This document shows positions 1 to 45,973 of a stretch of DNA of 45,973 nt, one piece after another. Source of the DNA: Conexibacter sp. (GTDB lineage: Bacteria; Actinomycetota; Thermoleophilia; Solirubrobacterales; Solirubrobacteraceae); contig JAOPZA010000177.1 in NCBI GenBank assembly GCA_025964325.1, forward strand, positions 1 to 45,973, written 5' to 3'. The translations under genes were made by a program, and so were the position numbers. Position 1 is the stretch's first letter. Every line of letters begins with the position of its first letter. The notes under the pieces are model-generated. The model did no database searches, was not told the DNA's origin, and worked only from the letters and a program-made list of their open reading frames with translations.

Positions 1-2
1 GA

Positions 3-75
<73 letters not shown>

Positions 76-111
76 ACGCACGCGGGATAGTAGCGATCCG
101 GGCGGCCAGGG

Positions 112-1995
112 TCATCCCGAGCTGCTCCCCAGCTGCTCGCTGAGCCGGCCGCGTTCGATCCGGACCCGCTCGTACTCGGGTCCGAGGGCCGCCATCCCGC
201 TGCCCTCCACGCGGGCACGGGCTCTCGCGCGGTCGAGCCGCGCCAGCTCGAGCGTGAGCCACGCGTGTCGGAGGTTGGCCGGCCCGACGCTGCCGCCGCG
301 CGCGGCCTGCTTTCTCAGCTCGAAGACGTACGCGCCGAGATCGGGGTCCTCGGGCGGGAGGCCCTCGAGCGGATCGGCCAGGCGCGGCGCGAGGTGAACC
401 GCGGCGCGGCGTGCGAGGTCGCTCGTGAAGTGGGATTCGGGGTCGATCTGCGCGAGTGTCTCGGCGCCATCGCGCGGCAGCGCGATGCAGAGCGCGAGGA
501 ACGTCCGCTCGCCTCTCGCGCGGTGGTCGAGAACGCCGGGGAGTGCAGAGCGGGCCGAGCTGCCGCCGGCCGCGGGCGCGAAGGCGCCCCAACCCTCGCC
601 ACCCTCCGGTATCCCCGCCGGATCGGGGCCGGGGTCGGCACGCGCGGTCCGCGTGGCCGCCGGCGCGGCCGCGGAGCCGCCGTTGGCCGTGCCGGCCGCC
701 TCCAGCAGGGTCGCCGCCAGCCCGTCGGAGAGGTCGAGCCGGCCCGCGATCCGCCGCACCAGCTCCTCGCGCAGGACGCTCGGCGCCAGCGGCGCCAGCA
801 CCGGCCCGAGCTCGGCCAGCGCGCGGTCCTTGCCCTCGGCGTCGCCGAGCGACGCCTGGTCGAGGATGCGGTCGACGTGGAAGGAGACGAACGGCACGGA
901 TCTCGCAACCCGCGAGCGCACCGCCTCGGCGCCGTCCTGCGCGATCAGGTCGGCGGGGTCCGAGCCCTCCGGGAGCGGCACGACGCGCAGCTCGAGGTTG
1001 CGCCCGGCCGCGATCCGCGCTGCCCGCAGCATCGCCTCCTGGCCCGCGCCGTCGGCGTCGAGCGCGAGCACGAGCGTGCGCGCGGTGCGCTCCAGCTCTC
1101 TCGCCTGCTCGTCCGTCAGCGAGGTCCCCATCACCCCGACGGCGTTCTGGATCCCGGCCTGGTGCAGGGCGATCACGTCGGTGTAGCCCTCCGCCAGCAC
1201 GATCGAGCCGGCACGGGCCGCGTGTCTGCGCGCGAGGTCGATCCCGAACAGCTGGCTGCCCTTGTGGAAGACCTCGCCCTCGCTCGTGTTGAGGTACTTC
1301 GGCGGCTGGTTGTCGCGCATCGCGCGCGCCCCGAAGCCGACGACGCGGCCGCGGGCGTCCGCCAGCGGGAACATGATCCGCTCGCGGAAGCGGTCGTAGA
1401 CGCTGCCGCGCTGCTTCGCCGAGCGCTGCACGAGGCCGGCCGCGAGCAGCTCCTCCTCCGTGAAGCCGGCCTGCCGCGAGGCGAGCAGCATCCGGTCCCA
1501 CGCGCTCGGCGCGTACCCGACGCGGAACGTCTTCAGGGTCGCCTCGTCGAGCCCGCGACGCGCGAGGTAGTCCCGCGCGCGGGCCGCCTCGCCGGAGTCC
1601 CACAGGTAGCGCGCGTAGTAGCCGGCGGCGCGCTCCAGCAGCGCGTGCAGGCGGTCGCGGCGCTGGCGTTTCGCGGCCGCCGCCGGATCCTCGTCCTCGA
1701 CCTCCAGCGTCACCCCGAAGCGGTCGGCGAGCGACTCGAGCGCGCCTCTGAAGTCGAGCCCCTCGCTCTCCATCGCGAAGTCGAACGGGTCGCCCGACAG
1801 CTGGCAGCCGAAGCAGTGGTAGTGCTTCTCCTCCGGGCGGACGTGGAACGAGCCGGTCCGCTCGTCGTGGAACGGGCAGCGGCCGAAGTAGGAGTTGACG
1901 CCGGCGCGCCGCAGCTCCGTCCGCGTCGAGACGAGCGCGAGCATGTCGACCGCGTCGCGGACGCGCTCCTTCGAGTCGGGCGTGTAGCGGGTCAC
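112..1995 (-). CDS. dnaG: DNA primase DnaG
   Basis: This primase makes RNA primers at the replication fork and works with the replicative helicase. The 627-aa product has the expected layout. A CHC2 zinc ribbon sits at the N-terminus (Cys40, His43, Cys61, Cys64, in CPFH and CFGC). The catalytic core follows, with a TOPRIM domain at about residues 260-340 (acidic motifs LAEGYTD and LALDADGAG). A variable C-terminal helicase-binding region closes the protein after a Gly/Ala-rich linker. The GTG start at 1995 is chosen because it overlaps the dgt stop codon as GTGA and places the zinc ribbon at the usual distance from the N-terminus. Translation is therefore probably coupled to dgt. Length is normal for the family. 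Confidence 0.95.
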   Translation of the reverse strand: MTRYTPDSKERVRDAVDMLALVSTRTELRRAGVNSYFGRCPFHDERTGSFHVRPEEKHYHCFGCQLSGDPFDFAMESEGLDFRGALESLADRFGVTLEVEDEDPAAAAKRQRRDRLHALLERAAGYYARYLWDSGEAARARDYLARRGLDEATLKTFRVGYAPSAWDRMLLASRQAGFTEEELLAAGLVQRSAKQRGSVYDRFRERIMFPLADARGRVVGFGARAMRDNQPPKYLNTSEGEVFHKGSQLFGIDLARRHAARAGSIVLAEGYTDVIALHQAGIQNAVGVMGTSLTDEQARELERTARTLVLALDADGAGQEAMLRAARIAAGRNLELRVVPLPEGSDPADLIAQDGAEAVRSRVARSVPFVSFHVDRILDQASLGDAEGKDRALAELGPVLAPLAPSVLREELVRRIAGRLDLSDGLAATLLEAAGTANGGSAAAPAATRTARADPGPDPAGIPEGGEGWGAFAPAAGGSSARSALPGVLDHRARGERTFLALCIALPRDGAETLAQIDPESHFTSDLARRAAVHLAPRLADPLEGLPPEDPDLGAYVFELRKQAARGGSVGPANLRHAWLTLELARLDRARARARVEGSGMAALGPEYERVRIERGRLSEQLGSSSG

Positions 1996-3035
1996 GGGGT
2001 GAACGCGCTCGGGACGGTCAGCGCTTCGAAGCGCCGGATGCAGAAGCGGTCGGTCATCCCGGCGAGGTAGTCGGTCACGCGCGCCGGCAGGTCGGCGTCC
2101 GGCAGCAGCGGCGGGATCTCGTCCGGGTGGTCGAGGTAGTGCTGGAAGAGCGCCGTCACGACGCGGTCGATCTTCGCGTGCTCGCGGCGCGCGTCGGGCC
2201 CGAGGTAGACGCGCTCGAACATGAACGCGCGCAGCTCGCTCATCGCGACGCCTGCCTCCGCGCCCTGCACGATGTCGCCAGCCGCCTCGGACTGCTCGAC
2301 GACGTCGTGAACGAGCGCGTCGATCCGCTCCGACCCGCTCGCGCCGAGCACGGCGATCGGCTCCGGCGGGAGGTCGCGCTCGGCGAGCACGCCGGCGCGC
2401 AGCGCGTCGTCGATGTCGTGGTTGATGTAGGCGACGCGGTCCAGCAGCCGCACGATCTTGCCCTCGAGCGTCCGCGGCTCCGGTGCGCGGCCGGAGTGGC
2501 AGAGGATCCCGTCGCGGACGACGTCGGTCAGGTTCAGCCCGGCGCCGTCGCGCTCGAGTCGCTCGACGACGCGCAGCGAGTGCTCGTGGTGACGGAAGGC
2601 GCCGCCGAAGCGCTCGCGCAGGCAGCGGTCGATCGCCGCCTCGCCGATGTGGCCGAAGGCCGGGTGGCCGAGGTCGTGGCCGAGCCCGATCGCCTCCGTC
2701 AGGTCCTCGTTCAGCCGCAGCGCCCGCGCGACCGTGCGTGAGACCTGGGTCACCTCGAGCGTGTGCGTGAGGCGCGTGCGGTAGTGGTCGCCCTCGGGGG
2801 CGACGAACACCTGGGTCTTGTGCTTCAGCCGGCGGAACGCCTTCGAGTGGACGATCCGGTCGCGGTCGCGCTGGAACGGCGTGCGCAGCCCGCACTCGTC
2901 CTCGGGCCGCTCGCGCACGGCCGGGTAGGACCTGGTCGCGCGCGGCCCGAGCGCAGCCGCCTCCTGCGCCTGGACGCGGGCGGCGAAGCGGTCCGCGACG
3001 GGACCGGAGGGGTGCTGGTGGAGGGTCGTGCTCAT
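1992..3035 (-). CDS. dgt: dGTPase-like HD-domain triphosphohydrolase
   Basis: The 347-aa protein matches the deoxyguanosinetriphosphate triphosphohydrolase family, which hydrolyses dNTPs to deoxynucleoside and triphosphate. Family marks are an N-terminal HSKAFRRLKHKTQVF segment, the first metal-binding His in RTRLTHTLEV, and the HD signature GHDLGHPAFGH, followed by helices typical of the HD fold. The ATG at 3035 has GGAG 7 nt upstream; the open frame further upstream is low-complexity and not homologous. It is the first gene of a dgt-dnaG operon, linking nucleotide-pool control with priming, an arrangement common in actinobacteria. It is divergent from hicA with 66 nt between the starts. Confidence 0.92.
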   Translation of the reverse strand: MSTTLHQHPSGPVADRFAARVQAQEAAALGPRATRSYPAVRERPEDECGLRTPFQRDRDRIVHSKAFRRLKHKTQVFVAPEGDHYRTRLTHTLEVTQVSRTVARALRLNEDLTEAIGLGHDLGHPAFGHIGEAAIDRCLRERFGGAFRHHEHSLRVVERLERDGAGLNLTDVVRDGILCHSGRAPEPRTLEGKIVRLLDRVAYINHDIDDALRAGVLAERDLPPEPIAVLGASGSERIDALVHDVVEQSEAAGDIVQGAEAGVAMSELRAFMFERVYLGPDARREHAKIDRVVTALFQHYLDHPDEIPPLLPDADLPARVTDYLAGMTDRFCIRRFEALTVPSAFTP

Positions 3036-3059
3036 CGCCGCTCCGATTCTCGCACCGCT

Positions 3060-3075
3060 GGTGGCGAACGCCACC
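3060..3075. promoter_or_regulatory. Palindrome between dgt and hicA
   Basis: GGTGGCG-AA-CGCCACC is a 7-bp perfect inverted repeat with a 2-nt centre. It sits between the divergent dgt and hicA starts, just upstream of the putative hicA -10 box. It could be an operator for either gene, or only a short hairpin in the dgt leader. Confidence 0.4.
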
Positions 3076-3087
3076 CCCGGCGGCTCA

Positions 3088-3093
3088 TAGACT
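3088..3093 (+). promoter_or_regulatory. Putative -10 box of hicA (leaderless start)
   Basis: TAGACT fits the TANNNT -10 pattern and ends 8 nt before the GTG start of hicA. No Shine-Dalgarno sequence is present in between, so the transcript probably starts at or next to the start codon. No convincing -35 element is visible. Confidence 0.4.
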
Positions 3094-3101
3094 GCCGCGG
3101 G

Positions 3102-3335
3102 GTGCGCTTTCCCGCGCTCAAGGGGCAGCAGCTGCTCGCGGTCCTGCTGCGCGAGCCGCTGGCGTATGCGATCGTGCGCCAGAAGGGCTCGCACCGCAAG
3201 CTCTGCTCCGAGCGCGGGTTTCCGGACATCGGCTTCTCGTTCCACGATCGGGCGACGATCCCGCCGGGCGTCGTGCGCAAGATCCTCGTCGCCGACGTCG
3301 GCCTGAGCGAAGCGGCAGCCCGAGCGCTGGTCTAG
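3102..3335 (+). CDS. hicA: HicA-type toxin (mRNA interferase)
   Basis: The 77-aa product fits the HicA/YcfA family, small double-stranded-RNA-binding-fold ribonucleases that cleave mRNA when not held by HicB. The family signature is readable: a Gly-Ser-His motif (QKGSHRK) carrying the catalytic His, a FSFHDRATIPPG strand, and the C-terminal helix VVRKILVADVGLSEA. The GTG at 3102 removes an unrelated upstream extension and sets a normal HicA length. The cognate hicB-like gene lies 184 nt downstream on the same strand rather than directly adjacent, because an inverted-repeat element starts at the last base of the hicA stop codon. Function is from family knowledge; toxicity is untested. Confidence 0.75.
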   Translation: MRFPALKGQQLLAVLLREPLAYAIVRQKGSHRKLCSERGFPDIGFSFHDRATIPPGVVRKILVADVGLSEAAARALV

Positions 3336-3495
3336 TGTCGTGTCCGGTGACGTTTGCCCTGGTCCGGCGTAGTCATCGTCGTCGCTGGCAAGGGCGCAGA
3401 CCCGAAGGAAGACCGGAGGTCTCTCGAGTGGTCGAGGACGCCGCCAGGCGCGGCGAGGACGAGCCCGACAAGGCAAACATTGCCTGACACGGCAC
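3335..3495. repeat. 161-bp element bounded by 27-bp imperfect inverted repeats
   Basis: The left arm (3335-3361) and right arm (3469-3495) are reverse complements at 21 of 27 positions, including GGCAAAC/GTTTGCC and an ACACG/CGTGT end. They enclose 107 bp without a convincing gene. The left arm begins on the last base of the hicA stop codon. The right arm contains the CTGACA that could serve as the hicB -35 box. The layout suggests a MITE, the remnant of an insertion sequence, or a large stem-loop. No clear target-site duplication is visible. Confidence 0.55.
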
Positions 3496-3513
3496 GAGGC
3501 GGTCATCTAGGAT
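3484..3513 (+). promoter_or_regulatory. Putative hicB promoter
   Basis: CTGACA (3484-3489), an 18-bp spacer and TAGGAT (3508-3513) form a good sigma70-type promoter. The -10 box ends 6 nt before the ATG of hicB and there is no Shine-Dalgarno sequence, so the mRNA is probably leaderless. The -35 box lies inside the right inverted repeat. Confidence 0.5.
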
Positions 3514-3519
3514 CTGCTC

Positions 3520-3810
3520 ATGCGCGTCGCCCAGATGATCTACCACGACGAGCCCGCCGGCTGGTGGGCCGCCTCGCCGGACCTGCCGGGGTACTCGGCC
3601 GCCGGCTCGAGCTACGACGAGGTCCGTGACCTGGCACGCGACGGTGCGCCCTGGTTCGCCGAGCAGGAGCTCGAGCTGCACCACCTCGTCCTGCCGGAGC
3701 CGCGCGTGACGGTCTCCGCGTCGGTCGGCACGCGCGGATCGTTCGCCGTCGAGCTGCCGTCGCGCCGCCGCCCGGCGTTCGCGATCGAGCGCAGCGGGTT
3801 GCACGTCTGA
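3520..3810 (+). CDS. hicB: HicB-like antitoxin
   Basis: The 96-aa product opens with the HicB core: a beta strand, then WWAASPDLPGYSAAGSSYDE and a helix VRDLARDGAPWF, as in partial RNase-H-fold HicB antitoxins that bind and block HicA. It ends in a charged tail and shows no ribbon-helix-helix or helix-turn-helix DNA-binding domain, so it may not autorepress like larger HicB proteins. Its stop overlaps the next gene's ATG (TGATG). Its own putative leaderless promoter may let it be made independently of the toxin, which would favour antitoxin excess. Confidence 0.7.
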   Translation: MRVAQMIYHDEPAGWWAASPDLPGYSAAGSSYDEVRDLARDGAPWFAEQELELHHLVLPEPRVTVSASVGTRGSFAVELPSRRRPAFAIERSGLHV

Positions 3811-4223
3811 TGGAAGCCGACCTGCTGCTCTGCGATCACGCGGAGGCGATCAACGGAAAGCTGTACATCATGGGCGGTGCCTGGAACGTGCTGCAGGCGC
3901 CGAACCAGCCGATCGACGTCGCGCTCGCGATCGTCGTGAAGGTCCCGTGGGACCAGACGATCGGACCGCACGAGCTGATGGCCGAGCTGGTCGACTCCGA
4001 CGGCGAGCGCGTGACGATCGGCGGCGAGGAGGTCGTGCCGCGCGGCCAGTTCGAGCTCGGGCGCCCGCCGGGCCTCAAGCCCGGCTCGACGCTCAACATG
4101 CCACTCGCCTTCAACATGCACGGGCTCGTGCTCGACATCGGCCAGTACGAGTGGCGACTGTCGATCGACGACCAGCCGCTGGCGCGCGCCCCGTTCAGCG
4201 TGCTCGCACCGTTCACCGGCTGA
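3810..4223 (+). CDS. Conserved hypothetical protein (DUF6941-like)
   Basis: The 137-aa protein lacks a signal peptide or membrane segment. It starts with MEADLLLCDHAEAINGKLYI, followed by a predicted all-beta fold with a GGAWN turn and a late strand YEWRLSIDD. This resembles a family of uncharacterised actinobacterial proteins (recalled as DUF6941) of unknown function. The start codon overlaps the hicB stop by one base, so the two are translationally coupled. Whether it belongs to the toxin-antitoxin unit is unknown. No enzymatic motif is visible. Confidence 0.65.
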   Translation: MEADLLLCDHAEAINGKLYIMGGAWNVLQAPNQPIDVALAIVVKVPWDQTIGPHELMAELVDSDGERVTIGGEEVVPRGQFELGRPPGLKPGSTLNMPLAFNMHGLVLDIGQYEWRLSIDDQPLARAPFSVLAPFTG

Positions 4224-4248
4224 GGACCGCCCGGCCGGAGGCCGCTCG

Positions 4249-4845
4249 ATGAGCAGCTCGTCGGCCGCCGTCCCTGAGCGTCGCCGTGCCGACGTCGAAC
4301 GCAACACGCGGCGGATCCTCGACGCCGCCGCGCAGGTGCTCGCGCGCGACGCGGGGGCGGGGATGGCGGAGATCGCGACGGCCGCCGGACTCGGCCGCGC
4401 CACCCTCTACCGCCACTTCCCGGCGCGCGACGAGCTGATCGAGGCGCTGCACGAGCAGGCGTTCGCCGATGCCGGCGTCGCGATCGCCGCGTGTCGGCTC
4501 GAGGACGGGTCGGTGCTCGACACGCTGCGCCGCGTCGTCGCGGCGCTGCTCGAGGTCGCGGTCCAGTACCACATCCTGTTCGACGACTCGTTCCTCCAGC
4601 GCACCCATTCCGAACGGCAGGCTGAGCGCAGAGCGCGGCTCGCGACGCCGATCGCGCGGCTCGTCGAGCGTGGCCAGCGGCAGGGCGAGCTCGCGCCCGA
4701 GCTCCCGGCGCGGTGGGTCGGGGACGCGCTCGGAAGCCTGCTGCTGACGGGGCTGCGGCTCGTCGTCGAAGGGGAGCTGACCCACGAGCAGGCGCGCCAG
4801 CTCGCCGCCACGACGCTGCTCGACGGCGTCCGCGCCCGTCACTGA
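4249..4845 (+). CDS. TetR/AcrR family transcriptional regulator
   Basis: This 198-aa protein has a classic TetR N-terminal DNA-binding domain: helix 1 at about residues 20-35 (ILDAAAQVLARD), then the helix-turn-helix AEIATAAGLGRATLYRHFPARDELIEAL. The rest is a variable, helical ligand-binding and dimerisation domain. The ATG at 4249 has CCGGAGG upstream. Its target is not obvious. The convergent glycosyltransferase ends 17 nt away, and the genes upstream are in the hicB unit. TetR proteins usually repress efflux or metabolic genes and respond to small molecules. Confidence 0.88.
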   Translation: MSSSSAAVPERRRADVERNTRRILDAAAQVLARDAGAGMAEIATAAGLGRATLYRHFPARDELIEALHEQAFADAGVAIAACRLEDGSVLDTLRRVVAALLEVAVQYHILFDDSFLQRTHSERQAERRARLATPIARLVERGQRQGELAPELPARWVGDALGSLLLTGLRLVVEGELTHEQARQLAATTLLDGVRARH

Positions 4846-4861
4846 GGGGCTCCCCGATCGT

Positions 4862-6088
4862 CTAGGAGCCGCGCGCGAGCGACTCGACCAGGGCGGCTGC
4901 CCGCGACGCCCCGTCGTGCGCGGCGGCCCACGCCGCCAGCTCGCCGGCGCGCCGCGCGAGGGTCGGCTCGTCGAGCGCGCGCTGCACGGCGAGGCGCACG
5001 CCCCGCGGCGTCGTGAAGCGCCAGGGCAGCCGCACGCCCGCTCCGGCCCAGGCGACGCGGGCCGCGTTCTCGCCCATGTCCCCGACCGCCGGGCAGGCGA
5101 CGACGGTCGCGCCCGCGGCGAGCGCCCGCACCATCGTGCCGTGACCGGCGTGGCAGACGACGATCGCCGCGCTCGGCATCGTGCGCGCGTACGACACCCA
5201 CTCGACCAGGCGCGTGTTCGCCGGCACCCGGACGGGCGCCGTCAGCGGGCGGCGGTTCCAGGTCGCCAGCACGCGGATCGGAAGGCCGTCGAGGCCCGCG
5301 AGCGCGGCGCGCAGCAGCCGCTGCTCGCGATCCTGCGCGGTCGACGGCGCCACCAGCACGAGCGGCGCGCCGCCGGGCGGCGCCGCGACGTCGGCGGCTG
5401 GCGGCTCCCACAGCAGCGGGCCGACGATGTGGGTGCCGGAGGGCCAGGCGCGCGGGTACTCGAGCTGCGGGAACGTGCCGACGAGGCAGAGCTGCTCGCT
5501 GATGCCGCCGTGCACGCGCGTGACCGGCGGCAGCCCGAGCTGGCGCCGGGTCGCGTTGAGCTCCTGCCGCCCGCGCTCGAGTCCGAGCGCGACGAGCGGG
5601 TCGAAGACGCGCCAGAGGCGGGCGCCGAGCGCCGTGCGGGGCCGCTGGGCGCCGAACGAGTACGGCGGCGAGCCGGGCTGCGTGTGCGGGTGGACGTGGG
5701 GGATCAGCGTGCCGACGGGCACGCCCTCGAGCTCGCCGGCGAGCGCCGGCGCCAGCGTCAGGATGTCGTGCACGAGCGCGTGGGGCCGCATCGCGGCGAC
5801 GTGCGGTCGCGTCGCCGCCGTCGCGTGCAGCACCGCCTCGTACGGCGTCAGCGGCCGTTCCTGCGTCGGGAAGACCGGGTACTCCGGTGCCGCGACGAAG
5901 GTCATGCCGCCGGCCTCGACGTGCTCGCGCCAGCGACTCCACGTCTCCAGCTGGACCTCGTGCCCGCGGCGCGCGAGCGCGCTGCCGAGCGCGATCATCG
6001 GGAACGCGTGCCCCGGATCCCCGAAGGCCCCGAGGAACAGGCGCAGCGGTGCCTCTGGACGGATGTCGGGGTTCAATCGCGGGTTCAC
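4862..6088 (-). CDS. GT1-family glycosyltransferase
   Basis: The protein (408 aa from the GTG at 6088) resembles UDP-dependent GT1/UGT enzymes that glycosylate lipids, macrolides or other small molecules. The N-terminal acceptor lobe begins RLFLGAFGDPGHAFPMIALG. The C-terminal donor lobe has the characteristic CHAGHGTMVRALAAG...P.VGDMGENAARV block at about residues 325-365. The start is uncertain: GTG 6088 or TTG 6076 both fit, neither has a clear Shine-Dalgarno, and the open frame continues far upstream through the GGDEF gene as a shadow. It is divergent from the GGDEF-HD-GYP gene, with three decamer repeats in the spacer. No sugar-biosynthesis genes are adjacent, so the substrate cannot be predicted. 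Confidence 0.82.
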   Translation of the reverse strand: MNPRLNPDIRPEAPLRLFLGAFGDPGHAFPMIALGSALARRGHEVQLETWSRWREHVEAGGMTFVAAPEYPVFPTQERPLTPYEAVLHATAATRPHVAAMRPHALVHDILTLAPALAGELEGVPVGTLIPHVHPHTQPGSPPYSFGAQRPRTALGARLWRVFDPLVALGLERGRQELNATRRQLGLPPVTRVHGGISEQLCLVGTFPQLEYPRAWPSGTHIVGPLLWEPPAADVAAPPGGAPLVLVAPSTAQDREQRLLRAALAGLDGLPIRVLATWNRRPLTAPVRVPANTRLVEWVSYARTMPSAAIVVCHAGHGTMVRALAAGATVVACPAVGDMGENAARVAWAGAGVRLPWRFTTPRGVRLAVQRALDEPTLARRAGELAAWAAAHDGASRAAALVESLARGS

Positions 6089-6090
6089 GG

Positions 6091-6120
6091 AGCTTTGATG
6101 AGCTTTAATGAGGCTTTGTC
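6091..6120. repeat. Three degenerate 10-bp tandem repeats
   Basis: AGCTTTGATG, AGCTTTAATG and AGGCTTTGTC follow one another in the spacer between the divergent glycosyltransferase and GGDEF-HD-GYP genes. The block is AT-rich against a very GC-rich background and is phased at one helical turn, as expected for a direct-repeat protein-binding site or a promoter region. Confidence 0.5.
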
Positions 6121-6139
6121 GTACGGGCACGGATGACCG

Positions 6140-8116
6140 GTGACTCAGAACCAAGAGACTGACGGCGAGCGGATCAGGGACCGGCCGCGAGGATATGGCG
6201 AGCCGCCGTCCGTCGCGCCGCCGCCTGCGGTCGCGTCCGCTCGGCGCACGACCGCGACGTTGGTCGGCGCCGCCGCCGTGCTGGCCGGCGCCGTCGCCGC
6301 GCTGCTGTCGGTCGCCGTCTTCGACGAGGGCGCGAGCACGAACGCCGTCGTCGCGGTCGTCGCCAGCGTGCTCGCGCTCCTGGCGGCGGCGGTGCTCGGC
6401 CGCGCGGTGCTCGTCCTGCGCGGGAACCAGTCCACGCTCGCCGCGCGCGAGGCCGACGCGCTGCGGATGGCCGAGCTCGACGAGCTGACGGGGCTCGGCA
6501 ACTACCGCATGTTCACGCGCCAGCTGAGCGCCGAGGTCGCGCGCTCGCGCCGGCACGACGATCCCTTCTCGCTCGTCCTGCTCGACCTCGACGGCTTCAA
6601 GGCGGTCAACGACGAGCTCGGCCACCTCGCGGGCGACGACGCGCTCCGCCTCGTCGCCGACGCGCTGCGCGGCGCCTTGCGCGAGGAGGACGTCTGCTGC
6701 CGTCAGGGCGGCGACGAGTTCGCCGTCATCGCCGTGCGCGCCGGCGAGCAGGAGGCCCGCGAGCTGAGCGAGCGCTTGACGCAGGCGATCGCCGCGATCC
6801 CGCTTCCCGGCGGCGGCGGGAGGCGGCTCGGCGCCGGCGCCGGCTGGGCGACGTTCGGCCGTCCCGCCCGCAGCGCCGACGAGCTGATCCTGCGCGCCGA
6901 CGCACAGCTGCGCGGCGTCAAGCGCGGCGAGGGCCGGGGCGATCATGCGCCCGCGCAGCCCGCACCCCAGAGCCGGCCGCGCGGCCGGCTCGGGCGAGGC
7001 GAGGCCGCGCGCCTCACGCTCCTCTCGGGCCTCTCGCGCGCGCTTGCCGGCGCGCACGACGAGCGCGCGCTGGCCGACACGACCGTCGCCTTCCTCGCCG
7101 GTGCCTTCGACGGCGTCGGCGCGGCCGCGCTCGCGATCGACACGCTGGACCGCCCGCGCCTCGTCGCGCTCAGCTCCCGCGCGCACGACGGCGCCGCCGC
7201 GGCCCTCGCTGCCCACGACGCGGTCGAGCGCGCCGTCGCGGCGAGCAGCGCCGACGGCCGCGCCGTCGCGACCGCGATGATCGCCGACGAGCTCGATATC
7301 GACTGGCTCGACGGCACGCACGTGCGCTGCGAGCTGGCCGTCGCCGTGCGCGGCGAGGGCCGCTGCTGGGGGACCCTCGTGCTGGCGAGCGACCGCCTCC
7401 ACGCCTACGGCGACGCCGAGCGCACACTCGCGGAGGCGATCGCCGAGCAGCTCGGCCGCGCGCTCGCGGCGCGCCGCCTGTTCGACCGTCTCCGCGGCGC
7501 GGGCTTCGGCGAGCTCTACCGCGTCGCCGGCGACGGCGACGGGCCGGCAGAGGACGAGGGCGAGCAGTGGCGCGTCGCCGACCTCGCATGGCGCGTCGGT
7601 CGCGTGCTCGCGCTCGACGACGCGGACCTCCGCGCGCTCTACCTCGCCGCGCTCTTCCACGACGTCGGCACGGTCGGCGTGCCGGCGACGCTGCTGACCC
7701 GTCCGGGCGAGCTGCATGAGGAGGAGCTGGTGCTCGTGCGCGAGCACCCGCTGATCGGCGAGCGGATGCTCCGCTCGCTCCCGCTGCTGCGCGAGGCGGC
7801 CCCGATCGTGCGGCACGAGCACGAGCGCTACGACGGCGCCGGCTACCCCGACGGCCTCGCCGGCGACGCGATCCCGCTGACCGCGCGGATCCTGCTCGCC
7901 TGTGACGCGCTCGTCGCGATCACCTCGCCGCGGCCGTGGCGCGCCGCCCGGCCGCTCGACGCTGCGCGCACCGAGCTGCGCCGCGTCGCCGGCGCGCAGC
8001 TCGACCCGCGCGTCGTCGACGCGCTGCTCGAGGTCGTCGAGGGCGCGCCGGACGAGGACGTCGAGCTGAGTCGCAGCTCGTCGATGCCTAACGCCGTCGA
8101 TTGGGAGTTTCGCTAG
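6140..8116 (+). CDS. Membrane GGDEF / GAF-like / HD-GYP cyclic-di-GMP protein
   Basis: This 658-aa protein has two membrane helices (about residues 39-60 and 68-94). A GGDEF diguanylate cyclase domain follows, with an intact GGDEF active site and an RxxD inhibitory site five residues before it (REED-VCCRQ-GGDEF). A GAF-like sensory region covers about residues 290-450. At the C-terminus is an HD-GYP phosphodiesterase domain with HDVG (LFHDVGTVGVP) and the GYP loop (HERYDGAGYPDGL). Both catalytic motifs look intact, so it could make and degrade c-di-GMP, or one domain could be regulatory. The GTG at 6140 is the first start of the frame. It is a single-gene unit ended by a hairpin at its stop codon. 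Confidence 0.9.
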   Translation: MTQNQETDGERIRDRPRGYGEPPSVAPPPAVASARRTTATLVGAAAVLAGAVAALLSVAVFDEGASTNAVVAVVASVLALLAAAVLGRAVLVLRGNQSTLAAREADALRMAELDELTGLGNYRMFTRQLSAEVARSRRHDDPFSLVLLDLDGFKAVNDELGHLAGDDALRLVADALRGALREEDVCCRQGGDEFAVIAVRAGEQEARELSERLTQAIAAIPLPGGGGRRLGAGAGWATFGRPARSADELILRADAQLRGVKRGEGRGDHAPAQPAPQSRPRGRLGRGEAARLTLLSGLSRALAGAHDERALADTTVAFLAGAFDGVGAAALAIDTLDRPRLVALSSRAHDGAAAALAAHDAVERAVAASSADGRAVATAMIADELDIDWLDGTHVRCELAVAVRGEGRCWGTLVLASDRLHAYGDAERTLAEAIAEQLGRALAARRLFDRLRGAGFGELYRVAGDGDGPAEDEGEQWRVADLAWRVGRVLALDDADLRALYLAALFHDVGTVGVPATLLTRPGELHEEELVLVREHPLIGERMLRSLPLLREAAPIVRHEHERYDGAGYPDGLAGDAIPLTARILLACDALVAITSPRPWRAARPLDAARTELRRVAGAQLDPRVVDALLEVVEGAPDEDVELSRSSSMPNAVDWEFR

Positions 8117-8128
8117 CGCGAAGCTCCC
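8103..8128. terminator. Hairpin between convergent genes
   Basis: GGGAGTTTCG and CGAAGCTCCC form a 10-bp stem (one G-U pair) with a 6-nt loop. The TAG stop of the GGDEF-HD-GYP gene falls in the apical part, and the convergent F420-type gene ends 7 nt further. It could terminate both transcripts, although no T-run follows. Confidence 0.55.
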
Positions 8129-8134
8129 GGGCGG

Positions 8135-9172
8135 CTACGCCTCGGCCAGGTCCGCTACCAGCCGCAACTGCTCGACGCGCTCGTCGGCCGTCCACGCGAT
8201 CGGCGCGACCATCAGCGTGCCGATGCCGGCCTCGCGGTAGACGGCGAGCCGCTCGCGCACGGCGTCTCTCGGCCCGATCAGCGAGACGAGGTCGATCAGC
8301 TCGTCCGGCAGCGCGGCGGCCGCCTCCTCGCGCTTGCCGTCGAGGTAGAGGTCCTGGACCGTTCTGGCCGCGTCCTCGAAGCCATAGCGCTGGACCAGGC
8401 GGTTGTAGAAGTTCTGGTCACGCGAGCCCATGCCGCCGACGTAGAGCGCCAGGAACGGACGCATCGCGTCGCGCGCGGCCGCGAGGTCGTCGGTCACGAA
8501 CGTCTGCACGCTGGGCGCGATGTCGAACCCGTCGAGCGAGCGGCCGCCGCGCGCGGCGCCCTCCTCGAGGTCGGCGCGCAGGTCGACCACGTGCTCCGGC
8601 GAGAAGAACGTCGGCAACCAGCCGTCGGCGATCTCGCCCGCGAGCGCCGTGTTCTTCGGCCCGATCGCGGCGAGATAGATCGGGATCCGCTCCTGCACCG
8701 GCGCGATCGTCAGCTTCAGCGCTCTGCCGGGACCGTCGGGCAGCGGCAGCTCGAGCGTCTCGCCGTGGAACTCGAGGCGCTCGCGCGCGAGCGCGATCCG
8801 CAGCACGGCGACGTACTCGCGCGTCCGCTGCAGCATGCGGCCGTAGCGCTGGCCGTGCCAGCCCTCCGCCACCTGCGGGCCCGACGCGCCGATGCCGAGC
8901 CGCATCCGGCCGCCCGACAGCTGGTCGATCGTCGCGGCCGTCATCGCCGTCATCGCGGGGCTGCGCGCCGGGATCTGGAAGATCGCGGAGCCGAGCTTGA
9001 TCGTGCTCGTCCCGGCCGCCAGCCACGCGAGCACCGTCGCGGCGTCCGACCCGTACGCCTCCGCCACCCAGGCGGAGTCGTAGCCGAGCCGCTCGGCCTC
9101 CTGGACGATCGCGAGCTGATCGGCCGGGCTGAGGCCGAGACCGAGGTAGCCGACGTGAACCCCGAGGCGCAT
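8135..9172 (-). CDS. LLM-class F420-dependent oxidoreductase
   Basis: The 345-aa product is a luciferase-like TIM-barrel protein of the F420-dependent class. Typical elements are the N-terminal strand RLGVHVGYLGLG, the AERLGYDSAWVAE segment, the LGSAIFQIPARSPAMTAMTAATIDQLSGGR block (about residues 60-90), and GIGASGP. The IYLAAIGPKNTALAGEIADGW region also matches the family. Such enzymes transfer hydride between F420H2 and small substrates. The ATG overlaps the stop of the upstream SDR gene (TGATG), so the two are co-translated and may act on the same compound. Substrate is unknown. Confidence 0.85.
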   Translation of the reverse strand: MRLGVHVGYLGLGLSPADQLAIVQEAERLGYDSAWVAEAYGSDAATVLAWLAAGTSTIKLGSAIFQIPARSPAMTAMTAATIDQLSGGRMRLGIGASGPQVAEGWHGQRYGRMLQRTREYVAVLRIALARERLEFHGETLELPLPDGPGRALKLTIAPVQERIPIYLAAIGPKNTALAGEIADGWLPTFFSPEHVVDLRADLEEGAARGGRSLDGFDIAPSVQTFVTDDLAAARDAMRPFLALYVGGMGSRDQNFYNRLVQRYGFEDAARTVQDLYLDGKREEAAAALPDELIDLVSLIGPRDAVRERLAVYREAGIGTLMVAPIAWTADERVEQLRLVADLAEA

Positions 9173-9897
9173 CAGAGCTCGTCGCCGGAGCGCTCGAAGA
9201 TGATCTCGGGCACGATGCACGCGGGGGAGAGGCGCAGCAGCATCCGCACCGCCTCGGCGATGTCCTCGGGCCGGATCATCTTCTCCGCCTCGATGCCGCC
9301 GGCCTTCGCGAACTCCGTCATCGGGGTGTCGACGAAGGCGGGGCAGAGGGCCGTCGACTTGATCCCCTCGCCCGCCAGCTCCTTGTTCATCGCCTCGGTG
9401 AAGCCGACGACGCCGGCCTTCGTGGCGGAGTAGACCGACAGCCAGGCCTGACCGCGTCTGCCGGAGATCGACGCGGTGTTGACGACGAGGGCGCTGCCGT
9501 GCTCGGCGGCCGCCTCGCGCAGGAGCCCGACCGCCTCGCGATAGGCGAGGACGATCGCGCGGAGGTTGACGTCGAGCTGCATGTCGAGCCGCTTCGTCGC
9601 GATCTCGGCGACCGGCGCGCCGATCCCGACGCCGGCGTTGTTGACGAGCACGTCGAGGCTGCCGAAGCGCTCGCGGTGGGCGGCGAGGACGGCCTGCACG
9701 ACGCTCTCCTCCGACATCGACCCGGCGACCTCCTGGACGTCGTAGCCCTCGGCGCGGAGCCCCTCGGCCGCCGCCGCCAGCTTGTCGGGACGGCGGCCCG
9801 CGACCGTCAGCCCGTAGCCCTCCTGGCCGAGCATCCGCGCGATCGCCAGTCCGATCCCGCTCGATGCCCCCGTCACGATCGCCGCGCGCTGCGCCAT
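9172..9897 (-). CDS. Short-chain dehydrogenase/reductase
   Basis: The 241-aa protein is a classical SDR. It has the Rossmann motif TGASSGIG near residue 10, the NNAGVG motif, the catalytic Ser of TASISG and a YSATK catalytic pair. CPAFVDTPM follows the active site. The ATG at 9897 is preferred over a longer in-frame start because it places the Rossmann motif at the usual position and has GAGAGGGA about 7 nt upstream. It is the first gene of a two-gene operon with the F420-type oxidoreductase. Substrate is not predictable. Confidence 0.88.
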   Translation of the reverse strand: MAQRAAIVTGASSGIGLAIARMLGQEGYGLTVAGRRPDKLAAAAEGLRAEGYDVQEVAGSMSEESVVQAVLAAHRERFGSLDVLVNNAGVGIGAPVAEIATKRLDMQLDVNLRAIVLAYREAVGLLREAAAEHGSALVVNTASISGRRGQAWLSVYSATKAGVVGFTEAMNKELAGEGIKSTALCPAFVDTPMTEFAKAGGIEAEKMIRPEDIAEAVRMLLRLSPACIVPEIIFERSGDEL

Positions 9898-10024
9898 GCT
9901 CACGTCCCTCTCCGGTCTGGGTGCAGATCGCGCGATATCCAATCACGCGGCGCGCCGCGGCGAGCCGGCGCGGCCCGCTTCCAGACGGGCGCGCACGACC
10001 CGCCGCGTGAGCGGCCGTCCCGGC

Positions 10025-10047
10025 GCGCCGGCTGCTCGAGCCGGCGC
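10025..10047 (-). terminator. Putative terminator of the GH3 gene
   Basis: GCGCCGGCT and AGCCGGCGC form a perfect 9-bp stem with a 5-nt loop, 14 nt past the GH3 stop codon. The rest of the 9898-10060 spacer shows no gene. There is no T-run. Confidence 0.5.
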
Positions 10048-10060
10048 CCGGGGCGAGCGC

Positions 10061-12076
10061 CTAGCGCGTCCGCAGGCCCCACCCGAACGGGTAGAGCGGG
10101 TCGTAGCTCGCATCGCCGACGTTGATCGGCTCCTGCGCCAGCGTCTTCGGCCACGTGACCGGGAGCCGGCCCGTGAAGGGACGACGGCCGAACAGCGTGT
10201 CGGCGACGCCCGCGCCCTCGCTGCCCGGCAGCCAGGCGGCGACGAGGCCGTCGATCTCGTGCAGCTGCGCGGGGTCGATGATCAGCGGGCGACCGGAGAC
10301 GACGACCACGACGCAGCGCTTGGCGGCGGCGCAGACGCGGTCGACGGCGAGCTTGTCGGCGGGCGAGAGCTGCATGTCCTCGACCGGCCGCGGCACGCCT
10401 CTGTCGCCGGGATCGCCCGAGTACTGCGGGCCGCCGACGTCGCCGAAGCCCTCGGCGTACGGCGTCTCGCCGACGACGACGATGCCGGTCGCGTGGCGCG
10501 AGATCGGCGCCGAGGCATCGGCGCTGTAGGTCACCGATCCGCCGTGAACGGCCTGCTTGATCCCCTGCAGGATCGTCGTGCCGGGGATCGCGTTCGTCGA
10601 GCCGCCCTGCCACGTGAGCGTCCAGCCGCCCGCCTGGTTGCCGATGTTGTCGGCGTTCGAGCCGGCGACGTAGACGTCGCGGCCCGTGCTCAGCGGCAGT
10701 GTGTGGCGGCGGTTCTTCAGCAGCACCTGCGACTCGGCGACCGCGCGCCGCGCGACCGCGCGGTGCTGGGGCGAGCCGATCTCGCCGATCTGCGTGCGAT
10801 CGGTGTAGGGGTGCTCGAACAGGCCCAGCTCGAACTTCTTCGTGAGGATCCGGCGCACCGCGTCGTCGATCCGGCTGATCGGCACGCGACCGCTGTCGAC
10901 CTCGTCGGTCAGCGTCGTCTCGAAGCTCTGGTAGGCGTTCGGCTCCATCATCAGGTCGATGCCGGCGTTGACGCCGGTCGCGACCTGCGTCGGCCAGTCG
11001 CCGGGCAGCTGGTGGATGCCCTCCCAGTCGCTGATGACGAAGCCGTCGAAGCCCAGCTTCTGCTTCAGCACGCCGGTCAGCAGCTCGTGGTTGCCGTGCA
11101 TTCTGATCGGGTTGCCGACGCCGTCCTCGGTCCAGTCGACGCTCGAGTAGGACGGCATCACGCTTCCGGCGTGATGCTGCTGCACCGCCGGCACGTACTG
11201 CGCCAGCGCGTTGCGCCAGAAGTCGGGGCGACTCGTGATCGCGACGCCCTGGTCGATTCTGTAGCTGCCGTTGCCGGTGCCGTAGGTGGTGTCGCCGTCG
11301 CCGGCGTAGTGCTTGGCGGTCGCCAGCACGCGGTCGGCGTCGGAGAGATGCCCGGGCGGTCCCTGGAAGCCGTCGATCGCCGTCTCCATCTGCGCGACCA
11401 GCTTCGGGTCCTCTCCGAAACTCTCGTAGGTGCGGCCCCAGCGGTCGTCGCGCGCGGCGCAGATGCACGGCGCGAAGCTCCACTGCGGTCCGCTCGCGCG
11501 CGTCTCCGCGGCCGTCACGTGCTCGACGTCGCGCACGAGCGCCGGGTCGCGCGTCGCGCCGAGGCCGATGTTGTGCGGGAAGACGGTGGCGCCGTACATG
11601 TTGCCGTCGCCGTGGACGGCGTCGATCCCGTAGAGGATCGGGATGTGCAGGCGCGTGGCGAGCGCCGCTCGCTGGAATCTGTCGACCATGTCGGCCCACG
11701 CCTGCGGCGTGTTCGGCGTCGGCACCGAGCCGCCGCCCGAGAGGATGCTCCCGAGGTTCCAGGTCGTGATCGGCGTCGGGTCGTCGTAGACCTGGTAGCG
11801 CTCGGTCTGGGTCATCTGACCGACTCTCTCCTGCAGCGACATGCGCGACAGCAGGTCGGCGACCCGCTTGGCGACGGGCAGCTGCGCGTTCTCGTACGGC
11901 AGGCCGCTGGTCGGCACCGCCGGCGCCGGCGCCGTCGGTCCGGGGTCGCCGCCGGCCGCGACGCTGCCGCCGCCTGCTCCGGCGCCGGAGGCGACCGCGG
12001 TGGCCGCCAGTCCCGTTGCGAGTGCGGCGGCCGTCGCCGCCCCGATGCGTCGACGCTTCGATCGCTGTGCGGACAT
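10061..12076 (-). CDS. Secreted GH3 family beta-glucosidase-like enzyme
   Basis: The 671-aa protein has an N-terminal export signal (basic MSAQRSKRRR, then an Ala-rich hydrophobic stretch to about residue 32) and a Gly/Pro-rich linker. Two GH3 domains follow. The TIM-barrel domain includes LLSRMSLQERVGQMTQ, PILYGIDAVHG, KHYAGDG and the nucleophile Asp in GFVISDWEG (about residue 350). The alpha/beta sandwich domain includes VVVSGRPL and ends with the LPVTWP and YPFGWGL motifs of beta-glucosidases. It should hydrolyse beta-glucosides outside the membrane. GGAGGGGAG lies just before the ATG. The divergent GntR/FCD gene is a plausible controller, and no sugar transporter is adjacent. Confidence 0.92.
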   Translation of the reverse strand: MSAQRSKRRRIGAATAAALATGLAATAVASGAGAGGGSVAAGGDPGPTAPAPAVPTSGLPYENAQLPVAKRVADLLSRMSLQERVGQMTQTERYQVYDDPTPITTWNLGSILSGGGSVPTPNTPQAWADMVDRFQRAALATRLHIPILYGIDAVHGDGNMYGATVFPHNIGLGATRDPALVRDVEHVTAAETRASGPQWSFAPCICAARDDRWGRTYESFGEDPKLVAQMETAIDGFQGPPGHLSDADRVLATAKHYAGDGDTTYGTGNGSYRIDQGVAITSRPDFWRNALAQYVPAVQQHHAGSVMPSYSSVDWTEDGVGNPIRMHGNHELLTGVLKQKLGFDGFVISDWEGIHQLPGDWPTQVATGVNAGIDLMMEPNAYQSFETTLTDEVDSGRVPISRIDDAVRRILTKKFELGLFEHPYTDRTQIGEIGSPQHRAVARRAVAESQVLLKNRRHTLPLSTGRDVYVAGSNADNIGNQAGGWTLTWQGGSTNAIPGTTILQGIKQAVHGGSVTYSADASAPISRHATGIVVVGETPYAEGFGDVGGPQYSGDPGDRGVPRPVEDMQLSPADKLAVDRVCAAAKRCVVVVVSGRPLIIDPAQLHEIDGLVAAWLPGSEGAGVADTLFGRRPFTGRLPVTWPKTLAQEPINVGDASYDPLYPFGWGLRTR

Positions 12077-12336
12077 GAGCTCCCCTCCTGTTGGATGGGG
12101 CCATCCGAAGGCGCGTGGGTCGTCCCCCGCCGCGGCCGAGTCCGTCGGCCGGACGCTCCTCCGGGGCCACGTGGCGGGTACCCGCTCGCTCCGCGCCGAT
12201 AAACCGCCGTTGCCGGCGGCGGTCAGACGACCGCGGATCGCGGACGCCGCGCATCGGCGCTGGTTGCTCGCGGCCGCCGGCGTGCCGGAGTCAGCCTGGG
12301 GCGCGCACGTCGCGCGCGGGCTGGTCGGGTCGGTGT

Positions 12337-12342
12337 TAGCTT
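12337..12342 (+). promoter_or_regulatory. Putative -10 box of the GntR/FCD gene
   Basis: TAGCTT ends 8 nt before the GTG start, with no Shine-Dalgarno between them, which suggests a leaderless transcript. No good -35 is seen. The wider spacer 12077-12350 holds this box and the GH3 ribosome-binding site but no further gene. Confidence 0.35.
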
Positions 12343-12350
12343 GCTGTGGC

Positions 12351-13145
12351 GTGGAGCCTCGTTCGCCGATCGATCAAGCGTCGACCGCGTCGTCGTCGAA
12401 GCACGTGCGCGATGTCGTGGCGCAGCTGAGCGAGGCGATCCAGGGCGGCGAGCTGCGCTTCGGCGACAGACTGCCGGCGGAGCGGACGTTGGCGGCCGAG
12501 CTGGACGTGAGTCGCACGACGTTGCGCAAGGCGATCCGCCAGCTGGCGGAGGCGGGCGTGCTCCAGATCCGCTCCGGCGCGGGTCGGCGCAGCGGGACGA
12601 TCGTGCGTTCGGAGCTGGTGCCGACCGAGCTGCTGCGCAGCACGTCGTCGCTGCCGTTGGGTGAGATCTCCGGCGTGCTGCAGGCGCGGCGGCTGTTGGA
12701 GCCGCGCGTAGCGCAGCTGGCCGGCTTCGCCGCGACCGCCGACGACCTGGCCGAGCTGGAGCAGGTGATCGAGCTCCAGCGGGGCGCGATCGAGGACATC
12801 GACCAGGTCCGCCGGCTCGACCCGTCGTTCCACCTCGCGATCGCCCGCGCGACGCACAACGAGACCGTCGTGATGCTGATGCAGGCGCTGCTGCAGCGGC
12901 TCGACCTGACGCGCGCGGTCGCGGTCGAGGAGGACGAGGCCGAGCGCACGATCGAGATCCACGAGCGCACGCTGGCCGCGATCGCCGGCCGCGACCCCTA
13001 CCGGATCGAGGTCACGATGGACGAGCACCTGCGGATCCTCGAACGCACCTGGCAGCTCGAGAGCGGACACACGCTCCCACGGCAGGTGCCCGACTTCCTC
13101 CAGCCGTCCGACGAAGACGCCGTCGACGAGACGAGCGCGCCCTGA
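12351..13145 (+). CDS. GntR family regulator, FadR/FCD type
   Basis: The 264-aa protein has an N-terminal winged helix (GELRFGDRLPAERTLAAELDVSRTTLRKAIRQL) and a C-terminal all-helical FCD domain. The FCD metal/ligand residues are visible: Asp and His in DPSFHLAIARATHN, then His in EIHERTL and in DEHLRILE. FCD regulators sense carboxylates such as lactate, sugar acids or amino-acid-derived acids. The GTG at 12351 is chosen because the residues just after it lead straight into the winged helix. It lies between the divergent GH3 gene and the convergent aminotransferase. The nearby Liv transporter or the aminotransferase could be its targets. Confidence 0.87.
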   Translation: MEPRSPIDQASTASSSKHVRDVVAQLSEAIQGGELRFGDRLPAERTLAAELDVSRTTLRKAIRQLAEAGVLQIRSGAGRRSGTIVRSELVPTELLRSTSSLPLGEISGVLQARRLLEPRVAQLAGFAATADDLAELEQVIELQRGAIEDIDQVRRLDPSFHLAIARATHNETVVMLMQALLQRLDLTRAVAVEEDEAERTIEIHERTLAAIAGRDPYRIEVTMDEHLRILERTWQLESGHTLPRQVPDFLQPSDEDAVDETSAP

Positions 13146-13164
13146 GTGCGGCGACGGCCGACGC

Positions 13165-13332
13165 TCAGGCGCCCGGCCACGCGAGGTCGGACATCGCCCC
13201 GAGCGACAGCAGCAGGGCATGCGTCCCATCGCTGCCGAGCCCGTGCGCGCTGGCCGCGACGTAGAGCTGCTCGGCGAGCGCGAGGCCCGGCAGCGAGAGC
13301 TTCGTGCGGGGCCTCGCACTCGCCGGCGCCAT
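13165..13332 (-). pseudogene. C-terminal remnant of a 3-hydroxyisobutyrate dehydrogenase-like protein
   Basis: This 55-codon frame encodes only the last helices of the HIBADH/6-phosphogluconate-dehydrogenase-like family. The segment [20 protein letters not shown] followed by [13 protein letters not shown] matches the family's C-terminal helix pair. The Rossmann domain and catalytic Lys region are absent, so it cannot be an active dehydrogenase. Its ATG overlaps the stop codon of the aminotransferase gene (TGATG), so it may still be translated by coupling. The best reading is a deletion that fused the end of a lost gene to the aminotransferase operon. Confidence 0.6.
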
Positions 13333-14504
13333 CAGCTCAGCCGTCCGAGCTCGGCGACCAGCAGGTCGACCTCCTCGACGGTGTTGTAGTGCGACATCCC
13401 GATCCGCAGCGAGCGCTCGCCGAAGCCGAGCGTCTCGTAGAGCCCGAGCGAGTACCAGGTGTCGCTGCTCCAGACGCCGACGCCGCGCTCGGCGAGGCGC
13501 TCGGAGGCGATGTCGGCGGGGACGCCCTCGACGTTGGCCACGAAGGTCGGCAGGCGCCCCTCCAGATGGGGCAGCCCGTAGTGGACGACGGTGCTGGGCA
13601 GGGTCGCGAGGAAGCGCTCGGCGAGCCCGCGCTCGTATGCGCCGATCGCGGCCATGCCGCCGATCTCGTCCAGGTAGGCGAAGGTCGCGTTCAGCCCCGC
13701 GAGCGCCTCGAACGGGAACGTCCCGGTGCTCATCTTGCGCCCGGTCGTGGGCGTCGGCAGCGGGCGCACCTTGTACGGGCGCCAGGTCTCGGCGACCTCG
13801 GCGCGCACGTAGGCGAATCCGAGGTGCGGGCCGCAGAACTTGTAGGTCGAGCAGAGCAGCGCGTCGGCGCCGAGCGCGTCGACGTCGACCGGCTCGTGGG
13901 CGGCGAAGTGGACGCCGTCGACCCAGCTGAGGGCGCCGACGGAGTGGGCGAGGTCGCTGATCTCGCGGACCGGCGTCTTGGTGCCGACGGCGTTGGACGC
14001 GGCGGTGAAGGCGACGACGCGGGTGCGGTCGTCGAGCTTGGCGCGCAGATCGTCGAGGTCGAGCGTCGTGTCGGCCTTGATGGCGATCGTCTGGAGGTCG
14101 AGCTGGTGATCGTGGGCCAGCTCGATCCATGGCGCGACGTTGGCGTCGTGGTCCAGGGCGGAGACGATCACGCGGTCGCCCGCCTGCCACGTCCGCGCCG
14201 CCGTGCGCGAGAGCGCGAAGTTCAGCGACGTCATGTTCATGCCGAACGTGATCTCGCCCGGGCTCGCGCCGACGAACGCCGCCGCGCCGCGCTCGGCCTC
14301 CTCGAGGATGGCGGTCACGCGCCGGCTCGTGGCGTACGGCGCGCCGAGGTTGGCGCTCGCGTCCCGCGTGGTCGCGGCGATCGCGGCCCCGACTGCGTCC
14401 GGCGTCTGCGAGCCGCCTGGTCCGTCGAAGAACGCGAAGCCGCGCGAGAGCGAGGTGAACCGCGTTCGGACATCGGCGATGTCGAACGTGTCAGTGGCAG
14501 ACAT
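13332..14504 (-). CDS. Cysteine-desulfurase-like class V aminotransferase
   Basis: The 390-aa product resembles the PLP-dependent class V family related to cysteine desulfurases (the TIGR01976-type subgroup). It opens with [11 protein letters not shown] and continues with [10 protein letters not shown], a substrate/PLP Asp-His pair ([11 protein letters not shown]), the PLP-binding Lys in [12 protein letters not shown] (about residue 220), and a C-terminal [14 protein letters not shown]. The usual catalytic Cys loop of desulfurases is not evident, so sulfur transfer is not assured; it may be a lyase or aminotransferase. The ATG at 14504 has GGAGG 5 nt upstream, better than a longer alternative. 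It is divergent from the Liv operon. Confidence 0.85.
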
Positions 14505-14610
14505 GAGGCCTCCGGGGTGGCAAACGGGCGGATCGGTTAAATGGGCCACAAAGATGTACCACAGTGCGCAAGATACGCGATTCGTCGAACGGAGCCAGCG
14601 CAGTGCGGTG

Positions 14611-14639
14611 TTGCGGCGCCATCACCTTTGGTCTAGGGT
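14611..14639 (+). promoter_or_regulatory. Putative promoter of the Liv operon
   Basis: TTGCGG (14611-14616), a 17-bp spacer and TAGGGT (14634-14639) give a plausible sigma70-type promoter. It would make a leader of roughly 280 nt before the binding-protein gene. Confidence 0.4.
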
Positions 14640-14653
14640 TCCAGCCCATGAGG

Positions 14654-14683
14654 TGGTCCACGGTTCCTCGTCCCGAGGGACCA
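14654..14683 (+). promoter_or_regulatory. Two-tier stem-loop in the Liv leader
   Basis: Outer arms TGGTC/GACCA (14654-14658 and 14679-14683) enclose an inner stem CCTCG/CGAGG with a TCC loop and a 7-nt bulge. It lies just downstream of the candidate transcription start and could act as an attenuator or a protein-binding structure. Confidence 0.3.
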
Positions 14684-14826
14684 TCAGCGCCGACGGGGTC
14701 ACTCCCGCAGTCCGGGAGCTGCTCGCAGAGGACGTCGGCGGAGTGGATGTGCCGCGAGCTGGTGATCAAATGTCAAGAATATGACCGCGCCTGTTCCCGT
14801 TTCTCCCGCTTCCCAAGGAGCCGCCC

Positions 14827-14934
14827 GTGAGCGTCAGGACCGTCCGCACCGCCGAGGCCGACCGGCAGGGTCCCACCCTGCCGGCGCACGTGCCCGCCGT
14901 CGTCAGCGCAGACCGCGCAGGAGCATCGGTATGA
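14827..14934 (+). CDS. Putative 35-aa leader peptide upstream of the Liv binding protein
   Basis: A GTG with AAGGAG 6 nt upstream opens a 35-codon frame rich in Arg, Ala and Val. Its TGA stop overlaps the ATG of the binding-protein gene (ATGA). The good ribosome-binding site and the exact overlap suggest real translation and coupling. It has no known homology. It could be a translational regulator of livJ/K, or simply a chance frame. Confidence 0.35.
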   Translation: MSVRTVRTAEADRQGPTLPAHVPAVVSADRAGASV

Positions 14935-16160
14935 ACGCTCGCGACCCCCGCTCCCACGGGCGTCGATGGGCCGCCGCGGCCGCGTCGGCGACGCTGCTCG
15001 CCTTCGGGTTGGCCGCCTGCGGCTCGTCCTCCGGCAACTCCGGCTCGGGCTCCCAGACGAGCGCGAACGCCGGCTCGCAGACGGGCGCGAGCACGGGTTC
15101 AAGCGGTGGCAAGGCATGCACCGCCGCGATCGGCATCGAGGCCCCGATCACCGGGCAGGTGGCCCAGCTCGGCGGCGAGCAGCTGCACTTCACGCAATTC
15201 GCGCTCGACCAGTACAACCAGAAGAACGGGACCAGCTTCTCGCTCGTCCAGGGCGACACGCAGCTGACGCCGGCGCAGGCGACGACGGTCACGCAGCAGT
15301 TCATCTCCAACGACAAGATCATGGCGATCGTGGGCCCGGCCGGGAGCCAGGAGGTCAGCGCGATCGGACCGCTGGCGTCGCGCGCCAACCTCGCGATGAT
15401 CTCGGGCTCGGCCACCGCCGCGGCGCTGACCGACGGCGGCAAGTACCCGACCTTCTTCCGCGTCGTCCCGCGCGACGCCGTCCAGGCCGCCAACGACGCC
15501 GACTACATCATCAAGACGCTGCGCCCCAAGCAGGTGATGATCGTCGACGACCAGAGCTCCTACTCCACCGGACTCGCCGCGGCGGTCGAGCCGCTGCTCA
15601 AGCAGGCGGGCATCCAGGTCGACCACGAGTCGGTCAACCAGAAGCAGACGGACTTCTCCTCCGTCGTCAGCAAGATCACGCCGGAGACCGGCGTCGTGTT
15701 CCTGCCGTGGCAGGTGGCGACGAGCTCGCAGCAGTTCGGCCAGAACCTCTCCGAACAGGGCAAGAAGGCCGTCATCTTCGCCACCGACGGGTCCTACTCG
15801 CCCGGCCAGTTCAGATCGCCGGGCGCCTATGTCTCGTCGTTCGCGCCCGACATCACGGCGATCCCCGAGGACGCCGACCTGGCGAGACAGATCAAGGCCA
15901 GATACGGATCGTTCGGCACCTACGGACCGCCCTACTACGCGTCCGCGATCGTCGCCGCGGACGCGATCGACGCGGTCTGCAGATCGGGCCAGACGCCGAC
16001 GCGGGCGAACGTGCTCGCGCAGGTGAGGAAGACGTCGGCGGCGACGTCGATCCTCGGCCAGCCGATCAGATTCGACGCCAAGGGCGACCTCGTGGACGCG
16101 AAGTTCTCGATCTTCAAGGTCGGTCCCGACGGCAGATACAGCGCGGTCCCCAGCGCCTGA
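14931..16160 (+). CDS. livK: Branched-chain amino acid/amide ABC transporter substrate-binding lipoprotein
   Basis: The 409-aa periplasmic-type binding protein has a lipoprotein signal with lipobox LAAC (FGLAACGSS, about residue 27). A Ser/Gly-rich linker follows, then a type I receptor-family fold starting AIGIEAPITGQVAQLG. The family marks VGPAGSQEV, ISGSATA, FFRVVPRDAVQA and PYYASAIVAADAID are visible. It should deliver branched-chain amino acids, amides, urea or a related ligand to the permeases encoded just downstream. AGGAG lies 7 nt before the ATG. Arg codons change from CGN to AGA in the last third of the gene. Confidence 0.92.
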   Translation: MNARDPRSHGRRWAAAAASATLLAFGLAACGSSSGNSGSGSQTSANAGSQTGASTGSSGGKACTAAIGIEAPITGQVAQLGGEQLHFTQFALDQYNQKNGTSFSLVQGDTQLTPAQATTVTQQFISNDKIMAIVGPAGSQEVSAIGPLASRANLAMISGSATAAALTDGGKYPTFFRVVPRDAVQAANDADYIIKTLRPKQVMIVDDQSSYSTGLAAAVEPLLKQAGIQVDHESVNQKQTDFSSVVSKITPETGVVFLPWQVATSSQQFGQNLSEQGKKAVIFATDGSYSPGQFRSPGAYVSSFAPDITAIPEDADLARQIKARYGSFGTYGPPYYASAIVAADAIDAVCRSGQTPTRANVLAQVRKTSAATSILGQPIRFDAKGDLVDAKFSIFKVGPDGRYSAVPSA

Positions 16161-16178
16161 TCAACCGATGCGGATCAC

Positions 16179-16204
16179 GGAGCGCCCCCGCCCGGGGGCG
16201 CTCC
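16179..16204 (+). terminator. Hairpin between binding-protein and permease genes
   Basis: GGAGCGCCCCC and GGGGGCGCTCC form a perfect 11-bp stem with a 4-nt loop in the 60-nt spacer. Such hairpins after binding-protein genes protect the upstream mRNA and cause partial termination, giving more binding protein than permease. No T-run follows. Confidence 0.65.
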
Positions 16205-16220
16205 GCCGCGACCTCCTCTC

Positions 16221-17138
16221 ATGACCTTCTTCCTCCAGCAGGTCGTCGACGGCCTCACCACGGGCAGCGTCTACGCGCTCATCGCCCTTGGCTACTCGAT
16301 GGTCTACGGCGTCCTCAAGCTGCTCAACTTCGCCCACGGCGACATCTACATGGTCGGGGCGTTCATCGGCTACTTCGTGCTGCAGGCGTTCGGCGGCGCG
16401 ACGGCGCTGGTCGCGCCGGTCGCCGTGGTGCTGATCGCCATGTTCGCCGCCGCGGCGCTCGGCGCCGGCCTCCTCGGCGTCGGCATCGAGCGGTTCGCCT
16501 ACCGGCCGCTGCGCGAGTCGCCCCGCATCGCGCCGCTGATCACCGCGCTCGGCGTCTCGTTCTTCCTCGAGAACGCCGTGCTGCTGTTGTTCGGCTCCGA
16601 GACGCGGCTGTACTCGACCTCCAGCTTCATCCCCTTCTCGACCGGGGTCCACGTCGCCGGCGTGAACATCTCGCTCGTCCGGATCCTCGTGGTCGTCCTG
16701 GCCGCCGTCCTGATGGTGGGCCTGCGCGTGCTGGTCGAGCGCACGCGCCTCGGCAAGGCGATGCGCGCCGTCGCGTTCGACCGCGAGGCGGCCGAGATGA
16801 TGGGCATCCAGGTCGACCGCACGATCAGCGCGACGTTCTTCATCGGCTCGGCGCTGGCCGGCGTCGCCGGCGTGATGGCGGGGCTCGTGTTCGACCAGGT
16901 CTTCAGCCTGATGGGCTTCATCGCCGGCCTGAAGGCGTTCACCGCCGCGGTCGTCGGCGGCATCGGCAACGTCCCGGGCGCGATGCTCGGCGGCCTCCTG
17001 ATCGGCCTCGCCGAGTCCTTCGCGACGGGCTACATCTCGTCGACCTTCCAGAACCTGATCGTGTTCGGGATCCTGATCGGGGTCATGCTCCTGCGCCCCA
17101 ACGGGCTGCTCGGCCGCGCGACGCTGCAGAAGGTCTGA
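16221..17138 (+). CDS. livH: Liv-type ABC permease, LivH family
   Basis: The 305-aa integral membrane protein starts with FFLQQVVDGLTTGSVYALIALGYSM-type residues typical of LivH. It has about eight hydrophobic segments, the cytoplasmic RLGKAMRAVAFDREAAEMMGI coupling region (about residues 175-195) that contacts the ATPases, and the C-terminal VVGGIGNVPGAMLGG motif. It pairs with LivM to form the channel. It is separated from the binding-protein gene by a hairpin and precedes livM by 10 nt. Confidence 0.94.
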   Translation: MTFFLQQVVDGLTTGSVYALIALGYSMVYGVLKLLNFAHGDIYMVGAFIGYFVLQAFGGATALVAPVAVVLIAMFAAAALGAGLLGVGIERFAYRPLRESPRIAPLITALGVSFFLENAVLLLFGSETRLYSTSSFIPFSTGVHVAGVNISLVRILVVVLAAVLMVGLRVLVERTRLGKAMRAVAFDREAAEMMGIQVDRTISATFFIGSALAGVAGVMAGLVFDQVFSLMGFIAGLKAFTAAVVGGIGNVPGAMLGGLLIGLAESFATGYISSTFQNLIVFGILIGVMLLRPNGLLGRATLQKV

Positions 17139-17148
17139 GGGGATCGGC

Positions 17149-18582
17149 GTGAGCACTCCGAACGACGCGCCGCCGCGCATCGGCGTCGACGAATGGGTCG
17201 CCCGCTCGGGCGAGCGCCGCGACCGCGGCAGCGGACCGAGCGCGGCGATCGTGCGAGCGCTCGAACGCGTCGGCTGGTGGCAGCGCCTCGCGGTGATCGC
17301 CGCGATCGTCGCGCTCTTCCCGCTGCTGACGAGCTCCGACTACGCCGTGCGCGTCGGTGTGAACACGCTGCTGCTGGCGACGCTCGCGCTCGGGCTCAAC
17401 GTCGTCGTCGGCTGGACCGGCCTGCTCGACCTCGGCTACGTCGCGTTCTACGGCTTCGGCGCCTACGGCTTCGCGCTGCTGTCCTCGAACCAGCTCGGCA
17501 GCAGCGGCATCCACCTGCCGTCGCTGCTCGCGATCGTGATCGTCGTCGTCGCCGCCGCCCTGCTGGGCCTGCTGCTGGGCCTGCCGTCGCGACGATTGCA
17601 GGGCGACTATCTGGCGATCGTCACGCTGTTCTTCGGCCAGATCTTCGTCGAGACGGTGACGAACGTCGCTCCGAAGGTGACCGGCGGCCCGAACGGCGTC
17701 GTCGGCATCGACCCGCTGAACTTCTTCGGCCTGGAGGTCACGACCACGCGCGGCTACTTCTACGTGCTGCTGATCGTGACCGTGGTGATCATGGGCGCGC
17801 TGCACCTGATCGACTCCTCGCGCACCGGCCGCGGCTGGCGCGCGGTCCGCGAGGACCCGCTCGCGGCCGCACTGATGACGATCCCCGTCAACAAGGTCAA
17901 GCTGCTCGCGTTCAGCGTCGGGGCTGCGGTCGCCGCGCTCGCGGGCACGATCTTCGCCGCGTTCCAGGCGGGCGCCTACCCGACCGACTTCGACACGCCG
18001 TTCCTGATCCTCGTCTACGCCGGCGTGATCCTCGGCGGCTCCGGCAGCATCGCCGGCGCCGTGCTGGGCGCGACCGTGGTGAGCGTGACGCTCGAGCTGC
18101 TGCGCAACCCGAGTCAGGCCGCCACGCTCTTCTACGGCCTGATCCTGCTCACGCTCGTCGTCAGAGTGCGGCCGTGGCGCAAGCTCGGCGCGGTGCTCGC
18201 GGCGCTGGTCGCGTTCGGGTTCGCCGTACACGCGGTCATCGGCGCGATCTCGGCCTCGGCGGTCGCGGGGCATCCGCGCAGCGGGGGATGGGTCGGCGAC
18301 GCGCTCGGCTCGTGGGTCGTCGTCCCGGCCGACCCGAAGGGGCCCGGCAACATCGCGTTCGTCGTCCTGATCCTCGGCCTCGTCGCGCTCGTGCAGCTGA
18401 AGGGGACGGCGCGCACGGTCCTGCTCGTGCCGCTGCTCTACCTCGCGGCGTTCGTCTGGGAGACGCGGCTCGTGGCGGAGGCCAGCATCACGCGCCAGAT
18501 CCTGCTCGGCGCGATCCTGATCGTGATGATGAACGCACGCCCGCAGGGGCTGCTCGGATCGAAGCGCGTGGAGGTCCTGTGA
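17149..18582 (+). CDS. livM: Liv-type ABC permease, LivM family, with extended C-terminus
   Basis: The 477-aa membrane protein carries the LivM core: GLNVVVGWTGLLDLGYVAFYGFGAY, the QGDYLAIVTLFFGQI segment, the RTGRGWRAVREDPLAAALM coupling loop, and GGSGSIAGAVLG. The core would normally end near residue 345. Here about 130 further residues add three or more hydrophobic segments before a typical terminal RPQGLLGS motif. The GTG at 17149 has GAGGGGAT upstream. The stop overlaps the livG GTG (GTGA). Confidence 0.92.
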   Translation: MSTPNDAPPRIGVDEWVARSGERRDRGSGPSAAIVRALERVGWWQRLAVIAAIVALFPLLTSSDYAVRVGVNTLLLATLALGLNVVVGWTGLLDLGYVAFYGFGAYGFALLSSNQLGSSGIHLPSLLAIVIVVVAAALLGLLLGLPSRRLQGDYLAIVTLFFGQIFVETVTNVAPKVTGGPNGVVGIDPLNFFGLEVTTTRGYFYVLLIVTVVIMGALHLIDSSRTGRGWRAVREDPLAAALMTIPVNKVKLLAFSVGAAVAALAGTIFAAFQAGAYPTDFDTPFLILVYAGVILGGSGSIAGAVLGATVVSVTLELLRNPSQAATLFYGLILLTLVVRVRPWRKLGAVLAALVAFGFAVHAVIGAISASAVAGHPRSGGWVGDALGSWVVVPADPKGPGNIAFVVLILGLVALVQLKGTARTVLLVPLLYLAAFVWETRLVAEASITRQILLGAILIVMMNARPQGLLGSKRVEVL

Positions 18583-19373
18583 CGAGGCCCCTGCTGGAGC
18601 TCGACCACGTGACGCTGGCCTTCGGGGGCCTGCACGCGGTCGAGGACCTCTCGATCGCCGTCGGGGAGGGCGAGATCGTCAGCCTGATCGGCCCCAACGG
18701 CGCCGGCAAGACGACGCTGTTCAACCTCATCACCGGCGTCTACGCGCCGACCTCGGGCGACATCCGCGTGGCCGGTCGCAGCATCGCCGGGCTCGCGCCC
18801 CATCGGATCGCCGGGCTCGGCGTCGCGCGCACGTTCCAGACGCTGCGGCTGTTCGTCAACATGAGCGTCAAGGAGAACGTGATGGCGGCGACGTACGGCC
18901 ACACGAGCGCGCGCATGTGGCAGTCCGTCCTGCGCACGCCGAAGGCGCGCCGCGAGGAGCGCGAGGTCAACGCGCTGGCCGAGGAGGTGCTCGGCTTCTT
19001 CTCCCAGCGGCTGATGGGCTATCGCTGGGACCAGCCCGCCTACAGCCTCTCGTACGCCAACCGCCGCCGGCTCGAGATCGCGCGCGCGATGGCGACGCGG
19101 CCGCGGGTGCTGCTGATCGACGAGCCGGCGGCCGGGATGAACCCGCAGGAGACGCACGAGATCACCGACCTGATCGCACGGCTACGCGACGAGCGCGGCT
19201 ACACGATCCTGGCGATCGAGCACGACATGCACGTGGTCGAGGGGATCTCCGATCGCGTGATCGCGCTCGACCACGGCCAGAAGATCGCCGAGGGCAGCTT
19301 CGAGGCGGTCGCGACGAACCCGCTCGTGGTCGAGGCCTACATGGGGCGCGGGACGGCGGTGACGAAGGGATGA
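18579..19373 (+). CDS. livG: Liv-type ABC transporter ATP-binding protein LivG
   Basis: The 264-aa ATPase has Walker A GPNGAGKTT, a Q-loop in VARTFQTLRLF, a signature-like LSYANRRRLEIARAMA in place of LSGGQQ, Walker B VLLIDEPAAGMNP, and the H-loop AIEHDMHVV. The AAGMNPQET D-loop is typical of LivG. The GTG start overlaps the livM stop. It forms a heterodimer with LivF and powers import through LivHM. Confidence 0.94.
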   Translation: MTRPLLELDHVTLAFGGLHAVEDLSIAVGEGEIVSLIGPNGAGKTTLFNLITGVYAPTSGDIRVAGRSIAGLAPHRIAGLGVARTFQTLRLFVNMSVKENVMAATYGHTSARMWQSVLRTPKARREEREVNALAEEVLGFFSQRLMGYRWDQPAYSLSYANRRRLEIARAMATRPRVLLIDEPAAGMNPQETHEITDLIARLRDERGYTILAIEHDMHVVEGISDRVIALDHGQKIAEGSFEAVATNPLVVEAYMGRGTAVTKG

Positions 19374-20107
19374 GGAACGGCGATCGAGCCGCGAGCGACG
19401 CGATCCTGCTGCGGCTCGAGGAGATCACGACGCACTACGGGCCGATCCGGATCCTCGAGCAGGTCTCGATCGAGGTCGGCGAGGGCGAGCTCGTCTGCCT
19501 GCTGGGCGGCAACGCCTCCGGCAAGTCGACGACGCTCAAGACGATCCTCGGGCTGGTGCGCCCGACCTCGGGGCGCGTGCTGCTGCGCGGCGAGGACGTG
19601 ACGAACCGGCAGGTCAGCTACCGCGTCGGGCGCGGGATGGCGATCGTGCCCGAGAACCGCCGCGTGTTCGCGCCGCTGACCGTCCTCGAGAACCTCGAGC
19701 TGGGCGCCTACCTGCGCCACGGCGAGGACCTGCGCGAGGAGTTCGAGCGCGTCTACACCTTGTTCCCGCGCCTGCACGAGCGCGGCGACCAGCTCGCGGG
19801 GACGCTGTCGGGTGGCGAGCAGCAGATGCTGGCGATGGGCCGCGCGCTGATGTCGCGTCCGCGCCTGCTGCTGATGGACGAGCCGTCGATGGGGCTCTCC
19901 CCGGCGCTCGTGGAGCAGAACTTCGAGATCATCGCGCAGATCCACGCGACCGGCGTCGGCATCCTCGTGGTCGAGCAGAACGCCAACATGGCGCTGTCGA
20001 TCGCCGACCGCGGCTACGTGCTGCAGACGGGCCAGGTCGTGCTCGCGAACCGCTCGAGCGAGCTGCTCGCGAGCGACGAGCTCAAGAAGGCCTACCTCGG
20101 GCGTTGA
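19370..20107 (+). CDS. livF: Liv-type ABC transporter ATP-binding protein LivF
   Basis: The 245-aa ATPase has Walker A GGNASGKSTT, Q-loop region VPENRRVFAPLTVLENLELGAY, signature LSGGEQQMLAMGRALM, Walker B LLLMDEPSMGLSP, and the H-loop-like VVEQN typical of LivF. The ATG overlaps the livG stop (ATGA). The last 26 bp overlap the 3' end of the convergent YbjQ-domain gene. It completes the Liv operon. Confidence 0.94.
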   Translation: MRNGDRAASDAILLRLEEITTHYGPIRILEQVSIEVGEGELVCLLGGNASGKSTTLKTILGLVRPTSGRVLLRGEDVTNRQVSYRVGRGMAIVPENRRVFAPLTVLENLELGAYLRHGEDLREEFERVYTLFPRLHERGDQLAGTLSGGEQQMLAMGRALMSRPRLLLMDEPSMGLSPALVEQNFEIIAQIHATGVGILVVEQNANMALSIADRGYVLQTGQVVLANRSSELLASDELKKAYLGR

Positions 20108-20915
20108 GGTCGAGCACCGGCGCGGGCGAGGCGATCGCGTCGATCCCGCCCTCGGCGGCGACGATCGCGGTCCCGACCGCGAAGAACTCGATCACGTGGC
20201 TGCCCCAGCCGTGGTTCTTCTCCTGGAGGTCGACGCCGACGATCCCTTCCGCCTGCAGATCCTGTGCCTCGCTCTGCATCCGCTCCATCGCGAGCTCGCG
20301 CGCGTCGTAGAGCGCCTGGGTGAAGTTCGGCAGCTCGACGTTGCGTCCCATCTGGCCGAGTGACTGGAACATCCCGCGGTGCGCGACGTGGTAGACGCAG
20401 CTGCCCATCACCATCCCGACGGGGCGATGGCCGGTCCGCATCAGGGTCCAGAAGTCCTGGCCGGAGAGGTCGCTCGTGAACGGGCGCCCGTTGGGGGCGC
20501 GGTGCAGGACGCCCTCGCGGTGCTTGATCGCGGTGCCGATCGCGATGAACTCGGCCATGTTCTCGCCCCACTCGTAGCGGCCGATGTCGAGCCGCACGCC
20601 GACGATCCCGTCGGCGCCGAGCTGGTCGGCCTCCTCCTCCATCCGCGTCATCGCGAGCTGGCGAGCCTCGTACATCGCGCTCGAGAGGACGTTCATCTCC
20701 TGGCTCTTCTTCCAGTTCGAGCCCTGCAGGCCGATGTGGTAGATCGAGCTGCCGACGACGAGGCCGAGCGGATCGAACCCGGCCTGCTTGACCAGCAGGA
20801 ACTCGTTGACGGAGAGGTCCGAGGTGAAGAGGCCGCGCTTGTTCTGCTCCAGGCGCGCGCGCCCGGCGTCCGGGATGCCCTCGACGGAGGTCGGATCGTA
20901 GTTCGAGCTGCTCAT
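20082..20915 (-). CDS. Protein with two YbjQ (UPF0145) domains
   Basis: The 277-aa protein contains two copies of the YbjQ/heavy-metal-binding-like domain, at about residues 20-130 and 140-255. Each copy has FTSDLS, a G-hydrophobic-V-x-G-S-x-x-Y-H segment, a helix like AMYEARQLAMTRMEEEADQLGADGIVGV, and a closing strand EFIAIGTAI or EFFAVGTAI. Single-domain relatives form pentamers of unknown function. AGGAG lies 8 nt before the ATG. It is downstream of a small hypothetical gene on the same strand, and its end overlaps livF by 26 bp. Confidence 0.85.
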   Translation of the reverse strand: MSSSNYDPTSVEGIPDAGRARLEQNKRGLFTSDLSVNEFLLVKQAGFDPLGLVVGSSIYHIGLQGSNWKKSQEMNVLSSAMYEARQLAMTRMEEEADQLGADGIVGVRLDIGRYEWGENMAEFIAIGTAIKHREGVLHRAPNGRPFTSDLSGQDFWTLMRTGHRPVGMVMGSCVYHVAHRGMFQSLGQMGRNVELPNFTQALYDARELAMERMQSEAQDLQAEGIVGVDLQEKNHGWGSHVIEFFAVGTAIVAAEGGIDAIASPAPVLDLNARGRPS

Positions 20916-20992
20916 GGTCGGGACTCCTGCCTCGCCAGCTCAGGTGGCGAATTCGGGGGATGGAAGCGTCGGCATCGGCTCGGTCTGCCACC

Positions 20993-21376
20993 TCAGCCGA
21001 GCAGCTGCGCGAGCGCGGCCCGCGCCTCGTCGCTGCGCTGCGCCTCGGCCTGCAGCGCAGCGGTCAGGGCAGCGATCCACGCGCTCAGGTCGAGCGGCTC
21101 GCGCGCGATCGCGATCCCTCCGACGCGCTTCTCGCGCCACGTCTCGACGCGGCCGTCGTCGTTGCGCAGCGAGAAGACCCACGGCGCCAGCTCGACCTCG
21201 ATCGAGCGCACCGGCCTGTGCGAGGACAGCAGCCGCCGCGCGCGGCGCTCCGTCCGGGTGCGCGCCGGCAACGCCGCCTCCAGCTTGCGCGCGAGCACCT
21301 CGACCGCCACCGACAGCTCGACGCCGTCGAACCGCAGCCCCGCCGCCGAGAGCTCGAAGGCATCGTCCGCCGACAC
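20993..21376 (-). CDS. Conserved hypothetical protein
   Basis: The 127-aa product has no signal peptide or clear family. It has an alpha/beta pattern with an N-terminal GVELSVAVEVLARKLEAALP helix, a central SIEVELAPWVFSLRNDDGR strand pair and a C-terminal Ala-rich helix. The GTG start lacks a Shine-Dalgarno, but TACGCT ends 7 nt upstream, so it may be leaderless. It lies 77 nt upstream of the YbjQ-domain gene and is probably co-transcribed with it. Confidence 0.55.
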   Translation of the reverse strand: MSADDAFELSAAGLRFDGVELSVAVEVLARKLEAALPARTRTERRARRLLSSHRPVRSIEVELAPWVFSLRNDDGRVETWREKRVGGIAIAREPLDLSAWIAALTAALQAEAQRSDEARAALAQLLG

Positions 21377-21383
21377 GCCGACG

Positions 21384-21389
21384 AGCGTA
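21384..21389 (-). promoter_or_regulatory. Putative -10 box for the hypothetical/YbjQ pair
   Basis: On the minus strand TACGCT ends 7 nt before the GTG at 21376. This fits a leaderless TANNNT promoter. No -35 is evident. Confidence 0.3.
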
Positions 21390-21424
21390 CCGCGCGCGGG
21401 AGGGCGGGTACGACCTGCGGCCCG

Positions 21425-22390
21425 CTAGAGCTTCTCCCAGGCGACCGCGATCGCGGTCTCGAGGACGGCGCCGGGGGCGAGCGTGCGGAGGGCGCCCGCC
21501 GCGATCGCATCGGGCGTCGAGCGTCCCGGGATCGTGGAGAACTCGAGCGCGAAGGTGTCGCCGCCGCCCCACAGCGGATAGCCGTCGTCGGGTCCGAGGT
21601 CCTGCCACAGGAGCACGTGCGGGAACGTCGCGGCGTCGTAGTCGACCCGCAGCGCGCGGCCGAAGCGCGGCGCCTCGATGCGGATGCGGCCGCGCGGCAC
21701 GTCGAGGCAGGCGTGGTCGACGCGGCCGTCGCGCTCGACCGGCACGGTCGAGAGGTCCTCCTCGCCGCCGTCACGCCGCCGCGCGTGCGGCCAGTCGAAC
21801 GCGACGCCGGGCTCGAGGACCGCGTGGCCCGGCGCATGCGCGGGCGCCGGCACGGTCGCCGCGCTCGGCGCGATCGCGATCCGGCCGCCGGCGAACGTCA
21901 CGCGCGAGAAGCATGGGTGGTGTCCCCACGCGTAGGGCGCCGGCAGCCCGCCGACGTTCTCCACTCGTTCGTGCACGCGCAGCGTCGCGCCGTCGAGCGC
22001 GAGCCGGCGCTCGACCGCGAAGGGACGGCGCAGCGTCCGCACGCGCGCGGTGACGCTCGTCGCCGAGCGCTCGACGAGCTCCCACGGGAGCCGCACGACC
22101 TCGCCGTGGAGGAAGGACGTCGGGTCCTCGGCGAGCGGGTAGCCGACCTCCGGGAACATCGCGAACCAGCCGCCCGCGAAGCGGTCGAGGAACGTGGCGA
22201 CCGACGCCTCCCCGGCGCTCCCGAGCGCCCGCGTGGCAGGCGCTGGCTGGTGGGCCGGCCGGCGCCACAGTGCCTCGGCGCCGCTGGCGCGGTCGAGCAG
22301 CGAGTCGATCGTGAAGCCGTGCTCCGGGGCGCAGTCGACCTGCAGCTGCTCGTTCGCGAGCGTCAGGGACCCTGGCAGCGGCGGGCTCAC
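21425..22390 (-). CDS. Aldose 1-epimerase-like protein (mutarotase fold)
   Basis: The 321-aa protein has the galactose-mutarotase beta-sandwich pattern. Recognisable parts are ENVGGLPAPYAWGHHPCFS (His pair in the middle of the protein), GVAFDWPHARR, and FPHVLLWQDLGPDDGYPLWGGGDTFALEFST near the C-terminus. It probably interconverts sugar anomers or binds the sugar substrate of the pathway. The GTG at 22390 overlaps the stop of the upstream dehydratase (GTGA). It is the last gene of the seven-gene minus-strand catabolic operon. Confidence 0.8.
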   Translation of the reverse strand: MSPPLPGSLTLANEQLQVDCAPEHGFTIDSLLDRASGAEALWRRPAHQPAPATRALGSAGEASVATFLDRFAGGWFAMFPEVGYPLAEDPTSFLHGEVVRLPWELVERSATSVTARVRTLRRPFAVERRLALDGATLRVHERVENVGGLPAPYAWGHHPCFSRVTFAGGRIAIAPSAATVPAPAHAPGHAVLEPGVAFDWPHARRRDGGEEDLSTVPVERDGRVDHACLDVPRGRIRIEAPRFGRALRVDYDAATFPHVLLWQDLGPDDGYPLWGGGDTFALEFSTIPGRSTPDAIAAGALRTLAPGAVLETAIAVAWEKL

Positions 22391-23562
22391 GACGCTCCGC
22401 TGCCGGCGTGCTGGCCGAGCCGGCGCTCCCAGCCGTCGGCGTGGACGTCGAGGTAGGCGCTTGCGTCCGGCGGATGCGCGCGGGCGAGCTCGACGTCGAG
22501 CTCGAGGCCGAGGCCCGGTCCCGTCGGGATCTCGAGCTCGCCGGTTGCGGCGTCGAGCGCCGGGATCCAGCTGACGAGCTCGCGCGTCCACGGCTCGTTG
22601 AACGGATCGAAGTGCTCCTGGATCAGGACGTTCGGCACGGTCGCGGCGAGCTGCAGGCAGACGGCGGTCGCGACCGGGCCGCCGCTCTGGTGCGGCGCGA
22701 CCCACGCGCCCGCGGCCGCCGCCATCTCGGCGACGGCGAGCGTCGGCGCGATGCCGCCGAGCGACATCGGCTCGGGTTGCACGATGCTGACGCCGCCGCC
22801 GGCGAGCAGCGTGTGGAACTGGCCGACGAGATGGAACGTCTCGCCGCTCGCGACCGGGATCGGACTCGCGTGCGCGACCGCGTTGGTGGGCGCCTCGCGC
22901 TCGCGCGTCGTCGGCTCCTCCCACCATCCGATCCCGAGCGGCGCGAAGCGGCGCGCGACGCGGATCGCCTCGGCCTCGGCGAAGCGCGCATGGACGTCGA
23001 TCAGGAGCTGCAGCTGCGGTCCGCCGCGCTCCCGCAGCGCCGCGACGATCTCGTAGGCGCGCGTCAGCTCGGCCTCCGAGATGAACCCCTGGGCGGTCCC
23101 GAACGGGTCGAGCTTGAGCGCGCGGAAGCCGTGCGCGAGCGCGACGTCGGCGGCCGCCACGAACGCCTCCGGCGTGCGCTCGGCGCGATACCAGCCGTTC
23201 GCGTACGCGGGCACCCGCGTCCGCACGGGGCCGCCGAGGAGCCGGTGGATCGGCACGCCGAGCGACTTCCCGAGGATGTCCCAGCAGGCGACCTCGATCG
23301 CGGCGACGGCCGTCTTGTGGATGTGGCCGCCGTCGTTGGAGACGCGCTCGACCAGCCGCCGCGAGAGGCGGCGGACGTCGCGCGGATCCTCGCCGACGAC
23401 GAGGTGGGAGAGCTCGTGGACGGCGGCCTCGATCGTCTTCGCGAACCCGTTGAGCGTGCCCTCGCCGAGGCCGACGATCCCGGCGTCGGTGTGCACGCGC
23501 ACGAACAGCCAGTTCTTCCAGCCGGCGCCGACCGGCAGCGTCTCGAGCTCGACGATCCTCAC
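22387..23562 (-). CDS. Enolase-superfamily (MR/MLE) sugar-acid dehydratase 1
   Basis: The 391-aa protein is a mandelate racemase/muconate lactonizing family member of galactonate-dehydratase type. It has the N-terminal capping domain, a Lys in FRALKLDPFG, metal ligands Asp in LLIDVHARF, Glu in GWWEEP and Glu in VASGETFH, and the catalytic-site His in VAPHQSGGPVA. The DVH and PHQSGGP motifs match acid-sugar dehydratases that form 2-keto-3-deoxy acids. The GTG at 23562 overlaps the transketolase N-subunit stop. The exact sugar acid cannot be read from sequence. Confidence 0.88.
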   Translation of the reverse strand: MRIVELETLPVGAGWKNWLFVRVHTDAGIVGLGEGTLNGFAKTIEAAVHELSHLVVGEDPRDVRRLSRRLVERVSNDGGHIHKTAVAAIEVACWDILGKSLGVPIHRLLGGPVRTRVPAYANGWYRAERTPEAFVAAADVALAHGFRALKLDPFGTAQGFISEAELTRAYEIVAALRERGGPQLQLLIDVHARFAEAEAIRVARRFAPLGIGWWEEPTTREREAPTNAVAHASPIPVASGETFHLVGQFHTLLAGGGVSIVQPEPMSLGGIAPTLAVAEMAAAAGAWVAPHQSGGPVATAVCLQLAATVPNVLIQEHFDPFNEPWTRELVSWIPALDAATGELEIPTGPGLGLELDVELARAHPPDASAYLDVHADGWERRLGQHAGSGAS

Positions 23563-24383
23563 GGCGCCGCCGCCTCGAGCTCGTCGAGCGCCCGCGCCCA
23601 GACCGCGTCCTCGACGCGGATGTAGTGCGTGTTGCGGTACTCCTCGAGGCACGGCACGCCCTTGGCGAGCGTCGTCTCGAGCACGATCGCGCTCGGGCGA
23701 TCGCGCGTCGCGCGGGCCTGCGCGAAGGCGGCCAGCAGCGCGTCGACGTCGTGCGCGTCGACGCGCCGGGCGGCGAAGCCGAAGGCGGCGAACTTCTCCG
23801 GCACCGGCTCGACGCCCATCACCGATGCCGTCAGGCCGTCGGCCTGCGTGCGGTTGTTGTCGATCAGCACGACGAGGTCCTCGAGCCTGTGGTGGCCGGC
23901 CGCCATCGCCGCCTCCCACGTCTGGCCCTCCTGCAGCTCGCCGTCGGAGACGAGGCAGAAGACGCGGTTGCCGCTGCCGGCCAGGCGCTCGGCGAGCGCG
24001 ATCCCGACCGCCTGCGAGAGACCCTGGCCGAGCGAGCCGCCGGTGATCTCGAAGCCGGGCAGGCCTTCGAGCGGGCTCTCCTCGATCCGCGACCCGTCCA
24101 TCCCGTAGGTCGCCAGCTCCTCCGCCGCGTAGACGCCCAGCTCGCCGAGCACGGCGAACAGCGCGATCGCGCTGTGGCCGGTCGAGATCACGAGCGCGTC
24201 GCGGTAGCGGCCGTCGTCGCCGCGGCGCAGCTCGTGGTGGTGGAGGCAGGCCATCAGGTCGGCGAGCGCGAGGCCCTGGCCGGCGTAGCCCTGGCCGCGG
24301 CCGCGGCACATCTCCAGCACGCGGCGGCGGATCCCGTGCGCGTGGCGCGCGAGGTCGGCGCGATCCATCTCCAGCGCGGTCAT
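23559..24383 (-). CDS. Transketolase N-terminal subunit
   Basis: The 274-aa subunit is the thiamine-diphosphate-binding half of a split transketolase. It has the STGHSAIALFAVLGELG segment, GGSLGQGLSQAVGIALAERL, and the TPP motif SDGELQEGQTWEA...LIDNN (about residues 145-180). The ATG at 24383 overlaps the stop of the C-terminal subunit gene (ATGA). Together they should move a two-carbon ketol unit between sugars. Split transketolases occur in several specialised sugar pathways in addition to the pentose phosphate pathway. Confidence 0.92.
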   Translation of the reverse strand: MTALEMDRADLARHAHGIRRRVLEMCRGRGQGYAGQGLALADLMACLHHHELRRGDDGRYRDALVISTGHSAIALFAVLGELGVYAAEELATYGMDGSRIEESPLEGLPGFEITGGSLGQGLSQAVGIALAERLAGSGNRVFCLVSDGELQEGQTWEAAMAAGHHRLEDLVVLIDNNRTQADGLTASVMGVEPVPEKFAAFGFAARRVDAHDVDALLAAFAQARATRDRPSAIVLETTLAKGVPCLEEYRNTHYIRVEDAVWARALDELEAAAP

Positions 24384-25333
24384 CGGTTCTCCTCCAGGCG
24401 GGTGGCGAGCGCGTCGGGGTCGAGCCCCAGCTCGCGCTTGATGTGGTCGAGCGAGCCGGCGGGCGCCCAGACGTCGGGCACGCCGGCGGCCTCGACGCGG
24501 GTCGCGGCTCCGGTGCGCGCGAGCGCCTCGGCGACGACCGACGCGAGCCCGCCGATCGTGGTGTGGTTCTCGACCGTCGTGACGACCTCGAAGCGGGCGC
24601 AGAAGGCGGCGATCGCCGCCTGGTCGACCGGCTTGAGCGTCGGCACGTGGAGCACCGAGGCGTGCACGCCGCGCTGCGCCAGGCGCTCGCTCGCCTCGAG
24701 CGCCCATTCGGTCCCGAGCCCGGTGCCGATCACGCCGACGTCGCCGCCGTCGAGCAGCGTGCGCACGGCGCCGAGCTCGAACGCGAAGCCATCCGGCTCG
24801 ACGTGCTCGCGCACCGCTCCGCGCAGGCCGCGCAGGTAGACGGTGCCGTCGTGCGCGGCGGCGGCGTCGAGCGCGCCGGCGAGTTCCGTCGCGTCGAGCG
24901 GGTCGATCACCGTCATGCCGGGCAGCGCGCGCATCAGCGCGAGGTCGTCGATCGCCTGGTGGGTGGCGCGGAACGGCGTCGTGATGCCGGGCAGGAACGC
25001 GACGACGATCGCGCGGCTGGGGCCGGTGCAGAGCGCCATCGCGACCTGGTCGTAGGCGCGCCGGGTGGCGAACACGCCGTAGGTGACGGCGATCGGCAGC
25101 AGCCCGCGCTTGGCGAGGCCGCCGGCGATCCCGATCATGTTCGCCTCCGCCATCCCGCACTGGAAGAAGCGGTCTGGGAACGCCTGCGCGAACGGCAGCA
25201 CGTCGGTGTATCTCGACAGGTCGGCCGACAGCACGACGATGTCGTCGCGGCGGCGGCCGAGCGCCAGCAGCGCGTCGGCGAACGGAGCGTCGCGCGTGCG
25301 CGGGGATGGTGGCGCGGTCGTCTCGGGGCTCAT
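24380..25333 (-). CDS. Transketolase C-terminal subunit
   Basis: The 317-aa subunit has the pyrimidine-binding domain with the conserved Glu in FFQCGMAEANMIGIAGGLA, TYGVFATRRAYDQV, and TPFRATHQAIDDLALMRALPG. The C-terminal domain follows with VENHTTIGGLASVVAEAL. The ATG at 25333 is preferred because GAGGAG lies 7-8 nt upstream; an ATG at 25351 is in frame but lacks a site. The gene order C-subunit then N-subunit is the reverse of the more common one. It sits between the SDR and the N-subunit genes in the catabolic operon. Confidence 0.91.
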   Translation of the reverse strand: MSPETTAPPSPRTRDAPFADALLALGRRRDDIVVLSADLSRYTDVLPFAQAFPDRFFQCGMAEANMIGIAGGLAKRGLLPIAVTYGVFATRRAYDQVAMALCTGPSRAIVVAFLPGITTPFRATHQAIDDLALMRALPGMTVIDPLDATELAGALDAAAAHDGTVYLRGLRGAVREHVEPDGFAFELGAVRTLLDGGDVGVIGTGLGTEWALEASERLAQRGVHASVLHVPTLKPVDQAAIAAFCARFEVVTTVENHTTIGGLASVVAEALARTGAATRVEAAGVPDVWAPAGSLDHIKRELGLDPDALATRLEENR

Positions 25334-25375
25334 CTGGACTCTCCTCGTCATGGGGCTCGGCGGCTGGTCTCGCCG

Positions 25376-26161
25376 CTACAGCAGCGAGCCGCCGTTGACG
25401 CGCAGCACGTGGCCGTGCACGAACGTCGAGAGCGGGCTCAGCAGGAAGACGCAGGCGGCGGCGATCTCCTCGGGGCGGCCGAGGCGGCCGAACAGCGTGC
25501 GCGCGCCGACGCTCGCCTGCTGCTCGGCCGTCGTGCCGCCGATCAGGGACGGCGTCCCGATCGGGCCGGGGGAGACGGCGTTGACGCGGATCTGGTGGGG
25601 CCCCGCCTCACGCGCGAGCGTCTTCGTCAGCGCGATCACGCCGCCCTTCGCGACGGCGTAGTGGGCGGCGGGGCTGATCGCGCCGTACTCGCCGGAGGTC
25701 GAGGCGAAGTTGACGATCGAGCCGGAGCCGCGCTCGATCATGCCTGGCAGCACCGCCCGGCAGCCGGCGACGGCGGTGTCGAGGTTCGCGCGCACGACGC
25801 GATCCCAGGCGTCCTCCTCGAGCTCGGTGAAGCTGCCCGTCTCCCAGATCCCGGCGCAGTTGACGAGCCCGTCGACCGGACCGAGCCGCTGCTCGACGCG
25901 CTCGACGAAGCCGCGGAACTGAGCGCGGTCGGAGGCGTCGATCGCCTCCGCGAAGGCGTCGTCGCCGAGCTCGGCGGCGACCGGCGCGAGCGTCTGGGCG
26001 AAGCGATCGGTCAGCGCGACGCGCGCGCCGGCGGCCGCGAGCATGCGCGCCGTCGTGGCGCCGATCCCGCCGGCGGCGCCGGTCAGGATCACGGTCGTCC
26101 CGGTCAGGAGCGGCGCGCTGCCGACCGCGGTCCAGGCGTCGGGGGCGGTGATGTCGGTCAT
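25376..26161 (-). CDS. SDR oxidoreductase, sugar dehydrogenase-like
   Basis: The 261-aa protein is a classical SDR. It has TGAAGGIG, an Asp after beta-2 (ALTDRF, suggesting NAD preference), NCAGIW, the Ser of NFASTSGEYG, the YAVAKG catalytic pair, and VSPGPIGTP. The end, HGHVLRVNGGSLL, is typical of tetrameric SDRs. The ATG overlaps the upstream FCD regulator stop (ATGA). In this operon it is a good candidate for oxidising the sugar to a lactone, or a sugar alcohol to a ketose. Confidence 0.86.
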   Translation of the reverse strand: MTDITAPDAWTAVGSAPLLTGTTVILTGAAGGIGATTARMLAAAGARVALTDRFAQTLAPVAAELGDDAFAEAIDASDRAQFRGFVERVEQRLGPVDGLVNCAGIWETGSFTELEEDAWDRVVRANLDTAVAGCRAVLPGMIERGSGSIVNFASTSGEYGAISPAAHYAVAKGGVIALTKTLAREAGPHQIRVNAVSPGPIGTPSLIGGTTAEQQASVGARTLFGRLGRPEEIAAACVFLLSPLSTFVHGHVLRVNGGSLL

Positions 26162-26895
26162 GGGGCGGAGGTCTCCGAGTGGTCGCGGGCGGTGAACATG
26201 GACGTCGTCACGTCGAACTGCTCGATCAGCAGGACGATCGAGCGCGCTGCGTCGTGGTCGGCGATCGCGTCGACGAGCGGTCGGTGCGTGCCGAGGATGC
26301 GGGTGAAGTTGCGGTCCGGGTCGCGCTCGGCCAGGCGGCGGTTCCCGATCGTGATGACTGTGTGGATGACGGGTGCGAGCGCGAGCCACGCCTGTGTCAG
26401 GAAGCGGCTGCCGGAGAGCTCGACGAGGCTGCGGTGGAAGCCGACGTCGAGGTCGACGAGCCGTTGCGTCGAGGCGCCCTCGTGCTCGATCGCGGCGAAC
26501 GCTCTCTGCACGGGCGTGGGGTCGGCTCTGCGCCGGATGCCGCGTGCGATCGCCGCCGTCTCGAGCTCGAGCCGCACGCCGGTGAGATCCTCGAGGTCGG
26601 CCGCGCCGAAGCCGACGACGACCGTGCGGCCGTTGCGCAGCGTGCGCACCAGGCCCTCGCCCTCGAGCACGTTGAGCGCGTTGCGGACCGGCCCGCGGCT
26701 GACCTGGAGCTGCTGCGCCAGGCGCATCTCGACGAGCGGCGCCTCGGGCGCCAGGCGTCCCTCGATGATCGCCTCGCGCAGGATCTCGGCGACCCAGCCG
26801 GAGTGGACGCTGCGTTCGAGCTTCGTCGCGTGCTGGCCGGCGGCGCCGGTCGCGCCGCCGCGGCGCCCGAAGCTCGGCAGCGCCCCCGAGCTCAT
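26158..26895 (-). CDS. GntR/FCD regulator 1
   Basis: The 245-aa regulator has a winged helix (LREAIIEGRLAPEAPLVEM, then QLQVSRGPVRNALNVLEGEG) and an FCD domain with Asp/His in DLDVGFHRSLVE and His in LGTHRPLVDAI. The usual last FCD His is replaced in LLIEQFDVT. It is a close paralogue of the regulator at 33796-34524. It is embedded second in its operon, between the metallo-hydrolase and SDR genes, with ATGA overlaps on both sides, so it should control its own synthesis. The palindromes at 27730 and 27858 are its likely operators. Confidence 0.87.
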   Translation of the reverse strand: MSSGALPSFGRRGGATGAAGQHATKLERSVHSGWVAEILREAIIEGRLAPEAPLVEMRLAQQLQVSRGPVRNALNVLEGEGLVRTLRNGRTVVVGFGAADLEDLTGVRLELETAAIARGIRRRADPTPVQRAFAAIEHEGASTQRLVDLDVGFHRSLVELSGSRFLTQAWLALAPVIHTVITIGNRRLAERDPDRNFTRILGTHRPLVDAIADHDAARSIVLLIEQFDVTTSMFTARDHSETSAP

Positions 26896-27707
26896 GCGGG
26901 CAGGTCCCGGACCGGCCGCAGCGCGAGGGGCTCGCCGTGCTCGAGGACGCGGGTGCGGGGGCCGCCCAGCTGGGCGCAGGTGTCGACGAACAGCTGCGGG
27001 TCGAGCGTCGGAGCGCCGGGGCCGTCCTGCCCCGACCAGGCGCCGTAGCCCTCGGGCGCCCACATCCCGTAATGGCAGGGGATCGCGACGCCGACTTCGA
27101 GCGCGGAGGCCATCAGGGCGGCCTCACGGGCGTTCATGCAGCCGCCGCTGCCGTTGCTGACGAACAGCCCCGCGTCGAACGGTCCGTGGCGACGCACCGC
27201 GAGGCAGCGCGCGTCGTACTCGGTGTCGCCGCTGTGGAGGATCCGCACGCCGCCGGTCTCCACGACGAGGCCGATCGCGTCCTCGGTCAGGAAGCCCGGC
27301 ACCTCGTGGCGGGCGAACGTGCCGTGCAGCGTGAACGGCCCGACCGCCGTGGTCTCCTCACGTTCGAGGGTGACGATCCGGTCGCGGGCGATGCCGCGCC
27401 CGAGCAGGCGGAAGACGATGCTCGACGGTCCGACGAAGATCGTCTGCGGGTTGGTGGCCGCGAGCGCCTCGCAGGTCGGCAGGTCGAGGTGGTCGTGGTG
27501 CCAGTGCGTGATCGCCACGCAGGTCGCGCTGGTGCTGGACGCGTCGAGCACGACCGGGGCGATCCGCGGGGTGCCGAGCTCCTCCAGGACGTAGTCCGAC
27601 AGGTAGGGGTCGATCAGGCACAGCTGCCCGTCGGCGGCCTCCAGCGCGTAGCCGGCCTGGCCCAGCCACGTGAGCGTCGCCGTGGCGACTGAGCTCGTAC
27701 TCGTCAA
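26892..27707 (-). CDS. UlaG-like metallo-beta-lactamase-fold hydrolase
   Basis: The 271-aa protein has the metal-binding HxHxDH motif in ITHWHHDHLDLP, then HEVPG, HSGDTEYD and IPCHYGMW. These match the UlaG-like group, which includes L-ascorbate-6-phosphate lactonase. In this operon it may open a sugar lactone made by the SDR. The start is TTG at 27707 with GGAGG about 7 nt upstream. The nearby ATG is in another frame and meets TGA after one codon. It is the first gene of the seven-gene operon. Confidence 0.83.
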   Translation of the reverse strand: MTSTSSVATATLTWLGQAGYALEAADGQLCLIDPYLSDYVLEELGTPRIAPVVLDASSTSATCVAITHWHHDHLDLPTCEALAATNPQTIFVGPSSIVFRLLGRGIARDRIVTLEREETTAVGPFTLHGTFARHEVPGFLTEDAIGLVVETGGVRILHSGDTEYDARCLAVRRHGPFDAGLFVSNGSGGCMNAREAALMASALEVGVAIPCHYGMWAPEGYGAWSGQDGPGAPTLDPQLFVDTCAQLGGPRTRVLEHGEPLALRPVRDLPA

Positions 27708-27729
27708 CGCATTTCCTCCTGCCTGGAAA

Positions 27730-27746
27730 TTGCAAACAGTTTGCAA
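27730..27746. promoter_or_regulatory. Operator palindrome O1
   Basis: TTGCAAACAGTTTGCAA is a perfect 8-bp inverted repeat around one central base. It lies just downstream of the putative transcription start of the minus-strand operon, where a bound GntR-type repressor would block transcription. It closely matches the palindrome at 27858. Confidence 0.75.
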
Positions 27747-27755
27747 AGCAGCGCC

Positions 27756-27785
27756 ACCATAGACGGCGCTCGGCGGCGACGTCAA
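27756..27785 (-). promoter_or_regulatory. Promoter of the minus-strand catabolic operon
   Basis: On the minus strand TTGACG (27785-27780), an 18-bp spacer and TATGGT (27761-27756) form a good promoter. Transcription would start near 27749, next to operator O1. Confidence 0.6.
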
Positions 27786-27824
27786 GCAGCCGTCGCAGTG
27801 TGGTCCGGGCTCGTTCCCGCGTCC

Positions 27825-27854
27825 TTGACTTCCGCGCCGGCGGGTGATTAGGCT
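27825..27854 (+). promoter_or_regulatory. Promoter of the sugar ABC importer operon
   Basis: TTGACT (27825-27830), an 18-bp spacer and TAGGCT (27849-27854) predict a start near 27861, inside operator O2. It mirrors the minus-strand promoter in spacing and operator placement. Confidence 0.6.
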
Positions 27855-27857
27855 GAA

Positions 27858-27874
27858 TTGCTAACAGTTCTCAA
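27858..27874. promoter_or_regulatory. Operator palindrome O2
   Basis: TTGCTAACAGTTCTCAA shares the 17-bp frame of O1: TTG and CAA at the ends and AACAGTT in the centre, with imperfect arms. It is 128 bp from O1 centre to centre and covers the predicted transcription start of the importer operon. Confidence 0.65.
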
Positions 27875-28017
27875 TGTTGCTCGAACGCTGCCGGCGCGGA
27901 CTCGGAGCAGCCGCCCAGCCGTCCCGAGCGACCGCTCTCGCACGTCTCGACGACGACCCCGCAGCGCGGGGCCGGCTCGTCGTGCGCCGGTTCCGATCAC
28001 CCACCCAGGAGGAGCAG

Positions 28018-29106
28018 TTGTCCCGTCGCCTGCACCCGGCCGCCCTCGTCGCCGCCTGCGCCGCGCTCGCGCTCGGCGTCGCCGCCTGCGGCTCGTCCGG
28101 CAGCTCGTCGTCAGGAGGCGCGTCCGCGTCATCCGGCGGCGGCAAGAAGACCTACACCGTCTATCTCTCGAACAGCTTCCTCGGCAACGACTGGCGCCAG
28201 CAGATGGAGCGCACCGCCAGCGCCGCCGCGACCGTCGCGCCGCTCGCGGGCCACGTGAAGCTGACGGTCGTCAACACCGACAACGACCCGACGAAGCAGA
28301 TCCAGTCGCTCAACCAGATCATCCTCAAGAAGCCCGACGCGATCCTCGTCGACGCCTCCTCGCCGGATGCGCTCAACCCGACCGTCCAGCGCGCCTGCGC
28401 GCAGGGCATCAAGGTCATCTCCTTCGACCAGGCCGTCACCGCCGACTGCGCCTGGAAGGTCAACACCGACTTCAACGTCTCGGCCGCGATCGGCGCCAGA
28501 TGGCTCGCCGAGACGCTGCACGGCAAGGGCACGGTCCTGATGGACCGCGGGCTGGCCGGCAACCCGGTCTCGCTCACGATGGTGAACGGCTTCCAGAAGG
28601 TGCTGAAGGGCTATCCCGGCGTCAAGGTCGCCGGCACCTACGAGAGCCAGTACGCGCTCGCGCCCGAGGAGCAGGCCGCGTCGAGCCTGATCGCCGCGCA
28701 TCCGCAGATCGACGGCGTGCTGTCGCAGAGCTACGGGACGGGCGTCCAGAAGGCGCTGCAGAAGGCAGGCCGCCCGCCGGTCGCGATGTACGCGCAGGCC
28801 TACAACGGCTCCTTCGTGCAGTGCGCGACGACGAAGGGGATCCAGTGCGCGATCACCTCGAACCCGGCGACGCTCGGCGCCGAGGCGCTCAAGCGCGCGG
28901 TCGACCTGCTCGACGGCAAGCAGGTGCCGAAGACCGTGATCCTGCCCAGCCCCGCGTTCGAGACGAATGACGTGAGCGTTCCCGGCACGACGTTCGAGAA
29001 GATCGTCCTCGGCAAGTCGGCCTTCCCGGACCTGCCGCCCGGAGCGACGCTGCCGTTCTCGCCGAGCTGGACGACGATCACGTCGGCCCAGGCGCTCGGC
29101 ACGTAG
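28018..29106 (+). CDS. Sugar ABC transporter substrate-binding lipoprotein
   Basis: The 362-aa protein has a lipoprotein signal with lipobox VAAC (LGVAACGSS) and a Ser/Gly-rich linker. A ribose-type binding fold follows: TYTVYLSNSFLGNDWRQQM, the NDPTKQIQSLNQIILKKPDA segment, GIKVISFDQAV, DGVLSQSYGTGVQKAL. TTG at 28018 is chosen because AGGAGG lies about 6 nt upstream and the signal peptide begins there. It feeds the two permeases encoded downstream. The ligand is probably a sugar or sugar acid handled by the divergent operon. Confidence 0.9.
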   Translation: MSRRLHPAALVAACAALALGVAACGSSGSSSSGGASASSGGGKKTYTVYLSNSFLGNDWRQQMERTASAAATVAPLAGHVKLTVVNTDNDPTKQIQSLNQIILKKPDAILVDASSPDALNPTVQRACAQGIKVISFDQAVTADCAWKVNTDFNVSAAIGARWLAETLHGKGTVLMDRGLAGNPVSLTMVNGFQKVLKGYPGVKVAGTYESQYALAPEEQAASSLIAAHPQIDGVLSQSYGTGVQKALQKAGRPPVAMYAQAYNGSFVQCATTKGIQCAITSNPATLGAEALKRAVDLLDGKQVPKTVILPSPAFETNDVSVPGTTFEKIVLGKSAFPDLPPGATLPFSPSWTTITSAQALGT

Positions 29107-29115
29107 GCGTCGGCG

Positions 29116-30633
29116 ATGTCCGTCCTCCGCATCACCGACCTGCGCAAGCGCTACGGCGCCGTGCACGCGCTCGACGGCGCCTCCCTCGAGGCGCGGTCGG
29201 GCGAGGTGCACGCGCTCCTGGGCGAGAACGGCGCCGGCAAGTCGACGCTGATCAAGATCCTCTCCGGGGCGGTCCGGCACGACGGCGGCAGCATCGCGCT
29301 CGACGACCGCGAGCTGCGCATCCGCTCCCCGCGCGACGCCGTGCGCGCGGGGATCGGCACCGCGTTCCAGGAGCTCAGCCTGATCCCGGACCTGACGGTC
29401 GCGCAGAACCTGTTCTTCGGTCGCGAGCCGCTCGGCCGCCTGCGCGGCGTCCGGCGGGGACGGCTGGAGCAGGAGGCGGCCGCGCTGCTCGAGCAGCTGG
29501 GGATCGAGCGGATCGCGGCGACCGCGCTCGTGCGGACGCTGCCGATCGCGCAGCGCCAGCTGGTCGAGATCGCGAAGGCGGCCGCGCGCCGCCCGCGCGT
29601 GCTGATCCTCGACGAGGCGACCTCGGCGCTGTCGCCCGCGGAGGGGACGTGGCTGCTGGAGCTGGCGCGGCGGACCGCGCGCGAGGGCGCGATCGTGATC
29701 TTCATCTCGCACCGCCTCGCGGAGATCCGCGACGTCGCCGATCGCATGACCGTCTTCCGCGCCGGCGTCGACGTCGGGGCCGGCGCGATCGACCAGATCG
29801 ACGACGACGAGGCGGTGCGGCTGATGCTCGGCCGTCGCGTCGAGCGGCTCTATCCGCCGCGGCGCGAGGCGGTCGGCGAGGAGGTCGTGCTGGCGGCGCG
29901 CGGGCTGACGCTCGGGACGCGCCTCGCAGGCGTCGACCTCGACCTGCGGCGGGGCGAGATCCTCGGCGTCGGCGGGCTCCAGGGGCAGGGGCAGCGCGAG
30001 CTGTTCAACGCGCTCGCGGGCGCGACCCCGGCACGCGGCCGGATCGAGCTCGAGGGCCGCGAGATCCACCCGACCAGCCCGCGCCGCGCGCTCGCCGAGG
30101 GGATCGCGCTCGTGCCCGAGGACCGCCAGCGCGAGGGGCTGCTGCTCGACCTCTCGATCCGCGACAACATCGCACTTCCCGTGATCGAGCGGATCTCGCG
30201 CGCCGGCTTCGTCGACGCCCGCGCTGAGACGCGGATGGTCGCGGAGGTGGCCGAGCGGCTGCAGATCACGGCCGGGTCGTGGGCGCGCGAGGCGGGCAGC
30301 CTCTCCGGCGGCAACCAGCAGAAGGTGGTGCTCGCCAAGACGCTCGTCTCGGGCGCGCGGGTCCTGCTGCTCTACGACGCGACGCGCGGCGTCGACGTCG
30401 GCACCAAGTCCGAGATCTTCACGCTGCTGCGCGAGCTCGCCGGAAGCGGGATGGCGACCCTCTTCTACTCGACCGACCTCCAGGAGCTGACGAACGTGTG
30501 CGACCGCGTGGCCGTGATGGCGGACGGCCGCATCGGCGGGATCCTCGCCGGCCCGCAGCTGACGGAGGAGAACGTGCTGCGGCTGTCGGTCGGCGGCAGC
30601 CTGCCGCCGGTGGCGGCGGAGGCCGTCCGATGA
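29116..30633 (+). CDS. Sugar ABC transporter ATP-binding protein, double-domain (RbsA/MglA type)
   Basis: The 505-aa protein is a tandem ATPase. Domain 1 has Walker A GENGAGKST, signature-like LPIAQRQLVEIAKAA, Walker B LILDEATSALSP and H-loop FISHRLAEI. Domain 2 has the degenerate P-loop region GVGGLQGQGQREL, a good signature LSGGNQQKVVLAK, and LLLYDATRGVDVG where DEPTRG is expected. The second Walker B therefore has Tyr-Asp-Ala in place of Asp-Glu-Pro. Nine nt separate it from the binding-protein gene, and its stop overlaps the first permease start (ATGA). Confidence 0.92.
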   Translation: MSVLRITDLRKRYGAVHALDGASLEARSGEVHALLGENGAGKSTLIKILSGAVRHDGGSIALDDRELRIRSPRDAVRAGIGTAFQELSLIPDLTVAQNLFFGREPLGRLRGVRRGRLEQEAAALLEQLGIERIAATALVRTLPIAQRQLVEIAKAAARRPRVLILDEATSALSPAEGTWLLELARRTAREGAIVIFISHRLAEIRDVADRMTVFRAGVDVGAGAIDQIDDDEAVRLMLGRRVERLYPPRREAVGEEVVLAARGLTLGTRLAGVDLDLRRGEILGVGGLQGQGQRELFNALAGATPARGRIELEGREIHPTSPRRALAEGIALVPEDRQREGLLLDLSIRDNIALPVIERISRAGFVDARAETRMVAEVAERLQITAGSWAREAGSLSGGNQQKVVLAKTLVSGARVLLLYDATRGVDVGTKSEIFTLLRELAGSGMATLFYSTDLQELTNVCDRVAVMADGRIGGILAGPQLTEENVLRLSVGGSLPPVAAEAVR

Positions 30634-31601
30634 GCGCCGCGCTCGCGCTCGCGCGCGGCCGCCTGTCGCTCGTGACGGCGCTCCCGTTCGTGCTGCTGGC
30701 CGTGCTCGTCGTGCTCGACGTCTCGCTCCAGCCGGCGCTGCTCTCGCGCGACCAGATCGGGATCGAGGTCGCGACCGCGATGTCGCTGGTCCTCGTCGGC
30801 CTCGGCCAGACGGTCGTGATCCTGACGCGCGGGATCGACCTCTCGGTCGGCGGCATGATGAGCCTGACGAACTGCTTGCTGGCGACGCGCGTCGGCAGCG
30901 GCACCGGCTCGCTGCTGCTGTGGTGCGCGATCATCCTGCTCGTCGGGATCGCCGGCGGCGCCGTCAACGGCCTGCTGATCGGCCTCACGCGCCTGCAGCC
31001 GTTCGTCGTGACGCTCGCGACCTGGTCGATCTTCAACGGCGTCGCCCTCTGGATCCTGCCCTCGCCGGGCGGCCACGTGCCGAACGCGCTGATCTCGCTG
31101 CCGCTCGGCGACTGGGCCGGGATCCCGCGGATGCTGTGGATCCTCGCGGCCGTCTGCGTGCTGTGGTCGCTGCTGCGCCGGACCCGCACCGGGGTGCAGG
31201 TCTACGCGTTCGGCAGCGACCCGGACGCCGCCTTCCTGAGCGGCGTCTCGACGCTCGGCGTGACGCTGCGCGTCTACGCCTTCTCGGGCCTGTGCGCGGC
31301 GCTCGCGGGCATCTTCGTCGCGACGCAGACGGCGTCCGGCTCGCCGACGGTCGGCGCGCCGTTCATCCTCAACGCGGTCGCGGCGGTCGTGATCGGCGGC
31401 ACGAGCCTGTTCGGCGGGCGCGGCGGCTTCGCCGGCACGGTCGCCGGCGCGTTCGTGCTGACGCTGATCGCCGAGGTCACGTTCGGCCTCGGCATCAACT
31501 CGAACTGGGGCGTCTTCGCGCAGGGGCTGCTCCTGATCCTCGCGGTCGCGGTCAACACCGGCAGCGAGCTCGTCCAGCGACGCAGGGAGGAACGACGGTG
31601 A
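30630..31601 (+). CDS. Sugar ABC transporter permease 1 (RbsC-like)
   Basis: The 323-aa membrane protein has family motifs LVGLGQTVVILTRGIDLSVGG (about residues 53-73), AVNGLLIGLTRLQPFVVTLAT, and VVIGGTSLFGGRGG near the C-terminus, with eight or more hydrophobic segments. It likely forms a heterodimer with permease 2. Its start overlaps the ATPase stop, and its stop overlaps the permease 2 GTG. Confidence 0.93.
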   Translation: MSAALALARGRLSLVTALPFVLLAVLVVLDVSLQPALLSRDQIGIEVATAMSLVLVGLGQTVVILTRGIDLSVGGMMSLTNCLLATRVGSGTGSLLLWCAIILLVGIAGGAVNGLLIGLTRLQPFVVTLATWSIFNGVALWILPSPGGHVPNALISLPLGDWAGIPRMLWILAAVCVLWSLLRRTRTGVQVYAFGSDPDAAFLSGVSTLGVTLRVYAFSGLCAALAGIFVATQTASGSPTVGAPFILNAVAAVVIGGTSLFGGRGGFAGTVAGAFVLTLIAEVTFGLGINSNWGVFAQGLLLILAVAVNTGSELVQRRREERR

Positions 31602-32548
31602 CCGATCGACGGCAATGGCTGCGTCGCAACCAGGCGACGCTGCTCGCGTATGCGATGGCGATCGCGCTCTTCCTCGTGACGAGCGCGTTCGCGCACGGCT
31701 TCGCGACCTGGAATCACACGCGCGTGCTGCTCGTGCAGGCGTGCTTCATCGGGATCGTCGGACTGGGGCAGACGTTCGTGATCCTCGGCGGCGGCGTCGA
31801 CCTGTCCGTGCCGTGGATGCTGAACGCGACCGCGACGCTGCTGACGCTGTGGTGCCACGGCCAGGCGGCGAACCTCGTGTGGGTGCTGCCGGTGCTGCTC
31901 GCCATGGCGGTGATCGTCGGGCTCGTCAACGGGCTCGGCGTGACGCTGCTCGGCGTCTCGCCGATCATCATGACCCTCGGGGTCAACGGCGTCCTGCAGG
32001 GCGCGCTGCTGCTGATCACCAACGGCGGCCAGAGCCCGACCGCGCCGCACGCGATCCAGCAGCTCGCGACCGGCAACGTCGCCGGCATCCCGATCGCCCT
32101 GCTGGTGTGGGCCGCGGTCGCGCTGATCGCGTGGCTGCTGCTGTCGAAGATGAGCCTCGGTCGCCAGCTCTACGCGACCGGGACGAACGCGCGCGTCGCG
32201 TACCTCTCCGGCGTGCGGGTGGGGCGCGTGACGGTCCTCTCATACGTCATCTCGGCGCTCGCGAGCGCGCTCGCGGGCGTGCTGCTCGCGGGCTACGTCG
32301 GCGAGGCGTACCTCGGGATGGGCGACGTGTACCTGTTCTCGTCCGTCGCGGCGGTCGTGATCGGCGGGGCGTCGATCCTCGGCGGTCGCGGCCACTACGT
32401 CGGCACGGTCGCGGGCGCGCTGATCCTGACGCTCCTCGCGGCCCTGCTGCCGATCCTGAACCTCAACCCGGCGGCGCTGCAGGTCGTCTACGGCTTCGCG
32501 ATCCTGCTGACGGTCGGGCTCGCCTCGCTGCGACTCGGCGGCACCTGA
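31598..32548 (+). CDS. Sugar ABC transporter permease 2 (RbsC-like)
   Basis: The 316-aa membrane protein has FIGIVGLGQTFVILGGGVDLS, VNGLGVTLLGVSPIIMTLG, SLGRQLYATGTNARVAYLSG and VVIGGASILGGRGHYVGT motifs. The GTG overlaps the permease 1 stop (GTGA), and GGAGG lies about 8 nt upstream. It is the last gene of the importer operon. A hairpin follows its stop directly. Confidence 0.93.
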   Translation: MTDRRQWLRRNQATLLAYAMAIALFLVTSAFAHGFATWNHTRVLLVQACFIGIVGLGQTFVILGGGVDLSVPWMLNATATLLTLWCHGQAANLVWVLPVLLAMAVIVGLVNGLGVTLLGVSPIIMTLGVNGVLQGALLLITNGGQSPTAPHAIQQLATGNVAGIPIALLVWAAVALIAWLLLSKMSLGRQLYATGTNARVAYLSGVRVGRVTVLSYVISALASALAGVLLAGYVGEAYLGMGDVYLFSSVAAVVIGGASILGGRGHYVGTVAGALILTLLAALLPILNLNPAALQVVYGFAILLTVGLASLRLGGT

Positions 32549-32571
32549 GCGCGGCGCCGGGCGCGCCGCGC
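32549..32571. terminator. Hairpin between convergent operons
   Basis: GCGCGGCG and CGCCGCGC form a perfect 8-bp stem with a 7-nt loop directly after the permease 2 stop. The convergent dehydratase 2 gene ends 20 nt further, so the hairpin can serve both transcripts. No T-run is present. Confidence 0.5.
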
Positions 32572-32590
32572 CTCGCAGCCGCCGCTTCGC

Positions 32591-33799
32591 TCAGGCGGAT
32601 GCGCGCACGGTCGTGCCGGGCCGTGCGCGCAGGTCGGCGGCCAGGCGCGTGCCGAGGCCGGGCCGGTCGGGGATCGCGGCCCAGCCGTCGAGCACCTCGA
32701 TCGGGTCGGTCACGACGTCGCGATACCAGCCGCGCACGAACCCGCGCACGGTCTCCATCACCTTCGCGTTCGTCGCGTGCGCGGCGAGCTGGAGCGAGGC
32801 CGCGAGCGCGATCGGGCCGGTGCAGTCGTGCGGCGCGAGCGGCAGGTGGTAGAGGTCGGCGAGGTCCGCGATCTTGCGCGCCTCCGTCAGCCCGCCGGTC
32901 CAGACGACGTCGACCATCGCGACGTGCGCGGCGCCGGCCTCGAGCACCTGGCGGAACGGATGGCGCGACATCAGCCGCTCGCTGACCGCCTGCGGCACGC
33001 GCGTCTCGCGCACGAGCCGCGCGAGGTCGGCGGGGCTGTCGGGCTGCACGATGTCCTCGACCCAGGCGACCTCGTAGGGCTCGAGCGAGCGGCAGATCCG
33101 CAGCGCGGCGTTCAGGTCCCAGCGCGCGTGGCCCTCGATCATCACGTCGATGCGGTCGCCTACGCGGTCGCGGATCGCGCGCACGACGTCGAGGCCCTCG
33201 GCAAGCTGCGCGGGGGTGAGGTCGTGGCCGACCGGCCCCATCGCCGACCAGCCCGCCGGGCCGGTGGCGACGTCCGCCTCGATCTGCGGCGCGAAGCGGT
33301 CCCACGGCCAGACCTTCATGCCGCTGACGCCCTCAGCCAGCAGCTCCTCCGCGAGCTCGCCGGGACGCGTCAGGAACGCCTCCTGATCGGCGTGGTCGCC
33401 GGCGTCGACGCAGGTCGTGTAGACGCGGATGCGGTCGCGGACGCGGCCGCCCAGCAGCGTGCCGATCGACAGGCCGGTGCGCTGGCCGAGCAGGTCCCAG
33501 AGCGCGATGTCGAGCGCCGAGAAGGCGCGCAGCTCGGCGCCGGCGAAGCCGCTGAAGTTCGCGCACGCGAACAGCGTCTGCCACGTCGCCTCGATCGCGC
33601 TCGCCGGCCGCCCCAGCAGCAGCGGCGCCGCCATCTCGTGGATCACGGCTTCCACCGCGCCGGGGTTGTAGTAGGTCTCGCCGAGGCCGACGCGGCCCTC
33701 GTCGTCGGTCACCTCGACCCAGACGAGCTGCGGCTGGGAGGCGAGCCGGATCGTCTCGATGCGCGCGACCCGGGGGGCCGTGGTGGCGAGGCGGCTCAT
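32591..33799 (-). CDS. Enolase-superfamily (MR/MLE) sugar-acid dehydratase 2
   Basis: The 402-aa protein belongs to the mandelate racemase/muconate lactonizing family. It has a capping domain (GLGETYYNPGAVEAVIHEMA), ALDIALWDLLGQ, Lys in SGMKVWPWD, a first metal ligand Glu in VMIEGHARWDL, then Glu in VAWVEDI and VSERLMS, and the active-site His in LAPHDCTGPIAL. It is clearly diverged from dehydratase 1 (Glu rather than Asp as first ligand). The ATG overlaps the FCD regulator 2 stop. It probably dehydrates an acid sugar related to the imported ligand. Confidence 0.88.
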   Translation of the reverse strand: MSRLATTAPRVARIETIRLASQPQLVWVEVTDDEGRVGLGETYYNPGAVEAVIHEMAAPLLLGRPASAIEATWQTLFACANFSGFAGAELRAFSALDIALWDLLGQRTGLSIGTLLGGRVRDRIRVYTTCVDAGDHADQEAFLTRPGELAEELLAEGVSGMKVWPWDRFAPQIEADVATGPAGWSAMGPVGHDLTPAQLAEGLDVVRAIRDRVGDRIDVMIEGHARWDLNAALRICRSLEPYEVAWVEDIVQPDSPADLARLVRETRVPQAVSERLMSRHPFRQVLEAGAAHVAMVDVVWTGGLTEARKIADLADLYHLPLAPHDCTGPIALAASLQLAAHATNAKVMETVRGFVRGWYRDVVTDPIEVLDGWAAIPDRPGLGTRLAADLRARPGTTVRASA

Positions 33800-34524
33800 G
33801 CGCGCGCCGCCGCGGCCGGATCGATGCGGCGGAACATCGAGGCGGTGATCGCGAACTGCTCGCCGAGCAGTTCGGCGGCGCGCTCCGCGTCGGCGTCGCG
33901 CAGCGCCGCCAGGATCAACCGGTGGGAGCCGCGGATCCGCTCGCGGTGCGACGCCGGCTCCTGGTTCGCGAGGCGGCGGTTGCCGATCGCGATCACGGCC
34001 TGGATCACGGGGGCGATCGCGAGCCACGCCTGGACCAGGAAGCGGCTCTCGGACAGCTCGACGAGCGCGCGGTGGAAGTCCATGTCGACCTGCACGAGCT
34101 GCTCGGTCGCGACGCCGGGGTCGCCGATCTGCGCGAAGGCGCGTTCGAGCGCGTCGAGCGCGACGCCGCTCGCGACGCCCCAGGCGATCCCGGTCGACTC
34201 GAGCTCGTAGCGGACGCGGAAGAGATCGGTGAGGTCGTCCTCATCGAAGCCGACGTACTCCAGCCGGCCGTTGGGACGCGTGCGCACGAGGCCCTCGCCC
34301 TCGAGCACGGTCAGCGCGCTGCGCACGGGGCCGCGACTGACCGCGAGGTCGGCCGCCAGGCGCGTCTCGACGAGCGGCGTCTCGCGGACCAGCTCGCCGC
34401 CGATGATCGCCTCGCGCAGGTTCGCGGCGATCGTGCCCGAGTAGACGCTGCGCGCGAGCTTCGCGGTGTGGACACCGGTGCCGAGCGAGGGGGACCCGGC
34501 GATCGACTTGGCGGACTGCTGCAC
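33796..34524 (-). CDS. GntR/FCD regulator 2
   Basis: The 242-aa regulator is a paralogue of regulator 1. They share the LREAII helix, VSRGPVR recognition helix and LEGEGLVRT wing. The FCD domain has Asp/His in DMDFHRALVE and His in IRGSHRLIL, and again lacks the last His (LLGEQFAIT). GTG at 34524 has AGGAG about 8 nt upstream. It is the first gene of a two-gene operon with dehydratase 2. The palindrome at 34575 lies in its promoter region and is its likely operator. Confidence 0.87.
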   Translation of the reverse strand: MQQSAKSIAGSPSLGTGVHTAKLARSVYSGTIAANLREAIIGGELVRETPLVETRLAADLAVSRGPVRSALTVLEGEGLVRTRPNGRLEYVGFDEDDLTDLFRVRYELESTGIAWGVASGVALDALERAFAQIGDPGVATEQLVQVDMDFHRALVELSESRFLVQAWLAIAPVIQAVIAIGNRRLANQEPASHRERIRGSHRLILAALRDADAERAAELLGEQFAITASMFRRIDPAAAARA

Positions 34525-34555
34525 CGCACGGCTCCTGTTCGTCGAGGACGACGCG

Positions 34556-34561
34556 AGTATA
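34556..34561 (-). promoter_or_regulatory. Putative -10 box of regulator 2 operon
   Basis: TATACT on the minus strand is a strong -10 match, 31 nt before the GTG of regulator 2. The expected -35 position falls inside the 34575-34596 palindrome and has no good consensus. Confidence 0.45.
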
Positions 34562-34574
34562 CGGAACCGCTACC

Positions 34575-34596
34575 GGTCACCGGATAACCGGTAACC
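34575..34596. promoter_or_regulatory. Operator palindrome upstream of regulator 2
   Basis: GGTCACCGG-ATAA-CCGGTAACC is a 22-bp inverted repeat with 9 of 11 base pairs matching. It overlaps the -35 region of the minus-strand promoter and abuts a plus-strand TTGACA. Its half-site is unlike that of O1/O2. Confidence 0.6.
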
Positions 34597-34597
34597 G

Positions 34598-34626
34598 TTG
34601 ACAACATCCCTCGGGACTGTTCTACT
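34598..34626 (+). promoter_or_regulatory. Plus-strand promoter-like sequence without an obvious gene
   Basis: TTGACA, a 17-bp spacer and TCTACT resemble a strong sigma70 promoter. It points into the 34.6-35.3 kb region, which has no good plus-strand gene near its start. Confidence 0.4.
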
Positions 34627-34849
34627 GCGCCACCGCCGATGCCGTCGCGAGGAATCGGTGATCGGATGCCGTGAGGAGCCTGGCCTTCGTGAAGGTCGCC
34701 AGCAGTCTCCCAAGGCCTCCGACGCGGTCCTCGCGCAACTGGGTCCCGGAGGCGATCGGCCCCTTCGCTCGTGGAGCGGCGACGGCACCGGCGGCGCTCG
34801 TCAGCGCGAGCGCCAGCACGACGGCACAGGGGGCGAGAAGGCGATTCAT
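34622..34849 (-). CDS. Possible small secreted protein
   Basis: The 75-aa frame begins with a convincing signal peptide (MNR, then LLAPCAVVLALALTSAAGAVA and an AVA-A cleavage site). About 50 polar residues of no known family follow. No Shine-Dalgarno is seen. It may be a true small exported protein or the remnant of a larger one. Confidence 0.35.
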   Translation of the reverse strand: MNRLLAPCAVVLALALTSAAGAVAAPRAKGPIASGTQLREDRVGGLGRLLATFTKARLLTASDHRFLATASAVAQ

Positions 34850-34940
34850 CTGGTGCGCGACGCTAGGCCGGATCTGCGTTCGGGGCAAGACCAGAGTTTC
34901 GCGGCCGCGACCGTAGGACGAGCGCCTCGGACCAACGACC

Positions 34941-35170
34941 GTGCTGATCGCGCTCACCAACTCGCCGTGGGCGCTGGCCGACGGCGTGCTGGTGCGCGAC
35001 TGCGCCGGGATCGGCCCGCACAAGCGCGACGCTGCCTTCCAGCAGACCTACGCGCAGTTTCGCTGCCGGGTCGTCGCAGACGCCGACGGCGCACCACGCG
35101 GCGAGATCCTGGTCGAGCCGACGGGACCAGAGGCAATGCGCATCGTCCGGGCTCTGAGCGGCAATCCGCC
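34941..35170 (+). pseudogene. Possible remnant of a secreted hypothetical protein
   Basis: One plus-strand frame reads ALADGVLVRDCAGIG, then FRCRVVADADG and GEILVEPTGPEAMRIV. The paired Cys residues and spacing resemble the core of small secreted actinobacterial proteins. There is an in-frame stop upstream (34914-34916), no signal peptide, and the frame dissolves into Arg-rich noise downstream. A decayed gene is the best guess. Confidence 0.25.
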
Positions 35171-35332
35171 GCCGGCCCGGCCGATCGGCGCGATTCCCCG
35201 CGGAAGAGGACGCATCGTAGGCCACGACGCCCAATCCGATCAGCGCCGTCACGACGCCCGCCACTCGCGAGGTCACGAGCGCGATCGTCGCCAGCCGACG
35301 CGCTCCCGGCGTCGCCGCTCTGCATCCCGCTC

Positions 35333-35361
35333 TTGACACGAACCCCAACCGAAAGTACGGT
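35333..35361 (+). promoter_or_regulatory. Promoter of the HutC-SIS-PfkB operon
   Basis: TTGACA (35333-35338), a 17-bp spacer and TACGGT (35356-35361) form a strong promoter. The predicted start is within about 5 nt of the ATG at 35372, and no Shine-Dalgarno exists, so the mRNA is probably leaderless. Confidence 0.65.
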
Positions 35362-35371
35362 GCCGGTCGTC

Positions 35372-36133
35372 ATGCGACAGATGTCTGACATCCGCCAACC
35401 TCTCCGCGACCCGCGCTCGATGGTGATCCAGCTGCGCGACACGCTCGTCGAGCTGATCCGCGACGAGCAGCTCAAGCCCGGCGAGCAGATCCCGACCGAG
35501 CATGATCTCGCGGCGCGCTTCTCGGTCTCCCGCGCCACGGTGCGCGAGGCGCTCAAGCTGCTCGAGCAGGACGGCCTCGTCGACGTCGTCCACGGCCGCG
35601 GTCGCTTCGTCTCGGCGAACGTCGGCCTCTCCGTCAACCGCCCCGTCACGCGCTTCGAGAGCGTCACCGAGATGCTCGCCGGCCTCGGCTACATCACGAC
35701 GAACCGCACGCTCTCGGTCGAGCGCGCCGCTCCGACCGACGAGGAGGCGGAGGCGCTCGGGGTCGACGCGCAGGGCGAGATCGTGCGGCTGCGCCGTCTG
35801 CGCCTGCACGAGGACTCGGCGCTCGTCGTCTCCGTCAGTGCGTTCAGCACCGCGCTGCTCGGGACCGACGAGCCCGCCGACCTCGACTTCACCGGGTCGC
35901 TCGCGCAGTGGCTTGCGGGGCGCGGCCACGACCTGCAGTCGTCCGCTGCACAGATCCAGGCGCTGCCGATGCCGTCCGAGCTGGCGGCGCTGCCCGAGGT
36001 CGACGGCAAGCAGGCCTGGCTCGTGATCTCCGAGCGCTGCGTCGACGCGGCCGGCCGCTCGGTCCTCTTCTCCCGCGAGTACCACCGCGGCGACGTCTTC
36101 ACCTTCCACGTCCTGCGACGTCGCGGGACCTGA
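35372..36133 (+). CDS. GntR/HutC-family regulator with UTRA domain
   Basis: The 253-aa protein has an N-terminal winged helix (LKPGEQIPTEHDLAARFSVS, then RATVREALKLLEQDGLVDVV) and a C-terminal UTRA ligand-binding domain at about residues 95-250. UTRA landmarks are EIVRLRRLRLHEDSALVVSV and a late LVISERCVDAAGRSVLFSREYHRGD. UTRA regulators usually sense phosphosugars, and members such as FrlR and FraR control fructosamine operons. The 11-bp palindrome ATGTC-T-GACAT lies at codons 4-7. The SIS gene follows 21 nt later in the same direction. Confidence 0.9.
   Translation: MRQMSDIRQPLRDPRSMVIQLRDTLVELIRDEQLKPGEQIPTEHDLAARFSVSRATVREALKLLEQDGLVDVVHGRGRFVSANVGLSVNRPVTRFESVTEMLAGLGYITTNRTLSVERAAPTDEEAEALGVDAQGEIVRLRRLRLHEDSALVVSVSAFSTALLGTDEPADLDFTGSLAQWLAGRGHDLQSSAAQIQALPMPSELAALPEVDGKQAWLVISERCVDAAGRSVLFSREYHRGDVFTFHVLRRRGT
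35381..35391. promoter_or_regulatory. Small palindrome at the start of the HutC gene
   Basis: ATGTC-T-GACAT is a perfect 5-bp inverted repeat about 20 bp past the -10 box, a suitable place for an autoregulatory operator. Its short length makes chance occurrence possible. Confidence 0.3.
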
Positions 36134-36154
36134 CCCACACAGGAGGAACACCGA

Positions 36155-37216
36155 GTGCAGGAGCTGCAGCAGCACGTCGCGCAGGCCCACGAGAGCCTTT
36201 ACTTCAGCGGGGCCAAGATCGACGCCCACATGGCGTCGTTCCTCGACGCCCAGGCCGACACCTGCGTCGAGCTCGGCCGCACGAGCGCCGGCGCGGTAGA
36301 GCAGATCTTCCTCGTCGGCAGCGGCGGCTCCTTCGCCAGCCTGCAGACCGCGAAGTACGTCCTCGACGCCGTCCTGCCGGTGCCGGCGGACGTGCTGCCG
36401 TCCTACGACCTCGTCTGGCGCGAGCCGGCGCGGCTAGACGAGCGCGCGATCGTGTTCCTGGCGTCCTACTCGGGCGAGACGGAGGACACGGTCGCAGCCC
36501 TCCGATACGCGAACGAGCGCGGCGCCAGAACGGTGGCGATCGTCGGCAAGCCAGAGAGCACGATGGCGACGGAGGCCGACGTCGTGCTGCCCTACGACAA
36601 CGGCGCGATCTACGAGATCCCGATCGCGGCCACGGTGCTGTTCGCCGCAGGCCTCGTCGCCGGCACCCCGGCCGAGGCGGAGGCCGAGCGCCTGCGCGCC
36701 GGCGTCCTCGCGCTGCCAGAGGTGCTGCGGCGGGCTCTCGCGAACGCGGACGAGCGCGCCGAGCGCGATGCCCGCGACCTGCTCTCCGCCCAGCACCTCT
36801 ACGTGCTCGGCGCCGGCCCGAACGCACCGCTCGCGTACAAGGTCGCGATGAGCGTCGTGATGGAGAACGTTCGCATCGGCGCGACCTATTCCGACGCGTG
36901 CGAGTGGCGCCACGGTCCGGCGGAGGCGCTCGAGCGCGTGCGCGGCCGCTTCCTCGTCCTGCTCGGCACCGACGCCTCGCGCGCGATGACCGAGCGCACG
37001 ATCGAGTTCTGCGAGCGCGAGCACTCCGACGTGCTCGTCTATGACGCGGCCGACTTCGGCGACGGCCTGCATCCGCTGCTGACGCCGCTGGTGCTGAACT
37101 CGCTGACGCAGTACCTCGTCGTCTACTCGGCGATCCTGCGCGGGATCACCGATCTCGACGAGCGCGTCTTCATGGGGCACAACGTGCTCGCGACGGGTGG
37201 CGCTCAGTGGCCGTGA
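36155..37216 (+). CDS. SIS-domain sugar isomerase / fructosamine-6-phosphate deglycase-like protein
   Basis: The 353-aa protein contains two SIS domains. The first has IFLVGSGGSFASLQTAKY and the phosphosugar-binding SYSGETEDTVAAL (about residues 110-120). The second has YVLGAGPNAPLAYKVAMSV and the active-site region CEWRHGPAEAL with Glu and His. This architecture is shared with FrlB/FraB deglycases, AgaS and GlmS isomerase halves. Next to a UTRA regulator and a PfkB kinase, deglycation of a phosphorylated Amadori product is the leading idea. AGGAGG lies about 8 nt before the GTG. Confidence 0.85.
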   Translation: MQELQQHVAQAHESLYFSGAKIDAHMASFLDAQADTCVELGRTSAGAVEQIFLVGSGGSFASLQTAKYVLDAVLPVPADVLPSYDLVWREPARLDERAIVFLASYSGETEDTVAALRYANERGARTVAIVGKPESTMATEADVVLPYDNGAIYEIPIAATVLFAAGLVAGTPAEAEAERLRAGVLALPEVLRRALANADERAERDARDLLSAQHLYVLGAGPNAPLAYKVAMSVVMENVRIGATYSDACEWRHGPAEALERVRGRFLVLLGTDASRAMTERTIEFCEREHSDVLVYDAADFGDGLHPLLTPLVLNSLTQYLVVYSAILRGITDLDERVFMGHNVLATGGAQWP

Positions 37217-37253
37217 TCGGCGCCGTCCGCGCGCACAGGACCTCGGCGGCGTC

Positions 37254-38270
37254 GTGACCCAGTCGCAGCACATCGCGGCCGCTCCGCGGAGCGGCGTGTG
37301 CGTGATCGGCAATCTGCTCGTCGACCTCATCATGCGCGGCTTCGACCGGCTCCCGGCATGGGGGCAGGAGGTCGCCGGCCGAGGTGGCCATGCCACCGTC
37401 TCCTCGGGCCAGGCCGGCTATCTCGGACTCGGCCTCGGGGCGCTCGAGATCCCCACGCGGATGGTGGGGATCGTCGGTGACGACGACGGCGGACGCCGGA
37501 TCGTCGCCGAGCTGGCCGAGCGCGGCGTCGAAGTCGACGGCATCGAGGTGAGCGTCGGCGGCCAGACCGCGATGACCGTCGCGATCGTCCGCGAAGACGG
37601 CGAGCGCGCGTTCCTGTCGAGCTTCGCGTGCCTCGAGGAGCACGACGAGGCGCTCGTGCTGCGCCACTGGAACGAGGTCGCGCGCTCGCGCTTCCTCTGC
37701 CTCGTCGGCATCTTCAACCTGCCCGGGCTCGACCTGGAGGCGGCCCGCCGTCTGCTCGCGCGTGCTCGCGCCGGCGGCGTCACGACGCTCCTCGACACCG
37801 GCTGGGATCCCGACGGCTGGCCCGACGCGACCGTCCGCGGCGTGCAGGAGCTGCTCGCCGAGGTCGACGTCTTCGTCCCGAACGAGGACGAGGCGCGCGT
37901 ACTGACCGGCATCGACGACGTGCCGGCGGCCGCCGCCGCGCTCGCCGGCCACGTCCCCGGCCTCGTCGTCGTCAAGCGCGGCGCCGACGGCAGCCACGCC
38001 CGCCGCGGCCCGCACACGTGGGACGTCCCCGCGCTGCCCGTCGACGTGCAGGACACCGTCGGCGCGGGCGACGTCTACGACGCCGGCCTGCTCTACGGCC
38101 TCATGCGCGACTGGGAGATGCCGCGCGCGATGGCGTGGGCCAGCGCGACCGCCGCGCACTACGTCGCGCGCACCACCGACCGCTTCCCGACCGCCGCCGA
38201 CGTGGACGCCCTGCGCACGGCCGCCGCGGTCACCCCGTCCCCAAACGCTGCACAGGAAGACCACGCATGA
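37254..38270 (+). CDS. PfkB-family carbohydrate kinase
   Basis: The 338-aa kinase has the N-terminal GNLLVDLI and SSGQAGYLGLGLGAL regions, NEDEARVLTG, VVVKRGADGS, and the C-terminal signature DTVGAGDVYDAGLLYGL with the catalytic Asp (about residues 265-280). PfkB enzymes phosphorylate sugars and include FrlD, the fructoselysine 6-kinase. Start GTG 37254 is chosen to match the usual N-terminus; the ribosome-binding site is weak and there are 37 nt after the SIS gene. Its stop overlaps the amidohydrolase ATG. Confidence 0.88.
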   Translation: MTQSQHIAAAPRSGVCVIGNLLVDLIMRGFDRLPAWGQEVAGRGGHATVSSGQAGYLGLGLGALEIPTRMVGIVGDDDGGRRIVAELAERGVEVDGIEVSVGGQTAMTVAIVREDGERAFLSSFACLEEHDEALVLRHWNEVARSRFLCLVGIFNLPGLDLEAARRLLARARAGGVTTLLDTGWDPDGWPDATVRGVQELLAEVDVFVPNEDEARVLTGIDDVPAAAAALAGHVPGLVVVKRGADGSHARRGPHTWDVPALPVDVQDTVGAGDVYDAGLLYGLMRDWEMPRAMAWASATAAHYVARTTDRFPTAADVDALRTAAAVTPSPNAAQEDHA

Positions 38271-39121
38271 TCGACATCCACACGCATCCGGTGCAGATCG
38301 CAGAGCTCTACGACGACGATCCGAACCTCACGAGTGCGGTCCGGGACGTCTTCGGACTCTACGTCGAGCCGCAGCCGCTGGCGACCTACATCGGCCACCT
38401 CGACGAGGCCGGGATCGACCAGGCCGTCGTGCTGCCGATCGACTGCACCACGGCGCACGGCCACACGGTCGTCTCGAACGAGCAGATCGCTTGGCTGGTC
38501 GAGCGGACCGATCGCGTGATCGGCTTCGCGTCGGTCGACCCGAACGAACCCGACGCGCCCGCGAAGCTCGAGCGGGCGGTGAAGGAGCTGGGCCTCGTCG
38601 GCCTCAAGCTCGACCCCTCGCTGCAGCAGTTCGCGATCGACGATCCGGAGCGCGCGATGCCAGTCTACGAGGCGGCGGCCGAGCTCGGCATCCCGGTCCT
38701 GATCCACTGCGGGATGAGCTGGGCGGAGCGGGGCCGCACCGCGATGGCGAATCCGCTGCTGCTCGAGAGCGTCGTGCAGCGGCTGCCGGAGCTGCGGGTC
38801 GTGATCCCGCACATGGGCTGGCCGTGGGTCGGCGAGGCGCTCGCGCTCGCGCTCAAGCACCGCAACGTCTACCTCGACACGTCCGTGCTGTTCAGCGGGA
38901 CGCCGTCGGAGTCGTTGAAGCACGTCGTCGACGTCGTGCTCGGCCACGAGCTGATCGACCGCAGCATCCCGCGCCAGGTGCTGTTCGGCTCCAACTACCC
39001 GCGGGTGGATCCGAAGCGCGCGGCCTGGGCGGTCCGCGAGCTCGGCTTCCGGCCCAAGCTCGAGCAACGGATCTTCCACGACAACGCACGAGACCTGCTG
39101 AACATCGACGGAGGCGCGTGA
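38267..39121 (+). CDS. Amidohydrolase-2 family metal-dependent hydrolase
   Basis: The 284-aa protein is a TIM-barrel amidohydrolase (ACMSD-like branch). Metal ligands are the HxH of MIDIHTHP, His in VLIHCGMSW and His in VVIPHMGWPW. The last conserved Asp, normally in GSDYP, is Asn here (LFGSNYPRVD). This could alter or reduce metal-dependent catalysis. The ATG overlaps the kinase stop (ATGA) with AGGAAG upstream; its stop overlaps the next ATG. It might hydrolyse an amide or decarboxylate the amino-acid part of the substrate; this is speculation. Confidence 0.82.
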   Translation: MIDIHTHPVQIAELYDDDPNLTSAVRDVFGLYVEPQPLATYIGHLDEAGIDQAVVLPIDCTTAHGHTVVSNEQIAWLVERTDRVIGFASVDPNEPDAPAKLERAVKELGLVGLKLDPSLQQFAIDDPERAMPVYEAAAELGIPVLIHCGMSWAERGRTAMANPLLLESVVQRLPELRVVIPHMGWPWVGEALALALKHRNVYLDTSVLFSGTPSESLKHVVDVVLGHELIDRSIPRQVLFGSNYPRVDPKRAAWAVRELGFRPKLEQRIFHDNARDLLNIDGGA

Positions 39122-39552
39122 TGCAGTCGATCGTGACCCGATTCGGGATCCAGACGACGAAGGACACCGAGTTCATCGACATCACCGAGCGGGCGAGAGA
39201 GCTCACGCGGTCGAGCGGAGTGCGCGACGGGCTCGCGCTCGTGATGACGATGCACACGACGACGGCGATCACCGTCAACGAGGGCCTCGAGGACCTCGAG
39301 GACGACATCGCGGAGATGGTCGCCCGGCTCGTGCCGGCCGGAGCGGCGTTTCGCCATGCCCGCTTCCTGCACTCCGACGGACAGATGGCCGTCAACGCGC
39401 CGTCGCACCTGCGCGGGGCTCTGCTCGGCATGCAGGTGGCAGTGCCGATCGAGGGCGGTGAGCTCGTGCTCGGCGGCCGTCAGACGATCTACTTCGTCGA
39501 GCTCGACGGCCCGCTCTATCGCGAGGCGGTGCTGCACACCCTGGGGGTCTAG
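39121..39552 (+). CDS. YjbQ family (UPF0047) protein
   Basis: The 143-aa protein matches the YjbQ/UPF0047 family. Landmarks are FIDITERARELTRSSGVRDG, MHTTTAITVNEG, HARFLHSDGQMAVNAPSHL, GALLGMQVAVPI and GGRQTIYFVELDGP. Members have a compact beta fold, and some have weak thiamine-phosphate-synthase activity, but their true role is unclear. The start overlaps the amidohydrolase stop (TGATG), so it is firmly part of this operon. Confidence 0.88.
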   Translation: MQSIVTRFGIQTTKDTEFIDITERARELTRSSGVRDGLALVMTMHTTTAITVNEGLEDLEDDIAEMVARLVPAGAAFRHARFLHSDGQMAVNAPSHLRGALLGMQVAVPIEGGELVLGGRQTIYFVELDGPLYREAVLHTLGV

Positions 39553-39556
39553 GCAG

Positions 39557-40327
39557 ATGTCCGAGCCCATCCTCGAAGCACGCGGGATCGTCAAGAGCTT
39601 CGGCCGCGTGCGCGCACTGCGCGGCGCGAGCTTCACCGTCGAGGCCGGCGAGGTCGTCGCGCTCGTCGGCGACAACGGCGCCGGCAAGAGCACGCTCGTG
39701 AAGACGCTCGCCGGCGTCCACCAGCCGGACGCGGGCGAGATCCGCTTCGCCGGTGAGACGGTCACGCTCGAGAGCCCGGTCGCCGCGCGCCAGCTCGGGA
39801 TCGAGGTCGTCTACCAGGATCTCGCGCTCGCGGCCGAGCTCGATCCCGCGGGCAACCTCTACCTCGGCCAGGAGATCCTCCGCAGCGGCGTGCTCGGCCG
39901 CCTCGGCTTCATCGACAAGCCCGAGATGCGCCGCCGTGCCGACGCGTCGTTCGCGGATCTCGGCGTTCGCATCCAGGACACCGGCTCCCCGGTCGCGACG
40001 ATGTCCGGCGGTCAGCGGCAGGGCATCGCCGTCTGCCGCGCCGTCACCTGGGCAAGCAAGGTCGTCTTCATGGACGAGCCGACCGCCGCGCTCGGGGTCG
40101 TGCAGACGCGCAACGTGCTCGACCTCATCAAGCGCGTCCGCGACCGCGGCATCGCCGTCGTGCTGATCAGCCACAACATGCCCGAGGTCCTCGAGGTCGC
40201 CGACCGCATCGAGGTGCTGCGGCTCGGCGAGCGGGTCGCCCGCTTCACGCGCGACCAGGCCACGCTCGAGCAGATCATCGGCGCGATGACGGGCGCCATT
40301 CGCCACGAGGAGGAGACCGCGCGATGA
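39557..40327 (+). CDS. Sugar ABC transporter ATP-binding protein, single domain
   Basis: The 256-aa ATPase has Walker A GDNGAGKSTL, Q-loop region VVYQDLALAAELDPAGNLYLG, signature MSGGQRQGIAVCRAV, Walker B VVFMDEPTAALGV, and H-loop LISHNMPEVLEVADR. The sequence resembles one half of RbsA, so it probably dimerises. Only 4 nt separate it from the YjbQ gene, and its stop overlaps the permease ATG. Confidence 0.92.
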   Translation: MSEPILEARGIVKSFGRVRALRGASFTVEAGEVVALVGDNGAGKSTLVKTLAGVHQPDAGEIRFAGETVTLESPVAARQLGIEVVYQDLALAAELDPAGNLYLGQEILRSGVLGRLGFIDKPEMRRRADASFADLGVRIQDTGSPVATMSGGQRQGIAVCRAVTWASKVVFMDEPTAALGVVQTRNVLDLIKRVRDRGIAVVLISHNMPEVLEVADRIEVLRLGERVARFTRDQATLEQIIGAMTGAIRHEEETAR

Positions 40328-41364
40328 GCTCTGCGTCCCAGCAACTTCCGTCCGACGCCGAGGCGCCGGATGAAGCGATCGACGGCGAGGAGGCGCGCCC
40401 GTGGTGGGCCGCGCTCGTAGCGAGCCAGTCGATCTGGATCGGGCTGATCCTCGTCGGGCTGATCATCGCCTTCTCGATCCTCCGGCCGGCAAGCTTCGTG
40501 TCGGTCGCGAACGGCCGCAACATCGCGACCGACGCCGCCGTGCTGCTCGTCCTGGCGGTCGGCCAGACGTTCGTGATCATCACCGCGGGAATCGACCTGT
40601 CGGTCGGCGCCGTGCTGGTCTTCTCCGGCGTGCTCGCGACGCGCGGCATGAGCGCGGTCGGCGGCAACGGCTGGGGGACGATCCTCGTCGGTCTCGCGAT
40701 CGCGCTTGGCTGCGGCCTCGGCTGGGGCCTCATCAACGGCTTCCTCGTCGCAAAGGCGAAGATCGGGGCGCTGATCGCCACGCTCGGCACGTTCGGGATG
40801 GCGCTCGGCCTCGCCCAGGTGGTCACCGGCGGCGTCGACCAGAGCGACGTCCCGTCCAAGCTCGTCAACACGATCGGCAACGGTCGGCTCTTCGGGGAGA
40901 TCCCGTGGCTCGTCGTGATCGCCTTCGTCGTCGCGCTCGTGTTCGGCGTGCTGTTGGCCGCGACCCGCTTCGGCCGCCACACGTTCGCGGTCGGCTCCAA
41001 CGAGGAGGCGACGCGCCGCGCCGGGATCTCCGTCGACCGCCAGCTGCTGAAGGTCTATGCGCTCGCGGGGGCGCTCAGCGGTCTTGCCGGGTTCCTCTCG
41101 GTCGCCCGCTTCGCGACCACGACCATCGCGGGGCACGCGACGGACAACCTGCAGTCGATCACCGCCGTCGTGATCGGCGGGACGAGCCTGTTCGGCGGCA
41201 TCGGCTCGATCCTCGGCAGCGTCTTCGGCGTCTTCATCCCGGCAGTGCTGCAGAACGGCTTCGTGATCACCGGCGTCCAGCCCTTCTGGCAGCAAGTCGC
41301 CGTCGGCGCCGTCCTGATCGCGGCGGTCTATCTCGACCAGCTTCGCCGGCGAAGACGGCAGTAG
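40324..41364 (+). CDS. Sugar ABC transporter permease (RbsC-like)
   Basis: The 346-aa membrane protein has LVLAVGQTFVIITAGIDLSVG, GLINGFLVAKAKIGALIATLG, RFGRHTFAVGSNEEATRRAGI and VVIGGTSLFGGIGSILGS motifs. A hydrophilic acidic N-terminal tail of about 30 residues precedes the first helix. Being the only permease gene in the operon, it probably forms a homodimer. Confidence 0.93.
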   Translation: MSSASQQLPSDAEAPDEAIDGEEARPWWAALVASQSIWIGLILVGLIIAFSILRPASFVSVANGRNIATDAAVLLVLAVGQTFVIITAGIDLSVGAVLVFSGVLATRGMSAVGGNGWGTILVGLAIALGCGLGWGLINGFLVAKAKIGALIATLGTFGMALGLAQVVTGGVDQSDVPSKLVNTIGNGRLFGEIPWLVVIAFVVALVFGVLLAATRFGRHTFAVGSNEEATRRAGISVDRQLLKVYALAGALSGLAGFLSVARFATTTIAGHATDNLQSITAVVIGGTSLFGGIGSILGSVFGVFIPAVLQNGFVITGVQPFWQQVAVGAVLIAAVYLDQLRRRRRQ

Positions 41365-41378
41365 CCGGAGATCCCGCT

Positions 41379-41394
41379 ACCGACACGCGTCGGT
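41379..41394 (+). other. Small hairpin before the second sugar-binding-protein gene
   Basis: ACCGAC and GTCGGT form a perfect 6-bp stem with a 4-nt loop in the 66-nt spacer between permease and binding-protein genes. It may stabilise or process the mRNA so that the binding protein is made in excess. Confidence 0.35.
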
Positions 41395-41430
41395 CGCACC
41401 AGCACGGCAGCAAGAGGAGAGGAGCATCAC

Positions 41431-42459
41431 ATGCACGGACTCACACGGCGGCATCTGCCGCTGATGGCGGCATGCATCGCGGCGGGCTCGCTCGCGGTCG
41501 CCGGCTGCGGCTCGAGCAGCAGCACGAGCTCAGGCAGCACCAGCACCAGCAGCGGTGGTGCCAGCGGCAGCGCACGCGCGAGCAAGAAGATCACCTTCGT
41601 CGCCGGCGACAAGGGCGACGAGTTCTACATCACGCTCGACTGCGGTGCGCGCACCGAGGCGAAGAAGCACGGGTTCACCGTGAACTTCCAGGAGCCGGAT
41701 CAGTTCACGCCGAGCTCGCAGACGCCGATCGTCAACTCGGTCGCGGCCAGCAAGCCCGACGCGGTGCTGATCGCGCCGACCGACGCGGCCGCGATGTACA
41801 CGCCGATCAAGCAGCTCGCGGAGAACGGCAGCAAGGTCGTGCTCGTCGACACGACGCTGAAGAACCCCGACATGGCCGCGTCGCAGGTGTCGACCGACGA
41901 CGCCGGCGGCGGCAAGCAGGCGGCCGACCAGATGGCGGCGCTCGTCGGCGGCTCGGGCAAAGTGATCGTGATCAACCTCAACCCGGGCGTCTCGACGACC
42001 GACGCGCGCGGCAAGGCGTTCATGGACGAGGCGAAGCTGAAGGGGCTGACGGTCCTGACGCAGCAGTACGCCGGCACCTCGCCGGAGAAGGCTGCCTCGA
42101 TCGTCCAGTCGACGCTCGCGGGCAACCCCGACCTCAAGGGCATCTTCGCGACGACGAACTTCGCACAGGACGGCGCCGTCACCGGCCTGCGCGGTCAGAA
42201 CAAGCTCGGCGCCGTGAAGATCATCGGCTTCGACAGCTCACCGCTGCAGGTCCAGCAGCTGCGGCAGGGCGAGGTGCAGGCGCTGATCGCGCAGCAGGCG
42301 CGCAAGATCGGCGAGCTCGGCATCCAGCAGGCTGCGGCCGCGCTGGCCGGAACGGCGACGACGAAGCAGATCAAGGTGCCGACCGTGGCCGTCACGAAGG
42401 CCAACGTCGACTCCGCGACGGTCAAGCCGGTCCTGCAGGTCAAGCAGTGCCCGGCGTAG
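41431..42459 (+). CDS. Sugar ABC transporter substrate-binding lipoprotein 2
   Basis: The 342-aa protein has a lipoprotein signal with lipobox VAGC (LAVAGCGSS, about residue 26) and a Ser/Thr/Gly linker. A ribose-type fold follows: ITFVAGDKGDEFYITLDCGA, SKPDAVLIAPTDAAAM, KVVLVDTTL, and KIIGFDSSPLQVQQLRQG. A strong AGAGGAGAGGAG lies upstream of the ATG. It is the last gene of the eight-gene operon. The ligand would be the sugar derivative processed by the kinase and SIS enzyme. Confidence 0.91.
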   Translation: MHGLTRRHLPLMAACIAAGSLAVAGCGSSSSTSSGSTSTSSGGASGSARASKKITFVAGDKGDEFYITLDCGARTEAKKHGFTVNFQEPDQFTPSSQTPIVNSVAASKPDAVLIAPTDAAAMYTPIKQLAENGSKVVLVDTTLKNPDMAASQVSTDDAGGGKQAADQMAALVGGSGKVIVINLNPGVSTTDARGKAFMDEAKLKGLTVLTQQYAGTSPEKAASIVQSTLAGNPDLKGIFATTNFAQDGAVTGLRGQNKLGAVKIIGFDSSPLQVQQLRQGEVQALIAQQARKIGELGIQQAAAALAGTATTKQIKVPTVAVTKANVDSATVKPVLQVKQCPA

Positions 42460-42484
42460 CGGGCTCGCCCGCCTGATCCGCAAC

Positions 42485-42512
42485 GGGGGCGCGACCGCCG
42501 CGTCGCGTCCCC
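42485..42512 (+). terminator. Terminator-like hairpin after the Amadori-like operon
   Basis: GGGGGCGCGAC and GTCGCGTCCCC form an 11-bp stem (one G-U pair) with a 6-nt loop, 25 nt after the binding-protein stop. No T-run follows. Confidence 0.55.
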
Positions 42513-42577
42513 ACGGTCACCGCTCGCTCAGCGGCAGCCGGCGGCCGAATGGCGGCGCCGGGCTCACGCTTCCCGTC

Positions 42578-43245
42578 GACTACGTCACCGAGCGTCGCAA
42601 TCTTGCCGGCCAGCGCCGCGAGGCGTTCGTCGAACTACCGACACGCCGTAACGCGTCTGGCAGATGGACTTCTTCGAACTCGAGACCGCCGGCGGCGGCA
42701 CCTGGCGCTCCGGGGACGTGATCGACTACGTGACGAAGCTCGTGCTCGCCGGGCCGGTCACCGTCACGCAGACCACACGCGACGCGATCGCATCGCTGGA
42801 ACAGGCCCGCCAGACCGTCCACGACGTGCTCGGCCGGCCGCTGCTCGACGACGTCCCCTGCTCGACGACCGGCGAGGTCACGCCGGTGATCGTCGTCACC
42901 GACAACGGGCCCTGCTTCAAGAGCCACGCCTTCCGCCGCTACATCGACAACCGCCCCGAGCTGCGCCACGTCCGCACCCGCCGCAGAAGCCCCCAGACCA
43001 ACGGCGTGATCGAGCGCTACCACGGCGCGATCCAGATCGAGTCGCTCTGGCGCGACCTCCCCGCCGACGGCACCGACATGACCCGGCGCGTCGAGGCATA
43101 CCGCCAGCTCTACAACCACGTCCGTCCCCACGAGACGCTCGCCGGCACACGACCGATCGAGCGCTACCTCGCCGACTCCCACGACACACCACCAGCCGCT
43201 CCGACCACACCACCTCCAACGCGCCAAAATGCCCGGATTCCTTGA
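42578..43245 (+). pseudogene. Frameshifted, truncated DDE (rve) transposase
   Basis: Two frames together encode the C-terminal part of an integrase-core transposase of IS3/IS481 type. Frame one (to 42652) reads DYVTERRNLAGQRREAF and ELPTRRN. Frame two starts at RVWQMDFFELE and runs to the end, with the catalytic Asp in VVTDNGPCFK and Glu in TNGVIERYHG, then YNHVRPHETL. One missing base near 42652 would restore a continuous reading. The N-terminal helix-turn-helix part is absent. It is an inactive remnant; no terminal repeats were found. Confidence 0.75.
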
Positions 43246-43336
43246 CGCGGGACAGAAATCCCGAGTTCGGCCTGGTCACTCGACTTAAGGCACGCGGCAC
43301 CCGTGGCTGCGGGATCTGTCGCCCTCCGGCGCGGCG

Positions 43337-44389
43337 TCAGCCGATGGCGCGCCCCAGCAGCGCGAGGTCGGCCGGCGACAGGCGGTCGGCGGCCGCCGCG
43401 GCCTGGTGCCAGTAGGGATAGATCAGCGGTGGTGCACTGAGCCGCTCGAGCCGGTCGACCTCGTCGTCGGCGAGCGTCAGCGTCGCAGCGGCGAGGTTGT
43501 CGGCGAGCTGCTCCTCGGTGCGCGCGCCGATCACGAGCGAGCTGACGCCCGGGCGTGTCAGCAGCCAGGCGAGCGCGACCCGCGCGGCCGATACGCCGTG
43601 CGCCTCGCCGATCTCGACGAGCGCGTCGACCACGTCGTAGAGCTGGTCCTCGTCGCGGACCGGCGGCTCGTTCCAGTCGGTCAGCTGCCGCGCGCCCTGC
43701 GGACCGCTCTGACCGCGACGGTACTTGCCGGACAGCAGGCCACCCGCGAGCGGGCTCCAGACGAGGATCCCGAGCCCCTCGTCGATCGCGACGGGAACCA
43801 GCTCGTACTCGGCGTCGCGGGCCTGTAGCGAGTAGTAGATCTGCGAGCTGACGTAGCGCTGATAGCCGAGCCGGTCGGCGATCCCGAGCGATCTGGCGGT
43901 GTGCCAGCCAGAGAAGTTCGAGCAGCCGACGTAGCGGACCTTGCCGGAGCCCACGAGCGTGTCGAGCGCCTCGAGCGTCTCCTCGACCGGCGTGACGCCG
44001 TCCCACTGGTGCATTTGGAAGAGGTCGATGTGATCGACCTGCAGCCGCCGCAGGCTGGCCTCGCAGGCGGCGATCAGGTGGTGGCGCGAGAGGCCGGCGT
44101 CGTTCGGTCCGCGGCCGGTCGGAAAACGCGCCTTGGTGGCGACGAGGAGGCGGTCGCGACGGCCCGTGAGCGCTTGCCCGAGGATCTCCTCGGAGAGGCC
44201 GTCGGAGTAGACGTCGGCCGTGTCGACGAGGTTCACGCCGGCGTCGAGGCACTGGTCGAGCTGCCGCGTCGCGAGCTTCACGTCCGTGCTGCCGACGTCG
44301 GCGAATCTCCCGCGTCCGCCGAACGTCATGGTCCCGAGCGTCAGCGCCGAGACGCGCAGTCCCGAGCGGCCCAGCTGGCGGTATTCCAT
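43337..44389 (-). CDS. Aldo/keto reductase
   Basis: The 350-aa protein is an AKR-superfamily oxidoreductase with a TIM-barrel fold. It has the N-terminal YRQLGRSGLRVSALTLGTM, the catalytic Asp/Tyr in NLVDTADVYSDG, Lys in LLVATKARF, His in LFQMHQWDG, and NADPH-binding segments SSLVIGARTEEQLADNL near the C-terminus. AGGAG lies 8 nt before the ATG. It reduces aldehydes or ketones with NADPH; the natural substrate is unknown. It is divergent from the stress-protein gene. Confidence 0.92.
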   Translation of the reverse strand: MEYRQLGRSGLRVSALTLGTMTFGGRGRFADVGSTDVKLATRQLDQCLDAGVNLVDTADVYSDGLSEEILGQALTGRRDRLLVATKARFPTGRGPNDAGLSRHHLIAACEASLRRLQVDHIDLFQMHQWDGVTPVEETLEALDTLVGSGKVRYVGCSNFSGWHTARSLGIADRLGYQRYVSSQIYYSLQARDAEYELVPVAIDEGLGILVWSPLAGGLLSGKYRRGQSGPQGARQLTDWNEPPVRDEDQLYDVVDALVEIGEAHGVSAARVALAWLLTRPGVSSLVIGARTEEQLADNLAAATLTLADDEVDRLERLSAPPLIYPYWHQAAAAADRLSPADLALLGRAIG

Positions 44390-44575
44390 GGAAGCGTCTC
44401 CTGATCGTCGTGGGGATCGAAGGGTCGCAGAGACGATCGCGCGGACGCGGGGAGCCCGGCTTGGCTCGCCGCCGCGCCGGCCTACGGTCCGTCGTGCGAG
44501 CCGCACGCCGGACGGGCGGTCTCGCGCACCTGCGATGGCGACGGACCTGGACATCGAGCTGCTGGGCGTTCGGCG

Positions 44576-45445
44576 ATGACGGCGCCCGTGGTGGCCGCGG
44601 TCGATCCGGCGAGCGCCGATCTCGCGCCGGCCCGCTTCGGCGCCCTGATCGCGGGCCACACCGGGGCGCCGCTGCTCGTCGCCGGCGTCTTCGCGAACGA
44701 CGCCGTGGTCGACCAGGCGGTCGCCGGGCAGCTGGGGGAGGAGCTCCCGCGGGAGGCCGACGAGGTGCTCGCCCAGCTGCTCCCGGAGCTGCGGTCGGGC
44801 GGTGTCGAGGTGGACGCGGTCGCGATCGGTGCGACGAGCGCGCCGCGCGGGCTCGCGCTCGCTGCCGAGGAGGTCGGCGCCCTCGTGGTCGTCGTCGGCT
44901 CCGCGGTCGACGGTCTCGATCGTTGGCTCGCGCCCGGGTCGACCGCGAGGCGGCTGCTGGACGGGACGTCCTGCCCCGTCGCGCTCGTGCCGCGCGGGTG
45001 GGCGAGCCCGGCCCGGTTGAGCGCGGTCGGCGTCGGATTCGTCGACACGGCGGATGGACGCGACGCCGTACGCCAGGCGCACGCGCTCGCCGCGCGGGCC
45101 GGTGCGACGCTGCGCGTGCTGGCCGCCGTGCAGCCGCGCGCCTGGATGGGGGAGGCCGGTGCGACCGACGCCCTGCGCACGCGGGTCGAGCAGGCGGCGG
45201 CCGATGCGAGTGCCGACCTGATCGGCGAGCCCGTGAACGTCGACGTGTTGGTCGGCGAGCCGGCCGAGGTGCTCGTCCGCGTCTCCGACGAGCTCGACGT
45301 GCTCGTCTGCGGTCCGCGCGGCTACGGCCCGCAGGGCGCGACGCTGCTCGGCGGCGTCACGCGGCGCGTGACGGCAGAAGCGCGCTGTCCCGTCGTCGTG
45401 CTGACGCGCGGGGGCGGCCGGCTGGACGCGTTCGTCGCTGGGTGA
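44576..45445 (+). CDS. Tandem universal stress protein (UspA family)
   Basis: The 289-aa protein has two Usp domains, about residues 1-140 and 145-285. Each ends with the nucleotide-binding/strand pattern: GLDRWLAPGSTARRLLDGTS-CPVALVP and GPQGATLLGGVTRRVTAEAR-CPVVVLT. The second domain's GPRGYGPQG loop resembles ATP-binding G-2x-G-9x-G motifs. Such proteins respond to hypoxia, starvation or oxidative stress. No Shine-Dalgarno precedes the ATG, but a 14-codon frame (44535-44579) ends in an ATGA overlap with it. Confidence 0.85.
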   Translation: MTAPVVAAVDPASADLAPARFGALIAGHTGAPLLVAGVFANDAVVDQAVAGQLGEELPREADEVLAQLLPELRSGGVEVDAVAIGATSAPRGLALAAEEVGALVVVVGSAVDGLDRWLAPGSTARRLLDGTSCPVALVPRGWASPARLSAVGVGFVDTADGRDAVRQAHALAARAGATLRVLAAVQPRAWMGEAGATDALRTRVEQAAADASADLIGEPVNVDVLVGEPAEVLVRVSDELDVLVCGPRGYGPQGATLLGGVTRRVTAEARCPVVVLTRGGGRLDAFVAG

Positions 45446-45510
45446 GACGGGCGCGAGGCCGAACGATCACCGGCGGTCGCGGCAGCGGGCGGCGGCGCGC
45501 GGCCCGCGCA

Positions 45511-45527
45511 GGCGCGCGGTGCGCGCC
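45511..45527. terminator. Hairpin between convergent usp and rhodanese genes
   Basis: GGCGCGC and GCGCGCC form a perfect 7-bp stem with a 3-nt loop in the 122-bp spacer between the convergent genes. In such GC-rich sequence this could be chance. Confidence 0.3.
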
Positions 45528-45567
45528 GTGCGCAAGCTCGCCTGACGCTCGGGGTCACCTCGCGTGC

Positions 45568-45973
45568 TCAGGCGCCGGGCGGCGGATCCTGCTCGATCGG
45601 CCAGCCTTGGCGCTTCCACAGCGGAACGCCGCCATCGACGACGTGGAGCACCTCGTCGGCGCCGTGGCGCTTGAGGAGGCTGGCCGCGACGGCCGCGCGC
45701 TGGCCCGAGCCGCAGATGGCGGCGACCGGGCGGTCGGAGTCGATGCCGTGCGGGAGTCGGTCGACGTCGTGGTACGGGAGGTGGACGGCGCCGGGGATGT
45801 GGCCGGCGTCCCATTCGTCGCGCTCGCGCACGTCGAGCACCTGAACCCCGTCGTCGGCCCGCCAGCGGGCGTGCAGCTCGGGCACGGTGAGGCGTTCGAT
45901 GCGTCCGACGGGCAGGCCGTCCTCGCGCCAGGAGGTCATGCCGCCCGCGAGGTAGCCGGCCATCGTGCGGAGT
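45568..45973 (-). CDS. Rhodanese-domain protein, 3' end only (cut by window edge)
   Basis: The visible 135 codons have no stop up to the window edge, so the gene continues outside. The first residues (AGYLAGGMTSWREDGLP) look like the end of one rhodanese domain. A second complete rhodanese domain follows: VPELHARW, LDVRERDEWDAGHIPGAVHLP, and the active-site loop ICGSGQRA with the catalytic Cys. Tandem rhodanese domains like this often follow a metallo-beta-lactamase domain in persulfide dioxygenase-type proteins. A start at the internal ATG 45963 would truncate the first domain and is unlikely. Confidence 0.75.
   Translation of the reverse strand, partial: LRTMAGYLAGGMTSWREDGLPVGRIERLTVPELHARWRADDGVQVLDVRERDEWDAGHIPGAVHLPYHDVDRLPHGIDSDRPVAAICGSGQRAAVAASLLKRHGADEVLHVVDGGVPLWKRQGWPIEQDPPPGA

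What the first reader, a model, noticed from the sequence alone, without database searches (positions are those of the whole stretch)
21425..27707. Seven-gene sugar catabolic operon with split transketolase, dehydratase and lactonase-like enzyme but no aldolase
UlaG-like hydrolase, FCD regulator, SDR, transketolase C and N halves, MR/MLE dehydratase and mutarotase are translationally coupled except at one 42-nt gap. A reading: mutarotase and SDR make a lactone, the metallo-hydrolase opens it, the dehydratase makes a 2-keto-3-deoxy acid. No KDG/KDPG aldolase or sugar kinase is present in the operon, and the role of the transketolase is not obvious. Split transketolases are known in D-apiose and sulfosugar pathways, but the companions differ here. 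This may be an undescribed route.
Basis: partly seen in the sequence, partly recalled or inferred. Interest (0 to 1): 0.72.

Follow-up and report, generated by a model that had tools for sequence, protein, structure and literature searches.

The report
Conserved sugar-acid pathway with unusual transketolase
A soil actinobacterium carries a seven-gene operon, with an importer and a second small gene unit, that looks like an undescribed route for breaking down a plant or microbial sugar without kinase or aldolase, using a two-part transketolase whose substrate-holding residues have been replaced; most of the gene set recurs in distant bacteria, so it is a real pathway worth testing.

Summary
The operon is real: UlaG-like hydrolase, FCD regulator, SDR, transketolase C-half, N-half, MR/MLE dehydratase and DUF4432 mutarotase-like gene, 27707→21425, with 4-nt overlaps except one gap (24 or 42 nt). 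It extends beyond the given coordinates. The divergent sugar ABC importer and a second unit (FCD2 plus MR/MLE2, 34524→32591) belong to it. An operator palindrome lies at all three promoters (2 mismatches at the third) and nowhere else in the genome at ≤1 mismatch. The gene set recurs in Actinomycetota, Acidobacteriota and, partly, Chloroflexota. Relatives add a secreted GH36-like glycosidase, a second SDR, a D-2-hydroxyacid dehydrogenase and a 2-oxoacid dehydrogenase complex; this genome has those on another contig. The transketolase belongs to an SDR-linked clade that has lost canonical substrate residues (E. coli H26, H100, S385, H461, D469). Its subclade places the C-half first, and one relative is a naturally permuted single chain. 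Best reading (inferred): kinase-free oxidation of a sugar to sugar acids, with the transketolase moving a two-carbon ketol from an SDR-made keto-sugar acid to glyceraldehyde-3-phosphate, giving xylulose-5-phosphate. Substrate and reactions are untested. No described pathway matched in the papers I could search.

The parts
26892..27707 (-). UlaG-like metallo-beta-lactamase-fold hydrolase (271 aa, TTG start after AGGAGG), putative sugar-acid lactonase
   Evidence: PF12706 57.5 bits; HxHxDH motif THWHHDH in translation; remote to UlaG
26158..26895 (-). GntR/FCD transcriptional regulator
   Evidence: PF00392 + PF07729; 57.7% identical to FCD2
25376..26161 (-). SDR oxidoreductase (probably NAD-dependent, from the acidic residue after beta-2)
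   Evidence: PF13561 207 bits; orthologues 59-69% in relatives
24380..25351 (-). split transketolase, C-terminal half (Pyr + TKC domains), encoded before the N half
   Evidence: PF02779/PF02780; altered substrate motif PGITTPF-RATHQ
23559..24383 (-). split transketolase, N-terminal half (ThDP-binding PP domain)
   Evidence: PF00456 121 bits; GQGY and EESP in place of GH and GHP
22387..23562 (-). MR/MLE acid-sugar dehydratase A
   Evidence: MR_MLE_N/C; best NCBIfam gluconate/galactonate dehydratases 249/244 bits, below cut-offs; KLD, DVH, WEE, GET, PHQ residues
21425..22390 (-). DUF4432 mutarotase-like protein
   Evidence: PF14486 29.5 bits, sub-threshold; orthologues 57-69% in clustered relatives
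27730..27746 (.). operator, perfect palindrome TTGCAAACAGTTTGCAA upstream of the hydrolase gene
27858..27874 (.). second operator copy TTGCTAACAGTTCTCAA, importer side of the divergent promoter region
28018..29106 (+). periplasmic sugar-binding protein (Peripla_BP_4); start uncertain, may be 27874
   Evidence: PF13407 181 bits
29116..30633 (+). sugar ABC transporter ATPase (two ABC domains)
   Evidence: AraG/XylG/RbsA-type matches
30630..31601 (+). sugar ABC permease 1
   Evidence: RbsC/GguB-type matches
31598..32548 (+). sugar ABC permease 2
   Evidence: PF02653 109 bits
32591..33799 (-). MR/MLE acid-sugar dehydratase B (MRMLE2), second enzyme of the system
   Evidence: co-occurs with dehydratase A in relatives; KVW, EGH, VED, SER, PHD residues
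33796..34524 (-). FCD2 regulator, paralogue of the operon regulator
   Evidence: 57.7% identity
34588..34604 (.). operator-like site, 2 mismatches, upstream of FCD2-MRMLE2

Best explanation
A non-phosphorylative, oxidative pathway for a sugar that relatives release with a secreted GH36-like glycosidase. The ABC importer brings the sugar in; the DUF4432 protein equilibrates anomers; an SDR makes the lactone; the UlaG-like hydrolase opens it to an aldonate. The aldonate is then dehydrated by one of the two MR/MLE enzymes and/or oxidised by an SDR at a carbon next to the terminal CH2OH. The split transketolase is the carbon-carbon-cleaving step: it takes a two-carbon ketol from this unphosphorylated keto-sugar acid and gives it to glyceraldehyde-3-phosphate, making xylulose-5-phosphate and a shorter aldehyde acid (glyoxylate, tartronate semialdehyde or a C4 analogue), which 2-hydroxyacid or beta-hydroxyacid dehydrogenases dispose of. 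This would explain why the operon needs no kinase or aldolase. Shown: gene content, conservation, operator motif, transketolase residue changes. Inferred: substrate, every reaction and their order.
For: Families and overlaps. Core recurrence: L088 (dehydratase A 68%, SDR 59%, B 70%, TKC 69%, TKN 66%, UlaG-like 58%), L086 (TKN, TKC, A 66%, UlaG-like, B 56%, two SDRs), L085/L092, L039/L082. Operator motif at operon, importer and FCD2-B unit and, as a weaker core, upstream of homologous genes in relatives. SDR next to split transketolase, without any MR/MLE gene in the stretches inspected, is recurrent in Proteobacteria with TRAP acid importers, and several of these have a beta-hydroxyacid dehydrogenase scoring 204-316 bits to L-threonate dehydrogenase (cut-off 350). 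Residues that hold phosphate or sugar hydroxyls in canonical transketolase are replaced across the clade, while the catalytic Glu and H473 equivalents are kept and the window subclade gains Arg/Lys beside the lost Asp. Secreted GH36-like glycosidase recurs.
Against: No enzyme was assayed. Conexibacter has glycosidase, importer, SDRs, UlaG-like, mutarotase-like and 2-oxoacid dehydrogenase genes together but no close MR/MLE enzyme and no C-half-first transketolase in that locus, so the transketolase and dehydratases may be a side branch. Two dehydratases plus a transketolase in one line is chemically awkward: a 2-keto-3-deoxy acid lacks the C3-OH a ketol donor needs, so dehydratase and transketolase probably act on different intermediates or sugars. 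E. coli numbering was mapped by alignment and memory. The residue changes would also fit a 2-keto-acid donor.
Confidence: 0.35

Rival explanations
1. Classical non-phosphorylative sugar oxidation (as in PMC6336799, Routes I-III): SDR, UlaG-like lactonase and the two MR/MLE enzymes (for two related sugars) make 2-keto-3-deoxy acids, which genes elsewhere finish (SDR 4-dehydrogenase plus FAH hydrolase, or aldolase). The transketolase only deals with a by-product such as hydroxypyruvate or glycolaldehyde.
For: Route III makes pyruvate plus glycolate or lactate; an FAH hydrolase, FAD-linked oxidase, FCD regulator and E1 genes lie near the glycosidase in the closest relative, G151; PF01557 and PF00701 genes exist in this genome; a dehydratase-A type enzyme lies in an arabinose (araA-containing) operon in L097.
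Against: Does not explain the tight coupling of the transketolase genes to the operon and its recurrence with the dehydratases across phyla, nor the changed transketolase site.
Confidence: 0.25
2. The split enzyme is a 1-deoxyxylulose-5-phosphate-synthase-like, decarboxylating ligase that uses the 2-keto-3-deoxy acid (or pyruvate) made by the dehydratase as donor.
For: E. coli transketolase gains pyruvate as donor by changes at H100 and D469, boosted by S385Y (PMC10787763); the same three positions are changed here, one of them to Tyr. The C half is about equally similar to DXS and to human transketolase (109 against 102 bits).
Against: The changes are shared by proteobacterial clusters without a dehydratase nearby. 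No obvious use for the ligation product.
Confidence: 0.15
3. A cyclitol or keto-sugar pathway in which the UlaG-like protein cleaves a cyclic diketone or 3-keto-lactone rather than a simple aldonolactone, giving a keto-aldonate for the transketolase.
For: Homology to true lactonases is remote; several loci have two SDRs beside it. A UlaG-like C-C hydrolase in Thermotoga inositol catabolism is recalled from memory only.
Against: Mutarotase-like gene and sugar-acid dehydratases point to aldoses; UlaG-like pairs directly with MR/MLE enzymes in T. roseum and Clostridia. My literature search did not retrieve the Thermotoga work.
Confidence: 0.1

Closest known systems
Non-phosphorylative Entner-Doudoroff-type pentose/deoxyhexose pathways, Routes I-III (PMC6336799)
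   Same: SDR aldose dehydrogenase, lactonase, acid-sugar dehydratase, sugar ABC importer and regulator clustered together
   Different: Lactonase of another family, two MR/MLE enzymes, and a split transketolase where the aldolase, second dehydratase or 4-dehydrogenase/FAH hydrolase would be
Sulfo-TK pathway of sulfoquinovose (SqwGH split transketolase; PMC11659671)
   Same: Two-gene transketolase moving a ketol from an unphosphorylated substituted ketose to glyceraldehyde-3-phosphate, giving xylulose-5-phosphate
   Different: No SqvD/SqwI-type isomerase gene in the operon; oxidative enzymes instead; C half encoded first; SqwGH residues were not compared here
D-apiose transketolase pathway (from memory; not found in the held library)
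   Same: Split transketolase in a rare-sugar operon
   Different: No kinase and no isomerase here
L-glucose/L-galactose pathway of Luteolibacter (PMC12632266)
   Same: Dehydrogenation of an aldose to aldonate and then to a 5-keto-aldonate
   Different: Ends with KDG kinase and KDPG aldolase; the paper mentions no transketolase or lactonase
Carboxydothermus hydrogenoformans split transketolase (PDB 6yaj/6yak; PMC7661550)
   Same: Nearest solved homologues of both halves
   Different: Keeps the canonical GH, GHP, SKST and THxGxxxGEDGxSHQ motifs that are changed here

Membership tests
Non-phosphorylative sugar oxidation pathway (Routes I-III) | SDR aldose dehydrogenase gene in the cluster | tested here: met
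   SDR family at 207 bits; substrate not determinable
Non-phosphorylative sugar oxidation pathway (Routes I-III) | Lactonase | tested here: inconclusive
   UlaG-like fold family with HxHxDH motif, but far below the UlaG and PRK00685 cut-offs
Non-phosphorylative sugar oxidation pathway (Routes I-III) | Acid-sugar dehydratase | tested here: met
   Two MR/MLE enzymes with conserved beta-2 Lys, beta-3 Asp/Glu-x-His, metal ligands and beta-7 His; activity not tested
Non-phosphorylative sugar oxidation pathway (Routes I-III) | Exit enzyme: KDG-type aldolase, KDP dehydratase, or 4-dehydrogenase plus FAH hydrolase in the cluster | tested here: not met
   None in window cluster; PF00701 and PF01557 members only elsewhere in the genome
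Canonical transketolase (pentose phosphate pathway type) | ThDP-binding and catalytic Glu motifs | tested here: met
   SDGE...NN and CGMAEAN retained
Canonical transketolase (pentose phosphate pathway type) | Substrate residues H26, H100, S385, H461, D469 (E. coli numbering) | tested here: not met
   Replaced by Y, S, Y, L and F/gap; same kind of pattern across the SDR-linked clade, not in canonical split enzymes
Sulfo-TK or apiose transketolase pathway | Companion isomerase and/or kinase in the operon | tested here: not met
   No isomerase or kinase domain among the seven genes, importer or FCD2-MRMLE2 unit
MR/MLE galactonate/gluconate dehydratase | Score above the equivalog cut-off | tested here: not met
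   249 against 750 and 244 against 311 bits
GntR/FCD regulator with palindromic operator | Domain pair and palindrome at its own promoter | tested here: met
   binding itself not testable here

The most novel reading that the evidence does not exclude
A new transketolase function and architecture: a clade that uses unphosphorylated keto-sugar acids as ketol donors, giving bacteria a fourth exit (beside aldolase, dehydratase and diketo-hydrolase) from oxidative, kinase-free sugar catabolism; within it an actinobacterial subclade encodes the C half before the N half and in one genome fuses them into a circularly permuted single-chain transketolase.
Probability: 0.3. Interest if true: 0.75.

Novelty: new variant of a known kind. 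Interest (0 to 1): 0.57.

Why it matters
If right, it adds a ThDP-dependent way to cut oxidised sugars without ATP, connecting sugar acids straight to the pentose phosphate pool, and it puts a function on a widespread, unassigned group of SDR-plus-split-transketolase gene pairs in Proteobacteria and Actinomycetota. The residue pattern (changes at the positions used to engineer E. coli transketolase toward pyruvate) and the permuted chain are also useful for enzyme engineers. It is directly testable with purified proteins.

Tried and rejected
My first MRMLE2 frame was wrong and gave spurious 52% matches; corrected. AlphaFold of the large secreted protein gave pLDDT 32 and was discarded; its GH36 kinship rests instead on profile-profile comparison with PF02065-positive relatives (Prob 99.2, E=3e-19), since Pfam alone gave no hit. 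NCBIfam/PDB matches for the SDRs were uninformative. A 6-deoxy-sugar substrate (suggested by RhaT-type transporters in Acidobacteriota) was considered, but GH36/beta-L-arabinopyranosidase-like glycosidases and the ara-operon context of a dehydratase-A relative point as much to a galacto/L-arabino-configured sugar; not decided. Paper searches for split transketolase, apiose and hamamelose routes and for MR/MLE plus transketolase clusters found no matching pathway. The idea that 5-keto-aldonates are cleaved by transketolase as in Gluconobacter is from memory. Two wrong requests failed harmlessly.
Full report
Observation. The minus strand 27707→21425 encodes, in order, a UlaG-like metallo-hydrolase, a GntR/FCD regulator, an SDR, the C half and then the N half of a split transketolase, an MR/MLE enzyme and a DUF4432 (mutarotase-like) protein. 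Neighbouring genes overlap by 4 nt, except SDR-TKC, which are 24 nt (first ATG) or 42 nt (second ATG, 25333) apart. The families are secure except two: the hydrolase is only remotely related to UlaG (39.5 bits against a cut-off of 306) and DUF4432 is slightly below threshold. There is no kinase or aldolase in the operon.

Boundaries. The divergent sugar ABC importer (28018-32548) and a minus-strand pair FCD2-MRMLE2 (34524→32591) belong to the same system. FCD and FCD2 are 57.7% identical. The palindrome TTGnnAACnGTTnnCAA occurs with all fixed positions matched at 27730 and 27858, between the divergent operons, and with 2 mismatches at 34588 just upstream of FCD2; no shuffled window of 100 reached three matches. 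In the whole 4.3-Mb genome only the first two sites exist at up to one mismatch. Related sites lie upstream of the hydrolase gene in L036, L037 and L038, of MRMLE2 in L042, of the 2HADH-UlaG-MRMLE2 set in L044 and of the regulator in L093, with 1-3 mismatches. Several other loci (L085, L086, L088) show no such site.

Conservation. One scan of genome contigs with the hydrolase alone returned loci that, without being selected for it, carry the other genes. L040/L088 (Actinomycetota): importer | MRMLE 68%, SDR 59%, MRMLE2 70%, TKC 69%, TKN 66%, hydrolase 58%. L045/L086 (Acidobacteriaceae): TKN 49%, TKC 47%, MRMLE 66%, hydrolase 37%, MRMLE2 56%, two SDRs. L043/L085/L092 (another acidobacterium): two SDRs, TKN, TKC, MRMLE2 55%, hydrolase, RhaT-type transporter, GH36-like genes, DUF4432, MRMLE 40%. 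L039/L082 (Actinomycetes): secreted glycosidase, DUF4432-like 57%, second SDR, hydrolase 61%, importer, FCD 61%, SDR 63%, MRMLE2 75%, 2-hydroxyacid dehydrogenase, E1 alpha/beta, TKC 70%, TKN 67%. L093 (Chloroflexota): MRMLE 39%, DUF4432, two GH36-like, MRMLE2 49%, 2-hydroxyacid dehydrogenase, FCD. The C-half itself is rare: 2 of 396 phylum genomes at E≤1e-75, the window's own included. A smaller unit, UlaG-like plus MR/MLE, occurs in Thermomicrobium and Clostridia.

The rest of the pathway. The window's own genome has a second locus (contig C125): FCD paralogues, E2, E1 beta, E1 alpha, 2-hydroxyacid dehydrogenase, a 1408-aa protein of the secreted glycosidase family, an SDR 69% identical to the window SDR, another importer, and the second SDR. 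Two Conexibacter isolates hold the same genes together with the hydrolase-FCD pair and the DUF4432-like gene in one locus, and L039/L082 combines both loci. This suggests that the two loci serve one catabolic programme. Conexibacter lacks close MR/MLE relatives and the transketolase in that locus, so those are a separable branch. The large secreted proteins have no Pfam match but align with PF02065-positive relatives by profile comparison (Prob 99.2, E=3e-19), so a GH36-like glycosidase is likely and its sugar unknown.

The transketolase. Aligned with canonical split enzymes and PDB relatives, the window's enzyme keeps the catalytic Glu and the second His of the PTHQ motif. It has Tyr for the His of the first GH motif (E. 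coli H26), Ser for H100, Tyr for S385, Leu for H461 and no D469 (E. coli numbering mapped by me). The pattern is shared by a clade separated from canonical enzymes with 97/94 support, whose proteobacterial members sit with an SDR and TRAP importers, several also with a dehydrogenase close to L-threonate dehydrogenase and a xylose-isomerase-like TIM barrel. In E. coli transketolase, changes at H100 and D469 open the enzyme to pyruvate and S385Y boosts this (PMC10787763). The window's subclade (window, L082, L088, L083, L121; 100/99 support) encodes the C half first and has Arg or Lys next to the lost Asp. In genome G405 the two halves are one uninterrupted reading frame in that order, a circularly permuted single chain.

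Mechanism. The shared context suggests that the SDR makes a keto group next to a terminal CH2OH on a sugar acid and that the transketolase moves that C2 ketol to glyceraldehyde-3-phosphate. The products would be xylulose-5-phosphate and a short aldehyde acid, which the 2-hydroxyacid or beta-hydroxyacid dehydrogenases of relatives could handle. The MR/MLE enzymes then either act on other aldonates of the same regulon or on a parallel branch; both keep acid-sugar dehydratase residues. Shown: gene content, conservation, operator motif, residue changes, permutation. Inferred: the substrate, all reactions and their order. The main rivals are a conventional Route I-III pathway with the transketolase as accessory, a DXS-like 2-keto-acid-using enzyme, and a cyclitol-type route.

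Verdict. A conserved, coherent catabolic system that I could not match to a described pathway with the papers available; the component families are known, so it is filed as a new variant of a known kind. The transketolase clade is the most interesting part.

Noticed in passing
L121 8091-10118 (-), genome G405: Single-chain transketolase with the C half before the N half (circular permutation), 593-675 aa depending on start, junction read through in the DNA.
   Followed up: partly
L105, L107-L110, L112, L139, L140: Widespread proteobacterial modules of SDR or other dehydrogenase plus split transketolase, mostly with a TRAP importer (MFS in L108), several with an L-threonate-dehydrogenase-like enzyme, an AP_endonuc_2 TIM barrel or a dihydroxyacetone kinase; members of the altered transketolase clade with no assigned function that I know of.
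   Followed up: partly
window 35456-42459 (+): Separate catabolic locus: GntR/UTRA regulator, SIS-domain protein, PfkB kinase, amidohydrolase, UPF0047 protein and a second sugar ABC importer.
   Followed up: partly
window 20082-20915 (-): Protein with two copies of the YbjQ domain (PF01906).
   Followed up: no
window 13332-19373: Class V aminotransferase gene opposite a Peripla_BP_6-type ABC importer locus.
   Followed up: no
L097 4772-10561 (Herpetosiphonaceae MAG): A dehydratase-A relative (39%) lies in an arabinose operon with araA and an aldolase_II (AraD-like) gene, hinting at an L-arabinose/galacto-configured substrate for this MR/MLE group.
   Followed up: partly
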